A stretch of DNA of 64,000 nucleotides from Catenulispora sp. MAP5-51 (GTDB lineage Bacteria; Actinomycetota; Actinomycetes; Streptomycetales; Catenulisporaceae), in NCBI RefSeq assembly GCF_041261205.1, contig NZ_JBGCCH010000002.1, positions 434,001 to 498,000 of the forward strand. The letters are read 5' to 3'. The notes beneath the pieces are model-generated. The model had not been told where the DNA came from. It saw only the letters and a program-made list of their open reading frames with translations, and searched no databases. The stretch's first letter is position 1; every line of letters starts with the position of its first letter. Below are positions 1-64,000 of the stretch, in pieces. Both the position numbers and the translations under genes were made by a program.

Positions 1-154
1 CCACCAGCGCGCCGTTGAGCACCCCGACCAGCAGGACTTCCTTGCCCTGGTAGTCGGCCTCGATCGCACGGGCGAGCCCGGCCACCTTGGCCTTGATCTC
101 GTCGGCGGGGATGAGGACCTTCTCCAGATCCTGGCCCATGTCCTTGTCGTCCAC
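1..154 (-). CDS. hpt: Hypoxanthine phosphoribosyltransferase, N-terminal part (cut by window edge)
   Basis: Hypoxanthine phosphoribosyltransferase converts hypoxanthine or guanine plus PRPP to IMP or GMP in cytosolic purine salvage. Only the first 51 residues are present. They read VDDKDMGQDLEKVLIPADEI and then a region ending LLVGVLNGALV, the typical N-terminal helix and first Rossmann strand of bacterial Hpt. The GTG start at 154 is preceded by GAGGGG eight bases upstream, better placed than the internal ATG at 139. The gene lies 22 bases after tilS on the same strand, the tilS-hpt order common in actinobacteria and Firmicutes (usually followed by ftsH, outside this window). The catalytic PRPP loop is beyond the edge, so the call rests on the N-terminus and context. 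Confidence 0.85.
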   Translation of the reverse strand, partial: MDDKDMGQDLEKVLIPADEIKAKVAGLARAIEADYQGKEVLLVGVLNGALV

Positions 155-176
155 GCTGGAAGCCCCTCGTGCGTCG

Positions 177-1253
177 CTAAGCCGGCATCAACAATCCGGC
201 CGGGGCGGGGTCCTCCGCCGGCTGGCCGGGATCGTTCCGGTCCGCGCCTGCTCGGCGCAGCGCACCGGATCTCTCGAAGGCCAGCTTTCCATACCGCCGG
301 GCCACCGCGACCGCGCTGGGCAGGTGCAACGGCCCCTGGCCCCGCCAGTCGGTCAGCAGCCGGTCCAGCTCCTCGATGTGGACCGCGGCCAGGTCAGAGC
401 CGGGGCACCCGGCCCGCAGCGCGGCCAGGCGCAGCACCCGGCGGCGCACGGCGGTGGGCAGCCCGGACAGTTCGGACACGTCGAGGTAGTGGGACAGATC
501 ACAGTCGCCGAAGGGTTCCAGCAGCCGGTCGAACTCCCGGGCGGCCCACGCGTCGAGCGCCTCGGTGTCCTCACGCAGCATCTTCGCGGTCCGCGCCAGG
601 GCTTCCGGTATCCCCGGCCCGAGGGCCTCGGACAGCGCCGGGATGGCCGCGTGCCGGACCCGCGAACGGGTGTAGGCCGGGTCGGTGTTGTGCGGATCGT
701 CCCAGGGCTCGAAGCCCTCGGCCGCGGCGGCGGCCACGGTGGTGCTCCGCGGCAGGTCCAGGAAGGGGCGCGCGTAACGGCCGCTCACCGCGGGCATCCC
801 GGCCAGGCTCCGGGCCCCCGAGCCCCGGGCCAGCCCGAGCAGCACGGTCTCGGCCTGGTCGTCGCGGGTGTGGCCGAGCAGGACGGTGGCCGCGCCGAGG
901 CGCTCGGCGGCGGCGTCCAGCGCGCCGTAGCGCGCGACCCGGGCCGCGGCCTCGGGCCCGCCGCGCCCCTCGACCCGCACCGACAGGCTCTCGACCGGGT
1001 CGAAGCCCAGGCCGCCGAGGAAGCGCACGACGCGCTCGGCCTGCGCGGCCGAGCCCTCCTGCAGGTTGTGGTCGACGGTCAGGCCGCCGAAGCGCAGCGA
1101 GAGCCGGGGCGCGACGAACGCGGTCGCGCAGGCCAGCGCGATGGAGTCGGCGCCGCCGGAGCAGGCGACCAGGACCAGGGCGCCCGGGGGGAGGTCGGAC
1201 AGGGCCTTGCGGACGGCCAGACGTATCGCGGCGACGGCGGGTGCTGGACCCAT
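177..1253 (-). CDS. tilS: tRNA(Ile)-lysidine synthase
   Basis: TilS ligates lysine to C34 of the CAU-anticodon tRNA-Ile using ATP, changing its identity from Met to Ile. The PP-loop motif SGGADS is near residue 30, and the N-type ATP-pyrophosphatase fold continues with [21 protein letters not shown], where the DDQAET helix is typical of TilS. Length is 358 residues, in the range of actinobacterial TilS without the long C-terminal domain. I start at ATG 1253 because GAAGGAG sits seven bases upstream; the frame stays open further upstream without support. It is co-directional with hpt and follows the DUF2342 gene after 220 bases, which contain GC-rich GGCCGCAC repeats but no gene. Confidence 0.92.
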
Positions 1254-1473
1254 GGTGGTACTCCTTCGTACATGCGACGCCCAGGTCTTTCTCCTTGGGC
1301 ATCTTTCCCGGAGCAACGACGCAGACCCTTCTCAGGTCGCGGCGACACTCCGCAGGACCACCCTTACGGCGTGGAGCGGTCCCGCGGTCGGCGACTTTCG
1401 CCCATCATGCGCTCACTTCCCCGGACTGCCCAAGGCCGCACTACGGCTGCACCAGGGCCGCACCCGGGCCGGA

Positions 1474-2529
1474 CTAAGGCCGCACGCGGGCCAGCCAGGC
1501 GGCCGGGTCGTGGATCTCGGCCCTGGTGGGCAGCGTGTTCGGCGAGGTCCACACCCGGTTGAAGCCGGACATCCCGGCCTGCTCGACCACCGCGCCGACG
1601 AACTTCGCGCCGTCGCGGTACTGCCGGATCTTGGCGTCCATGCCGATCACCCGGCGCACGATGGCGTCGATCCGGCTGGCGCCCTTGGCCCGGCGCTGCC
1701 CGAACTTGGCGCGGATGTCGCCGACGCTGGGCACCACCTGGGGTCCGACGCCGTCCATCACGAAGTCCGCGTGCCCCTCCAGCAGCGACATCACCGCGAC
1801 CATCCGGTCCAGGACCGCGACCTGCGCCGGGGTCTGCACCAGCTCGGTGATCGGGCGCCGCTCGCCGGTCTCGCGCCGCAGCGCGGCGGCCTCGCGGACC
1901 CGCTTGGCCAGCGCGCCGGGGTCGGTGTCCATGCCGGCGATGAAGGACTCGATCTCGCCGAGGATGTGCGCCCGCAGCCACGGCACCGCGGCGAACTGGG
2001 TGCGGTGCGTCTCCTCGTGCAGGCAGACCCACAGCCGGAAGTCGTCCGGCTTGACCTGCAGCTCGCGCTCCACGCTGACGATGTTGGGGGCGACCAGCAG
2101 CAGCCGGCCGGGCTCCTGGAAGATCTCGTACTGCCCCAGGATCCGGTGCGACAGGTAGGCCAGCAGGGTGCCCAGCTCCAGCGCGGTGGCCTTCGGGCCC
2201 AGGGCCGCCAGCCCGGAGGGCGGCACGCCCTCGCGCTTCTCGTTCAGCTTGCGGGCCAGCGGCTCGGTGACGATCCGGAAGCCCTCGGCGTTGGCCTTGA
2301 TCCAGCCGGCCCGGTCCACCACCAGCACCTGCGGCTCGGTCAGGATGGTGCCCTGGTTGGCCAGGCCCGTGAAGGCGGCCACGTGCTCGCGGGACTCGGC
2401 GGCGTATCGGCGCAGGTCCGCAACCGTGGCGGCGGCCTCGGCCGCGGAGGTGGCCGGGCCCGGCCGCACCAGGCGCTGCGCCGTCGCCACCGCAAGTTGC
2501 CAGTCGACCAGCTGCGCTCTCGCCGTCAT
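1474..2529 (-). CDS. Zinc-metalloprotease-like protein (DUF2342, 'F420 biosynthesis associated' family)
   Basis: A 351-residue protein of the actinobacterial zincin-like family often labelled coenzyme F420 biosynthesis associated (DUF2342). The HEETH sequence within LHEETHRTQF, about residue 170, is an HExxH zinc site, and the C-terminal ADFVMDGVG segment probably contributes further active-site residues. There is no signal peptide, so it should be cytosolic. The substrate is unknown. In streptomycetes it sits between dacB and tilS; here it still precedes tilS but is separated from dacB by about 2.1 kb of regulator and deformylase genes. A peptidase role is inferred from the zinc motif only. 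Confidence 0.85.
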   Translation of the reverse strand: MTARAQLVDWQLAVATAQRLVRPGPATSAAEAAATVADLRRYAAESREHVAAFTGLANQGTILTEPQVLVVDRAGWIKANAEGFRIVTEPLARKLNEKREGVPPSGLAALGPKATALELGTLLAYLSHRILGQYEIFQEPGRLLLVAPNIVSVERELQVKPDDFRLWVCLHEETHRTQFAAVPWLRAHILGEIESFIAGMDTDPGALAKRVREAAALRRETGERRPITELVQTPAQVAVLDRMVAVMSLLEGHADFVMDGVGPQVVPSVGDIRAKFGQRRAKGASRIDAIVRRVIGMDAKIRQYRDGAKFVGAVVEQAGMSGFNRVWTSPNTLPTRAEIHDPAAWLARVRP

Positions 2530-2599
2530 GGCTCTCAGGCTACGTGGCGGGGACGGCGAAACCTAGATCGGATCGCGGCGGATCGGCCGGGCGAGGGGG

Positions 2600-2788
2600 T
2601 CATCCGGTGGACGCCGTGGCCCTGGCCTGCCCGGTCACCGCCAGGTAGTGGTCGGCGATGGTGTCCGCGGTCGTGGTCCACACACCGGGGTGGTGCACCA
2701 CGTAACCTACTGACAAACCGGCCGCCAGATGCCGACCCGCGGGCCGTAGTCATGCCAGCCGTAGTTAGAGTTCGATGTCCTGGCTCAT
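2600..2788 (-). pseudogene. Remnant of a polysaccharide deacetylase-type gene
   Basis: On the minus strand an ATG at 2788 opens MSQDIEL and then a stop. In the adjacent frame follow the residues NYGWHDYGPRVGIWR, which match the conserved 'NYSWREYGNRVGxWR' segment of polysaccharide deacetylase (NodB-homology, allantoinase-like) proteins. Shortly after, in another frame, comes HHPGVWTTTADTIADHYL, which matches the C-terminal end of the same family. About 250 intervening codons, including the metal site, are missing and the frame is broken. I read this as a gene collapsed by internal deletion and frameshift. The start lies 15 bases from a MerR-type dyad, so it may have been the divergent target of the neighbouring MerR regulator. 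The family match is from memory of the motifs. Confidence 0.6.
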
Positions 2789-2802
2789 GCGACCATGGTC
2801 GA

Positions 2803-2824
2803 ACCTTCACATGGATGTGAAGGT
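2803..2824. promoter_or_regulatory. Perfect 22-bp dyad, likely MerR operator
   Basis: Arms ACCTTCACAT and ATGTGAAGGT are perfect inverted repeats separated by GG. Size and sequence fit MerR-family operators, which lie in a long promoter spacer. On the minus strand the dyad begins within TTGACC, a good -35 element, pointing toward the deacetylase remnant; on the plus strand it lies 45 bases upstream of merR. Both divergent transcription of the remnant and autoregulation are possible. Confidence 0.7.
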
Positions 2825-2869
2825 CAAGCGGCGAGGCAAAGCCCTCGGACGACCTGCGAGGTGGGCCAC

Positions 2870-3280
2870 ATGCGCATCGGCGAACTGGCGGAGCTCACCG
2901 CCACCAGCCCCCGGCTGCTCCGCTACTACGAGGAGCAGGGCCTGATCCGCGTCGGCCGCTGCGCCAACGGCTACCGCGACTACGACGAGGCCCTGGTCGA
3001 CCAGGTCGCGCACATCCGCGGCCTGCTGGACGCGGGGCTTTCCACGCGCATCATCAAGCAGATCCTGCCGTGCCTGAACGAGCCGAGCGAGATCCACTTC
3101 GCGGACGCGACACCGGAGATCATCGAGACGCTGGAGGGGCACCGCGACCGGCTCGCGGAGCGGATCGCCCTGCTGACGCGGAACCACGACGCGATCGCGG
3201 CTTATGTGGGGTCGCTGAAGCAGTGCGCGCTGGGCGTCGAGCCGGACCTGGTCGAGACGGGTGCGGAGGCGGCGGCTTAG
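2870..3280 (+). CDS. MerR family transcriptional regulator
   Basis: A 136-residue regulator with the MerR N-terminal winged helix MRIGELAELTATSPRLLRYY, the YYEEQGLI wing, and a C-terminal dimerisation coiled coil (about residues 80-120). It is short, with no large effector domain, and has cysteines in GRCANGY, LPCLNE and KQCALG that might sense oxidants or metal, but they do not form a known CueR- or SoxR-type motif. Start ATG 2870 has GAGGTG seven bases upstream and begins the canonical MRIGEL; the frame is open further upstream. The perfect dyad at 2803-2824 is the likely operator. The effector is unknown. Confidence 0.88.
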   Translation: MRIGELAELTATSPRLLRYYEEQGLIRVGRCANGYRDYDEALVDQVAHIRGLLDAGLSTRIIKQILPCLNEPSEIHFADATPEIIETLEGHRDRLAERIALLTRNHDAIAAYVGSLKQCALGVEPDLVETGAEAAA

Positions 3281-3300
3281 GAGCGGGGCCGGCTCAGGGC

Positions 3301-3948
3301 TCAGAGGCTCTGCTTCTGCTTCAGCTTCTCCAGCCTGGCCGCCATCGTGGCCCGCCGGGCGTACACCGCCTCGCGCCGTTCTTCCATCTGCTCCAGCGCG
3401 TCCTTGCGGTTCCGCTTCGAGAGCCGGTCGAGGTAGACGGTCCCGGACAGGTGGTCGGTCTCGTGCTGCAGGCACCGGGCGAAGTAGTCCCGCCCCTCGA
3501 TGACCAGCGGCTCGCCGTCCTTGTCGAAGCCGCGCACGACGGCGCTCTCGGTCCGCGGGACGACCACCGTCGCGCCCGGCACGGACAGGCAGCCCTCCAC
3601 GTCCTCTACGAGCCGCCGCCCCTCTCCTTCGGGCAACTCCAGGACCGGGTTGGCGATGTGGCCGACGTGCCGCCCGCCGCGTCCGTCGAGGCAGTCGAAC
3701 ACGAACAGCCGCAGATCCACGCCGACCTGGTTGGCGGCCAGCCCGGCGCCCTCGGCCACGTGCATCGCCAGGAACATGTCGTCGATCAGCGCGGACAGTT
3801 CCGCGCTCCCGAACTCGGTCACCTCCCGGCACGGCCGCCGCAGGACCTCCTCCCCCACCTCGGTGATGCGGCGCAGCGAACCGCGCCCCGCTTCGGGCGC
3901 GACCGTCGGGTAGCTGCCGGCCGGCCGGCCCTGCACACGCACGTCCAT
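3301..3948 (-). CDS. def: Peptide deformylase
   Basis: Peptide deformylase removes the N-formyl group from nascent proteins using a bound ferrous or zinc ion. All three family motifs are present in order: GAGLAANQ, EGCLSVPG (metal-ligand Cys) and QHETDHLSG (His162, catalytic Glu163, His166 from the chosen start). Length is 215 residues with a basic, helical C-terminal extension. ATG 3948 is preceded by GAGAGGA; the frame remains open to 4029, inside the divergent operator. The gene stands alone, not with fmt, and is divergent from an HTH regulator, so it may be an additional, regulated deformylase copy. Confidence 0.93.
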   Translation of the reverse strand: MDVRVQGRPAGSYPTVAPEAGRGSLRRITEVGEEVLRRPCREVTEFGSAELSALIDDMFLAMHVAEGAGLAANQVGVDLRLFVFDCLDGRGGRHVGHIANPVLELPEGEGRRLVEDVEGCLSVPGATVVVPRTESAVVRGFDKDGEPLVIEGRDYFARCLQHETDHLSGTVYLDRLSKRNRKDALEQMEERREAVYARRATMAARLEKLKQKQSL

Positions 3949-3979
3949 CGCGGATGTCCTCTCGCTGACTTGCCCCGGG

Positions 3980-4006
3980 CTTTGCAAAGTACCAAACTTT
4001 GCAAAG
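3980..4006. promoter_or_regulatory. Duplicated palindromic operator between def and HTH regulator
   Basis: The self-palindromic decamer CTTTGCAAAG occurs at 3980-3989 and again at 3997-4006, both followed by T, with centres 17 bases apart, a little under two helical turns. The second copy ends on the first base of the GTG start of the HTH gene, so binding would cover its promoter and start region. Most likely the site for the adjacent regulator, controlling both divergent genes. Confidence 0.75.
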
Positions 4007-4527
4007 TGAACGACGTCCTGCGCGACCACGAGATCCGATCAGCGCTGCTGGACCTGCTGGCCGAGGTCGGCACGGTCACGGCCACCGAAGCCGCGAACCG
4101 CCTCGGCCACAGCTCGGGACTGTGCTCGTTCCACCTGCGCCAACTCGAACGCCACGGCCTCATCGAGGAAGCCCCGCACACCGGAGGCCGTGCGCGCCCC
4201 TGGCGCCTGAAGCAGGAGGCGCCCGTCGGCGACGACCAGTTCGGCGACCTGGCCCGCGGCCTGGAGGACGAGAGCTGGCAGCGCTGGCTGACCCTGCGCG
4301 ACCAGGCACCCGCCGCGTGGCCGCGCGACGAGGCCTTCAGCACGGTCGCCTACCTGACCGCCGAGGAGATGAAGCAGATCGCCGGCGCGATCCAGAAGAT
4401 GCTCGCGCGCTACCAGGATCGCGAGCAGCGCCCGCTGGCCCGGCCGGAGGGGGCGCTGCCGGTCGCGCTCATCGCGCGCTTGTTCCCGCTGGTGCCGGAG
4501 GACTCCGACGAGACAGGCCGCGGCTGA
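4006..4527 (+). CDS. Winged-helix (ArsR-like) transcriptional regulator
   Basis: A 173-residue protein whose first 80 residues form an ArsR/HTH_20-type winged helix: IRSALLDLLAEVGTVTATEA, then NRLGHSSGLCSFHLRQLERHGLIEEA as recognition helix and wing. The C-terminal half (WQRWLTLRDQAPAAWPRDEAFSTVAYLT onward) resembles the C-terminal region of actinobacterial winged-helix regulators of unknown ligand, with no metal site. The GTG at 4006 lies within the second operator copy and has no Shine-Dalgarno, so translation may be leaderless. It is divergent from def and probably represses it and itself. Confidence 0.8.
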   Translation: MNDVLRDHEIRSALLDLLAEVGTVTATEAANRLGHSSGLCSFHLRQLERHGLIEEAPHTGGRARPWRLKQEAPVGDDQFGDLARGLEDESWQRWLTLRDQAPAAWPRDEAFSTVAYLTAEEMKQIAGAIQKMLARYQDREQRPLARPEGALPVALIARLFPLVPEDSDETGRG

Positions 4528-4549
4528 TCAGCAGCCACGGCCTGTCCGT

Positions 4550-4614
4550 TCAACGTTCTCTGCATCTCAACGTTCTTTGCATCTCAACGTGCTCTGCTCA
4601 ACGTTCTTTGCACC
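4550..4614. repeat. Four-copy 17-bp direct repeat downstream of dacB and the HTH gene
   Basis: Units beginning TCAACGTTCTTTGCATC start at 4550, 4567, 4584 and 4598. The first two are full 17-mers differing by one base, the third is a 14-base unit and the fourth is nearly full length. The array fills the gap between the convergent HTH and dacB genes. It shares the TCAACG core and 17-bp period with the array after ppa at 6783. Confidence 0.8.
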
Positions 4615-4657
4615 CCCGCATCGGGCGCTCACCCCGCCGCCCGGCGGGCGTCCGCCG

Positions 4658-6166
4658 CTACCCTCCGCCGCACCCGCATCCCGCCAGCGTCGTGGCCAGC
4701 CGGTCCACCGCGGCCCGGGCCGCGGCCGCGTCCGGCGCCTCGTCCGCCATCAGCGAGAACACCAGCAGCTGCCCCGAGCTGTCGCGGACCAGGCCGGCCA
4801 GCGTCACCACGCCGGTCAGCGATCCGGTCTTGGCGCGCACCAGGCCGGCGCCGGCCAGGGACGGCGGGAGCGTGTAGCGGCCGTCCTCGGCCAGGGTGCC
4901 GGTGAAGCCGGCCACCGGCAGGCCGGTCAGCGCCGCGCGCAGCTCCGGGTGGGCGTCGGCGGCCGCCGCCGACAGGACCCTGACCTCGAAGGCCGGGGTG
5001 ACGCTGTCCTTGCGGGACAGGCCGCTGCCGTCCAGGACGTTCAGGCCGGTCAGGTCCACGCCCAGCCTGCCGAGTTCGTCGCGGACCGCCGCCACGCCGC
5101 CGTCGAACGTCGCCGGCTTGCCGTCGGCGACGGCCACGTGGCGCAGCAGTGCTTCGGCGAGGTCGTTGTCGGAGACCGTGAGCATGTGCTCGACCAGGTC
5201 GGCCAGGCGCGGGGAGGTCACCGCCGCCACCTGGGTGCCGGAGCCCGCGGACGCCGCGGCGGGCTTGCCGGTCACCTGGATGCCGTGGGCCGCCAGGCGG
5301 CTCGCGAAGTCCGCCGCCGCGACCGCTGCCGGGTCGCTCACGCGCGGGCTCAGGTCGTCCGCGGCCTTGGCGCGGCCCTCGTCGACCATCAGGCCGGTGA
5401 CCGGCGCCACGTTGCCGTCGGTGTACTCCGGGGACCACGTCGGGTTCAGGCCGGGACCGCTGAAAACCGAGGCGTCGTAGCCGAGTGTGACCGAATTCAC
5501 GCCTTTGGCGTGCAGGGCTGTCGCGGTGCGCGCGGCGAGGTCGTCCAGGGAGGCCGGCTGGTAGCCCGGATCGGAGGAAGGGCCCTGCGTCGACAAGGTC
5601 GGGTCACCCCCTCCGACCAGCACGATCGATGCCGTGGCGCCGGAGTTCGGGCCCTGCACCACGCGAGTCGCGAACCGGTCGTCGGGCCCCAGCGCGGCCA
5701 GCGCCGCGACGGCGGTCACCACTTTGTTCGTGGACGCCGGGGCGAACCCGTCGGTGGCGTGATCGTCGAAGAGCAGCGTCGGCGAGGCCGGGTCGGCGAC
5801 CGCGATCCCGACGTGCTTGCCGAGCCCGGCCGCGAGGGTCAGCGGGCCCAGCGCGCCGGCCAGCTGACCGGGCGTCAGCCCACCGCCGGGCTTTTCACCT
5901 GCGAGAACAGGCTGCAACGCGACACCGGCCGGGGCGTGCGCGGGCCCGGCGGACCGGCTCGTGGGCGCCGGCGGGGACGGCGGGACCGAGTGCCGCGACC
6001 CCGCGGCGACCGGGCCGACCCCGGCCCCCGAACCACTCCGGCGTTCGCTCACGCGTTGCCCGCCGGACCACGGACCGGCTGCCCACACGCAGCCCGCGGC
6101 CAGTACGATCCCGAGCGCGGCTGACACAATGGCGGTCGGCAGCGTTCCCGGCACCTGTCTTGCCAC
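4658..6166 (-). CDS. dacB: D-alanyl-D-alanine carboxypeptidase/endopeptidase (PBP4 type, S13)
   Basis: Penicillin-binding protein of the PBP4/DacB class, removing terminal D-Ala and cutting cross-links in peptidoglycan. The three active-site motifs are present: SxxK in ASTNK (Ser145, Lys148), SDN in SDNDLAE, and KTG in KTGSL near the C-terminus, with the large insertion between the first two that typifies S13 enzymes. A single hydrophobic N-terminal segment (about residues 8-30) anchors or exports it, followed by a Ser/Pro-rich linker. 502 residues; GTG start with AAGGAG eight bases upstream. Divergent from ppa, as in Streptomyces. Confidence 0.93.
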   Translation of the reverse strand: MARQVPGTLPTAIVSAALGIVLAAGCVWAAGPWSGGQRVSERRSGSGAGVGPVAAGSRHSVPPSPPAPTSRSAGPAHAPAGVALQPVLAGEKPGGGLTPGQLAGALGPLTLAAGLGKHVGIAVADPASPTLLFDDHATDGFAPASTNKVVTAVAALAALGPDDRFATRVVQGPNSGATASIVLVGGGDPTLSTQGPSSDPGYQPASLDDLAARTATALHAKGVNSVTLGYDASVFSGPGLNPTWSPEYTDGNVAPVTGLMVDEGRAKAADDLSPRVSDPAAVAAADFASRLAAHGIQVTGKPAAASAGSGTQVAAVTSPRLADLVEHMLTVSDNDLAEALLRHVAVADGKPATFDGGVAAVRDELGRLGVDLTGLNVLDGSGLSRKDSVTPAFEVRVLSAAAADAHPELRAALTGLPVAGFTGTLAEDGRYTLPPSLAGAGLVRAKTGSLTGVVTLAGLVRDSSGQLLVFSLMADEAPDAAAARAAVDRLATTLAGCGCGGG

Positions 6167-6261
6167 TCAGGTCACTCCTTGATCTCGCGAACTCTGTCGT
6201 CACCGCCTGTCTGGGCGACACTAGTAGCAGCACCTGAAAGCGCGGAAACGAGGAAAGACCA

Positions 6262-6771
6262 ATGGAGTTCGACGTTCTCATCGAGATCCCCAAGGGCCAG
6301 CGCAACAAGTACGAGGTCGACCACAAGACCGGCCGCATACGGCTGGACCGCATGCTTTTCACCTCGATGGTCTACCCGACGGACTACGGCTTCATCGAGG
6401 ACACGCTGTCCCTGGACGGCGACCCGCTGGACGCGATGGTCCTGCTCGACGAGCCGACCTTCCCGGGCTGCCTGATCCGCTGCCGCGCGATCGGCATGCT
6501 GAACATGGCCGACGAGGCCGGCGGCGACGACAAGATCCTGTGCGTGCCGGCCACCGACCCGCGCTTCGAGCACCTGCGCGACTACCACCACATCTCCGAG
6601 TTCGAGCGCCAGGAGATCCAGCACTTCTTCACCAGCTACAAGGACCTGGAGCCGGGCAAGGAGGTCCACCACGCCGAGTGGCAGAACCGGGCCCAGGCCG
6701 AGACCGAGATCCAGCGCTCCTACAAGCGGTTCGAGGAGCTGCCGGAGGAGGAGAAGGTCCACCACCTGTAG
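6262..6771 (+). CDS. ppa: Inorganic pyrophosphatase, soluble family I
   Basis: Hydrolyses pyrophosphate to phosphate in the cytosol, pulling biosynthetic reactions forward. 169 residues, normal for family I. The metal-binding signature [10 protein letters not shown] is at residues 52-61 (Asp52, Asp54, Asp57), preceded by [12 protein letters not shown]. The start [12 protein letters not shown] is typical for the family and GAGGAAAG is upstream. Followed by three 17-bp repeats and a strong hairpin terminator, so it is monocistronic. A membrane proton-pumping pyrophosphatase is also encoded about 11 kb away. Confidence 0.97.
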
Positions 6772-6782
6772 GCGTTCCGCGG

Positions 6783-6833
6783 CAGACGGTGCGTTGACAC
6801 AGACGGTGCGTTGACACAGACGGTGGCGGTGAC
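6783..6833. repeat. Three-copy 17-bp direct repeat after ppa
   Basis: Unit CAGACGGTGCGTTGACA at 6783-6799, repeated exactly at 6800-6816 and with changes (CAGACGGTGGCGGTGAC) at 6817-6833. It lies between the ppa stop codon and its terminator. Its reverse complement carries GTCAACG, resembling the TCAACG start of the array after dacB. Confidence 0.85.
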
Positions 6834-6882
6834 ACCGGCCGGCCTCAGCCCGGACCGGCCCGGTGAACGGTGAGAACGCCGG

Positions 6883-6914
6883 AGCCCCCGGCGGGAGCGA
6901 TCCCGCCGGGGGCT
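6883..6914 (+). terminator. Rho-independent-type hairpin after ppa
   Basis: A perfect 14-bp stem from AGCCCCCGGCGGGA to its complement around a GCGA loop, about 110 bases after the ppa stop. There is no long T-run, as is normal for GC-rich actinobacterial terminators. Confidence 0.85.
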
Positions 6915-7122
6915 TCGCGTTGCGGGACGGCATCGCCGCTGCTGCGGCCCCCCTCGGACCGCGACGTCCCACACGCCTTCGGATGGCTCGGAACGAGCTC
7001 GGACGAGCCTCAGATGGCGCGACCTCCCAGACCCCCACGTCCGCGGATCGCGCTCATGGCCGAGCGCCTCATCGTGCTGCGTCGTCGTCTTCCCCTCTAT
7101 GACCCCGGCGCGCGCCGGATTG
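6915..7122. other. Non-coding stretch with no recognised feature
   Basis: No recognisable protein in any frame, no tRNA-like fold and no repeat. It connects the ppa terminator to the broken regulator gene and probably contains decayed sequence belonging to it. Confidence 0.4.
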
Positions 7123-7462
7123 TGACATCCCCGCCAAGGAATCTCCGAGAGGGCTGCGCGCGTACAGCACGCTGCGGCCGTGCCGGGCCCGCGACGTGAG
7201 CCCGGCGTGGTGCTGGCGCCGACCTGCTTCGCGCGCGGGGCGGTCAGCCAGATCGATCCGGCGTCGGACCCCTGGATCCTGTGCCCGGCCCGCGGTCTGG
7301 CGACGCTGGCCGAGCGCGTGGTCCCGCCGTCCCCGGGGCCGGCGCTGGAGCGCCTGCTCGGGGAGCCGCAGGCCCGGCTGCTGCTGATGCTCGCCGAGCC
7401 GGTGACGACCACCGAGCCGGCCCGGCAACTGGAGGTCACCCAGACCGCGATCCGGCACGGCC
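7123..7462. pseudogene. ArsR-type regulator pseudogene, apparently broken by an internal inversion
   Basis: On the plus strand, from 7207, the reading VVLAPTCFARGAVSQIDPA then DPWILCPARGLATLAER then LERLLGEPQARLLLMLAEP and TTTEPARQLEVTQTAI matches the ligand-domain end and first HTH helices of the large ArsR-type regulators found in Streptomyces, but stops before the recognition helix. On the minus strand, from 7212 to 7123, the reading HHAGLTSRARHGRSVLYARSPLGDSLAG matches the wing and C-terminus of the same family. Two parts of one protein lie head to head on opposite strands, meeting at about 7198-7212. Internal inversion of a former gene explains this best; two fragments of different paralogues is the alternative. 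Confidence 0.6.
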
Positions 7463-7636
7463 CGGCCGGCTGGGCGGTGCTGGCGGCCGTCTTCGCGGTG
7501 GCCGGACCGGCGATGACGCCGGTGGGCGGTGGGCCGCCGGCACACGCCCGTCCGAACCCTGACAAGCCGGTTGGCAGGCGCCCGCCGCGGGCCGCTAGCA
7601 TCGGCCCCTTCGCGACCGGCGAGAGGGGCCGCAGCC

Positions 7637-8410
7637 ATGAGCAAGTACCGGGTCAACGTCTGCCTGCCGCCGGCGGCGCTGTCCGACGTCGAGGGCGCGC
7701 TGGCCGAGGCGATGGCGCCGTTCGACATGAACCGCGGCGACACGTTCGACCCCGAGGCCACCTGGGACTGGTACCGCGTCGACGCCGGCCGCCAGCGCTT
7801 CGCCGTGAAGCCCCGCCACGACGGCGACCCCCGCCTGATCCACGCCGACCCGGTGATCGTCGGCACCCCGCCCGAGCCCCTCCGCTGCGACGGCGGCCCC
7901 CGGGGCCTGCTGGACTTCGACGCCTGCCGCCGCGCCGCCCGCACCGAGGCCCGGGTCTACTGGCAGGCCCAGCACGACGACTTCCAACGCCTGGTCGCCG
8001 ACCACCCGCCGGCCGAACCGCTGACGGCGTTCCTGGCCCGCCACGCCGCCGACCCCGAGGGCTACCCCCGCACCGAGGCCGTCGCCGACCACCACGCGCA
8101 GCCGCTCATCAAGGCCCTGAACCACCAGTCGGTGTTCGAGCGCTACCCGAGCCTGGGCGCCTGGGTCCTGGGCCCCGACACGGACCCGATCACCATCTAC
8201 ACCCGCGACCCCGAACCCGGCTTCGAACTGGCGGAGACCTGGGCCGTGGCCCGCGCCGCCCTTCTCACCCTGGACGGCGAGTGGACCGGCATCAAGCCCT
8301 ACAGCCCGGCCCCGGACGAGGAGAGCGACACCTTCGCGCGGCGGTCCACCGCGTATCTGGAGGAGTTGGACGAGGACTGCGTCGTCGTGCGGCTGCTGTG
8401 CCATTGCTGA
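7637..8410 (+). CDS. Conserved hypothetical protein (actinobacterial)
   Basis: A 257-residue soluble acidic protein starting MSKYRVNVCLPPAALSDVEG. The opening resembles proteins described in Streptomyces only as hypothetical, with a ferredoxin-like strand and then APFDMNRGDTFDPEATWDWY. No signal peptide, membrane segment or catalytic signature. The C-terminal WTGIKPYSP and DEDCVVVRLLCHC suggest a compact alpha/beta fold. ATG 7637 has GAGAGGGG upstream. It stands alone between the broken regulator and a convergent NUDIX gene. Function unknown. Confidence 0.75.
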   Translation: MSKYRVNVCLPPAALSDVEGALAEAMAPFDMNRGDTFDPEATWDWYRVDAGRQRFAVKPRHDGDPRLIHADPVIVGTPPEPLRCDGGPRGLLDFDACRRAARTEARVYWQAQHDDFQRLVADHPPAEPLTAFLARHAADPEGYPRTEAVADHHAQPLIKALNHQSVFERYPSLGAWVLGPDTDPITIYTRDPEPGFELAETWAVARAALLTLDGEWTGIKPYSPAPDEESDTFARRSTAYLEELDEDCVVVRLLCHC

Positions 8411-8470
8411 GAGGTGAGGAGCCAGGAGCCGAGGACACGCTTTCGGTGCGACCTCACGCGTGATCGTTGC

Positions 8471-8944
8471 TCACGCCTCGGCGAACCACGTCTTCTCCCC
8501 GCCGTCGAGGTACTGCTTCACATACCTCTGATGCCGCGGCGGCAACTCGGGCAGCCCCGCGATCGGGAACCAGCCGACGTCCACCGACTCGTCGTCGTTG
8601 ACCCGCGCGGTCCCACCGGTCGGCGTGCAGACGAAGACCACGTCCAAGAACACCGTCTCGTCGTCGTTGGCGTGGGTGAACCGGCCCGTCGTATCCACCG
8701 CCAGCACCCGCTCGGCCCGCGCCGTCACCCCGGTCTCCTCCAGGATCTCGCGCACGATCCCGACCGCCGGCTGCTCCCCCGGATCCAGGCACCCCGTGAC
8801 CAGCGTCCACTGGAGGTTGTCGGCGCGCCGCACCAGCAGCACCCGCTGCTCGCCGTCGACGACGAGGCCGGTGCTCCCGGGCAGCCAGAGCAGGTCGTGG
8901 CCTATCTTCTTGCGGATGTCGACGATGAACTCGGGAATCGGCAT
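8471..8944 (-). CDS. NUDIX hydrolase
   Basis: A 157-residue NUDIX family pyrophosphohydrolase. The Nudix box reads GCLDPGEQPAVGIVREILEETGV with the expected Glu and REILEE metal ligands. Preceding strands GSTGLVVDGEQRVLLVRR form the usual beta sheet. Substrate is probably a nucleoside diphosphate linked to another group, but cannot be read from sequence. It is divergent from the DUF2199 gene with 58 bases between starts and converges on the upstream hypothetical gene. Confidence 0.93.
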   Translation of the reverse strand: MPIPEFIVDIRKKIGHDLLWLPGSTGLVVDGEQRVLLVRRADNLQWTLVTGCLDPGEQPAVGIVREILEETGVTARAERVLAVDTTGRFTHANDDETVFLDVVFVCTPTGGTARVNDDESVDVGWFPIAGLPELPPRHQRYVKQYLDGGEKTWFAEA

Positions 8945-9002
8945 GCTGTCACGCTAGCGGCTGCGGGTTACGGGGCATGCGCCGATGAGTAGGGTCATCG
9001 GC

Positions 9003-9521
9003 ATGTCTGCTGATCTGGGATTCACATGCCGGTGCTGCGGGGAGCGGCATGAAGAGCTTCCGCGGTCGTTCCACGCCGAAGCGCCGGCCTACTGGTTCCC
9101 CGAGCTGGCCGAGGATGAGTCCAGCGAGCTGACGCCCGAACTGTGCATCATCAAGGGCGAGCACTTCTTCATCCGCGGCCTTGTCCAGCTCCCGATCCTC
9201 GACAGCGGCGACGTTTTCGACTGGGGCGTGTGGGTGTCCCTGAGCAGGGACAGCTTCCAGCGGGTGCTGGACCTGTGGGAGACCGAGGGCCGCGAGGCGG
9301 AGCCGCCGTATTTCGGCTGGTTCTCCACCGAGCTGAGCCGGTACTCGCCGTCGACCATGAACCTCAAGACCCACGTGCACACCCGGCCGGTCGGCAAACG
9401 CCCGCTGATCGAGCTGGAGGCCACCGACCATCCGCTGGCCGTGGAGCAGCGCACGGGCATCACCATGGACCGGGTCCGGCAGATCGCCGAGGAGATCCTG
9501 CATCCGGGCAGCCCGACATAG
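9003..9521 (+). CDS. DUF2199 domain protein
   Basis: A 172-residue protein beginning GFTCRCCGERHEELPRSF, whose paired cysteines (CRCC) are the hallmark of DUF2199, followed by the conserved block DWGVWVSLSRDSFQRVLDLW and the WFSTELSRYSPSTMNLKTHV region. The Cys/His opening may bind zinc. The role of the family is not known. ATG 9003 gives the usual family start; an in-frame ATG at 8985 is also possible. Confidence 0.85.
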   Translation: MSADLGFTCRCCGERHEELPRSFHAEAPAYWFPELAEDESSELTPELCIIKGEHFFIRGLVQLPILDSGDVFDWGVWVSLSRDSFQRVLDLWETEGREAEPPYFGWFSTELSRYSPSTMNLKTHVHTRPVGKRPLIELEATDHPLAVEQRTGITMDRVRQIAEEILHPGSPT

Positions 9522-9528
9522 GGCGCCG

Positions 9529-10854
9529 CTACGGCCGCCCGTAGAAACTGGGCGTCCCGTTGATCCACAGCGACTGCTGCTCGACCACGCCGCCGGGGTG
9601 CGGTGCCTGGATGATGCGGTCGTTCCCGATGTACACCGCCTCGTGGTAGATGGTGTGCGGGTTGGCGGGGTCCTCGGCCCAGAAGACCAGATCGCCGGGG
9701 CGGAGCTGGGCGTAGGTGAGCGAGTGCATCGCCAGGTACTGCCATTGCGCCGGGTGCGGGAAGGACCAGCCGCCGGCCTCCAGGCCGCGCATCGCCAGGC
9801 CTGAGCAGTCGAAGACGTCCGGACCCGCGCCGCCCCAGACGTAGGGCTTGCCGAGCTGTGCGTAGATGTAGGTCAGCATCTGGCGGACGGCGCCTTCGGC
9901 CGGCGGCGCGGCGTTCGCGGGACTGGCCGGCGGCGTCCACGTCGTCGCCCCGCCGCTGCTCGACGGGGGCGGCTGCGCGTGCGTCGAGCCACCGGATGCC
10001 GACGCTGCCGCGGCCGACTGCCGTGCCACCGCCTGCTGCGCCGCGAGCGCCTCCAGTCCGGCCTCCCGCTGCCGCTCCAGCCCGATCTCGATCCCCTGCG
10101 CCGCCGCCAGCTCGCTCAGCAGCGCGTCCTGTTGCACCTGGATGGCCGCCACCTGGACCTGCGCGTCGGAGGCCGCCGTGCGCGCCGCCTCCAGCGCGCT
10201 CTCCGCCTGGGCCTGGGCTCGGCGCTGGTCCGCGGCGGTCTGGTCGGCCTGTCGGCGGGCCGAGGTCGCGTCCTTCGTGGCCTGCCGGGTGCCGTTCACG
10301 GCCAGGGCCTCGGCGGCGTCGTGGTTCGCCAGTGCCTGGCTGCGGACGGCGAAGTCGTGCAGGGAGCCGGCGTGGAGCAGGGTCAGCGCCGCCGCCATGT
10401 CGGAGCCCTGCCGGTAGGTCTCGGCCGCGAAGGCGCCGAGGCGCTGCTCGGCCTGGTGCTGCGCGTCCAGGGCGACGATGGCTTGGGCCTGCGCGGCGTC
10501 GGCTGCCTGGGCCGCTGTCGCCGCCTGGGCCACGGCGGTGTCGTACGCCTCGGCGGCCAAGCCGGCGCGTGCCTCGAGGGTGTGCAGGCGGGTGCCGGCG
10601 GCGTCCAGGGCCTGCTGGATGCCGTCGGCGGCGGACTGGCGGTCGGCGACGTCGGCCTTGGCCTGGTCGACGGCGTCCTGGCCGGGGATCTGGACGGACC
10701 TCTGGCCGGGCGTCTGGCCAGACGTCTGGCCGGGCGGCACCGGGGTGCCCGGGCCCGGACCCGGGTCGGCATGCGCCGCGGCGCCGAGCAGCGCCGCCGT
10801 CAGGACCGTGGCCGCGACGAGCGCCGCCCGCAGGCCGTGCCCGCGTCCTCGCAT
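9529..10854 (-). CDS. Secreted NlpC/P60 peptidoglycan hydrolase with coiled-coil stalk
   Basis: A 441-residue exported protein. Residues 1-30 are a Sec signal peptide (basic start, hydrophobic core, AHA-D cleavage region). Residues about 55-280 are a long Ala/Gln-rich coiled coil, as in RipA-type and other D,L-endopeptidases. Residues about 320-441 are an NlpC/P60 domain: GKPYVWGGAGPDVFDCSGL gives the catalytic Cys (about residue 350) and YHEAVYIGND the catalytic His. It should cut gamma-D-Glu-diaminopimelate bonds in the wall. ATG 10854 has AAGGAG six bases upstream. No neighbour is obviously linked. Confidence 0.92.
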   Translation of the reverse strand: MRGRGHGLRAALVAATVLTAALLGAAAHADPGPGPGTPVPPGQTSGQTPGQRSVQIPGQDAVDQAKADVADRQSAADGIQQALDAAGTRLHTLEARAGLAAEAYDTAVAQAATAAQAADAAQAQAIVALDAQHQAEQRLGAFAAETYRQGSDMAAALTLLHAGSLHDFAVRSQALANHDAAEALAVNGTRQATKDATSARRQADQTAADQRRAQAQAESALEAARTAASDAQVQVAAIQVQQDALLSELAAAQGIEIGLERQREAGLEALAAQQAVARQSAAAASASGGSTHAQPPPSSSGGATTWTPPASPANAAPPAEGAVRQMLTYIYAQLGKPYVWGGAGPDVFDCSGLAMRGLEAGGWSFPHPAQWQYLAMHSLTYAQLRPGDLVFWAEDPANPHTIYHEAVYIGNDRIIQAPHPGGVVEQQSLWINGTPSFYGRP

Positions 10855-11085
10855 GCCGAACTCCTTCCGCGCCGCCCGCTGGGTGAATGAGTGCCCGAAT
10901 GGCTGTGGGATGATCTACCCACAGCCACCGGCGACCTTTCATCACAAAATGAGCGGTTTGCGCGAAGCGTGGTCAGACGGCCTGCGGTTTCCACCGAACG
11001 AGGGAATCCGCGAACGACCGGGCCCCGGAAACGATCACAGGGCGGTCGCAGGACCCTGTCCCGCGCCGCCCGCACACCGCCAAGA

Positions 11086-11640
11086 TCACAAAGCCCTGCG
11101 GTACCGCGTCTCGTCCAGCACCTCGGCCCCGGCCTCGAACCCCGAGACCCCGCCGTCGTGCCGCCACCCGGTGTGCTCGTAGAACGCCCGCGACGCGGAG
11201 TTGATCGCCAGCACCCACAGCGTCGCCTCGCGGTAGCCGGCCTCCCGCAGCCGCCGCAGCGCGGCCTCCTGCAACCGGGACCCGATCCCCAGCCGCCAGA
11301 TCGCGGGGTCGACGTATATGGCGTTGAGCTCCCCCACGCTGCCCTCGGCCTCGTCCTCATCACGGCTCGGCCCCACCGAGGCGAACCCCGAGACCACCCC
11401 GCCGACCTCGGCGACCAGCACCACCATCCGCCGCGCCGCCCGATCGGCCAGCATCCGCCGGGCACTGAGCACGAAACCGTCCACCGACAACCCGGCCAGG
11501 TAGTCCGCCGGCATCAGCCCCGAATAGGCGACCTGCCACGCCGCGTGCCGCACCCGCCCGATCTCCTCGGCATCCCCCTCCACCGCCTCACGGATGGCGA
11601 CGCCACGGGCCGGACGCGTGCTCGAACTCATGCGCGCCAT
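11086..11640 (-). CDS. GNAT family N-acetyltransferase
   Basis: A 184-residue GNAT enzyme that transfers an acetyl group from acetyl-CoA to an amine. The fold order is clear: IREAVEGDAEEIGRVRHAAW (alpha1), VAEVGGVVSGFASVG (beta4), ELNAIYVDPAIWRLGIGSRL with the R/Q-x-x-G-x-G acetyl-CoA loop as RLGIGS, then NSASRAFYEHTGW. The acceptor cannot be deduced. ATG 11640 or the ATG nine bases downstream may be used; neither has a clear ribosome-binding site. Confidence 0.9.
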   Translation of the reverse strand: MARMSSSTRPARGVAIREAVEGDAEEIGRVRHAAWQVAYSGLMPADYLAGLSVDGFVLSARRMLADRAARRMVVLVAEVGGVVSGFASVGPSRDEDEAEGSVGELNAIYVDPAIWRLGIGSRLQEAALRRLREAGYREATLWVLAINSASRAFYEHTGWRHDGGVSGFEAGAEVLDETRYRRAL

Positions 11641-11691
11641 TATGACCGGTCAGGCCGGGACCGGGTCGGGCGAACGCGCCAAGGAGGGTGG

Positions 11692-12237
11692 TCAGCGATA
11701 GTCGCCGAGGGTGCCGAAATCGATGTCGATGTCGAAGGGCACCGAGACCTTCAGCCGCTCGCCGAAGGTGCCGGTCAAGCTGTAGTCGCCGGTGAGCGGG
11801 TCGAGGGTGTAGACATAAGCGATCATTCCCTCGCCATCTCGCTCGATGAGCCACAGGTTCTTGATCCCGGCCCGCGCGTACTCGGGCGGCTTGATCTCAT
11901 GATCGCGCTCGACAGACTCCGGCGAGACGATCTCGATGGCGAGCGCGATGTCCTCGGGACGGTAGAAGGTCTCGCTCAGGTCCGGCCGTGACGCGGATTC
12001 CGCGACGACGAGGACGTCGGGCTCGGGCCGATTCCGGTTGTCCAGCCAGGCGGTCATTTCATGGGTGACGCGCCAGCCCTCCGGCGCGCTCGATCGCAAC
12101 ACGACGCGGAGGAAGAACGTGATGAGGCTGTGCCAGGCGTTTCGCGGGCATGCGAAGACCAGGCTCCCATCGAGCAGTTCCGTGTGGGGAGGGAGCCTTG
12201 GCAGCCGGTCCAAGTCGGCGGAAGTGAAACCGCTCAT
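11692..12237 (-). CDS. Uma2 family endonuclease-like protein (DUF820)
   Basis: A 181-residue protein of the Uma2/DUF820 family, a PD-(D/E)XK nuclease fold expanded in cyanobacteria and actinobacteria. The core reads RPEPDVLVV, then ALAIEIVSPES and KPPEYARAGIKNLWLIE, giving the Asp, Glu and Lys of the nuclease motif. Family activity and role are poorly known; many copies are thought to travel with mobile DNA. It lies downstream of topA behind a strong hairpin, so it is probably transcribed on its own. Confidence 0.88.
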   Translation of the reverse strand: MSGFTSADLDRLPRLPPHTELLDGSLVFACPRNAWHSLITFFLRVVLRSSAPEGWRVTHEMTAWLDNRNRPEPDVLVVAESASRPDLSETFYRPEDIALAIEIVSPESVERDHEIKPPEYARAGIKNLWLIERDGEGMIAYVYTLDPLTGDYSLTGTFGERLKVSVPFDIDIDFGTLGDYR

Positions 12238-12290
12238 GCGCCGATCCTACGAACGGCACCCGCCTCGACACCCACAGTCGGCAAGATCAA

Positions 12291-12324
12291 GGCTTTTCTT
12301 CACTCTCACGAGCGAAGAAAAGCC
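12291..12324 (-). terminator. Hairpin terminator after topA
   Basis: Perfect 11-bp inverted repeat GGCTTTTCTTC / GAAGAAAAGCC around a 12-base loop that can extend the stem with CTC/GAG. Located 37 bases past the topA stop codon. Confidence 0.85.
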
Positions 12325-12360
12325 GACCATATTCACTCCTCCGAGTGACAGCGCCCAGCC

Positions 12361-15186
12361 CTACTTCGTCCCCGAATTCGCCGTCTTCTTCGCAGCCGTC
12401 TTCTTCGCCGCCGTGGCCTTCGCCGTCTTCGTCCCCGAAGCCGCCGTCTTCTTCGCCGCGGTCTTCTTCGCCGGGGCCTTCTTGGCGGTCTTCTTCGCCG
12501 GTCCCTTGGCGCGCTTCTCGGCGAGCAGCTCGTAGGCCTTCGCCGGGGTGATGCCCTCGACCGTCTCGCTCTTGGGGATGGTCACGTTGGTCTCGCCGTC
12601 GGTCAGGTACTCGCCGTAGAAGCCCGACTTGATCACGATCGGCTTGCCGGACACCGGGTCCGGGCCCAGTTCGCGCAGCGGGGGCTTGGCCGCGCCGCGG
12701 CCGCGGGCCTTGGGCTGCTTGTAGATCTCCAGGGCCTCCTCGAGGGTGATCGTGAAGATCTGCTCCTCGGAGGTGATCGAGCGGGAGTCCGGGCCCTTCT
12801 TCAGGTAGGGGCCGTAGCGGCCGTTCTGGACCGTGATCTCCTCGTTGGACTCCGGGTCGGCGCCGACCACGCGGGGCAGCGACAGGAGCTGCAGCGCCTC
12901 CTCCAGGGTGACCGTGTCCAGGCCCATGTTCTTGAACAGGGAGCCGGTGCGGGCCTTCACCGCGTTCTTGCCGCGCGTCGGGGTGCCCTCGGGGAGGATC
13001 TCGGTGACGTACGGGCCGAAGCGGCCGGCCTTGGCCACGATCTCGAAGCCGGTCGAGGGGTCCCTGCCCAGTTCGCGGTCGCCGCTGGGCTGCAGGAAGA
13101 GCTCCTCGGCGAAGGCCGGGGTGAGCTCGTCCGGCGGGAGGTCGTCCGGGACGCTGGCGCGCTGCTGGGTGCCGTCCTCCAGGTTGCGCTCGATGTACGG
13201 GCCGAAGCGGCCCACGCGCAGGATGATGCCGTCCTCGCCGACCGGGAAGGAGTTCACCTCCCGGGCGTCGATGTTGCCCAGGTCGGTGACCAGGTCCTTC
13301 AGGCCGCCGAGGTGGTCGAACACCGCGCCGTCGCCGCCGGTCTTGCCCGCCGGCGCGCCGGCCTGCTCGGTCTCGGCCGGGCCGAAGTAGAACCGGCGCA
13401 GCCACGGCACGCGCTGCGCCTCGCCGCGGGCGATGCGGTCCAGGTCGTCCTCCATGCGCGCGGTGAACTCGTAGTTCACCAGGTCGCCGAAGTGGTTCTC
13501 CAGCAGCCCGACCACCGCGAAGGCGATGTAGGACGGGACCAGCGCGGTGCCCTTCTTGAAGGCGTAGCCGCGGTCCAGGATCGTGCCCAGGATCGTGGAG
13601 TACGTCGAGGGCCGGCCGATCTCGCGCTCTTCCATCTCCTTGATCAGCGAGGCCTCGGTGAAGCGCGCGGGCGGCTTGGTCGAGTGCCCGTCCGCGGTGA
13701 CCTTGGTGGTGGTCAGCGCGTCGCCCTCGGCCACGGCCGGCAGCCGCTGCTCGGAGTCGTCCAGCGCGGCGTCCGGGTCGTCGGTGCCCTCCACGTAGGC
13801 CTTCAGGAAGCCGTGGAAGGAGATGATGCGGCCGCTGGCGCTGAACTCCACGTCCCGGCCGTCGGAGGCGGCGCCGCCGACCTTCACCGTCACGGTGTGG
13901 CCGGTGGCGTCCTTCATCTGGGAGGCGACGGTGCGCATCCAGATCAGCTCGTACAGCCGGAACTCGTCGCCCGAAAGGCCGGTCTGCGCCGGGGTGCGGA
14001 AGGTGTCGCCGGAGGGCCGGATCGCCTCGTGCGCCTCCTGCGCGTTCTTCACCTTGGAGTCGTAGCGGCGCGGCACGTCCGGCAGGTAGTCGGCGCCGTA
14101 CAGCTCGCGCACCTGGGTCCGGGCGGCGTTCAGCGCGGTGTCCGACAGCGTGATGCTGTCGGTACGCATATAGGTGATGTAGCCGTTCTCGTACAGGCTC
14201 TGCGCGACCCGCATGGTGCGCTTGGAGTCCATGCCGAGCTTGCGGCTGGCCTCCTGCTGCAGCGTGGTGGTCCGGAAGGGGGCGTACGGCGAGCGCCGGT
14301 ACGGCTTGCGCTCCACGCCGCGGACGCTGAAGTCCGCCTCGCGCAGCGCCGCGGCCAGCGCCTTGGCGGTGACCTCGGTCAGGTGCGCGACGTTCTGGCT
14401 TCCGCTCTTGAGCTGCCCGTCCGGCCCGAAGTCGCGGCCGGCGGCCACGCGCTTGCCGTCGACGCTGGCCAGCCGAGCGGTCATGGCGCGCGGGTCGTCC
14501 GGCCCGGCGGCCTTCAGCGTCTCGAAGGTGCCGGTCAGGTCCCAGTACTCGGCGGCGCGGAACGCGATGCGCTCGCGCTCCCGGTCCACCACCATGCGGG
14601 TGGCCACCGACTGCACGCGGCCGGCCGACAGGCCGGTGCGGACCTTCTTCCACAGCACCGGGGAGACCTCGTAGCCGTAGAGCCGGTCCAGGATGCGGCG
14701 GGTCTCCTGGGCGTCGACCAGCTGGAGGTTGATCTCGCGGGTGTTGCGCACCGCCGCCTGGATCGCCTCGCGGGTGATCTCGTGGAACACCATGCGCTTG
14801 GCGGGGACCTTCGGCTTGAGCACCTCGTGCAGGTGCCACGCGATGGCCTCGCCCTCGCGGTCCTCGTCGGTGGCCAGCAGGAGTTCGTCGGCTTCCTTCA
14901 GGAGGTCCTTGAGCTTGGCGACCTGCTTGCGCTTGTCGGCGTTGACCAGGTACAGCGGCTCGAAGTCGCCGTCCACGTCCACGCCGAGCCGGCCCATCGA
15001 GGTGCCCTTGTACTTCTCCGGCACCTCGTCGGCGCCGGCGGGCAGGTCCCGGATGTGGCCGACGGAAGCCTCGACGGTGTAGCCCGCACCGAGGTAGCCC
15101 TTGATCGTCTTCGCCTTGGCCGGCGACTCGACGATGACCAGCCGGCGCGTCGAACCGCCCGAGTCCGCTGAACCCTTGCCTGCCAC
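12361..15186 (-). CDS. topA: DNA topoisomerase I (type IA)
   Basis: Relaxes negative supercoils by transient single-strand cleavage. The protein is 941 residues. The Toprim domain begins RRLVIVESPAKAKTIKGYLG and includes DEDREGEAIAWH; the active tyrosine lies in YITYMRTDSITLS. The C-terminal part has repeated topo C domains (for example FGPYVTEILPEGTPTRG and YGPYLKKG) in place of zinc ribbons, and ends in a basic Lys/Ala tail of KKTAAKKTA repeats, typical of actinobacterial TopA and important for DNA binding. GTG 15186 has AGAGG seven bases upstream; the frame stays open further upstream. Confidence 0.96.
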   Translation of the reverse strand: MAGKGSADSGGSTRRLVIVESPAKAKTIKGYLGAGYTVEASVGHIRDLPAGADEVPEKYKGTSMGRLGVDVDGDFEPLYLVNADKRKQVAKLKDLLKEADELLLATDEDREGEAIAWHLHEVLKPKVPAKRMVFHEITREAIQAAVRNTREINLQLVDAQETRRILDRLYGYEVSPVLWKKVRTGLSAGRVQSVATRMVVDRERERIAFRAAEYWDLTGTFETLKAAGPDDPRAMTARLASVDGKRVAAGRDFGPDGQLKSGSQNVAHLTEVTAKALAAALREADFSVRGVERKPYRRSPYAPFRTTTLQQEASRKLGMDSKRTMRVAQSLYENGYITYMRTDSITLSDTALNAARTQVRELYGADYLPDVPRRYDSKVKNAQEAHEAIRPSGDTFRTPAQTGLSGDEFRLYELIWMRTVASQMKDATGHTVTVKVGGAASDGRDVEFSASGRIISFHGFLKAYVEGTDDPDAALDDSEQRLPAVAEGDALTTTKVTADGHSTKPPARFTEASLIKEMEEREIGRPSTYSTILGTILDRGYAFKKGTALVPSYIAFAVVGLLENHFGDLVNYEFTARMEDDLDRIARGEAQRVPWLRRFYFGPAETEQAGAPAGKTGGDGAVFDHLGGLKDLVTDLGNIDAREVNSFPVGEDGIILRVGRFGPYIERNLEDGTQQRASVPDDLPPDELTPAFAEELFLQPSGDRELGRDPSTGFEIVAKAGRFGPYVTEILPEGTPTRGKNAVKARTGSLFKNMGLDTVTLEEALQLLSLPRVVGADPESNEEITVQNGRYGPYLKKGPDSRSITSEEQIFTITLEEALEIYKQPKARGRGAAKPPLRELGPDPVSGKPIVIKSGFYGEYLTDGETNVTIPKSETVEGITPAKAYELLAEKRAKGPAKKTAKKAPAKKTAAKKTAASGTKTAKATAAKKTAAKKTANSGTK

Positions 15187-15486
15187 CGTTACCTCTGCTT
15201 CCCAACTGCTAGCCCCAAGGGATACGCGCTTGGGCGTACCCCGCACACCGCGGTACGACACGTGGTCGGGACACCGCGACACCAACGGAGAGTGACCGTA
15301 CCTCAGCCGTACGTCTCCGCGCTGTCTACTGTGTCCTACTCGTTGTCTTGAATGGTCGGCGTACAACCGAACGTTAACCCGAACTGGCGTATAGGACGGA
15401 ACCGGAAAACGCCAGAGGTGGGACGGATGTGACGCAGGACAACCGGTGTTGAGGCCATCGACGCTGATGGCAGCACCGGGTACGCA
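15187..15486. promoter_or_regulatory. Long untranslated region upstream of topA
   Basis: 300 bases without a gene between the methyltransferase end and topA. It must hold the topA promoter, but I cannot pick a convincing -35/-10 pair. A small hairpin (CCCAAG at 15214, CTTGGG at 15229) lies in the leader. The 17 bases before the start codon (CGTTACCTCTGCTTCCC on the plus strand) recur with one change before eccC at 55036. topA promoters are usually supercoiling-sensitive. Confidence 0.4.
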
Positions 15487-16977
15487 CTACGCCACGGGGA
15501 ACAGATATCCGTCCTCGACCAGCCCCCGGATGGCCTCGACGGCCCCGGTGCGCAGGCTCCGGCCGTCGATTCCGTAGCGTTCGCCGACAGCGTCCAGGAT
15601 TTCCCCGAGCGGGGTCTCCCCGTCCGAGGCGCCCACCACCGCGGCCCCGACCGGGTCGATGTCCGCCGAACGCATGAAGCCTTCCTGCTGGCTCAGCCGC
15701 GAGGAGTCGCTGCCCCAGCCGCTACCGCCCCCGTACGTCGGCTGCGCGACCTGCTCCCAGCGCACGTCCGGGGCCACCGCCAGGCGGCGCTGCATGAGCT
15801 CGTCGTCGTCGGTGCCGCGCAGGAAGTCGTGGCGGGCGAACCAGCTCGGGATGTGCGGCCCGAGCGGCTGCTCCACCGGGTGCGAGATCTCCTCCAGGCG
15901 CATCAGCGGGCTCTCGGCGCCGGCGTTGTGCAGGGTGATCCAGCCGAAGCCGATGGCGTTGACCTTGTTCTGCTCGAAGTAGTCCAGCCAGGCGTCGTAG
16001 CGCGCCGGATAGTCCGGGGTCCCGTACTCGCCGGAGTCGCGCAGCCAGAGCTCGACGTACTCGGCCGGATCCTGGGCCTCGCGCTGCACCACCCAGGCGT
16101 CGCAGCCGGTGTCCCGCACCCAGCCGGCCACCCGCTCGCGCCAGTCCACGCCGTCCACGTGCAGCCAGTTCGCCAGCACCTGGCACCAGCCGTCCTCGGC
16201 CAGGTGGCGGTGGGCGTTGCTGACCAGCTGCCGGCACACCTCGTCGGCCGGCAGCCCGGAGTCGCGATAGACGAAGCGACCACCCTGCGCGGCGTTGTCC
16301 GGCGAGATCACGAACGGCGGATTGGACACGACCAGATCGAACAACTCGCCCTGCACCGGCTCGAACAGCGAGCCCTCACGCAGGTCGAAGGGCTCGACCC
16401 CGGAGAGCTGCTGGGTGAGCCGGGCCAGCTTGAGCGCCCGCGGGTTCCGGTCGGTACCGACCACCCGGTCGACGTGCGTCGACAGGTGCAGCGCCTGCAC
16501 CCCGCCACCGGTCCCGACATCGAGCGCGGACCGGAACGGGTCACGGATGGTGAGCTGCGCGAGCGTGGTGGAGGCGCCGCCGACGCCGAGGACGTGGTCC
16601 TCGCGCACCGGATGGCCCTGCCCCTGCGCATGAAGGCCGCCCGACAGGTCGGAGACGAGGTACCAGTCGTGGCCGTCGTCATCGCCATAGGGCCGGATGT
16701 CCATGGCGGCGCGCACCAGCTCCCCCTCGACCGTGACGAGCCCGGCCGCGACCGAGTCCTCGACCGGCAGCGCGGCCTCGACCGCCTTGCGCGCCACCGG
16801 CTGCTGAAGCAGGAAGAGCCGGATCAGGGTCTCCACCGGCGACCCCCCGCCAGTGGCCCGCAGCGCCGGGACGCTCTCGCTCCGGGCCAGCGCCGCGTAG
16901 GCCAGCGGGCCGAGGACCTCCAGGACGCCGTCCACGGTGTAGTCGGCCTTCATCAGCGCTTCGCGCAGCTTCTCCAT
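15487..16977 (-). CDS. SAM-dependent methyltransferase (N6-adenine/HemK-like, DUF7059 type)
   Basis: A 496-residue methyltransferase conserved beside topA and hppA in streptomycetes. SAM-binding motif I is SALDVGTGGGVQALHLS, motif II VVGTDRNPRAL, and the NPPF catalytic motif is LVVSNPPFVIS, typical of enzymes that methylate exocyclic or amide nitrogens (HemK/RsmC-like). An additional helical N-terminal domain (about 1-130) and a long C-terminal domain flank it. The target (rRNA, release factor or other) is not established. Start ATG 16977 lies just after the hppA terminator. Confidence 0.85.
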   Translation of the reverse strand: MEKLREALMKADYTVDGVLEVLGPLAYAALARSESVPALRATGGGSPVETLIRLFLLQQPVARKAVEAALPVEDSVAAGLVTVEGELVRAAMDIRPYGDDDGHDWYLVSDLSGGLHAQGQGHPVREDHVLGVGGASTTLAQLTIRDPFRSALDVGTGGGVQALHLSTHVDRVVGTDRNPRALKLARLTQQLSGVEPFDLREGSLFEPVQGELFDLVVSNPPFVISPDNAAQGGRFVYRDSGLPADEVCRQLVSNAHRHLAEDGWCQVLANWLHVDGVDWRERVAGWVRDTGCDAWVVQREAQDPAEYVELWLRDSGEYGTPDYPARYDAWLDYFEQNKVNAIGFGWITLHNAGAESPLMRLEEISHPVEQPLGPHIPSWFARHDFLRGTDDDELMQRRLAVAPDVRWEQVAQPTYGGGSGWGSDSSRLSQQEGFMRSADIDPVGAAVVGASDGETPLGEILDAVGERYGIDGRSLRTGAVEAIRGLVEDGYLFPVA

Positions 16978-16999
16978 GGGTCCATTGTCGCGGGAAACG

Positions 17000-17035
17000 T
17001 GCGGCGCCCCCGGCCCGAAGGCCGAGGGCGCCGCA
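17000..17035 (-). terminator. Hairpin terminator after hppA
   Basis: Stem TGCGGCGCCC / GGGCGCCGCA (10 bp) continuing as CGGCC / GGCCG around a CGAA tetraloop, with single unpaired bases between the two helices. On the minus strand it lies 30 bases after the hppA stop and is followed by CGTTTCCC. Confidence 0.85.
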
Positions 17036-17065
17036 TTAATAGGAGAAGACTCCCGGAGCCACCGC

Positions 17066-19501
17066 TCAGATCGACTGGGCGGAAGCCTCCATCGTCGTGT
17101 CCTCGTCCCCGTTGCGCGGGGCGCCCGGGGCCGGCGGGGCCGCCGCCTCCACCGCCGCGCCGGGGCCGGTGGCCGGGGCGTTGGAGTCCGAGTTGGAGTC
17201 CGAGACGGCGATCGACTTGCGCTTGCTGTTCCACACCGCCACCGCGATGACCGCCAGGGCGGTGATCGCGATCAGGGCGCGGACCGGGGCGTTGGCGGAG
17301 GTGCCGATCGACAGCTGGACCACGGCCGGCACGATCAGGAGGCTGACCAGGTTCATCACCTTGATCAGCGGGTTGATCGCGGGGCCGGCGGTGTCCTTGA
17401 AGGGGTCGCCGATGGTGTCGCCGACGATGGTCGCGGTGTGCGCCTCGGAGCCCTTGCCGCCGAAGTTGCCGTCCTCGACCAGCTTCTTGGCGTTGTCCCA
17501 GGCGCCGCCGGAGTTCGACAGGAAGACCGCCATCAGGACGCCGGCGCCGATGGTGCCGGCCAGGTAGGAGCCCAGGGCTCCGACGCCGAGGGTGAAGCCG
17601 ACCGCGATCGGCGCCATCACCGCCAGCAGACCCGGGGTGACCAGCTCGCGCAGCGAGTCGGTGGTGACGATGTCCACCACGCGGCCGTACTCGGGCCGTC
17701 CGGTGCCCTCCATGATCCCGGGGATCTCCCGGAACTGGCGGCGGACCTCGTACACGACCGCGCCGGCCGCCCGGGACACGGCGTTGATCGCCAGGCCGGA
17801 GAACAGGAACACCACGGACGCGCCGATGATCAGGCCGAACAGGTTGCGCGGGTCGCCGACGTTGAGGATGCCGCCGAACTGCAGGGCCTCCTCCTTGCTG
17901 GACACCGTCGGGTTGTGGACCTGGGCGACCGTCTCGGTGATCTTCTGGGTGAACGCCCCGAACAGCGCGGTCGCGGCCAGCACGGCCGTCGCGATCGCGA
18001 TGCCCTTGGTGATCGCCTTGGTGGTGTTGCCGACCGCGTCCAGCGAGGTCAGCACCTTCGCGCCCTCCTCGCCCACGTCGCCGGACATCTCCGCGATGCC
18101 CTGCGCGTTGTCCGAGACCGGGCCGAAGGTGTCCATCGCGACGATGACGCCGACCGTGGTCAGCAGGCCGGTGCCGGCCATGGCCACCGCGAACAGCGAC
18201 AGGGTCAGCGAGGCGCCGCCGAGCAGGTAGGCCAGGAACACGCCGCCGCCGATCAGCAGCGCCGAGTACACCGCGGACTCCAGGCCGATCCCGATGCCGG
18301 CCAGGACCACGGTCGCCGGGCCCGTCAGCGAGGTCTTGCCGATGTCCTGGACCGGACGCCGGTTGGTCTCGGTGAAGTACCCGGTCAGCACCTGGATGGC
18401 GGCCGCGACCACGATGCCGATCACCACGGCGCCCAGCGCGATCAGGCGCGGGTCCTTGGTCGCGGCGTCGGCCAGCACGCTGGGATCGACGTGGTCCAGC
18501 GAGGAGATCTTGCTGGGCAGGTAGGTGAAGCACGCGATCGCCACCAGCACCACCGCCACCACGGCGCTGACGAAGAAGCCGCGGTTGATCGCCGCCATCG
18601 CGTTCTTGTCCCCCGTGCGCGGGGACACCGCGAAGATGCCGATCACCGCGGTGATGACGCCGAGCGCCGGCACCATCAGCGGGAACACCAGGCCCTGGGT
18701 GCCGAAGGCGATCTTTCCCAGAATCAGTGCGGCGACCAGCGTCACCGCGTAGGATTCGAACAGGTCCGCGGCCATGCCCGCGCAGTCGCCGACGTTGTCG
18801 CCGACGTTGTCCGCGATGGTCGCGGCGTTGCGCGGGTCGTCCTCGGGGATGTTCTGCTCGACCTTGCCGACCAGGTCCGCGCCGACGTCGGCGGCCTTGG
18901 TGAAGATGCCGCCGCCGACGCGCATGAACATCGCCAGCATGGCGGCGCCGAAGCCGAAGCCCTCCAGCACGTTCGGGGCGTTGCCCTTGTAGATCAGCAC
19001 CACCACGGCCGCGCCGAACAGGCCCAGGCCCACGGTGAACATGCCGACCACGCCGCCGGTGCGGAACGCGATCCGCATCGCCCGCGGCGAGCCGGACTCG
19101 TTGGCCGCCGCGGCCACCCGGACGTTCGAGCGCACCGCCAGCCACATGCCGATGTACCCGGTCGTGGCCGAGAAGACGGCTCCGACCAGGAAGAAGATCG
19201 AACGGCCGATGCGCTGCGACCAGTCGTCGGCCGGCAGCGCCAGCAGCAGGAAGAAGGCCACGACAGCGAACATCGCCAACGTACGGAACTGCCGCGCGAG
19301 GTACGCGGACGCGCCTTCTTGCACCGCGGCCGCGATGCGTTTCATATTCTCTGTGCCCTCACTGGCCGCCAGCACCTCTTTGACAAGGATGCCGGCGACG
19401 CCAAGCGCACCTAGGGCGATCACGGCCACCACGAAGATCCAGGCGAGGTTGCCCCCAGCCAAAGGGATCACCGTCGAGCCGCTGTCCGCAATTCGCGGCA
19501 T
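17066..19501 (-). CDS. hppA: Membrane proton-translocating pyrophosphatase, K+-independent type
   Basis: An integral membrane H+-PPase that couples hydrolysis of pyrophosphate to proton export across the cytoplasmic membrane. 811 residues with about 16 hydrophobic helices. The substrate site DVGADLVGKVEQNIPEDDPRN and the second conserved block DNVGDNVGDCAGMAADLFESYA are intact. The segment GNTTKAITKG carries Lys at the position that is Ala in K+-dependent enzymes, so it belongs to the K+-independent class. ATG 19501 has GGAGG upstream. Gene position next to the anti-sigma/bldG pair matches Streptomyces. Confidence 0.97.
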   Translation of the reverse strand: MPRIADSGSTVIPLAGGNLAWIFVVAVIALGALGVAGILVKEVLAASEGTENMKRIAAAVQEGASAYLARQFRTLAMFAVVAFFLLLALPADDWSQRIGRSIFFLVGAVFSATTGYIGMWLAVRSNVRVAAAANESGSPRAMRIAFRTGGVVGMFTVGLGLFGAAVVVLIYKGNAPNVLEGFGFGAAMLAMFMRVGGGIFTKAADVGADLVGKVEQNIPEDDPRNAATIADNVGDNVGDCAGMAADLFESYAVTLVAALILGKIAFGTQGLVFPLMVPALGVITAVIGIFAVSPRTGDKNAMAAINRGFFVSAVVAVVLVAIACFTYLPSKISSLDHVDPSVLADAATKDPRLIALGAVVIGIVVAAAIQVLTGYFTETNRRPVQDIGKTSLTGPATVVLAGIGIGLESAVYSALLIGGGVFLAYLLGGASLTLSLFAVAMAGTGLLTTVGVIVAMDTFGPVSDNAQGIAEMSGDVGEEGAKVLTSLDAVGNTTKAITKGIAIATAVLAATALFGAFTQKITETVAQVHNPTVSSKEEALQFGGILNVGDPRNLFGLIIGASVVFLFSGLAINAVSRAAGAVVYEVRRQFREIPGIMEGTGRPEYGRVVDIVTTDSLRELVTPGLLAVMAPIAVGFTLGVGALGSYLAGTIGAGVLMAVFLSNSGGAWDNAKKLVEDGNFGGKGSEAHTATIVGDTIGDPFKDTAGPAINPLIKVMNLVSLLIVPAVVQLSIGTSANAPVRALIAITALAVIAVAVWNSKRKSIAVSDSNSDSNAPATGPGAAVEAAAPPAPGAPRNGDEDTTMEASAQSI

Positions 19502-19800
19502 GCGTCCTCCACTGTGACGATCCGTATTCCGACGCTGTAACTCAGATCACAGCCAATGGCAGGGGAGTCTACGCGCGAATACACGAGGTCGGTCAACAGA
19601 TCGTTTCGCCGACCTCACGGATCGCTATGTGATGAAGGACACTTTTCACTCGGTTTGGTGAATGGAAGCGTCGCTTGATGTGGGGTGATGCCCAAAGAAT
19701 CGGCGGGGCGGCCATGGATGGGGCGCCCCGCCGCGAAGAGTTGCGACCGCCTGCAGTTCGGGCCTACTGCGATGGCCCGAACCGGCGTTCATATAAGTGT
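19502..19800. other. Intergenic region upstream of hppA
   Basis: About 300 bases between hppA and the end of the anti-sigma gene. It must contain the hppA promoter. I see no gene, hairpin terminator or obvious operator in it. Confidence 0.4.
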
Positions 19801-20325
19801 TCAGAAATCCTTGACGGGCCAACCCATACGGACCGCACCGCCCTCGGATCCGGAGGTGATGTCGAGATCGTCCACCAGCCCGGTCAGGACCGCCAGACCC
19901 ATCTCGGCGTCGTCGAGGTCCTCCTCGTCCTCCGGCTGCGCCGCCGTCTCACCCTCGGCGGCGGCCGGGGCGCCGACCCCGTCGCGGGGACCGGGTACCG
20001 CACCGGAGACCTTGTCGGCCACGGTCACCACGAACCGGTCGGGCACCAGGCCCGAGCCGGAGGCGTCGATCGCGTCCAGCACCACGACCACCGGCTCGCC
20101 GGGGCAGTGCCGCTGGTGCAGGCCGACCGCCCGGGAACAGGCCTCGCCGACGGCCAGGCGGACCTCGTCGAGCAGCCCGGCCTCCACGCCGACCCGGCGG
20201 GCGTGGGCGACCGCGACCAGGCGCGCGGTCCTGACGTGCTCGGGCTGCGGGGTGAACCGCAGCAGAACGGCCGTGGCGCTCTCCGTCTTGGCCACCGTGC
20301 CGACGGCCGACGATTGCGCATCCAT
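19801..20325 (-). CDS. Anti-sigma factor-like ATPase, ApgA-like partner of BldG
   Basis: A 174-residue GHKL-type (RsbW-like) protein. The N-box region reads EAGLLDEVRLAVGEACSRAVGLHQ, where Glu and Arg replace the usual EAxxNAxxH, and the C-terminal GLAVLTGLVDDLDI corresponds to the ATP-lid G boxes; an acidic insert (EDEEDLDDAE) lies between. Anti-sigma factors of this class bind a sigma factor or, when bound by a dephosphorylated antagonist, release it. It follows bldG by 108 bases on the same strand, the same order as bldG and its downstream anti-sigma gene in Streptomyces coelicolor. ATG 20325 begins MDAQSSAVG. Confidence 0.85.
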   Translation of the reverse strand: MDAQSSAVGTVAKTESATAVLLRFTPQPEHVRTARLVAVAHARRVGVEAGLLDEVRLAVGEACSRAVGLHQRHCPGEPVVVVLDAIDASGSGLVPDRFVVTVADKVSGAVPGPRDGVGAPAAAEGETAAQPEDEEDLDDAEMGLAVLTGLVDDLDITSGSEGGAVRMGWPVKDF

Positions 20326-20433
20326 GTTGGCAGACCCCTTAGGAACAAGTACGGGATGGGACGGCCGGAGGCGGGCCCCGGTGCGCGGCGAGAGCTCTCG
20401 CACGGCGCGGCCGGCGAAGCCCGCCGGGCCCGG

Positions 20434-20775
20434 CTAGTCGACCGCGGTGACGGCCTGCTCCACGCTGTCGCTGATCGGGAAGACCTTGGTCAGGCCGGTG
20501 ATCCGGAAGATCTTCAGGATCCGCTCCTGGGTGCAGACCAGGCGCAGCGAGCCGTCGTGCGCCCGGACCCGCTTCAGGCCGCCGACCAGCACGCCCAGGC
20601 CCGTGGAGTCCAGGAAGTCGACGTCCTCCATGTCCACGATCAGGTGGTACTTCCCGGCACCGACCAGCTCGACCAACTGCTCCCGGAGCTTGGGAGCGGT
20701 GTACACGTCGATCTCCCCGCCGACCTTGACGATCGTCCGGCCGTTCTCGTCTCGCGTCTCCAGCTTCAGGTCCAC
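20434..20775 (-). CDS. bldG: Anti-sigma factor antagonist BldG
   Basis: STAS-domain anti-anti-sigma factor needed for aerial growth and antibiotic production in Streptomyces. 113 residues; the central stretch [18 protein letters not shown] and the phosphorylation site [20 protein letters not shown], with Ser57 as acceptor, are almost the same as in Streptomyces BldG. The C-terminal [17 protein letters not shown] is also conserved. GTG 20775 has GGAGG six bases upstream. It is transcribed away from the helicase gene, with 262 bases of leader between them that probably contain the bldG promoters. Confidence 0.95.
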
Positions 20776-21037
20776 TGCCGGCCTCCAAAATGGTGCCTAC
20801 CCGCCGCGGCGGGGGTGAGAAAAGGTGTGTCCTCGGCAACACAAAATACAGCTTCACCCGGGTCAGGGCTTGAGCACAGTCAATCACCTCGGGATGACAC
20901 TCGGCCACGATTCGCGTCAAGTGCCCTCTAATGGTGCGTCGTCCTGCGCCTATGATCGCGCGCCGACGGGTGTCTGGGGGGCGCGCGTGGCCGGAAGGTC
21001 GTGTCGTGTCGGGTTCCGTGTCGGATACTGGTCTGCG

Positions 21038-23458
21038 ATGTCGCCGATTTCTCCCTACCAGCAAAACCCCGGCACGGGCGGTGTGTCCACACCGGCACCG
21101 GCACTGAATGCTGCCAATACGGAGAACGGCGCTATCCCGGCAACGCTGGAGAGGCTGATCTCGGTTCCCGCGTCGCGCGCGGAGCGAGTGACGCATGTGC
21201 GCGTGGTACCGGCCCGGGACGCGGAGCACGGCGAGTGGCCGGAGTGGGCCGACGAAGCCGTGGTGCACGGGTTCCGCGAGGCCGGCGGCGTCGCCCGGCC
21301 CTGGCTGCACCAGGTCGCGGCGGCCGAGGCGGCGCGGGCGGGGCAGCATGTGACCCTGGCGACCGGCACCGCCTCCGGCAAATCGATGGGCTTCCAGCTG
21401 CCGGCCCTGACCGCGATCCGCGAGAACGCGGGCACCACGCTGTACCTGGCCCCGACGAAGGCGCTGGCCGCAGACCAACTCAGGCGTCTCACTCGGTTGG
21501 ACGTACCGGGGGTCCGCGCGGGCCTGCTGGACGGCGACACGGACGCCGAGGCCCGCGACTGGGTCCGCCGCTACGCGAACTACGTCCTGAGCAACCCGGA
21601 CATGCTGCACTACTCGATGCTGCCGGGCCACGCGCGCTGGGCCCCGTTCCTGCGCAAGCTCCGCTATGTCGTCATCGACGAGTGCCACACCTATAAAGGG
21701 GTCTTCGGCTCGCACGTGGCGGCGGTCCTGCGGCGGCTGCGCCGCATCTGCGCCCGCTACGGCGCCAGTCCGACCTTCATACTGGCCTCGGCCACGACCG
21801 CCGACCCGGCCGTGTCGGCCTCCCGGCTCACCGGGGTCGAGGTCGCCGCGGTCACCGACGACTCCTCCCCGCGCGGTCCTCTGGTGTTCGCCCTGTGGGA
21901 GCCTCCCCTGACGACCTTCATCGGGGAACGCGGAGCGCCGGTACGGCGGTCCGCTACAGCGGAAGCCGCGGACCTGCTGACGGACTTGGTGCTGGACGAC
22001 GTCCGCACCGTCGTCTTCACCCGGTCCCGCCGCGGCGCCGAACAGGTGTCGATGCAGACGCGCGACTACCTGGAGGAGCGCCGCACCGGATACGGCAAAC
22101 GCATCGCGGCCTATCGCGGCGGCTACCTGAAGACCGAACGCCGCGCGCTGGAAGCCGCCCTGCACATGGACCCGGCCAAGGACGGCGCCCTCGTCGGCCT
22201 GGCCGCCACGACCGCCCTGGAGCTCGGCGTGGACGTCGCAGGGCTCGACGCCGTCCTGATGGCCGGGTTCCCCGGTACCCGCGCCTCCCTGTGGCAACAG
22301 GCGGGGCGCGCTGGAAGGGCCGGACAGGGCGCGCTGGCCGTCCTCATCGCCCGCGACGACCCGCTGGACACCTACCTGGTCCACCACTCCGAGTCGATCT
22401 TCGACCGGCCGGTCGAGGCGTCGGTGCTGGACCCTGACAACCCCTACGTATTGGCGCCGCACCTGTGCGCGGCCGCCGCGGAACTCCCTATTACGGATTC
22501 CGACTTGTCATTGTTCGGCCCGACTTCCGAAGCGCTGCTCTCGGACCTCACCCGCCGCGAGTACCTCCGCCGCCGCCCCACCGGCTGGTACTGGACCCGG
22601 CGCGAGCGCCCCTCCGCGCTGACCGACCTGCGCGGCACCGGCGGGCCGTCGGTCCGCATCGTCGAGGACAAGACCGGCCGCCTGCTCGGGACCGTGGACG
22701 AGGGCGCCTCGCACTCCACGGTGCACGACGGAGCCGTGTACCTGCACCAGGGCCACACGTACCTGGTGGACAAGCTGGACCTGGAGCAGAACATAGCGCT
22801 GGTGCACCGGGCGAACCCGGACTACACCACGATGGCCCGCGACGTGGTCCAGGTGGGGATCCTGGAGACGGAGCAGACCCAGGACTGGGGCGACGCCTCC
22901 CTGCACTTCGGTTCGGTCGAGGTGAGCACGCAGGTGGTCTCGTACCTGAAGCGCAAGGCCGGCACCGGCCAGATCGTCGAGACCAAGCCGCTGGACCTCC
23001 CCGAACGCATCCTGCGCACCCGCGCGGTCTGGTGGACCGTCGACCCGGCCGCCCTGCGCGACGCCGAACTCGACGCCGCCATGAGCGCCGGCGCAGCGCA
23101 CGCCGCCGAACACGCCTCCATCGGCCTGCTCCCGCTGTTCACCCCGTGCGACCGCTGGGACATCGGCGGCGTCTCGATGCCGATGCATCCGGACACCGAG
23201 CGCCTCACCGTGTTCGTCTACGACGGCCACCCCGGCGGCGCGGGCTTCGCCGAGCGGGCCTACGGCGCGGCCGTGGCGTGGCTCACGGCGACCCGGGACG
23301 TGATCGCGGCGTGTGAATGCGTGGAGGGCTGCCCGTCCTGCGTGCAGTCGCCGAAGTGCGGGAACGGGAACAACCCCTTGGACAAGTCCGGTGCGGCCCG
23401 CCTGCTGAACCTGGTCCTGACCTGCGCACAGGAAGGACCCCCGCCCGGGACCCGGTAG
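21038..23458 (+). CDS. DEAD/DEAH-box helicase with DUF1998 domain (MrfA-like)
   Basis: An 806-residue superfamily 2 helicase. Motif I is TGTASGKS (motif Q-like LHQVAAAE before it), motif II is DECH, motif III SATT, and motif VI QQAGRAGR. The C-terminal DUF1998 region ends with CECVEGCPSCVQSPKCGN, the four-cysteine zinc site seen in Bacillus MrfA, a helicase needed for repair of mitomycin adducts. It is the same gene found divergent from bldG in Streptomyces. No mrfB-type exonuclease follows. ATG 21038 begins MSPISPYQQ; the frame is open upstream and the ribosome-binding site is weak. Confidence 0.9.
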   Translation: MSPISPYQQNPGTGGVSTPAPALNAANTENGAIPATLERLISVPASRAERVTHVRVVPARDAEHGEWPEWADEAVVHGFREAGGVARPWLHQVAAAEAARAGQHVTLATGTASGKSMGFQLPALTAIRENAGTTLYLAPTKALAADQLRRLTRLDVPGVRAGLLDGDTDAEARDWVRRYANYVLSNPDMLHYSMLPGHARWAPFLRKLRYVVIDECHTYKGVFGSHVAAVLRRLRRICARYGASPTFILASATTADPAVSASRLTGVEVAAVTDDSSPRGPLVFALWEPPLTTFIGERGAPVRRSATAEAADLLTDLVLDDVRTVVFTRSRRGAEQVSMQTRDYLEERRTGYGKRIAAYRGGYLKTERRALEAALHMDPAKDGALVGLAATTALELGVDVAGLDAVLMAGFPGTRASLWQQAGRAGRAGQGALAVLIARDDPLDTYLVHHSESIFDRPVEASVLDPDNPYVLAPHLCAAAAELPITDSDLSLFGPTSEALLSDLTRREYLRRRPTGWYWTRRERPSALTDLRGTGGPSVRIVEDKTGRLLGTVDEGASHSTVHDGAVYLHQGHTYLVDKLDLEQNIALVHRANPDYTTMARDVVQVGILETEQTQDWGDASLHFGSVEVSTQVVSYLKRKAGTGQIVETKPLDLPERILRTRAVWWTVDPAALRDAELDAAMSAGAAHAAEHASIGLLPLFTPCDRWDIGGVSMPMHPDTERLTVFVYDGHPGGAGFAERAYGAAVAWLTATRDVIAACECVEGCPSCVQSPKCGNGNNPLDKSGAARLLNLVLTCAQEGPPPGTR

Positions 23459-23468
23459 CGTTGGCGCA

Positions 23469-25286
<1,818 letters not shown>

Positions 25287-25437
25287 ACGGGGGCCGACTT
25301 GGCCTCCGGTGCGCACCGGAGGCCGGAGCAAGGGGGAGGCGCGTGGCACAGTACGCGGACGGACGGCCGGGACAGGCCGCGTGTCCGCTTTGCCGCGCGC
25401 GCGACCGGACCCGGAACCGCTGCGGTGGGGGACGATC

Positions 25438-27726
25438 ATGAGCACGACCACGGACACCGCCACACCGGGGGCGGACATGGGGGAACCGTCCGGGGGCGGA
25501 TCCGCGCCGAAGGACCCGTACATCCGCGGCACGGACGAGACCGTCCTGCTGGACCTGCGCGAACTGCGGGCCCAGGAGGCGGCGGACAAGGCGGCGCGCG
25601 AGGCGGCCGCCGGGCGCGGCGCGGGCGCGGAGCTCGCGACCACCGGGACTGCCGGGGCCGCCGGAACCATCGAAGTCGCCGGCACCGCCGGCACCACCGG
25701 GGCGGAGCTGGAGCGCTACCACGGCTCGCACCGCCGCGACGCCGTGCTGTACGCCGACGGCGGCACCGCGATCCCCCTGGACCGGGTCCGCGAGGTCTGC
25801 CACGACCTGCGCCAGCCGGTCGCCGCGATCCTGATGCTGGCCTCGGCGGCCGAACTGCGGCCGGACGTCCCCGAGCGGGTCCGGGACGTGCTGGGGGAGA
25901 TCATGTCCCAGACCGAGGAGATATCCGCCACGGTCCGCCAGTTCCTCGACGACGCCAAACAGGGCGTCGACGGCCTCGGCGCACCGGTCCCGTGCAACGT
26001 CGCGGGCCTGGCGGCGGAGTCCGTGGAGCGCTGGCGGGCCACCTTCGACGGCGCCCTGGACCTGGCCGCCGCCGAGGACCCGCTGCACGTGACGGTCGAC
26101 CCGGTCCTGTTCAAGCGGGCCCTGGGCAACGTCCTGTCCAACGGCACCCGCGCCGCCGGCGACACCGGCCGCGTCCAGGTGACCGTCCGCCGCTTCGAGA
26201 CCGCCGAGGGCGAACGCGCGGTGATCGAGGTCGACGACAGCGGCCCCGGCTTCGGCAACATCCCCAGCGGCCACGGCCTCGGCCTGGCCGTGGTCCGCCG
26301 CACCATAGAGGCGGCCGGCGGCTCGGTGGAACTGGCCGAGGGCCCCCTGGGCGGCGCCCTGGTCCGCCTGGTCCTCCCGGTCACCCCGATCCGCCCCCTG
26401 AGCGCCGACGACGAGCTGACGAAGACCTTCCACGGCGAGATCTCCCTGTCGCAGCTGGCCGCGGAACTCGCGGCGGGCGGCCCCGGCCGGCACCCGGCGC
26501 TGGCGGAGTTCGAGGGCGGGCTGTTCGACGACGATCTCTTCGACGAGGACGACGACGACTTCGAGGACGGCTTCGAAGGCGGTTTCGAAGGCGGTTTCGA
26601 GGACGAGGACGAGGCCGACGACGAGGAGGAGTTCGCGGAGGAGTTCGCGGAGGTTGTCGAGACCCCGGCGCCCGCCGCTCCCTCGCTGACCGGCGGCCAC
26701 GCGTTCCTGACCAAGCTCAGCGCCTGGCCGGAGCCGATGGCGATCCCGAGCACGCAGGAGCAGCTGGCGATCGGCGGGCCCGCGGGGCCGGGGAACCCGT
26801 TCGCGGCCCGGGCGACGGAGCAGCAGGAGGCGGTCGCGGTCGCCCCCGCAACGCCACCGCCCGCAACGCTCCCCCCGGCAACTCCCTCGCCGGCCATCGC
26901 ACCGCCGGCCGACAACCGCACCTACTTCGGCCTGCCGCTGAAGGACGACCCGGCGCCCCAGAACCGCCTCTACGGCGGATCCGCGGACATCGCCGCACAC
27001 CCGGTCCCCGCCAGCGTGTTCGCCGCACACCAGAACGCCGCGCACACACCTCAGGCCCCCGGCGAGATCGCCGCCGCCGCGCACCAGGGCCGGTCGGCGG
27101 CGCAGGGCCCTGCCGCCCAGCTGCCCGCTGCTCCCGCTCAGCCGCCTGCTGCCGCACCGGCCTTTCCCGCGCTGTCACCGGCGGCCAACCTGCCCGCGTC
27201 CCCGCTGGCCGGTCCGGCGCAGCCCGCCGCCCGGCCCTCGGTCGCCTTGCCTGGCGCCGCGCCAGCCGCTCAGGCTCCTGCCGCCGTGCCTGCCGCCTTC
27301 GCCGCACCGGTCACGCCCTCGGCGCAGGCCGCCGAGCCACCCGCCGCCGCGCCTGCCTTCGCCGGTCCGGTAGCGCCCTCGGCGCAGCCCGCCGCCACGG
27401 TGCCGCCCACCGGCCACCCCTCGGCCGCCGAGCCGCCCGCCGCGCCAGCCACTCAGGCCCCTGCCGCCGCGCCTACCGCCTTCGCCGCACCGGAAGCCGC
27501 CCAGCCCACCGAAGCCACCCCCGCCACCACCCCCACCGAACCCACCTTCGACCCCGGCGACACCCAGCCCCTCCACATCATCCCCACCGGTCAGGACGAC
27601 ACCGCCCTCGCCTCGATCCAGCTCCCCTCCCAGGCGACCCTGACCCATCCGCCGCGCATTCCCGCCTCGGCGCTGCAGCCGGTCGCCTCGGTCCAGCTCT
27701 CCCTGCTCCCAGGAGGCGCTTTCTGA
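25438..27726 (+). CDS. Soluble histidine kinase with long Ala/Pro-rich tail
   Basis: A 762-residue kinase without membrane segments. The H box is VCHDLRQPVAAILMLASAAE (His about 122). The GHKL ATPase follows with N box ALGNVLSNGTRAAG, G1 box DDSGPGFG and G2 GHGLGLAVVRR, ending near residue 330. Then come an acidic repeat FEGGFEGGFEDEDEADD and about 350 residues rich in Ala, Pro and Thr with no recognised domain. The stop overlaps the start of the next response regulator gene by one base (TGATG), so the two are translationally coupled. GTGGGG lies upstream of ATG 25438. The stimulus is unknown. Confidence 0.88.
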   Translation: MSTTTDTATPGADMGEPSGGGSAPKDPYIRGTDETVLLDLRELRAQEAADKAAREAAAGRGAGAELATTGTAGAAGTIEVAGTAGTTGAELERYHGSHRRDAVLYADGGTAIPLDRVREVCHDLRQPVAAILMLASAAELRPDVPERVRDVLGEIMSQTEEISATVRQFLDDAKQGVDGLGAPVPCNVAGLAAESVERWRATFDGALDLAAAEDPLHVTVDPVLFKRALGNVLSNGTRAAGDTGRVQVTVRRFETAEGERAVIEVDDSGPGFGNIPSGHGLGLAVVRRTIEAAGGSVELAEGPLGGALVRLVLPVTPIRPLSADDELTKTFHGEISLSQLAAELAAGGPGRHPALAEFEGGLFDDDLFDEDDDDFEDGFEGGFEGGFEDEDEADDEEEFAEEFAEVVETPAPAAPSLTGGHAFLTKLSAWPEPMAIPSTQEQLAIGGPAGPGNPFAARATEQQEAVAVAPATPPPATLPPATPSPAIAPPADNRTYFGLPLKDDPAPQNRLYGGSADIAAHPVPASVFAAHQNAAHTPQAPGEIAAAAHQGRSAAQGPAAQLPAAPAQPPAAAPAFPALSPAANLPASPLAGPAQPAARPSVALPGAAPAAQAPAAVPAAFAAPVTPSAQAAEPPAAAPAFAGPVAPSAQPAATVPPTGHPSAAEPPAAPATQAPAAAPTAFAAPEAAQPTEATPATTPTEPTFDPGDTQPLHIIPTGQDDTALASIQLPSQATLTHPPRIPASALQPVASVQLSLLPGGAF

Positions 27727-28472
27727 TGCCCACCAGGATCGTGCTCTGCGACGACCACACCCTGCTCACCGAGTCCCTGGCCGCCTCGCTGGCCGCGAAG
27801 GGCTACCAGGTCGAGGCCGTGACCTCGACGCCGGCGCAGGGGTTGGCCGCTGTGGCGTCCCTGGATCCGGACATCCTCATGCTCGACGTGCACTTCCCGA
27901 TGACCGTCTCGGCGCGGGCCGCCGCGTCGCCGCTGGCCACGGCCGGGGAGCAGGCGTTCCCGGTGTCGCGGCCGGGGAGTCGGATGGTGACGGCCGGGCT
28001 GGAGCTGGCGCGGGCGGTGCTGGAGCGGCATCCGCGGACCAAGGTGCTGATGGTCTCGGCGACCGATGATCCGGCGATCGTCAGCGCCGCGCTGGATCTG
28101 GGGGTTTCCGGTTTCACGCGCAAGGACCAGCGGATCGACGGGATCGTGCAGATCCTGGAGCGGGTCGCGGCCGGCGAGGTGGCGGTGGATCCGGAGCTGC
28201 TGCGGGCGGCGGTGCGGCATCTGAAGGCGCCGGACGTCGACCAGGCCGAGCGGACGCTGCGCTACCTGACGCCGCGCGAGCGCGAGGTGCTGCGGCGGAT
28301 CGTCGAGGGCGAGTCCACCAAGCAGATCGCCCGGGCCATGGACATCGCGCAGTCCACGGCCCGCACCCACGTGCAGAACGTGCTGGTCAAGCTGGGTGCG
28401 CACTCCCGGGTCGAGGCCTCGGCGATCGTCGCCCGGGTCGGCGCGGTGGACCGGCTGGGCGCCTCGCAGTAA
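27726..28472 (+). CDS. NarL/FixJ-type response regulator with an insertion in the receiver
   Basis: A 248-residue regulator coupled to the preceding histidine kinase. The receiver has the acidic pair in VLCDDHTLLTES, phospho-acceptor Asp54 in DILMLDVHFPM, SAT in MVSATDD and the Lys in FTRKDQ. Between the acceptor loop and AGLELARAVL there are about 30 extra residues (ASPLATAGEQAFPVSRPGSR and flanks) absent from normal receivers. The C-terminal LuxR HTH reads LTPREREVLRRIVEGESTKQ and ARTHVQNVLVKLGAHSRVEA. It probably controls local targets or the following genes. Confidence 0.93.
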   Translation: MPTRIVLCDDHTLLTESLAASLAAKGYQVEAVTSTPAQGLAAVASLDPDILMLDVHFPMTVSARAAASPLATAGEQAFPVSRPGSRMVTAGLELARAVLERHPRTKVLMVSATDDPAIVSAALDLGVSGFTRKDQRIDGIVQILERVAAGEVAVDPELLRAAVRHLKAPDVDQAERTLRYLTPREREVLRRIVEGESTKQIARAMDIAQSTARTHVQNVLVKLGAHSRVEASAIVARVGAVDRLGASQ

Positions 28473-28598
28473 CCGCCGGCGACGCCCCGGTGAACCGGCG
28501 GGGCCCGCGTCTAGACATGCGTCTACGTCATTTGGAGTACCGGCGGCTCCACTACATGGTGGTGGGCGGAAGCCCCGCGGCTTGCGAGGATGGGGAGC

Positions 28599-29321
28599 AT
28601 GCTTGACGCCTCCACGATCGGACTCGAGGACCGCCTCGAGGAGCGCCTTGACGTGACGGGCCTCGGGGAGGTCCGGATCCTCGTCGTCGACGACCACCGC
28701 ACCTTCGCCGAGGCCCTGGCCTCGCGCCTGCGCGCAGAACCCGGCTTCGGTGTGGCGGCGACCACCACCATCGACGGCGCCCGCCGCCTGATCGACGAGC
28801 GCCGCCCGGACGTGGTCCTGCTCGACGTCGATCTCGACGGCCGAGACGGCATCCGCTTCGCCGCCGAGATCCGCGCGAGCCATGCCGACGTCCGCATCGT
28901 CATGGTCACCGCCGGCGAGGAGGAGCGCCGGGTCGCCGAGGCGGTCCGGGGCGGTGTGAACGCCTGGGTCGCCAAGGACGGCTCGGTGGAGCACCTGCTC
29001 CAGGTCGTCCGCGGCGTCCTGCGCGACGAGACCCACATCCCGCCGCGCCTGCTCACCTACGTCCTGAGCGACCTGATGGCCGCCGAACAGGAGCGCAACG
29101 AGCACGAGACCCTGGTCGGCGCCCTCACCCCGCGCGAGCGCGAGGTGCTGCAGTGCATGGTGTCCGGCATGACCCGGGCCTCCATCGCCCAGCACCTGTT
29201 CCTGTCCCCCAACACGGTCCGCACCCACATGCAGAACGTCCTGGGCAAGCTCGGCGTACACTCCACGCTGGCCGCCGTGGCGGTGGCCCGACGTGCCGGA
29301 ATCGGGGAAGACCCCCGCTGA
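28599..29321 (+). CDS. Second NarL/LuxR-type response regulator
   Basis: A 240-residue response regulator with a complete receiver: VVDDHRTFAEAL, DVVLLDVDLDGRDG with the phospho-acceptor Asp, MVTAGEE, and VAKDGS. The HTH region is LTPREREVLQCMVSGMTRAS with NTVRTHMQNVLGKLGVHSTL. It follows the first regulator after 126 bases, which hold a GC-rich imperfect hairpin after the previous stop. No kinase lies next to it other than the one at 25438, so one kinase may serve two regulators. Start 28599 is chosen for GAGGA eight bases upstream; ATG 28590 is possible. Confidence 0.92.
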   Translation: MLDASTIGLEDRLEERLDVTGLGEVRILVVDDHRTFAEALASRLRAEPGFGVAATTTIDGARRLIDERRPDVVLLDVDLDGRDGIRFAAEIRASHADVRIVMVTAGEEERRVAEAVRGGVNAWVAKDGSVEHLLQVVRGVLRDETHIPPRLLTYVLSDLMAAEQERNEHETLVGALTPREREVLQCMVSGMTRASIAQHLFLSPNTVRTHMQNVLGKLGVHSTLAAVAVARRAGIGEDPR

Positions 29322-29346
29322 CCGGCGGAGGAACCGACGAGGAACG

Positions 29347-30858
29347 ATGACCGGAAAGCCCGATGCGCTGTGGGATGGGCCCGAACGGCCCGCCCTGCTG
29401 CACACGCTGATCATCGGCGCCGGACGGGCCGGCCGGGCCCTGGCCCGGGATCTGCGCGACGACGAAAGCCACGGACTCCACCCGATCGGCTTCCTCGACG
29501 ACGCCGAAGGTACCCGTGACGCCGAAGGCACCGACGACGCCGAAGGTACCGACCGCCCGGTACCACCCCGCCTCGGCACCCTGGCCGACCTGCCGCGTCT
29601 GCTGGACGAGCACACAGCCGACGCCGTCGTGCTCGCGATCCCCGGCCTGCCGACCCAGCGCGTCCGCGAACTGACCAGCACGGTGATCGCCGCGGGCGCC
29701 GTCGTCCGCCACCTGCCCTGGTACGCCGCCGCCCTGGCGCGCGAAGCGACCGCCTCCGACCTGCTGCCCCTGGACGTCAGGGCCCTGATCGACGGCCCGG
29801 AGCCGTATGTCGTCTCGCCCGAGGTCAAGGAGATCGTCACCGGCAAGCGCGTCCTGGTCACCGGCGCCGGCGGCGCGCTCGGCGCGGAGCTCTGCCGGCA
29901 ACTGCACGCCTTCAACCCGGACAGGCTGTTCCTCCTCGGCGGCGAGAAGCCGTCGCGAAGCCTGCTCGCGGACGTATGGGGTGAGGAACCGGCCACCGAC
30001 CTCCTCGACCGCGACGAGGCCGACCGGACGTTCCGCGACCTGCGGCCCGAGGTGGTGTTCCACGCCGCCGGGCTCAGGCACCCCGCCATCCTGGAACGCC
30101 GACCGAGCCAGGGCGTGACGGCCAACGTCCTCAGCACCGACAACCTCGTCCGCGCGGCGGCCCGACACGGCACCGAGCGCTTCGTCCGCCTCTCCACCGA
30201 CGCCGACCCGGCCTCGATGCTCGGCGCCTCCCACCGCGCCGCGGAAGCCGTCCTGCTCGGCGCCGCCCAGAAGATCGGCAGGACCGGCGGGACCAGCGGG
30301 ACCACCACGGCAGGCAAGGCCAGCAAGACCGGCAAGTCCGGCAAGAAGCACCGCGCGGAAACCGTGTTCGCCACCGTCCGCATCGGCGACGTCCTGGACG
30401 CCCGCGACTCCCTCCTGACCGTCCTGGCCCACGAGATCCGCGCCGGCGGCCCGGTGGCCGTCACCCACCCGGAAGCAGCCCGCTGCTTCGCGACCGTCGA
30501 GGAGGCCGTGGCCCTGACGCTGGAAGCAGCCCGGATGGCCACCGGCGGCGAGATCTACACCCTCGGCCTCCCCGAGCCGATGCGCGTCACCGAGGTGGTC
30601 TCGCGTTTCACCCGGCAGTACCGACTCCCCGAGGTGCCGATCCGCTACGTCGGGCAGCGCCAAAGCAGCAAAGCCCTCGAACAGGGCAGAACCATCCCCA
30701 CCGCGCACCCGCAGATCTTCACGACGCCCGACCACGCGGACTCCGCCGAGGACGCGCGCCTGCCGGAACGCCTGGACAAGATCTACAAGGCCGCCGCCAA
30801 GAACCGGGACCCGAAGGTGCGTCAGATGCTGCTGAGTCTGGCTAAATCAACAACCTGA
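29347..30858 (+). CDS. CapD/FlaA1-like Rossmann protein, soluble and catalytically degenerate
   Basis: A 503-residue relative of the CapD/WbpM sugar-nucleotide dehydratases. The first Rossmann motif IIGAGRAGRALARDL (about 18-32) and second motif VLVTGAGGALGAELCRQL (about 175) are clear, but the four N-terminal membrane helices are missing. At the active site the family sequence STDKA...MGATK reads STDADPASMLGASHR, so both lysines and the Tyr/Met are replaced. Two low-complexity inserts are present: three 18-bp repeats (29500-29553, encoding DAEGTx) and a Gly/Thr/Lys stretch near residue 315. A NAD-binding or scaffold role seems more likely than dehydration. It follows the second response regulator by 25 bases. 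Confidence 0.75.
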   Translation: MTGKPDALWDGPERPALLHTLIIGAGRAGRALARDLRDDESHGLHPIGFLDDAEGTRDAEGTDDAEGTDRPVPPRLGTLADLPRLLDEHTADAVVLAIPGLPTQRVRELTSTVIAAGAVVRHLPWYAAALAREATASDLLPLDVRALIDGPEPYVVSPEVKEIVTGKRVLVTGAGGALGAELCRQLHAFNPDRLFLLGGEKPSRSLLADVWGEEPATDLLDRDEADRTFRDLRPEVVFHAAGLRHPAILERRPSQGVTANVLSTDNLVRAAARHGTERFVRLSTDADPASMLGASHRAAEAVLLGAAQKIGRTGGTSGTTTAGKASKTGKSGKKHRAETVFATVRIGDVLDARDSLLTVLAHEIRAGGPVAVTHPEAARCFATVEEAVALTLEAARMATGGEIYTLGLPEPMRVTEVVSRFTRQYRLPEVPIRYVGQRQSSKALEQGRTIPTAHPQIFTTPDHADSAEDARLPERLDKIYKAAAKNRDPKVRQMLLSLAKSTT

Positions 30859-31050
30859 TCAGCATCCGACGCCTGATTCCCCCTACTGCATATCCACAAC
30901 GCCTCGGGCGGATACGGATTCGTACACGCATTCGCCCAGATGAGAGCACTGACCGCCGCTGCCCGGGCTCCGCCCCGGTACACGCTCCTCGCTGAGTAAC
31001 GCCTCTCCAAAACGCTGGCGCCCGCGCGTCACATGAGTAGGCTCGACTAC

Positions 31051-31467
31051 ATGGCGTACAAGGTCGAGCGCACCGAGGCAGAGTGGCGGCAGCATCTGGG
31101 ACCCGCCGCCTACAAGACCCTGCGCGAGTTCGGAACCGAGAACCCGTGGTCCGGCGCCTACGTCGAGAGTGACGATCCGGGCAACTACATGTGCCGGGGC
31201 TGCGACACCGCCCTGTTCGGCTCCCAATCCAAGTTCAACGCCGAGTGCGGGTGGGCCGCCTTCTCCGGCCCCCTCACCGACGACCTCATCGAGCAGCACG
31301 AGGACCGTTCGCAGGGCATGCTGCGCACCGAGATCCGGTGTGCCACCTGCGGTTCGCACCTCGGCTACCTGTTCAACGACGCACCGGAGGAGTTCGGCGG
31401 CTGGCGCTACTGCGTGAACTCGATCGGGCTGATGCTGAAGGAGTCGATGTCCAGTACGGCTTCCTGA
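31051..31467 (+). CDS. msrB: Peptide-methionine (R)-S-oxide reductase
   Basis: MsrB reduces the R epimer of methionine sulfoxide in oxidised proteins. 138 residues. Structural zinc is bound by CRGC and CATC. The catalytic segment is RYCVNSIGL with Cys121, and the conserved FNAECGWAAFS and HLGYLFNDAP blocks are present. I begin at ATG 31051 (MAYKVERTEAEW), the usual family start; an in-frame ATG at 31033 lies 18 bases earlier and no strong ribosome-binding site decides. It stands alone. Confidence 0.93.
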   Translation: MAYKVERTEAEWRQHLGPAAYKTLREFGTENPWSGAYVESDDPGNYMCRGCDTALFGSQSKFNAECGWAAFSGPLTDDLIEQHEDRSQGMLRTEIRCATCGSHLGYLFNDAPEEFGGWRYCVNSIGLMLKESMSSTAS

Positions 31468-31543
31468 GGGGACGCGCGCCCGCCTTCTCGTGCGGAGAGG
31501 CTTCTAACGCATAGACGCCACACTATCCATTAGAATCATCGGC

Positions 31544-32455
31544 ATGAGCGCTCTTGTCCTGCCCGCGATCCGCCACCGCGCCGTGACCGTCTCCGGCGTG
31601 AACGTCTTCTACCGGGAGACCGTCCCCGAACGCGCCGAAGCCCTTGCCGCGCCGGCCGTCCTGCTCCTGCACGGCTTCCCCAGCTCCTCGGCGCAGTACC
31701 GGCGCCTGATGGACGCCCTCGGCGGCGAGCACCGCCTGGTCGCCCCGGACTACCCCGGTTTCGGCCGCACGACCGTGCCGGAGGACTTCGTCCACTCCTT
31801 CGAGTCCCTCACCGATGTCGTCGAGGCCTTCGTCGAGGCCCTCGGGCTCACCGCCGGCGGCCGCCGCCTGGCCGTGTACGCCTTCGACTTCGGCGGCCCG
31901 GTCGCCTTCCGGCTCGCGGAGCGCCACCCGGAGTGGATCGCGGGGCTGATCGTGCAGAACGCCAACGCCTACGCCGAGGGCCTGTCCGAGATCGCCAGGA
32001 GCCTGACCGCCGAGAAGCCGGGCGTCCCGGGCGCCGAGGACCGCGTCCGCGCCATCCTCACCGAGGAGGTGACCCGCTCCCAGTACGAGGGCGGCACCTC
32101 GGACGTCGAGCTGATCGCCCCCGACGGCTGGACCCTGGACCAGCACTACCTCGACCTGCCGGGCCGGGACGCCGCGCAGATCGCGCTCGCCCTGGACTAC
32201 CACGGCAACGTCGAGCGCTACCCGCGCTGGCAGCGCTGGCTGGCCGAGCACCGTCCGCCGGCGCTGATCCTGTGGGGCGACGGCGATGCGTTCTTCACCG
32301 TCGAGGGCGCGAAAGCGTATCTGCGGGACCTGCCGGACGCGCGGCTGCACGTCTTCCGGACCGGCCACTTCGCCCTGGAGGAGAAGCTTCCCGAGATGGC
32401 GCCGCTGATCGGCGACTTCCTCGACGAGTTGGGGCGAGCCGACGCGGTGCGGTAA
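31544..32455 (+). CDS. Alpha/beta hydrolase with Asp nucleophile (epoxide hydrolase/haloalkane dehalogenase-like)
   Basis: A 303-residue alpha/beta hydrolase. The oxyanion HGFP motif is LLLHGFPSSS, the nucleophile elbow VYAFDFGGPVA places Asp115 where lipases have Ser, the acid is in WGDGDAFF and the His is His275 in TGHFALEE. Asp nucleophiles are found in epoxide hydrolases and haloalkane dehalogenases; the Trp that follows Asp in dehalogenases is Phe here, which favours epoxide hydrolase or an unassigned relative. A possible -10 TAGAAT (31529) ten bases before the ATG suggests a very short or absent leader. Confidence 0.85.
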   Translation: MSALVLPAIRHRAVTVSGVNVFYRETVPERAEALAAPAVLLLHGFPSSSAQYRRLMDALGGEHRLVAPDYPGFGRTTVPEDFVHSFESLTDVVEAFVEALGLTAGGRRLAVYAFDFGGPVAFRLAERHPEWIAGLIVQNANAYAEGLSEIARSLTAEKPGVPGAEDRVRAILTEEVTRSQYEGGTSDVELIAPDGWTLDQHYLDLPGRDAAQIALALDYHGNVERYPRWQRWLAEHRPPALILWGDGDAFFTVEGAKAYLRDLPDARLHVFRTGHFALEEKLPEMAPLIGDFLDELGRADAVR

Positions 32456-32480
32456 GCCGACGCACTGCAGTGAGCCGCCG

Positions 32481-33707
32481 TCAGCGCTCCTTGCGCTGCT
32501 TCCACAGCACCCGGGCCCGCAACCCCCCGACCGCGAGCACCAGGAAGCCCAGGACGTAGAGCAGCGTCTCGAAGGCGTCGCCCAGGAAGGTGGACCCGGC
32601 CTCCTTGTGCGGCGCCGTGACGGCTGCCGGGGCCGGCGTGGTCAGGGTGCCGTCGTCGTCCGACAGCGACTGCTTCTTCGAGTGCAGCGCGTCCGGTGGC
32701 GGCAGCGTCTCGTTCGGCACCGCCGACTTCAGCAGCGGGTCCGGCGCCGCCAGCTGGTCCACGCCGGCCGCCGTGGCCGGCACCGCGAAGCCCCAGTCGA
32801 GCAGCTTGGCCGTCTGCTGGTAGATGTCGGTGCCGGCGTCGAACACCGAGACGATGAGCATGCGGCCGTTGCGCTCGGCGGCGCCGACGAAGGTGTGGTG
32901 GGCCAGCGAGGTGTAGCCGTTCTTCACCCCGAGCATGCCGGGGTACTTGCCCAGGAGCCGGTTCTCGCTGTCGATCTCGAAGGTGGTGCCGTTCACCGAG
33001 GGGAACTTGGCCTTCGCCAGCGAGCAGTACGCGCGGAAACCCGGGTCCTGCAAGCCCGCGCGCGCCATCAGGGCCAGGTCGTAGGAGGTGGAGACCTGGC
33101 CGTCGGCGTCGTAGCCGTCGTCGTTGACCACGACGGTGTCGTTCGCGTGCAGCCGCTGCGCGGTCTGGCGCATGAGGTCCACCGTCGCCGGCTCGCCGCC
33201 GGCCATGGCCGCCAGCGTGGCGATCGCGTCGTTGCCCGAGCGCAGGAACACCGCGTTCCACAGGTCGGAGACCCGGTAGGACAGCCCGGGCTTGATGCCG
33301 ACCGCGCTGCCGCCGGGCTCGGCGGTGGCCAGGGCGGCGATGTCGCCGGGCACCGAGAGGTGGACGGCCGAGGGGTCCAGCCGGGGCATCAGGGCCAGCG
33401 CGGTCAGGACCTTGAGCGTGGAGGCCGGGCGCAGGCGGTCGTGCGGGGCGCGCTCGGCCAGGATCGCGCCGGTGGCCTCGTCGGCGATGACGAACGAGCC
33501 GGCCTGGACGTCCGGCGGGATCGGCGGGGTCCCGGGGCTGGCGACCGTCGGCCCGAGCGGCGTGGAGCTGGGCGCCGGGGGCGTCGGCGTGGGCGCCGCA
33601 GCCGCCGCGGCTGCTCCCGCACTTGTAGCCGCACCTGTACCGACACAGATCAGCGCCGTGCACGCCGCGGCGACCGTGATGGTCCGACGAACCAATGACC
33701 CTCGCAT
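32481..33707 (-). CDS. D-alanyl-D-alanine carboxypeptidase (DacA/PBP5 type, S11)
   Basis: Membrane-attached enzyme trimming the terminal D-Ala of peptidoglycan stem peptides. 408 residues: signal peptide (1-32), a Pro/Thr/Ala linker, then SxxK in RPASTLK, SxN in RSGND, and KNG in VKNGYTS replacing the usual KTG. A C-terminal hydrophobic helix (FETLLYVLGFLVLAVGGLRA) followed by RKER anchors it, as in many actinobacterial members. ATG 33707 begins MRGSLVRRT with a typical n-region; the frame is open upstream. It converges on the hydrolase gene. Confidence 0.92.
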   Translation of the reverse strand: MRGSLVRRTITVAAACTALICVGTGAATSAGAAAAAAAPTPTPPAPSSTPLGPTVASPGTPPIPPDVQAGSFVIADEATGAILAERAPHDRLRPASTLKVLTALALMPRLDPSAVHLSVPGDIAALATAEPGGSAVGIKPGLSYRVSDLWNAVFLRSGNDAIATLAAMAGGEPATVDLMRQTAQRLHANDTVVVNDDGYDADGQVSTSYDLALMARAGLQDPGFRAYCSLAKAKFPSVNGTTFEIDSENRLLGKYPGMLGVKNGYTSLAHHTFVGAAERNGRMLIVSVFDAGTDIYQQTAKLLDWGFAVPATAAGVDQLAAPDPLLKSAVPNETLPPPDALHSKKQSLSDDDGTLTTPAPAAVTAPHKEAGSTFLGDAFETLLYVLGFLVLAVGGLRARVLWKQRKER

Positions 33708-33878
33708 GCCTGCGGAGTATCCAACCGGCCGGCCCCGCCAAACCCCGGACCCGCCGGACGCGTGACGCCGTCCGCCGACGCCGTCCCCCGCTCCAGCCAT
33801 CGGTGACTCGCTGCTCCGCACGGAGCCCAGACTATGCGGCCGGAGTGCGCGAACGGAGCATCATCGGGCACTGCGTCG

Positions 33879-35054
33879 CTACACGAAGGCCGAGACCCCG
33901 GTCAGCGCACGCCCGATGACCAGGCTGTGGATCTCGCTCGTGCCCTCGTAGGTGAGGACCGACTCCAGGTTGTTCGCGTGCCTGAGCACCGGGTACTCCA
34001 GCGTGATCCCGTTGGCGGCCAGGATGGTGCGGCACTCCCGGGCGATGGCCAGCGCCTCGCGCACGTTGTTGAGTTTGCCCAGGCTCACCTGCCGCGGGTC
34101 CAGCTTCCCGGCGTCCTTGAGCCGGCCCAGGTGCAGCGCCAGCAGCATGCCCTTGCCGAGCTCCAGCGCCATGTCGGCGAGCTTCTGCTGGGTCAGCTGG
34201 AAGCCGGCCAGCGGCCGGTCGAAGACCTCGCGGTCCATGGCGTAGGCGATCGCCGCCTCCAGACAGTCGCGCGCGGCCCCGAGGGCGCCGAACACGATGC
34301 CGAAGCGCGCCTCGTCCAGGCACCCGAGCGGCCCGGACAGCCCGGCGGCCTCCGGCAGGACCGCGTCGGCCGGCAGCCGCACGTCCTGCAGCACCAGCTC
34401 GCTGGTGACGCTGGCACGCAGCGAAAGCTTCTTCTTGATCTCCGGCGCGCTGAACCCGGGGGTGTCGGCGGGCACGACGAAGCCCCGGATCCCGTCCTCG
34501 GTCCCGGCCCAGACGACCGCGACGTCGGCCACCGAGCCGTTGGTGATCCACATCTTGGTGCCGTTGAGCACCCAGCCCTCGCCCTCGCGCTTGGCGGTGG
34601 TCCGCATCCCGGCCGGGTTGGACCCGAAGTCGGGCTCCGTCAGCCCGAAGCAGCCGATCGCCTCGCCGGCGGCCATGCGCGGCAGCCAGGCCTGCTTCTG
34701 CTCCTCGGAGCCGTACCGCCAGATCGCGAACATGGCCAGCGAGCCCTGCACGGAGACCAGCGAGCGCAGCCCGGAATCGACCGCCTCCAGCTCCATGCAG
34801 GCCAGGCCGTAGGTCAGGGCGCTGGTTCCGGCGCAGCCGTAGCCGTGCAGGTGCATGCCCAGGACGCCGAGTCCGCCCAGGCCCCGGGCGATGTCGCGGG
34901 CCGGCAGCTCCCCGGCCTCGAACCAGTCGGCGACGTGCGGGCGCAGCTCGCGGGCGCCGTAGGAGCGGACCAGGTCGCGCATGGCGCGTTCCTCGTCACT
35001 GAGCAGGCCGTCGATCGCGAACAGATCGAGGGGGGACACAGGCTTGGAGGGCAT
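33879..35054 (-). CDS. gcdH: Acyl-CoA dehydrogenase, glutaryl-CoA dehydrogenase type
   Basis: A 391-residue flavoenzyme. The acyl-CoA dehydrogenase blocks GCFGLTEPDFGSNPAGMRT and WITNGSVADVAVVWA are present, and LTYEGTSEIHSLVIGRALTG gives the catalytic base Glu at about residue 370 in the context typical of glutaryl-CoA dehydrogenase, which dehydrogenates and decarboxylates glutaryl-CoA to crotonyl-CoA. The neighbouring class III CoA-transferase could supply glutaryl-CoA. ATG 35054 begins MPSKPVSPLDLF and has GGAG upstream. The shared GntR site at 35079 lies 25 bases upstream. Confidence 0.88.
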   Translation of the reverse strand: MPSKPVSPLDLFAIDGLLSDEERAMRDLVRSYGARELRPHVADWFEAGELPARDIARGLGGLGVLGMHLHGYGCAGTSALTYGLACMELEAVDSGLRSLVSVQGSLAMFAIWRYGSEEQKQAWLPRMAAGEAIGCFGLTEPDFGSNPAGMRTTAKREGEGWVLNGTKMWITNGSVADVAVVWAGTEDGIRGFVVPADTPGFSAPEIKKKLSLRASVTSELVLQDVRLPADAVLPEAAGLSGPLGCLDEARFGIVFGALGAARDCLEAAIAYAMDREVFDRPLAGFQLTQQKLADMALELGKGMLLALHLGRLKDAGKLDPRQVSLGKLNNVREALAIARECRTILAANGITLEYPVLRHANNLESVLTYEGTSEIHSLVIGRALTGVSAFV

Positions 35055-35078
35055 GGCCCTACTCCACCACAGAATGGA

Positions 35079-35091
35079 TTTTGGATCCAGT
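35079..35091. promoter_or_regulatory. Putative GntR operator in the gcdH/CoA-transferase divergent promoter
   Basis: TTTTGGATCCAGT here is the exact reverse complement of ACTGGATCCAAAA at 36927, upstream of the GntR gene. The 49-base divergent gap contains this single copy, so one bound regulator could control both transcripts. Confidence 0.75.
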
Positions 35092-35103
35092 ATGGTGGCC
35101 GCC

Positions 35104-36258
35104 ATGGCTCCCCTGACTCCCAAGGCTCTCCCGCTGCACGGCGTCCTGGTCGCGGACTTCAGCCGCGTCCTGGCCGGCCCCTACGCGACCATGCTCCTGG
35201 CCGACCTCGGCGCGGACGTGGTGAAGGTGGAGCGCCCCGGCAGCGGCGACGACACCCGCGCGTGGGGCCCGCCGTTCGCCGCGGACGGGACGGCGACGTA
35301 CTTCCAGGCCGTGAACCGCAACAAGCGCTCGGTGGCGCTGGACCTCCGGGCACCGAAGGACGCGGAGCTGGCCAAGGAGCTGTTGCGGCGCGCGGACGTG
35401 GTGGTGGAGAACTTCCTGCCCGGAACCATGGAGCGCCTCGGGCTCGGATACGAGCAGATGCGGGAGCACGACCCGGGAGTCATCTACTGCTCGATCACCG
35501 GGTTCGGCGATGGCGCGGGCGCGGAACTCCCGGGCTACGACCTGCTGGCTCAGGCGGTCGGCGGCCTGATGAGCGTCACCGGCGAGCCGGACCGCCCGGC
35601 GAAGGCGGGGGTGGCGCTGGTGGACGTGATCACCGGACTGCACGCGGCGTTCGGGATCCTGGCGGCGCTGCGCCACCGCGACGCCACCGGCGAGGGACAG
35701 CGGGTGTCGGTATCGCTGCTGACATCGCTGCTGTCGGGAATGGTGAACCACGCCTCGGCGTACCTCGGAGCCGGCGTGGTGCCGCGCGCGATGGGCAACC
35801 GGCACCCGAGCATCGCGCCGTACGAAGTCTTCGACGCCGCCGACCGGCCGCTGGTGATCGCCGCGGGGAACGACCGGCAGTTCCACAGCCTGTGCACAGC
35901 GCTCGACGCGCCGGACCTGGCCGCCGATCCGCGCTTCGGCACGAACACTTCGCGGGTCGCGCACCGCGACGCCCTGGCCGAGGAGCTGAACCGGCGGCTG
36001 GGCACGCGGCCGGCCGAGGCGTGGTTCGCCTCGCTGACCGAGGCCGGGGTGCCGTGCGGGCCGATCAATGATGTGGCCGACGCATTCGCGCTGGCCGAGC
36101 ACTTGGGACTGGACGCGGCGGTGGATGTCGGCGGCGCGCGGCAGACCGCACATCCGGTGCGCTTCAGCGCGACGCCCGCCGACTACCAGACCCCGCCGCC
36201 CGCGCTGGACGCCGACGGCACGGCCATCCGCGAATGGCTGAGTCAGCCCTCGATCTGA
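35104..36258 (+). CDS. Class III (CaiB/BaiF) CoA-transferase
   Basis: A 384-residue family III CoA-transferase, moving CoA between carboxylic acids. Family features: LVADFSRVLAGPYATMLLADLGADVVKVERPGSGDDTR with the active-site Asp expected in the later VISI-type segment (GLGYEQMREHDPGVIYCSITGFG), and VALVDVITGLHAAFGILAAL. Divergent to gcdH and convergent with the GntR gene; this set suggests succinyl-CoA:glutarate CoA transfer as in glutarate catabolism, but the substrate is inferred from context. ATG 35104 (MAPLTPK) or 35092 can start it. Its last 16 bases overlap the end of the GntR gene. Confidence 0.88.
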   Translation: MAPLTPKALPLHGVLVADFSRVLAGPYATMLLADLGADVVKVERPGSGDDTRAWGPPFAADGTATYFQAVNRNKRSVALDLRAPKDAELAKELLRRADVVVENFLPGTMERLGLGYEQMREHDPGVIYCSITGFGDGAGAELPGYDLLAQAVGGLMSVTGEPDRPAKAGVALVDVITGLHAAFGILAALRHRDATGEGQRVSVSLLTSLLSGMVNHASAYLGAGVVPRAMGNRHPSIAPYEVFDAADRPLVIAAGNDRQFHSLCTALDAPDLAADPRFGTNTSRVAHRDALAEELNRRLGTRPAEAWFASLTEAGVPCGPINDVADAFALAEHLGLDAAVDVGGARQTAHPVRFSATPADYQTPPPALDADGTAIREWLSQPSI

Positions 36259-36899
36259 AGCGCCAGCGTCTCGACCGCCGCGGCCCTGTGCCGGTCGAAC
36301 CACCGCACAGCGCCCTCGGCGTCACCGGCGCGCAAGGCCGCCAACGCGGCCCGGTGTTCGGCGACGACGTGCCGCCGATTGTCGTCGCCGGCGTAGTAGA
36401 GGGAGCGGTAGGCGTCGGTGCTGTCCCAGAGCGTACCGATGATGCGCATCAGCCGCGGCATCCCCGCAGCTTCGAAGAGCGTGAAGTGGAAGCGCCGATT
36501 CGCCCCGGCCATCATCGCGACGGCGCCTTCATCGGCAGCCTTCTCCACCTCGGCCTGCGCAGCCTCCAGCCGCGCGAAGACCGCCTCGTCGAGCAGCGGC
36601 ACCGCCGCCCGCACCGCCTCGGCCTCCAGGATCTCCCGCAGCCGGTACACCTCGCGCAGATCGGCCATCGACAGCTCGACGACCCGATACCCCCGGTGCG
36701 CGCGATAGGTGACGAGGCCCTCGCCCTCCAGCGTCTTCAGCGCCTCCCGCAACGGAACGCGGCTCACCTCAAGACGCTCGGCCAGCGCCTCCTGCCGGAT
36801 GGCGGACCCCGGCTTCAGCTCGCCAGTGGTGATGGCCCGGCGCACCTCGGCCAGCACGAACTGCTGCGCGGTCGGCGGTCGCGACCCCACCTCGGTCAC
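36243..36899 (-). CDS. GntR family regulator (FadR/FCD subfamily)
   Basis: A 218-residue repressor-type regulator. Winged helix: VLAEVRRAITTGELKPGSAI, RQEALAERLEVSRVPLREAL and RAHRGYRVVELS. The C-terminal FCD domain has the metal/ligand pocket residues LEAEAVRAA, HFTLFEAA (with the preceding Arg/Asn), and HVVAEHRAALAALRAGD. Ligands of such proteins are often small carboxylates or CoA-related acids. GTG 36899 has GGGAGG five bases upstream. The same 13-bp site occurs in its own upstream region and between gcdH and the CoA-transferase gene, pointing to control of both and of itself. Confidence 0.92.
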   Translation of the reverse strand: MTEVGSRPPTAQQFVLAEVRRAITTGELKPGSAIRQEALAERLEVSRVPLREALKTLEGEGLVTYRAHRGYRVVELSMADLREVYRLREILEAEAVRAAVPLLDEAVFARLEAAQAEVEKAADEGAVAMMAGANRRFHFTLFEAAGMPRLMRIIGTLWDSTDAYRSLYYAGDDNRRHVVAEHRAALAALRAGDAEGAVRWFDRHRAAAVETLALQIEG

Positions 36900-36926
36900 C
36901 GTCGCCTCCCGCCGCTCACGCCCTGA

Positions 36927-36939
36927 ACTGGATCCAAAA
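36927..36939. promoter_or_regulatory. Putative GntR autoregulatory operator
   Basis: ACTGGATCCAAAA, 28 bases upstream of the GntR start codon, matches in inverse orientation the site at 35079-35091 over all 13 positions. The core TGGATCCA is itself palindromic. Confidence 0.75.
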
Positions 36940-36976
36940 CGGTAGCACGGGGTGGCGTTCGACCCCCGCAAATGCA

Positions 36977-36990
36977 AAAGTGCGCACTTT
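36977..36990. promoter_or_regulatory. Palindromic operator and promoter of the toxin-antitoxin pair
   Basis: AAAGTGCGCACTTT is a perfect 14-bp palindrome. A -10-like TACACT lies at 37001-37006, so the palindrome covers the -35 position and transcription would begin near ATG 37013. Autorepression by the antitoxin or complex is the usual arrangement. Confidence 0.65.
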
Positions 36991-37012
36991 GCTGACTGCT
37001 TACACTATGAGC

Positions 37013-37306
37013 ATGATGACGATAGGGATGACCGAGGCCCGTGGACAGCTGCGCGAACTGGCCGCTCGCACCCGACACGGCCACGAACGAATCGTGATCA
37101 CCGACCACGGCCGGCCCACGGCCGTCCTCATCTCCCCCGAGGCCGCCGAGGAGTTCGCCCGCCTGGAAGCCGCCGAACTCGTCCGCGAGATCGCCGAGGC
37201 CAAGGAGGCCTCCGCCGGCAAGCCGATGGTGGTGGTCGGCGACATCACGGCGATGTCGTTCGAGGAGTTCGACGCCGTCGCCGCCGACAGAGCCGACGAC
37301 GCATGA
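37013..37306 (+). CDS. Phd/RelB-type antitoxin
   Basis: A 97-residue antitoxin. The opening MTEARGQLRELAARTRHGHE then IVITDHGRPTAVLISPEAAE is the Phd/YefM DNA-binding fold; the C-terminal half is acidic and helical, fit to wrap a toxin. The last four bases overlap the toxin start (ATGA). The exact start is uncertain: ATGs at 37007, 37013 and 37025 are in frame; 37013 fits a leaderless transcript from the -10 TACACT. Confidence 0.85.
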   Translation: MMTIGMTEARGQLRELAARTRHGHERIVITDHGRPTAVLISPEAAEEFARLEAAELVREIAEAKEASAGKPMVVVGDITAMSFEEFDAVAADRADDA

Positions 37307-37542
37307 CGTATCGCATCGTCCTTGCCGACGTCGCCAATCGCGCCTTGGCAGTCCTGGACTCCGATGACCGCCGATCCGTCTACACCTCGCTGCGCGAGCT
37401 CGCAGGCAATCCCGAGCCCCGGCACGGCAACGTCGGGCGCCTGCACGCGGGCTGGCTGCGCGTCACCTACGAGATCTCCGCCGAGCCGAACGAAGACGGC
37501 ACGACGACCATCACGGTGTGGAAAATCGGGACGGTCGCCTAG
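37303..37542 (+). CDS. RelE/ParE-type toxin
   Basis: A 79-residue small basic-core protein of the RelE/ParE fold: YRIVLADVANRALAVLDSDD, then LAGNPEPRHGNVGRLHAGWLRVTYEISA and TTITVWKIGTVA. The central GRLHAGWLRVTYEI strand pattern is that of RelE-type mRNA interferases, although the usual C-terminal catalytic residues are hard to assign. Overlap of four bases with the antitoxin gene indicates coupled translation. Confidence 0.8.
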   Translation: MTYRIVLADVANRALAVLDSDDRRSVYTSLRELAGNPEPRHGNVGRLHAGWLRVTYEISAEPNEDGTTTITVWKIGTVA

Positions 37543-37650
37543 GAGCGCCGACCGGGGTCAAGCGCTTCATCTCTTACGTGCGCCGACCCCGCTCCACGGG
37601 CTGTTGACCAGTACTTGCCAACCAGTGCCACCGATCAGCCGACCGGCGTC

Positions 37651-38706
37651 CTACCCCTCCCCGCCCTCCGCCAACTCCTCCGCGTCGACCCCGGCCCCGC
37701 GCCCGACCGCGGACCCCGTGGACCCGCGCACCACCAGTTCCGGCTCGAACAGCAGCTCCTCGGCGGCCACGCGCGCGCCCTCGATCTGGTTCACCAGCAG
37801 GGTCACCGCGGCGCGGCCCAGGGCCTCGATCGGCTGGCGGACCGTGGTCAGCGGCGGGTCGGTGCAGTTCATGAACGCCGAGTCGTCGTAGCCGATCACC
37901 GAGACGTCGCGCGGTACCCGCAGGCCGGCGCGGCGGACCGCGCGGATGGCGCCCAGGGCCAGCGGGTCGCTCGCGCAGATGATGCCGGTCGCGCCGACGC
38001 GCAGCAGGCGCGAGGCCGCGGCCTGGCCGCCTTCGAGGGCGAACATCGCGTGCTCGATCAGGTTCTCCTCGACCGTGCGTCCGTACTTCTCGCATTGCGC
38101 GCGGTACTCCGCGAGTTTGCGTTGGGAGGGCACGTGGTCCTCCGGGCCCAGGACCAGGCCGATGCGTTCGTGCCCCAGCGAGGCCAGGTGCGCGTAGGCC
38201 TGTTCCACCGCGACCGCGTCGTCCGTCGACACCTGCGGCAGTTCCAGGTGCTCCACCGCCGCGTTGAACAGCACCACCGGGATGCCGCGTTCGCGCAGCA
38301 GGTGGTAGTGCTCGTGCGGGGCTTCGTCCTCGGCGAAGTGGCCGCCGGCGAAGACCACGCCCGAGACGTGCTGGTCCAACAGCATCGTCACGTAGTCCGA
38401 CTCCGACAGGCCGCCGGCGGTGCGGGTGCACAGCACCGGCGTGAAGCCGCGCTGGGCCAGGGCCCCGCCGACCACCTCGGCCACCGCCGGGAAGATCGGG
38501 TTCTGCAGTTCGGGCAGCACCAGACCGATCAGGCGTACGCGCTCACCGCGCAACTGCGTGGGGCGTTCGTAGCCCAGGACGTCCAACGCGGTCAGAACCG
38601 CCGTCCGCGTGCTCTCCGACACCCCCGGCCGGCCGTTGAGTACCCGGCTGACGGTGGCCTCGCTGACCCCCACCTTCTGCGCCACCTCGGCGAGTCTGCT
38701 CGTCAT
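37651..38706 (-). CDS. LacI family regulator of the alpha-glucoside operon
   Basis: A 351-residue LacI/GalR repressor. The HTH is RLAEVAQKVGVSEATVSRVL with hinge helix NGRPGVSESTRTAVLTAL. The periplasmic-binding-protein-like ligand domain follows (IGLVLPELQNPIFPAVAEVV and GIICASDPLALGAIRAVRRA, VSVIGYDDS). It is divergent from a sugar ABC transporter and GH13 glucosidase, so maltose- or trehalose-like alpha-glucosides are likely inducers. The 261-base divergent region holds a promoter with a palindrome and three CGCAAG repeats near its own start (38709, 38761, 38782), the middle one within the near-palindrome CGCAAGAAATTTCGAGCG. Confidence 0.9.
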   Translation of the reverse strand: MTSRLAEVAQKVGVSEATVSRVLNGRPGVSESTRTAVLTALDVLGYERPTQLRGERVRLIGLVLPELQNPIFPAVAEVVGGALAQRGFTPVLCTRTAGGLSESDYVTMLLDQHVSGVVFAGGHFAEDEAPHEHYHLLRERGIPVVLFNAAVEHLELPQVSTDDAVAVEQAYAHLASLGHERIGLVLGPEDHVPSQRKLAEYRAQCEKYGRTVEENLIEHAMFALEGGQAAASRLLRVGATGIICASDPLALGAIRAVRRAGLRVPRDVSVIGYDDSAFMNCTDPPLTTVRQPIEALGRAAVTLLVNQIEGARVAAEELLFEPELVVRGSTGSAVGRGAGVDAEELAEGGEG

Positions 38707-38873
38707 ATCGCAAGAGTAGAACGGAAGCCGGTAAGAACGCGATGGGTTCTCGCCAACTGGCGCAAGAAATTTCGAGCGGTCCGCAAGCAGGCGGTGACCC
38801 CGCTACCTGGCGTCAGACACCTGAGTGGATCATCCGTAACCTAGTCGTGTTCTTTCGATTTTTCATCAGACTC

Positions 38874-38902
38874 TTGCAGTCGACTGTTTACGGCTGTACC
38901 TT
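38874..38902 (+). promoter_or_regulatory. Promoter of the sugar ABC operon with overlapping operator
   Basis: -35 TTGCAG (38874) and -10 TACCTT (38897) are separated by exactly 17 bases. The palindrome CAGTCGACTG (38877-38886) overlaps the -35 element, a good place for LacI-type repression. The first gene starts 66 bases beyond the -10. Confidence 0.65.
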
Positions 38903-38967
38903 CTCGGCACGCCGATGACTGCGGCAAGGCACCTCCCCGATCCACCGAACGAAGGGGTGAAACACGC

Positions 38968-40410
38968 ATGAAACACAACGCATCACGCATGATGGTCGCG
39001 CTCGTCACGGCGGCCGGTATAGCCATGGCGGGCGCCGCCTGCTCGTCCAGCCACAGCTCCAGCAAGGGCTCCACCGGTTCCACCAACTCCGCCGACGGTG
39101 TCGCCGACGGCAAGCCGCTGGACCCCAACGCCACGGTGACCATCACCATCGACGGCGCGCCGGGCGCGGACCAGGCGGCCAACAAGGCCTCGTACGCCGA
39201 CGACCTGCAGGCGTTCAAGATCCTCTACCCGAACGTCACGGTGAACGCCAAGCCGTACGTGGGCCAGGTCGAGGACCCGGCGCAGTTCACGGCGAGCCTG
39301 AAGGCCAAGAACGAGACCGAGGCCTTCCACGCCTACTTCACGGACAAGAACCAGGTCCTGGACTCCGGCGACACGACGGACATCAGCGCCTACGTCAACG
39401 ACCAGACCGTGCCGGGCTGGTCGCAGCTGCTGCCGGGCGTCAAGCAGAACCTGCAGGACAGCGGCAAGACCTACTCGCTGCCGATCAACTACTACACCGA
39501 GGGTCTGATCTACAACCGCGACCTGTTCACCAAGGCCGGTCTGGACCCGAACAAGCCGCCGACCACGTGGGACGAGGTCGAGGCGGACGCCGCCAAGATC
39601 TCCCAGCTCGGCGGCGGCGTGACCGGCTATGAGGACTACAGCGGCGGCAACACCGGCGGCTGGCACTTCGCCGGCGAGCTGGACAGCCTCGGCGGCCAGA
39701 TGGTCAACTCCGACGGCACCAAGGCCGCCTTCAACAGCGACCAGGGCAAGCAGGTCCTGCAGCGCCTGCACGACATGCGCTTCAAGGACGGCGGCATCGG
39801 CGGGACGCCGGTGACGCAGTGGGCTGACGCCTTCCCGCCCATGGCCACCAGCAAGGTCGGCATGTTCCTGGGCGCTCCGGACGTGATCCAGCACCTGGTC
39901 GAGGTCCTGGGCGCGGACCCGAAGCTGTACGGCATGGGCCCGATCCCCGGCTCCACCGGGCCGGCGACCGGCACCCTGGCCGGCGGCGACCTGTACTACT
40001 TCAAGAAGGGTCTGACCCCGAACCAGATCAAGGCCGAGATCGCCTGGATCGACTTCGAGTACCTGACCCCGGGCAAGGGCCAGTTCGACTTCGCCCGCAG
40101 CAAGGCGCTGGCCACCTCCGACAAGCCGGTGGCGATCGGCATCCCGCAGAAGTTCTTCTGGAACCCGACCTCGCCGCAGATGCAGCAGGTGCAGTCGGAC
40201 CTGAAGACCTCGGCGACCCTGCCGATCGACCAGTACGCCGACTTCGTCAACAACCCGATCGCGCCCGTCCTGGAACCCCCGGCGGCGCAGCAGCTCTACA
40301 AGGTCCTGGACACCGCGATGTCGGCGGCGATGACGGATGCGAACGCTGATCCAGCCAAGCTCCTGAGCACAGCCGAGTCGCAGGTCAACCAGATTCTGGC
40401 CAACCAGTAA
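38968..40410 (+). CDS. ABC transporter sugar-binding lipoprotein
   Basis: A 480-residue extracellular solute-binding protein (family 1, MalE/AglE type). The lipoprotein signal peptide ends at the lipobox AGAAC with Cys25, followed by a Ser-rich linker. The body shows ITIDGAPGADQAANKASYAD, the YYTEGLIYNRDLFTKAGLD block typical of sugar-binding proteins, and WADAFPPMATSKVGMFLGAP. It delivers the sugar to the two permeases encoded next. No ATPase gene is present; a shared MsiK-type ATPase elsewhere probably powers the system, as in Streptomyces. Confidence 0.94.
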   Translation: MKHNASRMMVALVTAAGIAMAGAACSSSHSSSKGSTGSTNSADGVADGKPLDPNATVTITIDGAPGADQAANKASYADDLQAFKILYPNVTVNAKPYVGQVEDPAQFTASLKAKNETEAFHAYFTDKNQVLDSGDTTDISAYVNDQTVPGWSQLLPGVKQNLQDSGKTYSLPINYYTEGLIYNRDLFTKAGLDPNKPPTTWDEVEADAAKISQLGGGVTGYEDYSGGNTGGWHFAGELDSLGGQMVNSDGTKAAFNSDQGKQVLQRLHDMRFKDGGIGGTPVTQWADAFPPMATSKVGMFLGAPDVIQHLVEVLGADPKLYGMGPIPGSTGPATGTLAGGDLYYFKKGLTPNQIKAEIAWIDFEYLTPGKGQFDFARSKALATSDKPVAIGIPQKFFWNPTSPQMQQVQSDLKTSATLPIDQYADFVNNPIAPVLEPPAAQQLYKVLDTAMSAAMTDANADPAKLLSTAESQVNQILANQ

Positions 40411-40499
40411 CGCCGCGTCCGCGGCAGGCGGCCGGTCCATGTTGAGGGACGCGGACCGGCCGCCCCACGCGGCCCGACCCACGGAAACGGAGTCGAACG

Positions 40500-41447
40500 A
40501 TGGCCTACGCCTTGGCCACTGAGCGGCTGCACGACGGCACCGAACGCAGCGCCGGCAGATCGTCGTCCTGGAAAGCGCTTCGCCGCTCCGCCGGACGCAA
40601 CCTGCGAGCGCACGCCTTCCTGTTCGGCGCACTGGTCTGCTTCGCGCTGTTCACCTGGTATCCGATGGTCCGCGAGATCATCATGTCCTTCCAGCGCGTG
40701 CACCGCGGCCAGACGACGTGGGTGGGCCTGGGCAACTACCGCCAGATCACCGCCGACCCCGAGTTCTGGCAGGCCTGGCGCAACACGGCGGAGTTCACGG
40801 CCCTGGCCCTGGTGTTCGGCTTCGCCGCACCGTTCTGCGCGGCCATCATCGTCAACGAGTTCCGCCACGCGCAGGGCTACCTGCGGATCCTGGTCTACCT
40901 GCCGGTGATGCTGCCGCCGGTGGCCGGGATCCTGCTGTTCAAGTACTTCATGGACCCCGGGTTCGGCCTGTTCAACCAGGCACTGCACTTCCTGCATCTG
41001 CCCCGGTCCCAGTGGCTGGCGTCCAAGTCCTCCTCGATGCCGTCCATCGTGGTGGTCTCGACCTGGAGCAACATGGGCACCGCGACGCTGGTGTACCTGG
41101 CGGCGCTGCAAGGGATTCCGGGCGACCTGTACGAAGCGGCCGAACTGGACGGATGCAACGTCTTGCAGCGGATCCGGCACGTCACCATCCCGCAAACCCG
41201 GCTGATCCTGTCGCTGATGGCGATGCTGCAGGTCGTCGCGACGATGCAGATGTTCACCGAGGCCTTCGTACTGACCGGCGGTGGACCGGAGGGATCCACC
41301 ACCACCGTCGTCTACCTGCTCTACAACTACGCGTTCAGTTACAACAAGTTCAACACCGCTGCCGCGCTCGGCGTGATCATGCTGCTGGTGCTGGCGTGCT
41401 TCTCCGCGATCTACATCGTGCTGGAACGACGCGGAAGCGAGGACTGA
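40500..41447 (+). CDS. Sugar ABC transporter permease 1 (MalF/AglF-like)
   Basis: A 315-residue inner-membrane permease with about six hydrophobic helices (first near residues 40-58). The EAA loop contacting the ATPase is YEAAELDGCNVLQRIRHVTI. MalF-type context: FKYFMDPGFGLFNQALHFLH. It is 89 bases after the binding protein gene and four bases before the second permease. Confidence 0.94.
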   Translation: MAYALATERLHDGTERSAGRSSSWKALRRSAGRNLRAHAFLFGALVCFALFTWYPMVREIIMSFQRVHRGQTTWVGLGNYRQITADPEFWQAWRNTAEFTALALVFGFAAPFCAAIIVNEFRHAQGYLRILVYLPVMLPPVAGILLFKYFMDPGFGLFNQALHFLHLPRSQWLASKSSSMPSIVVVSTWSNMGTATLVYLAALQGIPGDLYEAAELDGCNVLQRIRHVTIPQTRLILSLMAMLQVVATMQMFTEAFVLTGGGPEGSTTTVVYLLYNYAFSYNKFNTAAALGVIMLLVLACFSAIYIVLERRGSED

Positions 41448-41451
41448 GAAC

Positions 41452-42396
41452 ATGCCCCAGGCGAGACTCATCCGGGCCCTGGATACCCGGAATCGTTTCC
41501 ACGCCCAGCGGATCAAGGCCCCGGAGACCTATCACCGGACCCTGATATCGCGCACCCAGATGAACACGGTGCGAGGCAAGCGCCTGTACTGGACCGCGCT
41601 GACCGTGGCCCTGGTACTGGCCACCGTGGTGTTCATCGGACCGCTGTTCTGGATGGCCACCGGCGGGTTCAAGACCTCCCAGGAACTGGTCCGCAACCCC
41701 CCGGTCCTGCTGCCCTCGCACCCCTCGACCCACGCCTTCAACCTGGCCTGGAACCGGCTGGGGATGGCGCAGCTGCTGTGGAACACGATCGTGTACGCCG
41801 GCGGGGCGCTGGCGTTCCAGCTCATCTTCTGCGTGGCCGCCGCGTACTCGCTGTCCAAGCTCCGGCCGATCTTCGGCAACTGGATCCTGGGGCTGATGCT
41901 GGCCTCGATGATGATCCCGGCCGCGGCGCTGGTCATCCCGCAGTACCTGACGGTGCTGGACCTGCCCTTCGTGCACTGGAATCTGCAGAACACACCGTGG
42001 GTGATCTGGCTGCCGACCGTGGCCAACGCCTTCAACGTGTTCCTGCTCAAGCGGTTCTTCGACTCCATCCCGAACGACCTGCTGGACGCGGCCTCGGTGG
42101 ACGGCGCGGGCCCGCTGCGCACGCTGTGGCGCATCGTGCTGCCGATGTCCCGGCCGATCCTCGGGGTGGTCTCGATCTTCGCGGTGGTCGCGGTCTGGAA
42201 GGACTTCCTGTGGCCGCTGATCACCGTGCCGGCGCACGAGACGCTGAACGTCGGTGTCAACACGGCGGCCACCTCCATGCCGGACAACGCACTGATCGGC
42301 GGGCTGTTCCTGGCCTCGCTCCCGACCATCGTGCTGTTCCTGTTCTTCCAACGGAACATCATGTCCGGCCTGACGGCCGGCGCCGTCAAGGGCTGA
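41452..42396 (+). CDS. Sugar ABC transporter permease 2 (MalG/AglG-like)
   Basis: A 314-residue MalG-type permease with six membrane helices and the EAA-type loop DAASVDGAGPLRTLWRIVLP. The N-terminal 37 residues before the first helix (WTALTVALVLATVVFIGPLF) are unusually long; the internal ATG at 41560 has no ribosome-binding site, while the ATG at 41452 has GAGGA upstream, so I keep the long form. Followed by an intercistronic hairpin. Confidence 0.93.
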   Translation: MPQARLIRALDTRNRFHAQRIKAPETYHRTLISRTQMNTVRGKRLYWTALTVALVLATVVFIGPLFWMATGGFKTSQELVRNPPVLLPSHPSTHAFNLAWNRLGMAQLLWNTIVYAGGALAFQLIFCVAAAYSLSKLRPIFGNWILGLMLASMMIPAAALVIPQYLTVLDLPFVHWNLQNTPWVIWLPTVANAFNVFLLKRFFDSIPNDLLDAASVDGAGPLRTLWRIVLPMSRPILGVVSIFAVVAVWKDFLWPLITVPAHETLNVGVNTAATSMPDNALIGGLFLASLPTIVLFLFFQRNIMSGLTAGAVKG

Positions 42397-42409
42397 CAGG
42401 GCCCTGATC

Positions 42410-42438
42410 CCGTCGGACGGCCGACCGCCGTCCGACGG
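42410..42438 (+). terminator. Intercistronic hairpin between permease and glucosidase genes
   Basis: Perfect 11-bp stem CCGTCGGACGG / CCGTCCGACGG around a 7-base loop, 14 bases after the permease stop. It may terminate partially or stabilise the upstream mRNA so that transporter and glucosidase are made in different amounts. Confidence 0.7.
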
Positions 42439-42509
42439 CTCCCCCTGTCCCTTTCACCGTCGGCTGTCCCGCCGTCGCTTCTGCTTCGAGTACAGAGAGC
42501 AGGTTCCCG

Positions 42510-44144
42510 GTGTCCGCGCATACTTCCCAAGCGCCTTGGTGGCGCTCGGCCGCCATCTACCAGATCTACCCGCGCAGCTTCGCCGACGGGTCCGGCGACG
42601 GCATGGGCGACCTGGCCGGCGTCCGCGCCCGGCTGCCGTACCTGGCCGAGCTCGGCGTGGACGCGGTGTGGTTCAACCCCTGGTACCTGTCCCCGCAGGC
42701 CGACGGCGGCTACGACGTCACCGACTACCGGGTGATCGACCCGCTGTTCGGGACCGTGGACGACGCCGAGGCGCTCATCGCCGAGGCGCACGAACTGGGC
42801 ATCCGCGTGGTCGTGGACATCGTGCCGAACCACACCTCCTCGGCGAACCCCTGGTTCCAGGCCGCGCTCAAGGCCGGTCCGGGCTCGCCGGAGCGCGAGC
42901 GCTTCTGGTTCCGGCCCGGCCGGGGCCAGGACGGCGAACTGCCGCCGACCAACTGGCAGGGCATGTTCGGCGGCCAGACCTGGACCCAGGTCGTCGAGCC
43001 GGACGGCGAGCCCGGCGAGTGGTACCTGCACCTGTTCGACCCGGCGCAGCCGGACTTCAACTGGCAGCACCCCGATGTGCCGGCGGAGTTCCAGGACGTG
43101 CTGCGGTTCTGGTTCGACCGGGGAGCCGACGGCTTCCGCATAGACTCGGCAGCGCTGCTGGTCAAGGACCCGGCGCTGCCGGACCAGATCGGCGAGGACG
43201 ACTCGGCGTTCGTCGACCGCGAGGACGTGCACGCCATCTACCGCTCCTGGCGCGAGGTCTCGGACTCCTACCAGGGCGACAGGGTCCTGATCGGCGAGAT
43301 CTGGCTGCCGGACGCCGCGCGGCTGGCCCGCTACCTCGGCCCGGACGAGATGCACACCGTCTTCAACTTCCCCTACCTGGGCTGCGCCTGGGAGGCGGAC
43401 AAGCTCCGCGAGGTCATCGACGAGACGCTGAGCCTGCACACCCCGGTCGGCGCCCCGCCGACCTGGGTGCTGTCCAACCACGACGTGGACCGCGTGGTGA
43501 CCCGCTACGGCCGCGAGGACACCTCGTTCGCGATCTACGCCCGGCAGCTGGGCCGGCCGGTGGACCTGGAGCTGGGGACGCGGCGGGCCCGCGCCTCGGC
43601 GCTGCTGACCCAGGCGCTGCCCGGCTCGGTGTACATCTACCAGGGCGAGGAACTGGGGCTGTGGGAGGTCGAGGACATCCCCGACGACCTGCGCCAGGAC
43701 CCGATGTGGGAGCGCAAGGGCCGCAACCCGGCCGACCCGGGCCGGGACGGCTGCCGGGTGCCGCTGCCGTGGTCCGGGAGCCAGGCGCCGTTCGGCTTCA
43801 GCCCGGAGGGTTCCAAGGCCGAGCCCTGGCTGCCGCAGCCGGAGTCCTGGAAGGACTACACGGCCGAGGGGCAGCTGGCCGATCCGACCTCGATGCTGAC
43901 GCTCTACAGCACGGCTCTGCGGCTGCGCCGGGAGACCGAGGGCCTGGGCGACGGACCGTTCGCCTGGCTGGAGGCGGCCGACGGCGTGCTCGCCTTCGAG
44001 CGCGGCCCCGGCTTCGTGTGCGCGGTCAACTTCGGCCCGCGACCGTCGGACCAGCCGGTCGCGGGCCGAGTGCTGCTGGCCAGCGGGCCTTTGACGGAGG
44101 ACGGCCGGATCCCGGCCGACACCGCCGTCTGGATCGCCCGCTAG
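42510..44144 (+). CDS. Alpha-glucosidase, glycoside hydrolase family 13
   Basis: A cytosolic 544-residue GH13 enzyme releasing glucose from imported alpha-glucosides. The (beta/alpha)8 barrel motifs are complete: DIVPNHTS (region I), GFRIDSA with nucleophile Asp212 (II), IGEIW with acid/base Glu263 (III), and LSNHDVDR with Asp325 (IV). The opening WWRSAAIYQIYPRSFADGSG is typical of oligo-1,6-glucosidase/AglA-like members, so maltose, sucrose or isomaltose-type substrates are all possible. No signal peptide, fitting action after uptake. GTG 42510 follows AGAGAGCAGG. Its end overlaps the convergent ATPase gene by three bases. Confidence 0.93.
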   Translation: MSAHTSQAPWWRSAAIYQIYPRSFADGSGDGMGDLAGVRARLPYLAELGVDAVWFNPWYLSPQADGGYDVTDYRVIDPLFGTVDDAEALIAEAHELGIRVVVDIVPNHTSSANPWFQAALKAGPGSPERERFWFRPGRGQDGELPPTNWQGMFGGQTWTQVVEPDGEPGEWYLHLFDPAQPDFNWQHPDVPAEFQDVLRFWFDRGADGFRIDSAALLVKDPALPDQIGEDDSAFVDREDVHAIYRSWREVSDSYQGDRVLIGEIWLPDAARLARYLGPDEMHTVFNFPYLGCAWEADKLREVIDETLSLHTPVGAPPTWVLSNHDVDRVVTRYGREDTSFAIYARQLGRPVDLELGTRRARASALLTQALPGSVYIYQGEELGLWEVEDIPDDLRQDPMWERKGRNPADPGRDGCRVPLPWSGSQAPFGFSPEGSKAEPWLPQPESWKDYTAEGQLADPTSMLTLYSTALRLRRETEGLGDGPFAWLEAADGVLAFERGPGFVCAVNFGPRPSDQPVAGRVLLASGPLTEDGRIPADTAVWIAR

Positions 44145-44854
44145 GCCGTCCCCCCGTCCTCGCCGCCGGCGGACCCTCCCGCGGGACCGCCGGCGGAGCT
44201 GTGCGCGAGCCCGGTTCCGGATGCCGATCCGGAGCCGGGCTCTGGTGTCTGCCTTTCGGGTTCTGATGCCGGTTCTGATGCCGGTCCTGATGCCGCCGAG
44301 TGTCCGGGTTCTGATGCCCCCGGCCAACCGGACCGCGGTCCGACCGGACCCGCGCCGGACCGCGCCAGCGGACTTCTGCCGGACCCGGGCCGTTCGGCGT
44401 TCTGACGTCCGACCTCGAACGAGACGGTCTTGCCGGCCTCGCCGACGTCCACGCGGAACCGGTCCACGGTCATCTCGACCAGGTCCATTCCGCGTCCGCA
44501 CACGTCCTCGCAGTCGGCGTGCCGGTACCGCGGCTCGCGGACCGAACAGTCGGCGACCTCGCAGGTCACCGCGCCGGCGCGGATCCGCGCGCACACCGTC
44601 ACCGGCCCCACGCCGTGCACCACGGCGTTGGTCGCGACCTCGCTGTAGGCCAGCACCACGCGATCGGCGTCCTCGCCGGCGCCCCAGGCCTGCTCGACGG
44701 CGGCGGCCAGCCAGCGCCGGGACAGGCTCACGTCCAGGGCCGAGCCCGGGAACGACCAGTACAAGGCAGTGTTCTGCGGTACTGCCACCCCGCTGCCGGC
44801 GCCTTGCTGGCCGGTTCGGCACACCGCCGGAGCGGGGTGGCGTAATTGCTGCAT
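44141..44854 (-). CDS. Anti-sigma factor-type ATP-binding protein with repetitive tail
   Basis: A 237-residue protein with a GHKL HATPase_c_2 domain in residues about 20-150: N box VLAYSEVATNAVVHG, and the D/G boxes EVADCS and GRGMDLVEMTVDRF. This class acts as anti-sigma or regulatory kinase toward STAS antagonists. The last 80 residues are low-complexity Gly/Pro/Ser/Glu with ASEP repeats. It is divergent from an XRE/DUF5753 gene that is followed by a DUF397 gene, the set known from the abaA and whiJ-type loci of Streptomyces. ATG 44854 begins MQQLRHPAP. Confidence 0.85.
   Translation of the reverse strand: MQQLRHPAPAVCRTGQQGAGSGVAVPQNTALYWSFPGSALDVSLSRRWLAAAVEQAWGAGEDADRVVLAYSEVATNAVVHGVGPVTVCARIRAGAVTCEVADCSVREPRYRHADCEDVCGRGMDLVEMTVDRFRVDVGEAGKTVSFEVGRQNAERPGSGRSPLARSGAGPVGPRSGWPGASEPGHSAASGPASEPASEPERQTPEPGSGSASGTGLAHSSAGGPAGGSAGGEDGGTA
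44259..44318. repeat. 12-bp repeats in the ATPase gene tail
   Basis: GGTTCTGATGCC occurs at 44259, 44271 and 44307, with GGTCCTGATGCC at 44283. On the coding minus strand they encode ASEP-type repeats in the disordered C-terminal tail. Confidence 0.8.
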
Positions 44855-45021
44855 GAGGGCCTCACATCGTCGATGTCTGCGCGATTCGTCTCCCCCAGCG
44901 CGCACCCCACAATGAAATATCCCACCGTTCGCCGGGCCGCCGCAGGGGAATCCTCGAAATCGCCGAGGCCGGGTCGGGCACAATGGCTCGCATCGCAAAA
45001 GCGAACCGCAGGGGGTTGGCG

Positions 45022-45981
45022 ATGACATCCGCAGAAGTCCCCGGACCCGCCACCGGGACCGCGCCGGACGGCGGGCCGGACGAACCCGCCGGCGCGGTCG
45101 AGCGCGCGGCCCGGGTCCCGTCCGGGCCCTCGGCGGCGCCGATCCGCCGCCGCCGGCTCGGCGCGGCGCTGCGCCGGCTCCGGCTCGGCGCCGGACTGAC
45201 GCTGCAGGGCGCGGCCGAGCGGCTGGAGATCTCCGACTCGACCCTGTCCCGGCTGGAGAACGGCCAGGGCCGGCTGCGGCGCATCGACGTGGCGGCGGCG
45301 CTGGACGTGTACGGCGTCCAGGACGATGACCTGCGCACGACGCTGCTGAACCTGACCGGCCAGATCAGGGACAAGGGCTGGTGGCAGTACTACCGGCGGG
45401 CCATCCCGGAGCCGTACGCGGACTACATCAGCGTGGAGGCCGCGGCGACGTCGATCGACGCGCACACCGTGCAACTCGTCCACGGCCTGCTGCAGACCGA
45501 GGCCTACACCCGGGCGCTGGCCGAGGCCTGGCGGATCCGGGCTGAACCGCTCGATGTGGACGCCCTGGTCGCGGTCCGCCGCGCCCGGCAGCGCATGCTC
45601 GGCGGCGCCGAACCGCTGCGGCTGCGGCTGGTGATGCACGAAGGGGCGCTGCGCCAGAGCGTCGGAGGACCCGAGGTCATGCGGGGTCAGATCGAACGCG
45701 TCATCGAGGAATCACGCCGGCCGAATATCGTCATCCAGATCATCACCCATTCAGCAGGGGCATATTCCGGTCTTGACGAGCCGTTCGCGATTGTAGGCTT
45801 TGGTAATCCTCTGGAACACGACGTGGTATGCCTGGACAACCTGACACGGACGCATTTCCTGGAGACCTTCGACGAGGTGCGCAATTACGCGTCGGTGTTC
45901 GACCAGCTGCGTGCCGCGGCACTTTCCCCCGAACGGTCGGCGCTCTGGCTGGCCGACCTGCTGACGAAGATGGAGAGCTAG
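45022..45981 (+). CDS. XRE-type regulator with DUF5753 (Scr1/WhiJ-like)
   Basis: A 319-residue protein. After a 40-residue disordered start, the HTH_3/XRE domain reads LGAALRRLRLGAGLTLQGAA ERLEISDSTLSRLENGQ; the rest is the DUF5753 domain with RDKGWWQYYRRAIPEPYADY, LVHGLLQTEAYTRAL and the C-terminal VVCLDNLTRTHFLE. These proteins pair with DUF397 partners to regulate development. ATG 45022 has AGGGGG six bases upstream. The next gene starts directly after the stop codon. Confidence 0.9.
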   Translation: MTSAEVPGPATGTAPDGGPDEPAGAVERAARVPSGPSAAPIRRRRLGAALRRLRLGAGLTLQGAAERLEISDSTLSRLENGQGRLRRIDVAAALDVYGVQDDDLRTTLLNLTGQIRDKGWWQYYRRAIPEPYADYISVEAAATSIDAHTVQLVHGLLQTEAYTRALAEAWRIRAEPLDVDALVAVRRARQRMLGGAEPLRLRLVMHEGALRQSVGGPEVMRGQIERVIEESRRPNIVIQIITHSAGAYSGLDEPFAIVGFGNPLEHDVVCLDNLTRTHFLETFDEVRNYASVFDQLRAAALSPERSALWLADLLTKMES

Positions 45982-46233
45982 TTGAGCACCAGCACAACAC
46001 CGCACCAAGGCACCGACGACGCCGGGCACCCGGACCTGGCGAGCGCCGCCTGGCGCAAGAGCAGCCTCAGCAACGGCGCCACCAACTGTGTCGAGGTGGC
46101 CATGCTGGCGGACGGCTCGGTCGGCGTGCGGCACTCGCGCCGTCCCGACGGCGAGGTGATCGTGTACTCGGCATCCGAGTGGGCGGCCTTCGTCGCCGGC
46201 GTGAAGGCCGAGGAGTTCGAACCGGTCGGCTGA
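45982..46233 (+). CDS. DUF397 protein
   Basis: An 83-residue protein with the DUF397 core AAWRKSSLSNGATNCVEVAM then VGVRHSRRPDGEVIVYSASEWAAFV. TTG is the start and immediately follows the stop codon of the XRE gene, so translation is coupled. DUF397 proteins are small partners of XRE/DUF5753 regulators, where the pair behaves like an antitoxin-type or developmental switch. Confidence 0.9.
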   Translation: MSTSTTPHQGTDDAGHPDLASAAWRKSSLSNGATNCVEVAMLADGSVGVRHSRRPDGEVIVYSASEWAAFVAGVKAEEFEPVG

Positions 46234-46356
46234 GCGCCGGCCAGGGTCCCGTTCCATGTGGCGCGGGGCCCGCCCCACCAGGCCGGGCAACCGGTGCGAA
46301 GCGCCGTGCGAACCGGCGGGCCACCGGCCGTCCGCGCAGGTGAGAGGATGGCCCCC

Positions 46357-46761
46357 ATGGCCCACCCAGGCGAGCATCCCGACTCCCCCGCCGATCCCCC
46401 GGGCCACCACCCGGACCACCACCCCGACCACGCCGACGCCGCCGACCGCACCCTGCCGGACCCGGTCGTGGACACCGCGGTCGGCTTCCTGGACCTGCTG
46501 GCCGAACCCAGCCGCCTGCGCCTGCTGTGGGCCCTGCGCGACGGCGAACTCGGCGTCGGCGCCCTGGCCGAGACCGCCGGCTGCACCCCCACCGCCGCCA
46601 GCCAGCATCTGGCCAAACTCCGCCTCGGCGGCCTGGTCGAGCAGCGCGCCGAGGGACGGGCCCGGCTCTACCGTCTGCGCGGCAGCCACATCAAGCGGCT
46701 GGTCGAGGAGGTCGTGGGGCATGCGGAGCACGCGGTGCGCGGCATCCCCTACGACCTTTGA
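46357..46761 (+). CDS. ArsR/SmtB metal sensor, NmtR-like ligands
   Basis: A 134-residue repressor. The winged helix is LAEPSRLRLLWALRDGELGV, ALAETAGCTPTAASQHLAKL and RAEGRARLYRLRG. The last helix SHIKRLVEEVVGHAEHAVRG puts His at the spacing of NmtR alpha5 ligands (H-x10-H-x2-H, though Gly replaces the leading Asp). The N-terminal tail is His/Asp-rich (GHHPDHHPDHADAAD), as in nickel/cobalt sensors. I infer Ni or Co sensing. ATG 46357 has GAGAGG upstream. No efflux gene is adjacent, so its targets lie elsewhere. Confidence 0.85.
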   Translation: MAHPGEHPDSPADPPGHHPDHHPDHADAADRTLPDPVVDTAVGFLDLLAEPSRLRLLWALRDGELGVGALAETAGCTPTAASQHLAKLRLGGLVEQRAEGRARLYRLRGSHIKRLVEEVVGHAEHAVRGIPYDL

Positions 46762-46801
46762 GCCGCCGTGAGCCGCCGCGACTCAGGGCTTACTCAAAAC
46801 C

Positions 46802-49678
46802 TCAGGGCAAGAACCACTCCTGCGCCTTGTCCCCGGCCACACAGGGCTTCAGCGCCAACGCGTTGGTCTGGCCGCTGTCGGTCAGACACTGCCCGGCAGC
46901 CCCCTGGCTGTTGATGTAGAAGGCACCGCTCGGCGTACTCGAGTCCTGCGACAGCCACCACATCTGGAACACCGACCCGCAGGAGCAGTGCGACAAGGTG
47001 ACCTTGCCACCGGTCGCGTCGATCAGCTGGCTGGTGTTCAACCCGTCGCCGAACTCGTACACCGCCTGCCCGTTCGACGTCAGCGCGGTCGCCTGGAAAC
47101 TCTGCCCGGCCCGCCCCGCCTGCGGCTCGACGGTCAGCGAGGAACCGTCGGCGAACAGGGGCGACCCGGAGGAGTTGCCGAAGACGTCGATGGCATCGCC
47201 GTCGCCGACGTTGGTGATGTACCCGGACTTGTGCGGCACGGCCGGCGAGGACGGAGTCGTCGGCGGCGGGACCGCGGCCGAGGACGTGGCCGAAACCGGA
47301 GGCCGCGACGTCAACGCCGAACCGGAACCACTCGTCGGCACCGGCTTGCCCCCGACACTGGCCGGCGGCGCCGCGGAAGTCGCCACGGGCTTGCCGTGCA
47401 CACTCGACGCCGAGGTCACAACGATCGTCGAGGTCTCAGAGACCACCGACGTGACACTCACATCAGAAGTGGAGACCCCGCCCGAAGCACTCGTCGCACT
47501 CGCCACACCCACCGGCGCACCACTCGCAGCCGAGGCATGCGAACCACCATGCGCGAGCGGATACGCCACAGCGATAGCCACCACGGCGGCGACCCCCACA
47601 GCGGCCAGAACGATCGCCCGCCGCCGACCCGGCCCGGCCTCCCGAGGCCCGGAAGCCTCCTCGGCACCGGCCGGACCGACGATGGTGAAGGAGCCCGGCC
47701 CGCCGGAACGGTCGGAATCACCGGAGTCGCCGGAGCCACCGGACTCGGGCACGACACCGACGGTGAACGAATCCTGCGGAACGACGCGGCCGGCCGGGGC
47801 CTCTTCGACCGGATCCAGGTCGACGCCCGCGTTGAAGGAGTTCAGGGGCATGGCATGGCCGGCGGCGATGCGCGGGGGCAGGTCCGGGTCAGGGTCCGGG
47901 GCGGGGGCGGGGGCGGGGGTCGGGTCCGGCTCGGCTTCCGAGTCCGGTTCAAGCTCCGGCTCGGGTTCTGATTCGGGTTCCGGGGCGGCGCCGGCATCGA
48001 GGGCTTCGCCGGGCGCGCTGGAGTCGGTCGGCTCTGCGGCAATCGCATGCTGATCGCTCGGCTCGGTGGCAATCGCCTGCTGCTCAGTCGGCTCTGCGGC
48101 GGCTGCCTGCTGGCCGGTTAGCTCTGCGGCGGCTGCCTGCTGGCCGGTCGGCTCTGCGGCCGCTGCCTGCCGGCCGGTCGACTCCGGCTCGCCGATTGTG
48201 CGGGCCTCCTGCTGCTCCTTCTGCCCCTGCTGCTCCTTCTGCTCCGTCGCATTCCGCTTGCGCCACCGAGCGCCAAATCCAGCTCGCGCAGGCTTGCCGA
48301 CCTCGGTTGCAGGCGCGCTCTGCTGAGCAGGCAGACCTTCGGCGTCCCGGTCCACACCGGCCATGAACGAGTCCTGCGGCACCACCCGCCCGGCCCCGGC
48401 ACGTTCCTCAGCCTTCGGCTCCGGCTCGGCCGGCGGTTCGACGTCAGCCGTCGTCTCGCCAGAGGGCAGCGGCTCAGTCCCGTCCGCCGGTCCGCGCACC
48501 GTGAACGAGGCCCAGTCCGTCCCCTCCGCCTGCGGCCGTATCGCGTACGAAGCCCACGCCGGCGAACCCTCAGCGCCGATGCCGATGCCGATGCCGATGC
48601 CGGCTCCGGTCCCGGCCTTCGCCGCGCCGCCATCACCAGTGCCACCAGCAGCGCCAGCAGCACCTGGCACCTCGCCGTCGGCCTCCGCGTCCCCCGCGGC
48701 CTCCGCCTCCTCCGCGTCGTCCCGAGGCACCACCGTGAACGACAGGAAGTCCCCGTCCCCCCGCGCCGCCTCCGCGATCGCCGCGGCGGCCTCCACTGCC
48801 GCGACGTCCACGCCGGTCTGGAAGCTGTCCTGCGGTGTGCCGATCCGCGTGAGGCTCTCGCTGCGCGCTGCCAGGCGGCGGGCGGTCTCGGCCATTTCGC
48901 GGGCGCTCGCGAAGCGTTCCGCGGGGTCCTTCGCCAGGGCCCGCATCACCAGGTCGCGTACTGGTGCCGACACGGTGTCGGGCAGTGGGGGGACCGGTTC
49001 TTGGAGGTGCTTCATCATGATGCCGAGGGGGGTGCCGCCGTCGAAGGGCGGGGAGCCGGTCAGGCATTCGTAGGCGATCACGCCGACCGCGTACTGGTCC
49101 GCCGCCGCCGTGACGGCTGTGTGGCGGGCCTGTTCGGGGGCTGCGTAGACGGCGGTGCCGAGGACCACGTCGGCCGCGGTGAGGCGGCGGGCGTCGGCGG
49201 TGCGGGCGACGCCGAAGTCGGTCACGACCACACTGCCGCCGCGGAGCATCAGGTTGGCCGGTTTCACGTCGCGGTGGACGATTCCGCGGTCGTGCGCCGC
49301 CTGGAGGGCCTCCAGGGTCTGGGCGACGATGGTCAGGGTGGTGGCCTCGGACAGCGGGGCGCTCTCGTCCAGCAGGTCCGACAGCGGGCGGCCGGCGATG
49401 AGCTCCATCACCAGGAAGGCCGTGCGCGGGTCGTCGGCCTCGCCGTAGTCGAAGACCGAGACGATGCCGGGGTGGCTCAGCGCGGCCAGGACCCGGGCCT
49501 CGGTGTGGAAGCGCGCGGCGAAGCCGGCGTCGTCGAGCAGCGCCGGCAGCAGGATCTTGACCGCCACCTCGCGGCCGAGCACCGTGTCCAGAGCGCGCCA
49601 GACGTCGCCCATCGAGCCGCCGCCGATCCGCTGGCGCAGCTGGTACCGGCCGGCCAGGACGGTTCCCTCACCCCACAT
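46802..49678 (-). CDS. Ser/Thr protein kinase with repeat linker and C-terminal lectin-like domain
   Basis: A 958-residue membrane kinase at the end of the secretion locus. Kinase domain 1-270: P-loop IGGGSMGDVWRA, VAVKIL, HRDVKPANLML (about 134), TDFGVARTA and AAPEQA. The linker (270-685) holds four copies of a QDSFxxGVD motif (GTPQDSFQTGVDV, VVPQDSFMAGVDR, AMPLNSFNAGVDL, VVPQDSFTVGVVP) and five EPTGQQAAAA-type decapeptides. One membrane helix (about 686-710) leads to an external Ser/Thr region and a C-terminal domain (about 815-958) with QMWWL and QEWFLP, like ricin-type beta-trefoils. It may monitor the wall and regulate secretion. Confidence 0.88.
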   Translation of the reverse strand: MWGEGTVLAGRYQLRQRIGGGSMGDVWRALDTVLGREVAVKILLPALLDDAGFAARFHTEARVLAALSHPGIVSVFDYGEADDPRTAFLVMELIAGRPLSDLLDESAPLSEATTLTIVAQTLEALQAAHDRGIVHRDVKPANLMLRGGSVVVTDFGVARTADARRLTAADVVLGTAVYAAPEQARHTAVTAAADQYAVGVIAYECLTGSPPFDGGTPLGIMMKHLQEPVPPLPDTVSAPVRDLVMRALAKDPAERFASAREMAETARRLAARSESLTRIGTPQDSFQTGVDVAAVEAAAAIAEAARGDGDFLSFTVVPRDDAEEAEAAGDAEADGEVPGAAGAAGGTGDGGAAKAGTGAGIGIGIGIGAEGSPAWASYAIRPQAEGTDWASFTVRGPADGTEPLPSGETTADVEPPAEPEPKAEERAGAGRVVPQDSFMAGVDRDAEGLPAQQSAPATEVGKPARAGFGARWRKRNATEQKEQQGQKEQQEARTIGEPESTGRQAAAAEPTGQQAAAAELTGQQAAAAEPTEQQAIATEPSDQHAIAAEPTDSSAPGEALDAGAAPEPESEPEPELEPDSEAEPDPTPAPAPAPDPDPDLPPRIAAGHAMPLNSFNAGVDLDPVEEAPAGRVVPQDSFTVGVVPESGGSGDSGDSDRSGGPGSFTIVGPAGAEEASGPREAGPGRRRAIVLAAVGVAAVVAIAVAYPLAHGGSHASAASGAPVGVASATSASGGVSTSDVSVTSVVSETSTIVVTSASSVHGKPVATSAAPPASVGGKPVPTSGSGSALTSRPPVSATSSAAVPPPTTPSSPAVPHKSGYITNVGDGDAIDVFGNSSGSPLFADGSSLTVEPQAGRAGQSFQATALTSNGQAVYEFGDGLNTSQLIDATGGKVTLSHCSCGSVFQMWWLSQDSSTPSGAFYINSQGAAGQCLTDSGQTNALALKPCVAGDKAQEWFLP
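48031..48180. repeat. Five tandem 30-bp units in the kinase linker
   Basis: Units start exactly at 48031, 48061, 48091, 48121 and 48151, each beginning GCTCTGCGGC or GCTCGGTGGC. On the coding minus strand each encodes a decapeptide of the EPTGQQAAAA type. The middle units are nearly identical, suggesting recent duplication. Confidence 0.9.
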
Positions 49679-49720
49679 AAAAGCCGTACCCCAAGAGAAT
49701 CGTGTCGGTCGGGACTCAGA

Positions 49721-50983
49721 TCAGAGTTTTCCAGCAGGGACCGGCGGCTGCATGACACGCCTTCGGCGCCGAGCCAACCACGCAGCCCCGGCGACTCCCC
49801 CGGCGGACAGTATCCCGCCTCCGCCAACAGCCAAAGCCCGCCCGGTGAAATCCCTCTGTGCCGGTGCCGCTGCGAACGAGAGCGGAGCTGGAGAAGCAGG
49901 AGGCGGAGTCGTTGCCGGCGCCGGTGTTGAGACGGAAGTCACTGCCGCGTAGGGGTCGACGATGCCCCATCCGTAGAACGCATCCGGCGCCCCGGCGGCC
50001 ATCCGGTCGGCGGTCGCGTACAGCCGCTGCCGTATCTGCGCGGCGGTCAGCGACGGGTAGCGGCTCCAGACCAGAGCGGCGGTGGCGGTGACGTAAGGCG
50101 CTGCGAACGACGTCCCCAGCCCCGAGGCCAGCGTCCCGTTGTCGGCCGGTCCGACGCCGAGCAGCGGAGCGTCCGCCGACCCGCCCGGAGCGGCCAGGCC
50201 GATGTACGCGCCGTGCTCGGAGTACGTCGCCACCGCCCGGTCCGCCCCGACCGCCGCGACCGCGATCACCCCCGGATACGCGGCCGGGTACTGCGGCGGG
50301 TCGCCGTCCTGCTGCGCCCCGAGGTTCCCGGCCGCCGCGACGATCAGCACCCCCGCGGCCTGCGCGTCGCGCACCGCCGCGGCCAGATCGGGCGAGTCCG
50401 TGGAACTCCCCGCCGACACGTTGACGATCTTCGCGCCCCGCGCCACCGCCTCCCGGATCCCCTGGGCGATCGGCGCGTCCTCGCTCTCACAGGTCTTGTA
50501 GGTCCGGATCGACAGCAGACTGACCACCGAAGGCGCCAGCCCCACCACCCCGGACCCGGCCCGGGCCCGCGCGGCGATGATCCCGGCGACCATGGTCCCG
50601 TGCCCGAGCGCGTCGGCGGTCGGCGGATAGGTCTTGGGATCGACGAGCGAGACGCTGTCCGCGACATCGACGGCGCCGGCCAGCTGCGGCGCCGCCACAT
50701 CGATCCCGGAGTCGACGACCGCGACCTTGACGCGGGTGCCGGATCCGGTGAACGGCGCCAGATCGCCGAAGCGCAAGGAGGTCTGGGCCCATGGCACCTG
50801 CGCGGTCACCGGCACCGCCTGCACCGAGGGCTGGCAGTCGTCGGCCGCGGCTGACGGCAGGCCGCCGACCGGCGCGGCCAAAAGCCCTGCGACGAGCACC
50901 GCCACCAGGCCACCGGCGGACGCCGCCCGCGCCGGCCCGCCGGAGCGCGCCCCGATCGATACGCCGTTCCCCACCCGTCTCAC
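49721..50983 (-). CDS. mycP: Type VII secretion mycosin (subtilisin-like serine protease)
   Basis: A 420-residue S8 protease of the mycosin family, membrane-anchored with the catalytic domain outside. Signal peptide about 15-45, then catalytic Asp in VAVVDSGID (about 86), His in LGHGTMVAG (about 126) and Ser in GTSFAAPYV (about 291). A Pro-rich linker and a C-terminal membrane helix with RRRRR end it. Mycosins stabilise the ESX machinery and process substrates. Its GTG start overlaps the eccC stop (GTGA), so the two are translationally coupled. Confidence 0.95.
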   Translation of the reverse strand: MRRVGNGVSIGARSGGPARAASAGGLVAVLVAGLLAAPVGGLPSAAADDCQPSVQAVPVTAQVPWAQTSLRFGDLAPFTGSGTRVKVAVVDSGIDVAAPQLAGAVDVADSVSLVDPKTYPPTADALGHGTMVAGIIAARARAGSGVVGLAPSVVSLLSIRTYKTCESEDAPIAQGIREAVARGAKIVNVSAGSSTDSPDLAAAVRDAQAAGVLIVAAAGNLGAQQDGDPPQYPAAYPGVIAVAAVGADRAVATYSEHGAYIGLAAPGGSADAPLLGVGPADNGTLASGLGTSFAAPYVTATAALVWSRYPSLTAAQIRQRLYATADRMAAGAPDAFYGWGIVDPYAAVTSVSTPAPATTPPPASPAPLSFAAAPAQRDFTGRALAVGGGGILSAGGVAGAAWLARRRRRVMQPPVPAGKL

Positions 50984-53900
50984 GCCACGTCCTCGCCGGC
51001 CCAAGCCGTCTGCAGCACCATCGTCCCGGTCCGCCGACTGACCAACTGCGCCCGCCCCGCCGGCAGCCGCATCGGCCGCGCGTCGCCGAGGAACACGCCC
51101 TCGTCCTTGCTGCACGACAGCAGCAGTCCCGGCGTGCTCAGCTCCCACAGCCGCCGCAGCACCGGGTCGTTCATGCCCCGGGCCGCGCCGGCCGTGGAGC
51201 GGGCCAGCACCAGGTGCAGGCCGATCTCCGCGGACTGCGGCAGCAGTTCCAGCAGCGGGGCCAGCGGCGTGCCGCGGCTGCCGATCATCAGGTCGTAGTC
51301 GTCCACCACCACGTACAGCTCCGGGCCGCTCCACCAGTCCCGCAGCCGCAGCCGCGCCGGCTCGACGTCCGGGCCCGGCACGCGTTGCAGCAGGACCGGC
51401 GTGATCTCCTTCAGCAGGTCCTCCAGCGCGCTCGCGGTCACCGCGTAGCCGAGCTGCTTCGACGGCGGCACCGCGTCGTGCAGGCGGCGGCGGGTGTCCG
51501 CCAGCAGGACCCTGACCTCCTTCGCCTCGGCGCGCTCGGTCACGGCCTTGGCGACCAGCCGCAGCAGGTTCGTCTTCCCGCTCTCGTTCTCGCCGAACAC
51601 CATCAGGTGCGGCGTGGCGGCGAACTCGTGCAGCACCGGCTGCAGCCGCGTCTCGTCCCAGCCCAGCGCCACCGCCGAGCGGGAGTCCGGCTGCGCCAGC
51701 CGCGCGGCGGGCAGCAGGGTCGGCAGCATCCGCACCGGCGGCGCGGCCTGTCCGGGGTGGGCCTTGGTGACGTACCGCACCAGGTCGCGCGTGCCCTCGC
51801 CGAGGGTCGCGGCGTCCGGATCGCCGTCGATGCGCGGCAGCGCGGTCAGGAAGTGCAGGCGCCCGCTGGTCAGGCCGCGGCCCGGCACCGCCGGCACCTC
51901 CTTGGCCAGCGCGGCGTTCACCTCCGAGTCGATCGGGTCGCCCAGGCGCAGCTCCAGCCGGGTCCCGATGAGGTCGCGCAGCCAGGGCCGCACCTCGGTC
52001 CAGCGCGCCGCGGTGATCACCAGGTGCACGCCGAAGCCGAGCCCGCGCGCGGCGATGTCCTGGATGGAGGGTTCCAGCCGTTCGTAGTCCTGGTGGAAGG
52101 TGAACCAGCCGTCGATGACCAGAAAGACATCGCCGAACGGGTCGTCCGGGAACTCCCCGGAACGCCGGCGCCGCCGGTACTCCGCCATCGACCCGATCCC
52201 CCGCGCGGCGAACGCCTGCTCGCGCTCGGCCAGCAGCATCGAGACCTCGGCGACGGTCCGCGTCACCTTCTCCCCGTCCAGCCGGCCGGCGACGCCCCCG
52301 ACCTGCGGCAGGTCCGACAGCCCGGTGAGCCCGCCGCCGCCGAAGTCCAGGCAGTAGAACTGCGCGTCGCGCGGGGTGTAGCGCAGGCTCAGGGAGCTGA
52401 TCAGGGTCCGCAGCATCGTCGACTTGCCGGACAGCGGCGCCCCGACCACCGCGACGTGGCCCGCCGCCCCGGCCAGGTCCGCGACCAGCGGATCGTGCCG
52501 CTGCTCGAAGGGCCGGTCGGTGACGCCGAGCACGGCCAGCAGGGTGTCGTCGGGCCCGTTCACGCCGCGCGCGGGACCGGCCGCGCCGGACAGCGCCAGC
52601 GAGCCGTAGTTCGTCGCCCGCGGGTCCGGGTTCGGCAGCCCGCCGGTCAGCGCCGCGACCGCCTCCGGCAGCAGCGCGTCCAGGGTCGGCGGCGTGGACA
52701 GCGGCGGCAGCCAGATGCGGTGCGCCGGCCGGCCCTGCCCCTGCATCCGGCCGGCCAGGACCTGAAGCGTGGTCTCGGAAACCGGGGGGCTGGTGAACTC
52801 CTCCTCGGCCTCGGCCTCCGCCGCCTCGGCCTGCGGGGCGACCCGCGGCGCCAGGTACGACGAGCGATACCGGATCACGTGGTAGCGCCCCGAGTCCTCG
52901 GTCTCCTCGCCGGCCTTCGGCGGGACGTACGGCGCCGAGACGTACCCCGCGCGGAACCGGATCAGCGGATCGGTCCCGCAGCGCAGGAAGCCGTGCCCCG
53001 GCGTCGACGGCAGGTCGTAGGCGTCGCCGACGCCGAGCACCGCCCGGGACTCGGCCACCGAGAACGTCCGCAGACCGACGCGGTAGGACAGGTGGCCCTC
53101 CAGCGCGTGGATGCGGCCCTCGTCAAGCCTCTGCGACGCCAGCAGCAGGTGCACGCCGAGCGAGCGCCCCAGCCGGCCGATCATCACGAACAGCTCCAGG
53201 AACTCCGAGTGCGCCGCGAGCAGTTCGCTGAACTCGTCGACGACCAGGAACAGCGACGGCAGCGGCGCCAGCGGCACCCCGGAGTTGCGGGCCGCCTCGT
53301 AATCGCGCAGCGAGGCGTAGTTCCCGGCGGCGCGCAGCAGCTCCTGCCGCCGCACCATCTCCCCGTGCAGCGCCGTGTACATGCGCTTCACCAGCGGCAG
53401 CTCGTCGGCCAGGTTGGTGATGACGGCCGAGGTGTGCGGCAGCTTGTCCAGCCCGAGGAACGTCGCGCCGCCCTTGAAGTCGACCAGGACGAAGTTCAGG
53501 ATCTCGGGGTCGTTGCGGACCGCCATCGCCAGCACCAGGGTGCGCAGCAGCTCGCTCTTGCCGGAGCCGGTGGCGCCGATGATCATGCCGTGCGGACCGG
53601 TGCCGCCCTGCGCGGCCTCCTTGATGTCCAGCTCGGCGGGCAGCCCCTGCTCGGTCAGGCCGAGCGGGACCCGCAGCCGCTCCCGGTTCGGGCGCGGCTG
53701 CCAGGTCTGCGCCGGGTCCAGGCCGCGCGCGTCGCGAATGCCGAGCAGGCCGGTGAAGGAGATGTCGCCGGTGCCGCGGCCGCCGGAATCCCCGGTGCCG
53801 CTCACCCGCAGCGGGGCCAGAATCCGCGCCACGGCCGAGGATTCCGCGGTGCTCAGCGTCGCCGCGCGTCCCAGCGGGTTGACGTCCTCGCTGCCGGCCC

Positions 53901-55035
53901 GGTCCGAGGTCACGGCGGCCAGCACGGCGTCGGCGCCCTCGCGGGTCGCGCGCAGCCGCAGCGTCGCCACCGGGGCGTCCGGCCCGACGGCCGCGCCGGT
54001 CAGATCCAACAGCACGGCGTTGCGGTACCCGCTGCGCAGCGCGCGGTGGTCGGCCGGCAGCTCGCCGCCGTCCAGCAGGATCACGGTGAACGGCTCGCGC
54101 GCGCTCGGCGCCGCCGCCGGATCATGCGGCCCGCGCTCGCGGAAGTCGCCCGGATCCAGCAGCCGCTCCAGGTCCGCGAAGCTGTCGCTGATCAGCCGCA
54201 CCCGGCCGACCGCGTCGACCTCCGAGGCGTGCAGCGCGTGCGGCAGCCACTTGACCCACTCCCAGCGCTCGCGCGTGGTGTCGCCGCAGTGCACGGCGAT
54301 CCGCAGGTCCTCGGGACTGTGCATGACCGCGAGCTGGGTCAGCAACGCACGCGCCACGGCCCGGGCCGCCGGTCCGTCGCCGTCGAAGGCCACCCGCGAG
54401 AACGCCCGCAGGTTCGCCGCGATCGGCAGGTCCGGGATGGTCTTGTAGGCCTGCAGGAACCGGCGCAGCGCGTTCGCCGACACCGGGTCCAGGTCCTCGA
54501 TCGGCTTGGTCTGCGGCGGCGCCATCCTCACCGCCAGCGCCATCGGCCCGGTGGCCAGGCGCACCTCGGCGAAGTCCCGGTCGGCCGGGCCGCGCTCCCA
54601 GAGCCGGCCGCTCATCGCCACCGACCACAGCGCTGCCGGGTCCGGGTGCCGCCAGGTGAGGGCCTTGATCTGGGCGTCGATGTGCTTGCGGACCTGGCGC
54701 CGGTTCTGGTCCAGGTGCCGGAGGTAGTCACGGCGGTCCCCGGACAGCTTGGCCTTCTTGTCCCCGCCGCCGCGGCCAACCTGCATGCCTACCATGCCCA
54801 GGGAGGACACCGCCATCATGCCGCCGGCCAGATAGTTGGTGGGCTTCGCGCCCGGCTGCAGGAACATCATCGCCATGGCGCCGCTGCTGGCCGCCATCGG
54901 TACAGCCATCATCGCTTGTCCAAGGCCTCCGGACACCGGCTCCGGGATCGCCGGGGGTTCCTGGAAAGCGATCTCTCCTTGAGGGAACTGCGGGGCGGGG
55001 CGGCGCGGCACCGGCCGGAATTCTCGGATGCTCAA
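50980..55035 (-). CDS. eccC: Type VII secretion ATPase EccC
   Basis: The FtsK/SpoIIIE-type motor of the ESX system, 1351 residues. N-terminal cytosolic strand RRPAPQFPQGEIAFQEPPAI then two membrane helices (about 40-85). Three ATPase domains follow: Walker A GATGSGKS (about 487) with VVDEFSELL, degenerate second GAPLSGKS (about 865) and third GENESGKT (about 1148). EsxB-type substrates bind the third domain in known systems. TTG 55035 is chosen because TTG AGC ATC CGA opens both eccC and the divergent eccD in a perfect inverted repeat; the frame is open further upstream and GAAGCAGAG precedes it. Confidence 0.95.
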   Translation of the reverse strand: MSIREFRPVPRRPAPQFPQGEIAFQEPPAIPEPVSGGLGQAMMAVPMAASSGAMAMMFLQPGAKPTNYLAGGMMAVSSLGMVGMQVGRGGGDKKAKLSGDRRDYLRHLDQNRRQVRKHIDAQIKALTWRHPDPAALWSVAMSGRLWERGPADRDFAEVRLATGPMALAVRMAPPQTKPIEDLDPVSANALRRFLQAYKTIPDLPIAANLRAFSRVAFDGDGPAARAVARALLTQLAVMHSPEDLRIAVHCGDTTRERWEWVKWLPHALHASEVDAVGRVRLISDSFADLERLLDPGDFRERGPHDPAAAPSAREPFTVILLDGGELPADHRALRSGYRNAVLLDLTGAAVGPDAPVATLRLRATREGADAVLAAVTSDRAGSEDVNPLGRAATLSTAESSAVARILAPLRVSGTGDSGGRGTGDISFTGLLGIRDARGLDPAQTWQPRPNRERLRVPLGLTEQGLPAELDIKEAAQGGTGPHGMIIGATGSGKSELLRTLVLAMAVRNDPEILNFVLVDFKGGATFLGLDKLPHTSAVITNLADELPLVKRMYTALHGEMVRRQELLRAAGNYASLRDYEAARNSGVPLAPLPSLFLVVDEFSELLAAHSEFLELFVMIGRLGRSLGVHLLLASQRLDEGRIHALEGHLSYRVGLRTFSVAESRAVLGVGDAYDLPSTPGHGFLRCGTDPLIRFRAGYVSAPYVPPKAGEETEDSGRYHVIRYRSSYLAPRVAPQAEAAEAEAEEEFTSPPVSETTLQVLAGRMQGQGRPAHRIWLPPLSTPPTLDALLPEAVAALTGGLPNPDPRATNYGSLALSGAAGPARGVNGPDDTLLAVLGVTDRPFEQRHDPLVADLAGAAGHVAVVGAPLSGKSTMLRTLISSLSLRYTPRDAQFYCLDFGGGGLTGLSDLPQVGGVAGRLDGEKVTRTVAEVSMLLAEREQAFAARGIGSMAEYRRRRRSGEFPDDPFGDVFLVIDGWFTFHQDYERLEPSIQDIAARGLGFGVHLVITAARWTEVRPWLRDLIGTRLELRLGDPIDSEVNAALAKEVPAVPGRGLTSGRLHFLTALPRIDGDPDAATLGEGTRDLVRYVTKAHPGQAAPPVRMLPTLLPAARLAQPDSRSAVALGWDETRLQPVLHEFAATPHLMVFGENESGKTNLLRLVAKAVTERAEAKEVRVLLADTRRRLHDAVPPSKQLGYAVTASALEDLLKEITPVLLQRVPGPDVEPARLRLRDWWSGPELYVVVDDYDLMIGSRGTPLAPLLELLPQSAEIGLHLVLARSTAGAARGMNDPVLRRLWELSTPGLLLSCSKDEGVFLGDARPMRLPAGRAQLVSRRTGTMVLQTAWAGEDVA

Positions 55036-55142
55036 CGTTAGCTCTGCTTCCCCTGGCGGCCTGGTCACACGACCCGCGATAGTCGAGCACTCGTCTGGAC
55101 CAGTGCGCAAAGGAAAGAAGAGCGGGACGTTGAGCATCCGAG
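55023..55142. promoter_or_regulatory. Divergent eccC/eccD promoter flanked by a perfect 16-bp inverted repeat covering both starts
   Basis: CTCGGATGCTCAACGT (55023-55038) and ACGTTGAGCATCCGAG (55127-55142) are exact inverses. Each copy contains the TTG start codon and first codons (Leu/Met-Ser-Ile-Arg) of the gene reading outward. The 88 bases between must hold both promoters. Confidence 0.85.
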
Positions 55143-56632
55143 CCACGCTGCCAGAGGCCGACTTGTGTCGGCTCTCCATCGCGACCCCTGCCAACGTGCT
55201 GGAACTCGCGCTGCCCACCGCGGTCCCCCTGGCGGACTTCCTACCAGCAATCTTGAGCTTCGCCGGTCCCGAGCTGGCCGACGCCGGCCTGGCCCACGAC
55301 GGCTGGGTGCTCCAGCGTGTCGGCGGCGCCCCGCTGCCGGCCGCCCGCACCCTGGCCGAGCTGCAGATCCTCGACGGCGAGACGCTCTACCTGCGGCCGC
55401 GCCGCGCCACCGCGCCGACCGCCGTCTTCGACGACGCCGTGGACGGCCTGGCGACCGCGGTGCGCGAACGCGAGGACCGGCTGCGCGAGGGTGCCGGCCG
55501 CTGGGCCGGACCGGTACTCGGCACGGTGGCGCTGGCCGCCGGGGCGGCGGGTGTGGCGGCCGGCTCCGGCCCGGTCGGGCAACGCGCCGGGATCGCCGGC
55601 GCGGTGGCCGTCCTGGTCCTGATCGCCTCGGCGGTCGCCGGCCGCGTGATGGCCGCGCGGCCGACCGCCACCGCGCTCGGCGTCGCCGCCGTCGGCTGGG
55701 CCGCGCTCGGCGGCTGGCTCGCGGCGGACACCTTCGCGCACTCGATGACGCACCCGGAATCGGCGTCCGCGCTGTGGGCCGGGGCGGCGGCGCTGCTGGC
55801 CTCCGCCGGCGCCGCCGCGGCGGTCGGCGGATCGGTCGACACCGCCGGGCACTTGGCGGCCGCGCCGCGCCGGTCGCAGACCGGGACCGCCGTCCTGGAC
55901 GAGCCGGTGGCCGACGCCAGCGGCCTGGAACCCTTCGCCACCACGGCGGTCGTCGCGTTCGGCACGGTCGTGGCCGGGGCACTCGGCGTCGGCCTGAACC
56001 GCGCGCTGACCCAGACCACGGTGCTCTCGGCCGTGATCGGGCTCGCATTCGTCCTCGCGGTACCCCGGCTCGCGTTCCGCCTTGCCGGACAACGGCTTCC
56101 GGCCTTGCCCGCCACGGCCGAGCGGATCCAGGTCGACCTGCCGGCCCGCGGCCAGGCGGACCTGTGGGCGACCTCGGCGCGCGTCGATCGGATCATGGCG
56201 GCCCTGCTGCTCGGCAGCGGACTGCTCGCGGTCGGCGGGGCGACCCCGGCCGCCGGGCACGGGGTGCTCGGCGCCCTGGCCGCCGCCGACCTGGGCGTGG
56301 CCTTCCTGTTGCGGGCCCGCGTGTTCGCCCGCACCGCTCTCAGGCTGCTGATGCAGAGCATCGGGATGCTCGTGCTGGCCGGCGCCGCCTGGCGCGCGTC
56401 CGCCACCGGGCACACCCACACCGGCACCGTCGGCGTCACCGCCGGGATCGCCGTCGCCACGCTGCTGATCGGGCTCATCGCGGCCTCGGTCGGGCCCCGG
56501 CAGGCCAGCGACGACCCGCCGTACGCGGCGCGCGCCGCCGACATCTGCGAGTACTTCGTGCTGATCGCGCTGGTACCGCTGGCGCTCGGGGTGCTAGGCG
56601 CCTTCGGCTGGGCGCGCGGACTGGCGGGCTGA
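55130..56632 (+). CDS. eccD: Type VII secretion membrane channel component EccD
   Basis: A 500-residue integral membrane protein. Residues 1-85 are a ubiquitin-like domain (LSIATPANVLELALPTAVPL, then GWVLQRVGGAPLPAARTLAE and DGETLYLRPR), followed by about 11 hydrophobic helices, the standard EccD arrangement. It forms the membrane pore ring with EccB and EccC. TTG 55130 lies in the inverted repeat with AAGGAAAG 13 bases upstream; GTG 55103 is a possible alternative. eccB starts three bases after its stop. Confidence 0.93.
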   Translation: MSIRATLPEADLCRLSIATPANVLELALPTAVPLADFLPAILSFAGPELADAGLAHDGWVLQRVGGAPLPAARTLAELQILDGETLYLRPRRATAPTAVFDDAVDGLATAVREREDRLREGAGRWAGPVLGTVALAAGAAGVAAGSGPVGQRAGIAGAVAVLVLIASAVAGRVMAARPTATALGVAAVGWAALGGWLAADTFAHSMTHPESASALWAGAAALLASAGAAAAVGGSVDTAGHLAAAPRRSQTGTAVLDEPVADASGLEPFATTAVVAFGTVVAGALGVGLNRALTQTTVLSAVIGLAFVLAVPRLAFRLAGQRLPALPATAERIQVDLPARGQADLWATSARVDRIMAALLLGSGLLAVGGATPAAGHGVLGALAAADLGVAFLLRARVFARTALRLLMQSIGMLVLAGAAWRASATGHTHTGTVGVTAGIAVATLLIGLIAASVGPRQASDDPPYAARAADICEYFVLIALVPLALGVLGAFGWARGLAG

Positions 56633-56635
56633 GAC

Positions 56636-58060
56636 GTGGCGACACGGCGGCAGGAACTGCAGGCCCACCGGTTCATGGTGCGGCGGCTGACCGCGGGGCT
56701 GGTCAACGGCGACCCCGGCGCCGCGCAGCCCCCGGCGCAGCGGCTGAGGGCGGGGCTGTTCCTCGGGACGGCGGTCGGAGTGCTGGGAATCGGCGGGGCG
56801 GCCGTGGTCGGCCTGATCTCGCCGAAGACCGATGCCTCCTGGCGGGACGGCCAGTCGGTGGTGGTGGAACAGGGTTCTTACAACCAGTACCTCTACACCG
56901 ACGGGGCACTGCACCAGGTCCTCAATCAGGCCTCGGCGATGCTGGCACTGCCGAAGTACGCGGTGCGCGCCGTCCCGGCCTCGGCGCTGAAGAACGTGCC
57001 GCGCGGCACCCCGGTGGGGATCATCGGCGCGCCCGCGGACGTGCCGGACCCCGCCGCGCTGATCGGCGGTCCGTGGACGGTGTGCTCCTCGGCCGGCCCC
57101 GACGGCAAGGCCCAGGTCTCCGCGGCGCTCGGCGTCGAGGTCGCGGGCACCGATGTGGCCGACGGCCAGGCGCTGTACGTCGGCGTCGGCGACGCCCGGT
57201 ACCTGGTCTGGGGCGGGCAGCGGCATCTGCTGAAGGCCCCGCTGGCGACGATGACGGCCTTCCAGATGACCGCGGCGCAGGCGACGGCGGTCGGCGCGGC
57301 CTGGCTCAACGCGGTGCCGGCCGGATCGGACATCGCGCCGCTGAGCGTCGGGGCCCGGACCGCCTCGGCCGGTCTGGGGACGGTCGGGGACCTGTACACC
57401 TACCAGGACGCCAGCGGCAGCTACGAGTACGTCGTCACGGCTCAGGGCCTGACGCCGGTGAGCCCGACGCAAGCCGCACTCCTGCGCGCCGGCGGTTCTC
57501 CGGCGCCGCGTCCGCTGGACCCGAACCGGCTCGTCGCGGCGAAGCAGCAGAACCAGGTGACCGCCACGCTCCCCGGCGACCTGCCGGCCGCGCTGCCGAC
57601 ACTCGCCGCAGGCTCCGGTTCGGGTCTGGGTCTGGGGCCGGGTCAGAACGGAGCCGCCGGCGGCGCGAACGCGGTGTGCCTTGAGGAGACGCCGGCTTCG
57701 GACCCGACGGCCGCGCCGGTCTACCGGCTCCGATCGGTCACCGCGTCGGCTGTCGATGCGGCCGGCGCCTGGAGCGCCACCGACGCCGCCGACAGCGGCG
57801 CCGGCCGCGCGGACCGCGTCCTGGTCCGGCCCGGCGCCGGCGCCCTGGCGACCTCGACGGCCGGCGGTGTGGCTCAACTCCTCAGCGCGGTCGGCGAACG
57901 CTTCCCGGTGGCCTCCAAGGACGACCTCGGCCGCCTCGGCTACGCGTCGGCCACCCCGGCGTCCGTCCCGGCCCCGATCCTCGACCTGTTCCCCGAAGGA
58001 CCCGCGCTCGATGCGAACGACGCGCGGACACCTAGGCCCGCTACCGTGTCAGCGCCATGA
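56636..58060 (+). CDS. eccB: Type VII secretion protein EccB
   Basis: A 474-residue EccB: MATRRQELQAHRFMVRRLTAGLV is the diagnostic cytosolic start, one membrane helix lies at about 40-62, and the rest is the external propeller-like domain with VPRGTPVGIIGAPADVP and GDLYTYQDASGSYEYVV, with a conserved Cys pair (WTVCSS and NAVCLEE). GTG start. Probably in one operon with eccD and the following membrane protein gene. Confidence 0.94.
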   Translation: MATRRQELQAHRFMVRRLTAGLVNGDPGAAQPPAQRLRAGLFLGTAVGVLGIGGAAVVGLISPKTDASWRDGQSVVVEQGSYNQYLYTDGALHQVLNQASAMLALPKYAVRAVPASALKNVPRGTPVGIIGAPADVPDPAALIGGPWTVCSSAGPDGKAQVSAALGVEVAGTDVADGQALYVGVGDARYLVWGGQRHLLKAPLATMTAFQMTAAQATAVGAAWLNAVPAGSDIAPLSVGARTASAGLGTVGDLYTYQDASGSYEYVVTAQGLTPVSPTQAALLRAGGSPAPRPLDPNRLVAAKQQNQVTATLPGDLPAALPTLAAGSGSGLGLGPGQNGAAGGANAVCLEETPASDPTAAPVYRLRSVTASAVDAAGAWSATDAADSGAGRADRVLVRPGAGALATSTAGGVAQLLSAVGERFPVASKDDLGRLGYASATPASVPAPILDLFPEGPALDANDARTPRPATVSAP

Positions 58061-58091
58061 TCGCCCGACCGCCAGCGAGGAGGAAGCGCCG

Positions 58092-59276
58092 ATGGCGTTT
58101 GACGAGGACGGAACCGAGCGCGAAACCGTTCCCCTGCCCGACGCGGAAGCCGCACACGACGATCTGAACTCCGAGGCCGGACTCGATGGCGATGTCGACA
58201 GCATCACCGTCACCAGCTCCCGAGCCGGCGGCGAGCCCGCCGGTGAGCCCGATGACGGACCCGGCGATGAGCCCAGAGACGAGCCCGCGGATGAGCTCGA
58301 AGACGAGGGCGAATCGGCAAGCCGGTGGCCGGATGCCGCACCCGCCGGCCGTTCCAAGGGCCTGATCGCCGCCGCGGTGGCCGGGGTGCTGGTGGTCGGC
58401 GGCGCCGTCGCGGCGACCGTCGGCGGCGGCTCGGGCAAGGGCGCCGACAAGTCGGCCGCCCCCACCGCCGGACTGGTCGGCCAGCAGGTGCCCAGCAGCG
58501 GCGACGGCGGCTACGCCAGCGGCGCGACCGGCGATTCGCCGTGGGTGTGGCAGACCGGGCAGCAGACGGCCAAGTACCCCGGCGCGACCACCGGGACCGG
58601 GACCGGGTCCTCGGCCGGCGCGCCGAAGCCGACCGGCGCAGGTTCCACGTCCGGTCCGGGCTCGCAGTCCTCGGGCCCGGGGTTGGCGCAGCGCAGCTCC
58701 TCCGCGCCCGGTGCCCCGCCCGCCCCGTCGTCGTCCGCAGGCGGACCCGCGACCCCGCCGGCGTCGGCGCCGCCGGCGACCTTCACGCTGGTGGCCGGCC
58801 CCGGCTGTCCGGGACTGGCCGGGAACGGCGGCTACAGCTCGGTCGGCTCCGGCGCCAGTTCCGGCTGGGGCAGCAACGGCAGCGGCGGATGGGGAAGCGA
58901 CGGCTGCGACGGCTCGATGCAGTCGATGCCGATGACCGGCGACGCGACCAACGGCTCCAACCGCGCGGTCTGGTCTTTCGGCAGCGGCACCGCGCAGGCC
59001 GCGTCGTGCACCGTGAGCGTCTACGTGCCCTGGGACGGCAAGGCCACCGACACCGGCGGCACCGCGGCGGACTACCAGGTCGCCGAAGGCCCCTCCGACA
59101 CCACGGTCGCCGACTACACCGTGAACCAGAACACGGCCCACGGAAAGTGGGTCACGCTGGGCACGGTCAACGTCGGCGGCGCCAGTGTGAAGCTGCGCCT
59201 GCTCGACCACGGCGTCGACTACCCGGCGGGCTGGCGCTACGGGATCTCGGCGGCCAGATTGCAGTGCACGGCCTGA
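58092..59276 (+). CDS. Membrane-anchored protein with golvesin-like C-terminal domain
   Basis: A 394-residue protein: an acidic cytosolic N-terminus (about 1-90, with GEPAGEPDDGPGDEPRDEPA repeats), one membrane helix (GLIAAAVAGVLVVGGAVAAT), a Ser/Gly/Pro-rich extracellular stalk, a Gly/Trp repeat (SSGWGSNGSGGWGSDGCDG), and a C-terminal beta domain AVWSFGSGTAQAASCTVSVYV to WVTLGTVNVGGASVKLRLLD resembling golvesin or xanthan-lyase CBD-like modules. It likely contacts the wall or a polysaccharide. Good GAGGAGG upstream. Position suggests a role with the secretion machine; function unknown. Confidence 0.75.
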   Translation: MAFDEDGTERETVPLPDAEAAHDDLNSEAGLDGDVDSITVTSSRAGGEPAGEPDDGPGDEPRDEPADELEDEGESASRWPDAAPAGRSKGLIAAAVAGVLVVGGAVAATVGGGSGKGADKSAAPTAGLVGQQVPSSGDGGYASGATGDSPWVWQTGQQTAKYPGATTGTGTGSSAGAPKPTGAGSTSGPGSQSSGPGLAQRSSSAPGAPPAPSSSAGGPATPPASAPPATFTLVAGPGCPGLAGNGGYSSVGSGASSGWGSNGSGGWGSDGCDGSMQSMPMTGDATNGSNRAVWSFGSGTAQAASCTVSVYVPWDGKATDTGGTAADYQVAEGPSDTTVADYTVNQNTAHGKWVTLGTVNVGGASVKLRLLDHGVDYPAGWRYGISAARLQCTA

Positions 59277-59308
59277 GCTCCCTGAACTCCCTGAGCTCCC
59301 TGAGCAAT
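59273..59308. repeat. Four 9-bp units over the stop codon of the golvesin-like gene
   Basis: CTGAGCTCC at 59273, CTGAACTCC at 59282, CTGAGCTCC at 59291 and CTGAGCAAT at 59300. The TGA of the first unit is the stop codon; every unit supplies another TGA in the same frame. Confidence 0.75.
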
Positions 59309-59352
59309 CCCGGCGGGGGCGGATCCGGCGAGTGGGGCACGCCGGCTCCGCC

Positions 59353-60051
59353 TCACGCCGCCGTCAGCCGGTGGAACGACTCCGGCGTCACCATGCGGTA
59401 GCCGACCCCGCGCACCGTGGAGATCATCCCGGGCAGGGCGATCTTCGCGCGCAGCGAGGCCACGTGCACCTCCAGCGAACGCTCCGCGCCCTCCCAGCCG
59501 GCCGGCCACAGCTGGGCCACCAGCTCCTCGCGCGGCACCGCGCGCCCGAGCTGCCGCAACAGCACGAGCAGCAGCTGGTACTCCTTGGGGCGCAGATCGA
59601 TGCGGGTGCCGTGGACCGTGACCGCCCGGGAGTCCTCGACCACCACCAGCGGGCCGGCCGTGAGCCGGCGCGGCGGGCCGGCCGGCGCGACCGGGGCCGC
59701 CGGCTGCTCGCGGCCCGGCGCCACCGCCAGCCGCAGCCGGGCCGCCAGCTCCTGCAGGCCGAACGGCTGGACCGCGTAGTCGTCGATGCCCGCCTCGTGC
59801 CCGCGCAGCCAGGCCTGCAGGTCCACACGCTGCGTCACCGCGATGATCGGCGCCTGGGTACGGCGCCGCAGACGCCGCACGTATGCCAGGACCTCGTTGT
59901 CGACCACGCCGCAGTCCAGCAGCACCACATCAGCCGCGACCTGCGGATCGGCGTCCGCGTCGGTTTCGCGGACGTCGAACCCCAATATCCCCAGACCGCC
60001 GCTGATCGTGCGGCTGCGCCGCCGACCCAGACCGGTCACCAGAACTCTCAT
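59353..60051 (-). CDS. OmpR/PhoB-type regulator with degenerate receiver
   Basis: A 232-residue protein. The N-terminal receiver-like domain keeps the Asp in DVVLLDCGVV, but the acidic pair after the first strand is missing (MRVLVTGLGRRRSRTISG) and the conserved Lys is replaced by Gln (YAVQPFGLQEL), so phosphorylation is doubtful. The C-terminal winged helix is intact: RIDLRPKEYQLLLVLLRQLG, REELVAQLWP and VHVASLRAKI with ISTVRGVGYRM. It is divergent from the esx genes with about 127 bases between, and probably controls them. Confidence 0.9.
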   Translation of the reverse strand: MRVLVTGLGRRRSRTISGGLGILGFDVRETDADADPQVAADVVLLDCGVVDNEVLAYVRRLRRRTQAPIIAVTQRVDLQAWLRGHEAGIDDYAVQPFGLQELAARLRLAVAPGREQPAAPVAPAGPPRRLTAGPLVVVEDSRAVTVHGTRIDLRPKEYQLLLVLLRQLGRAVPREELVAQLWPAGWEGAERSLEVHVASLRAKIALPGMISTVRGVGYRMVTPESFHRLTAA

Positions 60052-60178
60052 GAGTCCACTTTCGCGGGTGGCTCACCATTTGCTCAACATCTCACGGACC
60101 AGCCCTTGTTGGGTCTTGGCGGCGGCTGTTCAGATTTCAGTGACGACCGGCAGCAACGAACAGACACAGGAGCCCGCC

Positions 60179-60520
60179 ATGGTGGACCCGACACTCCAGC
60201 ACGAACACGAAGCGATGTCCCAGGCGGCCGGCGAGTTCTCGCGGGCCCTGGACGACCTGAACGGCTACGTCGCGCCGGTGCGCGCCGACCACGACGCCCT
60301 GCAGTGGCAGAGCGCGGCGGCCGACCGCTACCGCGAGCTGTTCGACCAGTGGCTGATCCAGTTCGGCGACATCTGCAAGGCCCTGGAGACCATGCGCGAG
60401 GTGCTGGGGGCCAGCGCCAAGGACTACGCCGACAACGAGGACTGGGCGGTCCAGGTGGTCAAGAGCATCGGCGGCCCGGACGACTACACCGCGGCCCAGA
60501 AGGCCCTGCTGGGCATGTGA
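60179..60520 (+). CDS. WXG100-like ESX protein with YxxxE signal
   Basis: A 113-residue helical hairpin protein of the WXG100 superfamily. The turn motif is LQWQSAAADRYRELF (W-x-S instead of W-x-G) and YADNE near residue 85 fits the YxxxD/E type VII secretion signal. It precedes a second WXG100 gene by 82 bases; such pairs form heterodimers (EsxA/EsxB-like). AGGAG lies seven bases before ATG 60179. Confidence 0.85.
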   Translation: MVDPTLQHEHEAMSQAAGEFSRALDDLNGYVAPVRADHDALQWQSAAADRYRELFDQWLIQFGDICKALETMREVLGASAKDYADNEDWAVQVVKSIGGPDDYTAAQKALLGM

Positions 60521-60602
60521 TCCCGCCCCCGGGCCGCCGCGCGGCGGGCCCGGATCGCACCCCGAATGCTCAGCGACCACACCGCACCGTAAGGAGACCG
60601 TA

Positions 60603-60890
60603 ATGGCTTTCGTCGCCAACACCGACAACATGGCCCAGCTCGTCAGCACCCTGGGCGCCGCCAGCAAGAACATCGAGGACCGGCTGACCGCGCTGCAGGC
60701 CTACGGCGACCGGCTGAAGTCCACCTGGACCGGCCCCGCCGGCGACGCCTACGAGGCCCAGAAGCAGAACTGGGACCGCGCCGCGAACCAGATGAACGAG
60801 CTGCTGTCGCACTTCGGCCTGCACCTGAACAACATCACCGACGGCATCGTGACCACCGAGAACCGGGCCACCAAGCGCTGGCAGCTGTGA
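60603..60890 (+). CDS. WXG100 protein, EsxA-like
   Basis: A 95-residue WXG100 protein: two helices around STWTGPAGDAYEAQKQ (WTG motif near residue 42). It lacks a clear YxxxD/E at the C-terminus, as is usual for the partner carried passively in a heterodimer. Strong AAGGAG upstream of ATG 60603. Likely secreted with the preceding protein. Confidence 0.92.
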   Translation: MAFVANTDNMAQLVSTLGAASKNIEDRLTALQAYGDRLKSTWTGPAGDAYEAQKQNWDRAANQMNELLSHFGLHLNNITDGIVTTENRATKRWQL

Positions 60891-60941
60891 CGCCGGCCAC
60901 CCCCGCCAACCAGTCCGCGAGCTCGAGAGTAGGAGACGGTC

Positions 60942-61568
60942 GTGAGCACCGATTCCGGTGACGATTGGAATGTCGGTTCCCACACCGCCATCCCGGGGCC
61001 GACCATCGGCACCGTGGCGGCCGACAGCGACGCGATCAAGGCTCTGGCCGACTGGTTCGAGAAGACGCTGACCGCCGACGGCGGGCTGTTCACGGCCGGG
61101 GTGTCGTGGCTGGTGGACTGCTCGGCGACCGGCGGCTACTCCGGCGCGGCGCTGCGGTACGACCTGTACGCCGGGCGCAGTTCCGGCAAGGGCAGCGCGC
61201 TGGCCGGCCCCGACGTCACCTCGGTCGGCATCCTGCCGGGCTACGCGAAGGACGACACCTACATCGCGAGCGCCTACAACCTGAAGAACACGGTCGACAC
61301 GCAGCTCTCGACGATCTACACGAAGCTGAACCAGGACCCGAACAGCACCCAGATGTCCGACGGGAACCTCTACACGATGGTCTCGATGCTGGCCGACACG
61401 CTGAAGAAGGTCGCCGAGGACTACGACAAGGGCGACGCGCAGATCGAGACCGACCTGCAGGCTCTGGGGAACGCGCTGACGGACAACCTGAACAACTACC
61501 TGAACAACCACGGCGGATCGGGGCCCGGATCCGGGAACGGCAACGGCAACGGCAACGGAGGTTCGTGA
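60942..61568 (+). CDS. ESX-associated protein with YxxxD motif
   Basis: A 208-residue protein, not recognised by name. It has a helical region (IKALADWFEKTLTADGG) and a second (LYTMVSMLADTLKKVAEDYD) with YDKGD fitting the type VII signal, and a Gly/Asn-rich tail. There is no clear WxG turn. Its stop overlaps the next gene start by one base (TGATG). The GTG start follows GTAGGAGACGGTC. By position it is probably a substrate or chaperone of the system. Confidence 0.7.
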   Translation: MSTDSGDDWNVGSHTAIPGPTIGTVAADSDAIKALADWFEKTLTADGGLFTAGVSWLVDCSATGGYSGAALRYDLYAGRSSGKGSALAGPDVTSVGILPGYAKDDTYIASAYNLKNTVDTQLSTIYTKLNQDPNSTQMSDGNLYTMVSMLADTLKKVAEDYDKGDAQIETDLQALGNALTDNLNNYLNNHGGSGPGSGNGNGNGNGGS

Positions 61569-62263
61569 TGGCCGACCAGTACACACCGCCTCCCAAGAAG
61601 ACGCCGCCTCCGCCGCCGAAGAAGACCAGCACGTCGTCCACCAGCTTCGACGCGACGTGCAGCTACACGCTGAACGTCACGGTCGGCAACCCGCCCGGCT
61701 CCAGCGACCGGCACGACGACACCACCGCCCCGGCCACCGGCAAGGGCTTCGCCGGCTACACCTGGAACCAGGCCATCACCGCCATCGTCGGCGGCTGCGG
61801 CGACGGCTCCTACGGCGACCTGCCGCCCGAGGGCACGTGGGCCAAGCCGCTGACGCTGGAGACCGCGCACTACGCGATCCTGAGCATCCGCGAGATGATG
61901 GACAACTACGTCACCGCGGTCAACACCGCCCGGGACAGCATCCTGAAGAGCTGGAAGGGCCCGGCGGCGGACGCGTTCAAGACGGTCCTGAAGGCGTTCA
62001 CGGACTACATCACCGCGCTGTCGACGGAGATGCACAAGTACAACGAGGCCGGGCCGAACAACCTGCTGCACATCGCGCACATGAACCAGGCGATGGGCGA
62101 CGCGGCCGGGTTCATCTGGGCCGGCTCGACCTACGAGGACGGCCACGACCGCAAGACCCCCGTCACCCTCAGCGGCGACCTGAGCTACACCGGCACGATG
62201 CTCGGCGCCGGCGACGCGATGGTCCAGGCCTACGACGCGGCCCTGACCGCACTCAACGAGTAG
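61568..62263 (+). CDS. WXG-containing ESX-associated protein with Pro/Lys N-terminus
   Basis: A 231-residue protein. The first 20 residues are Pro/Lys repeats (PPPKKTPPPPPKKT). The middle has a WXG100-like helical hairpin with KSWKGPAADAFKTVLKAF, and the C-terminal part is helical (LHIAHMNQAMGDAAGFIWAG). The combination resembles larger WXG/LXG-type secretion substrates. Coupled to the gene before by one-base overlap; the next gene begins two bases after its stop. Confidence 0.75.
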   Translation: MADQYTPPPKKTPPPPPKKTSTSSTSFDATCSYTLNVTVGNPPGSSDRHDDTTAPATGKGFAGYTWNQAITAIVGGCGDGSYGDLPPEGTWAKPLTLETAHYAILSIREMMDNYVTAVNTARDSILKSWKGPAADAFKTVLKAFTDYITALSTEMHKYNEAGPNNLLHIAHMNQAMGDAAGFIWAGSTYEDGHDRKTPVTLSGDLSYTGTMLGAGDAMVQAYDAALTALNE

Positions 62264-62265
62264 CC

Positions 62266-63105
62266 ATGCCCTTCTTCAACGTCCAGAACACGAAGTACAA
62301 GGACCCGAGCATCACCCCGCCCCCGGACGGTGGCGGCGGCGGTGGGGGAGGCGGCGACGGCGGAGGCGGAGGCGACTTCGGCGGCGGTGGCGGCGGAGGC
62401 GGCAACTTCGGCGGGGGCGGAGGGGGCAGCGGCGACTTCGGCGGGGGCGGAGGGGGCGGCGGTTCCTTCGGCGGAGGCGGCGACCTCGGCGGCGGCGGTG
62501 GTGGTGGCGGCTCCGGCAGCTTCGGCGGAGGCGGCGACCTGGGCGGAGGCGGCCTCGGCGGCGGCCTCGGCGGCGGTTCCGGCAGCTTCGGCGGCGGCGG
62601 TGGCCTTGGAGGCGGCCTGGGCGGCGGGCTTGGCGGCGGCGGCACCAGCTTCACCCCGCCCCCGGACAGTCTGCTGTCGGGCATCCGCCCGCCGACGTCC
62701 GAGTTCTCCTCCCTGCCCCGCGACGGCTTCAGCTCCGGCGGAGGCGGCAGCGGCTCCTTCGGCGGCGGCCTGGGCGGCGGAGGCCTCGGCGGCCTCGGCG
62801 ACGGCTCCGGAACCGGCAGCGCGGGCAACTTCACCGGCACCAACGGCCCCGACCCGAGCGCCGCCGATCTGGCCGCGAAGACCGCGGCCGACGAAGCAGC
62901 CGCGGCGCGCACCGCCGAGGGCGCCGAGGGCGGCGCCATGCCCCCGATGGGCGGCATGGGCGGTATGGGCAGCGGCGGCCAGGGCCAGAACAAAGAACGC
63001 GAACACAACACCTGGCTCACCGAGGACGAGGAAGTCTGGGGCGCCCGCAGCGACGCCCTCGGCGGCGTCCTGGGCACCCTGCCCGATCCCGGCGGCCGCC
63101 GATGA
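62266..63105 (+). CDS. Gly-rich ESX-associated protein
   Basis: A 279-residue protein with residues about 22-125 almost only Gly in GGGGxFGGGG-type repeats (Asp, Ser, Asn, Leu or Phe between). A middle part has TSFTPPPDSLLSGIRPPTSE, and the C-terminus REHNTWLTEDEEVWGARSDA is a conserved ending of type VII-associated proteins in Streptomyces and relatives. It recalls PE_PGRS proteins in composition only; no PE domain. Sequence in this area is repetitive at DNA level (62328-62640) and may vary by slippage. Confidence 0.75.
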   Translation: MPFFNVQNTKYKDPSITPPPDGGGGGGGGGDGGGGGDFGGGGGGGGNFGGGGGGSGDFGGGGGGGGSFGGGGDLGGGGGGGGSGSFGGGGDLGGGGLGGGLGGGSGSFGGGGGLGGGLGGGLGGGGTSFTPPPDSLLSGIRPPTSEFSSLPRDGFSSGGGGSGSFGGGLGGGGLGGLGDGSGTGSAGNFTGTNGPDPSAADLAAKTAADEAAAARTAEGAEGGAMPPMGGMGGMGSGGQGQNKEREHNTWLTEDEEVWGARSDALGGVLGTLPDPGGRR

Positions 63106-63226
63106 GGCGTACCGCGTCCCGCGGCCCGGTCTGTACTCTCCCAAGTCACGACCGGGCCGCGGTACCGGCATGTCCGCACCCGACCGAACGCCCGCTCCTC
63201 CCCCACCACACCGAAGGCCCGCGCCC

Positions 63227-63655
63227 ATGACCTCCGGAGCCCACACCTCCGCCGACGACGTCCCTCCCGGCCACCCGCGCCTGGCGTTCGACCGCGCCAA
63301 GCTCGCCGAGCTGGTCGCCGACTCCGAGCGGCGCATGGCGGCCATCGCCGATGCCCAGAAGCGGGTCACCGAGCTGGCCGTCAGTGTGCGCTCGCGCGAC
63401 CGGTCGCTGACCGTGGGGCTGGGCGCCGGCGGCGCGCTGACCGAGCTCACCTTCCACACCGGCGCCTACCGGGACATGGCCCCGGCCGAGCTCTCACGGC
63501 TGCTGCTGGACACCGTCGCGGCCGCGCGCGCCGAGTACGCCACGCAGGTCGCCGACGTCATGGCGCCGGTGCGGGAGGGCGCGGTGCTGCCGTACGAGGA
63601 CATCATGGCCGGCAAGTTCGACATCTCGGAGTTCCTGCGCGGGGGTGCGTCGTGA
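63227..63655 (+). CDS. YbaB/EbfC family protein
   Basis: A 142-residue protein with the YbaB/EbfC-like fold, seen in HPRLAFDRAKLAELVADSER, VTELAVSVRSRDRSLTVGLG and MAPAELSRLLLDTVAAARAEYA. Such proteins dimerise and may bind DNA; copies inside ESX loci are common in actinobacteria and may act as secretion-associated proteins. Its stop overlaps the next GTG start (GTGA). An in-frame ATG at 63170 would add a Pro-rich start. Confidence 0.78.
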   Translation: MTSGAHTSADDVPPGHPRLAFDRAKLAELVADSERRMAAIADAQKRVTELAVSVRSRDRSLTVGLGAGGALTELTFHTGAYRDMAPAELSRLLLDTVAAARAEYATQVADVMAPVREGAVLPYEDIMAGKFDISEFLRGGAS

Positions 63656-64000
63656 CCGACATCCAGGCCGATCCGGACGACCTGGAGAAGCACGGCCACG
63701 CCTTCGACGGCCACGTCGCCGACATGACCTCGGTCCACGACCAGATGTACGCCCTGCTGGCCGGGGACATCGGCATCGGGAACGACGACTTCAGCCGCGG
63801 CTTCCGGGAGAACTACGTCGCCCAGGTCCGCAACCTCGCCGACAGCGTCAAGGGCGCGCGCGACGGCGTCCAGGGGATCAGCCTGGGCATGGTCAAGATG
63901 GCCCAGGACTACCGCGCGACCGACGACGCCTCGCTGAAGGGCGTCACCAACCTCGGCGACAGCCTGAACCTGCCGCCGGCCACGTCGCACACCCCCGGCA
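63652..64000 (+). CDS. WXG100/EspC-like secretion-associated protein (cut by window edge)
   Basis: At least 116 residues. VTDIQADPDDLEKHGHAFDG begins a first helix typical of DUF2580/EspC-type ESX proteins, the middle has DDFSRGFRENYVAQVRNLAD, and YRATD (about residue 90) fits the YxxxD/E signal. The GTG start overlaps the previous stop by two bases. It runs past the window end, so domain content beyond is unknown. Confidence 0.75.
   Translation, partial: MTDIQADPDDLEKHGHAFDGHVADMTSVHDQMYALLAGDIGIGNDDFSRGFRENYVAQVRNLADSVKGARDGVQGISLGMVKMAQDYRATDDASLKGVTNLGDSLNLPPATSHTPG

What the first reader, a model, noticed from the sequence alone, without database searches (positions are those of the whole stretch)
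25438..30858. Four-gene locus joining a soluble kinase, two LuxR-type regulators and a degenerate CapD-like protein
Kinase and first regulator overlap by one base; a second regulator and a CapD-like protein follow on the same strand (the last gap is 25 bases). The kinase has no membrane part and an uncharacterised 350-residue Ala/Pro tail, the first regulator has a receiver insertion, and the CapD-like protein lacks both the membrane part and the catalytic lysines. Together they could be an intracellular signalling system that senses NAD(P) or a sugar nucleotide through the CapD-like protein. The grouping is seen; the function is inferred. I do not know of a described system of this composition.
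Basis: partly seen in the sequence, partly recalled or inferred. Interest (0 to 1): 0.65.

Follow-up and report, generated by a model that had tools for sequence, protein, structure and literature searches.

The report
Sugar-coat control genes, dead enzyme
A soil bacterium keeps an almost unchanging three-gene signalling unit that in some related bacteria stands in front of genes for a cell-surface sugar polymer, while here the sugar pathway seems lost and only one inactivated enzyme gene of it remains.

Summary
The four genes are real and placed as described; the genome is a Catenulispora. Three genes form a conserved unit: a soluble histidine kinase and two NarL/LuxR-type regulators (RR1, RR2). 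It recurs in Kribbella, Humibacillus, Knoellia and Pedococcus with a short kinase; the Ala/Pro tail was seen only in Catenulispora. In Kribbella (10 of 10 loci), Humibacillus, G396 and Catenulispora G003 and G005, a DegT aminotransferase, a soluble CapD with intact catalytic motif and polysaccharide genes follow.

In seven other Catenulispora genomes, this one included, that DegT is not found. Their CapDs share a two-residue deletion removing the catalytic lysine; the second lysine is replaced. They change far faster than the regulators. A tenth genome has no CapD there. So CapD is most likely a relict, not the sensor.

New here: the half-site TGACGTA lies before RR2 (15 loci) or DegT (10 loci) in all 25 loci tested, against 5 of 106 other gaps. 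In Catenulispora it is part of a 7-2-7 inverted repeat found once per genome (4 of 4). Seven further loci of the kinase family lack it. Phosphotransfer, DNA binding and control of the glycan are inferred.

The parts
25438..27726 (+). soluble histidine kinase, 762 aa: phospho-acceptor His122 in HDLRQP, ATPase domain, long tail
   Evidence: Pfam; alignment with relatives
26428..27723 (+). kinase tail, Ala/Pro-rich with an acidic stretch; last 50 residues (27574-27723) nearly invariant in Catenulispora
   Evidence: mostly pLDDT below 50
27726..28472 (+). RR1, NarL/LuxR-type response regulator, phospho-acceptor Asp54
   Evidence: Pfam; alignment
27903..28004 (+). insertion in the RR1 receiver, about residues 60-93
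   Evidence: alignment; present in the 10 Catenulispora copies with varying length
28519..28539 (+). candidate operator GCGTC-TACGTCATTTGGAGTA, 7-2-7 inverted repeat at 28524-28539, holding TGACGTA on the other strand
28590..29321 (+). RR2, NarL/LuxR-type response regulator, phospho-acceptor Asp79
   Evidence: Pfam; alignment
29347..30858 (+). CapD-like relict, soluble, two Rossmann parts, catalytic lysines absent
   Evidence: Pfam
30199..30204 (+). place of the shared two-residue deletion (STD-AD against STDKAAD in intact relatives)
   Evidence: alignment
23469..25286 (+). context: ABC-F ATPase upstream of the kinase
   Evidence: Pfam and NCBIfam; same place in the Catenulispora loci that reach this far
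31033..31467 (+). context: SelR (MsrB-type) gene downstream
   Evidence: Pfam

Best explanation
A conserved actinobacterial two-component unit (soluble kinase, RR1, RR2) that in its fuller form controls a neighbouring cluster for a cell-surface glycan made with a CapD/PglF-type dehydratase and a DegT aminotransferase. The kinase would phosphorylate RR1 Asp54 and/or RR2 Asp79, and a regulator dimer would bind the TGACGTA site and switch RR2 (Catenulispora, Knoellia group, Humibacillus) or the DegT-CapD genes (Kribbella). In most Catenulispora the rest of the cluster was lost, the unit stayed under strong purifying selection and CapD survives as an inactive relict. Shown: gene order, homology, missing catalytic residues, rates, place of the motif. 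Inferred: phosphotransfer, DNA binding, direction of control, the sugar made, and that the cluster was lost rather than gained by G003 and G005.
For: Unit-DegT-CapD order in Humibacillus, Kribbella and G396 and the same genes in G003 and G005. Of 196 Propionibacteriales, 11 have soluble CapD and 11 of those 11 have the kinase within 4.3 kb. In 394 class genomes soluble CapD is in 3 of 8 unit genomes and 1 of 386 others. Shared deletion in 7 of 7 lone CapDs; one clade, 100/100, beside the G003/G005 CapDs, on a stem of 0.56 changes per column (6 of 7 used). DegT and RtcB-like genes missing from those seven genomes. Motif in one gap of all 25 loci against 5 of 106 other gaps; palindrome once per genome in 4 of 4.
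Against: G105, G343, Knoellia and Pedococcus have the unit without a glycan cluster in the stretch read. Two of the 13 Propionibacteriales kinase genomes have no soluble CapD. No motif in seven further loci of the kinase family, two of which (L090, L178) do have gaps, nor in the RR2-Wzz gap of G003 and G005. The motif runs in the opposite direction in Catenulispora, and TTGACG could be a promoter -35 box in the others. Humibacillus RR2 lacks the acidic pocket residues. Lone CapD dN/dS is below 1 (0.37-0.53), so it is not plainly neutral.
Confidence: 0.6

Rival explanations
1. The dead CapD was recruited as a non-catalytic sensor or scaffold: it still binds a nucleotide or sugar nucleotide and modulates the kinase or regulators.
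For: Still next to RR2 in seven Catenulispora genomes, with a long open frame and dN/dS below 1 in the five compared; a second CapD-like protein without the lysines lies 7.7 kb from a kinase-RR1 pair in G400; the fold model still resembles PglF.
Against: Missing from the locus in G007; changes 11-36% where RR2 changes 0-0.9%; an intact enzyme in the same place elsewhere; the aspartate at the end of the second strand of the Rossmann fold (LLDHDE) is Gly in G000, G004 and G008, which should weaken cofactor binding.
Confidence: 0.17
2. The unit serves a general cell function unrelated to glycans, and polysaccharide clusters merely settle beside it in some genera.
For: Unit without the cluster in G105, G343, Knoellia and Pedococcus; strong conservation in Catenulispora genomes that lack the cluster; RR1- and RR2-like genes near ABC-F also in genus g4 of the order; the second palindrome-like site lies before an unrelated membrane-protein gene.
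Against: Fixed order and co-occurrence in Kribbella and G396; the half-site moves to the DegT gene where RR1 and RR2 overlap.
Confidence: 0.18
3. The four genes are neighbours by chance and CapD has nothing to do with the regulators.
For: Fast change of CapD and its absence in G007.
Against: The recurrent unit-DegT-CapD order in other genera and the co-occurrence.
Confidence: 0.05

Closest known systems
PglF/WbpM/CapD UDP-GlcNAc 4,6-dehydratases (PDB 5bju and variants)
   Same: Best PDB matches by sequence and by fold; cluster CapDs keep TDK and the later K
   Different: Soluble two-Rossmann form; the window copy lacks both lysines and belongs to no visible pathway. PglF Lys397 role from passages of PMC8987622
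BldM-WhiI and RcsB-RcsA regulator pairs
   Same: Two NarL/LuxR-type regulators that could act as a pair; RcsB-RcsA controls capsule genes (PMC4125116, passages)
   Different: Here both genes lie with one soluble kinase; in the window both keep the phospho-acceptor Asp; heterodimers untested
Orphan NarL regulators SCO3134 and SCO3144 of Streptomyces coelicolor
   Same: RR1- and RR2-like proteins near an ABC-F gene in genus g4, which I take to be Streptomyces: 37-47% and 50% identical
   Different: No kinase of the family at 1e-35 there; the RR1-like proteins lack phospho-Asp and Lys (5 of 5). The SCO numbers are my recall; PMC9739842 Table 1 lists both only as orphan NarL regulators (passage)

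Membership tests
Two-component system | HisKA and HATPase_c in the kinase; receiver and GerE in the regulators | tested here: met
   Pfam above cut-offs
Two-component system | Phospho-acceptor His, Asp and conserved pocket residues | tested here: met
   His122, RR1 Asp54, RR2 Asp34/35, Asp79, Lys129, by alignment
Two-component system | Phosphotransfer from kinase to regulator | not testable with these tools
   needs purified proteins
PglF/CapD dehydratase | Polysacc_synt_2 domain | tested here: met
   1.4e-46
PglF/CapD dehydratase | TDK...Mx3K catalytic residues | tested here: not met
   Lys of TDK deleted, later Lys replaced by His in the window copy; motif from PMC8987622
PglF/CapD dehydratase | Partner aminotransferase in the cluster | tested here: not met
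   cluster-type DegT only in G003 and G005; the window genome has only weaker homologues elsewhere
NarL-type operator | Two inverted heptamers spaced by two bases, bound by the regulator | tested here: inconclusive
   7-2-7 layout present and conserved; fits the NarL heptamer as I recall it only in part; binding untested

The most novel reading that the evidence does not exclude
The inactivated CapD is a true pseudoenzyme partner of the unit: after the glycan pathway was lost it was kept as a sugar-nucleotide or NAD-binding input to the kinase, with a second, separate case in G400.
Probability: 0.15. Interest if true: 0.8.

Novelty: new variant of a known kind. Interest (0 to 1): 0.52.

Why it matters
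It turns an odd four-gene locus into a testable story: an actinobacterial kinase-regulator-regulator unit with a candidate DNA site of its own, which in several genera stands in front of a glycan cluster, and a case of regulators outliving their pathway. If the site is right, the regulon and the glycan of poorly known soil actinobacteria become directly testable, and the lone CapD shows an enzyme dying beside its controller.

Tried and rejected
Rejected: lack of membrane helices in CapD as a sign of decay, since the soluble form is a family. Rejected: the kinase tail as part of the core system, since the relatives aligned lack it.

Weak or failed: a neutral simulation gave few stop codons even without selection, so an open CapD frame is poor evidence of function, and its amino-acid counts are biased by rare A/T at fourfold sites; I do not use it. 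YN00 gave no value for most pairs. My pattern there caught 6 CapDs (5 lone), so rates for G001, G006 and for G003 against G005 were not computed. flags one in-frame TGA in G001's CapD match; not followed up. The Kribbella promoter scan showed no inverted repeat common to all, and its script missed L184 and L185. One-mismatch palindrome hits outside Catenulispora are about what I reckon chance would give. The kinase of Nocardioides caldifontis and two kinase-like genes in G235 have no RR1 beside them. G472, G436 and a second kinase in G431 lie near RR1-like genes without CapD. Gene calls in other genomes are from my own simple gene finder.

Literature: searches; two returned no paper; in 64 I saw 12 of 39 titles, in 87 10 of 12. 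By titles and abstract starts none describes this cluster. Passages only were read of PMC9739842, PMC8987622 and PMC4125116. Subscription papers are not held.
Full report
What is there. The window lies in a 10.9 Mb genome. Nine further genomes of its genus were searched. A named Catenulispora pinistramenti contig has a kinase 94% identical, with the same helicase and ABC-F neighbours, so the genus is Catenulispora. G004 is one contig of 10,467,782 bases, which I recall as the size of C. acidiphila DSM 44928. The four genes sit at the stated places. Pfam gives HisKA and HATPase_c for the kinase, Response_reg and GerE for both regulators, Polysacc_synt_2 for CapD. Upstream is an ABC-F ATPase, downstream a SelR gene.

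Conservation inside the genus. RR1 is in 10 of 10 Catenulispora genomes at 93-100% identity and in 0 of 4 genomes of two other genera of the family at E 1e-30. The kinase core is 89-100% identical in the five genomes compared. The tail varies in length and sequence apart from islands and the last 50 residues. G003, which has the fuller cluster, has a tail too, so the tail does not depend on loss of CapD activity. The kinase model is confident for the catalytic core and mostly below pLDDT 50 from residue 321. G007 (77% complete) has a frame break in the tail.

CapD tells a different story. In G003 and G005 the RR2 gene is followed by an uncharacterised gene that I call Wzz-like by eye (no Pfam match), a DegT aminotransferase and CapD. 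In seven genomes, the window's included, CapD follows RR2 directly. In G007 RR2 is followed by the SelR gene. The cluster DegT is found at 88-100% only in G003 and G005; the other eight genomes have only 29-38% homologues. The RtcB-family gene is in G003 alone, G005's contig ending before it. All seven lone CapDs share a two-residue deletion in STDKAADP that removes the lysine equivalent to PglF Lys397, and the later lysine is His, Gln or Tyr; G003 and G005 keep both. A review gives TDKxnMx3K as the PglF motif and Lys397 as acting in dehydration (PMC8987622, passages). In the tree the lone CapDs are one clade (100/100) beside the G003/G005 pair, on a stem of 0.56 changes per column (6 of 7 lone copies, G001 left out). 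Five lone CapDs differ by 11-36%, where their RR1s differ by 0.4-2.4% and RR2s by 0-0.9%. Nei-Gojobori dN/dS is 0.37-0.53 for CapD and at most about 0.04 for the regulators of the same five genomes, so some constraint on CapD, or slow decay, remains. The fold model (mean pLDDT 66, 15 sequences) matches PglF best in the PDB.

The unit outside the genus. A profile of the kinase core matches 39 of 394 class genomes at 1e-20, but only nine genomes below 1e-35, with a gap to 1e-26. Eight of the nine have an RR1 gene beside the kinase (G000, G076, G105, G108, G129, G343, G396, G400); in five of these RR2 follows as well (G000, G105, G108, G343, G396); G235 has no RR1. Named loci with the unit: Knoellia, Humibacillus, Kribbella and Pedococcus. 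Kinases there are short, about 190-260 aa. Humibacillus and Kribbella continue with DegT and soluble CapD; in G396 one gene intervenes. Soluble CapD (E below 1e-151) is in 4 of 394 class genomes, G000, G029, G129 and G396; the next hits are the longer kind or fragments. In G129 the CapD looks split over two contig ends, one of them the kinase contig, so that linkage is inferred. This is 3 of 8 unit genomes against 1 of 386 others, Fisher 2.2e-5.

In 196 Propionibacteriales genomes soluble CapD is in 11 and the kinase in 13; all 11 have both, 2.6-4.3 kb apart, Fisher 2.5e-16. Ten of the eleven are one genus, so they are not independent. I call it Kribbella because the G480 stretch is identical in kinase, RR1 and RR2 to the named Kribbella record L098; the two are counted once. 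The ten loci share one order: beta-helix-like gene, kinase, RR1, RR2, DegT, CapD, RtcB-like, beta-helix-like, Wzz-like, HprK-like, GT4, and the CapD motif is intact in 10 of 10. Against a universal link, G105, G343, Knoellia and Pedococcus carry the unit without such a cluster in the stretch read.

Genus g4 of the order, which I take to be Streptomyces. An RR1 match at 1e-30 is in 42 of 45 genomes. Five were read closely: each has an RR1-like gene downstream of an ABC-F gene, and three have an RR2-like gene too. The RR1-like proteins lack phospho-Asp and Lys in 5 of 5. No g4 genome in the class sample has a kinase match below 1e-35. I think these are SCO3134 and SCO3144, listed only as orphan NarL regulators in a review table (PMC9739842, passage); the link to those numbers is recall.

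A candidate DNA site. The RR1-RR2 gap of 10 Catenulispora genomes holds TACGTCATTTGGAGTA, two inverted heptamers spaced by two bases, exact in nine and altered in G005. The symmetrical pattern TACKYCANNTGRMGTA occurs once in each of four whole genomes, with no match to the reversed control. Allowing two mismatches adds one site per genome, identical in all four, about 95 bases before a Pro-rich membrane-protein gene (distance from L196; I call it DUF2510-like by eye). The half-site TGACGTA also lies 62-77 bases before RR2 in G105, G343, Knoellia, Pedococcus and Humibacillus, and before DegT in 10 Kribbella genomes. So each of 25 loci has it in that gap, before RR2 in 15 and before DegT in 10, against 5 of the other 106 gaps of at least 60 bases. 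Those 106 include the Humibacillus gap before DegT, where a second copy lies just inside the end of RR2. A first-order simulation gives 0.3-2% per region by chance. I chose the half-site after seeing Catenulispora and Kribbella, so only the five other loci test it, and four of these share one neighbourhood. Seven further loci of the kinase family lack it there (L090, L091, L092, L095, L101, L177, L178), some for want of a gap or at a contig end, but L090 and L178 do have gaps.

How it most likely works. The kinase, soluble and without a recognised sensor domain, would read an internal cue and phosphorylate one or both regulators, which bind the TGACGTA site as a homodimer or a mixed dimer, as known for BldM-WhiI (PMC4125116, passages). 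In Kribbella this would set the DegT-CapD genes and so an amino-deoxy sugar of a surface glycan; in Catenulispora it sets RR2. The lone CapD should not be able to carry out the PglF reaction. Every step from phosphorylation on is inferred.

Verdict. CapD as sensor is the weaker reading; a regulatory unit that outlived its pathway is the better one. In eight literature searches I saw no description of this unit, cluster or site; the parts are of known kinds.

Noticed in passing
L074:14140-15597, L097:10057-11511, L098:8844-10304, L179-L188, L077:8552-9991: An RtcB-family protein (Pfam 1.1e-48 for the L074 copy) is a constant neighbour of DegT and CapD in these glycan clusters: an RNA-ligase homologue in an odd place.
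   Followed up: partly
L177:17730-18821: In G400 a shortened CapD-like protein reads SSDLAAEP...GATMR, lacking both lysines, 7.7 kb from a kinase-RR1 pair: a possible second, separate inactivation; its place in the tree is unsure.
   Followed up: partly
L196-L199, position 1501: A second, two-mismatch copy of the palindrome, identical in four genomes, between an hppD-like gene and a Pro-rich membrane-protein gene, names by eye.
   Followed up: partly
L077:17204-19879, L078:8222-10954: In G055 and G029 the DegT aminotransferase and CapD are fused into one protein of about 900 aa.
   Followed up: no
L080-L084: RR1-like regulators of genus g4 have lost the phospho-Asp and Lys, and the RR2-like ones carry a receiver insertion at the place where Catenulispora RR1 has its own.
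   Followed up: no
L069:9348-12065: G004 has a 905-aa gene, beta-helix-like by eye, between CapD and the SelR gene that the window lacks; perhaps another cluster remnant.
   Followed up: no
window about 50980-64000: A 1305-aa gene and small genes near 60-64 kb look like a type VII secretion cluster, by eye from the gene list only.
   Followed up: no
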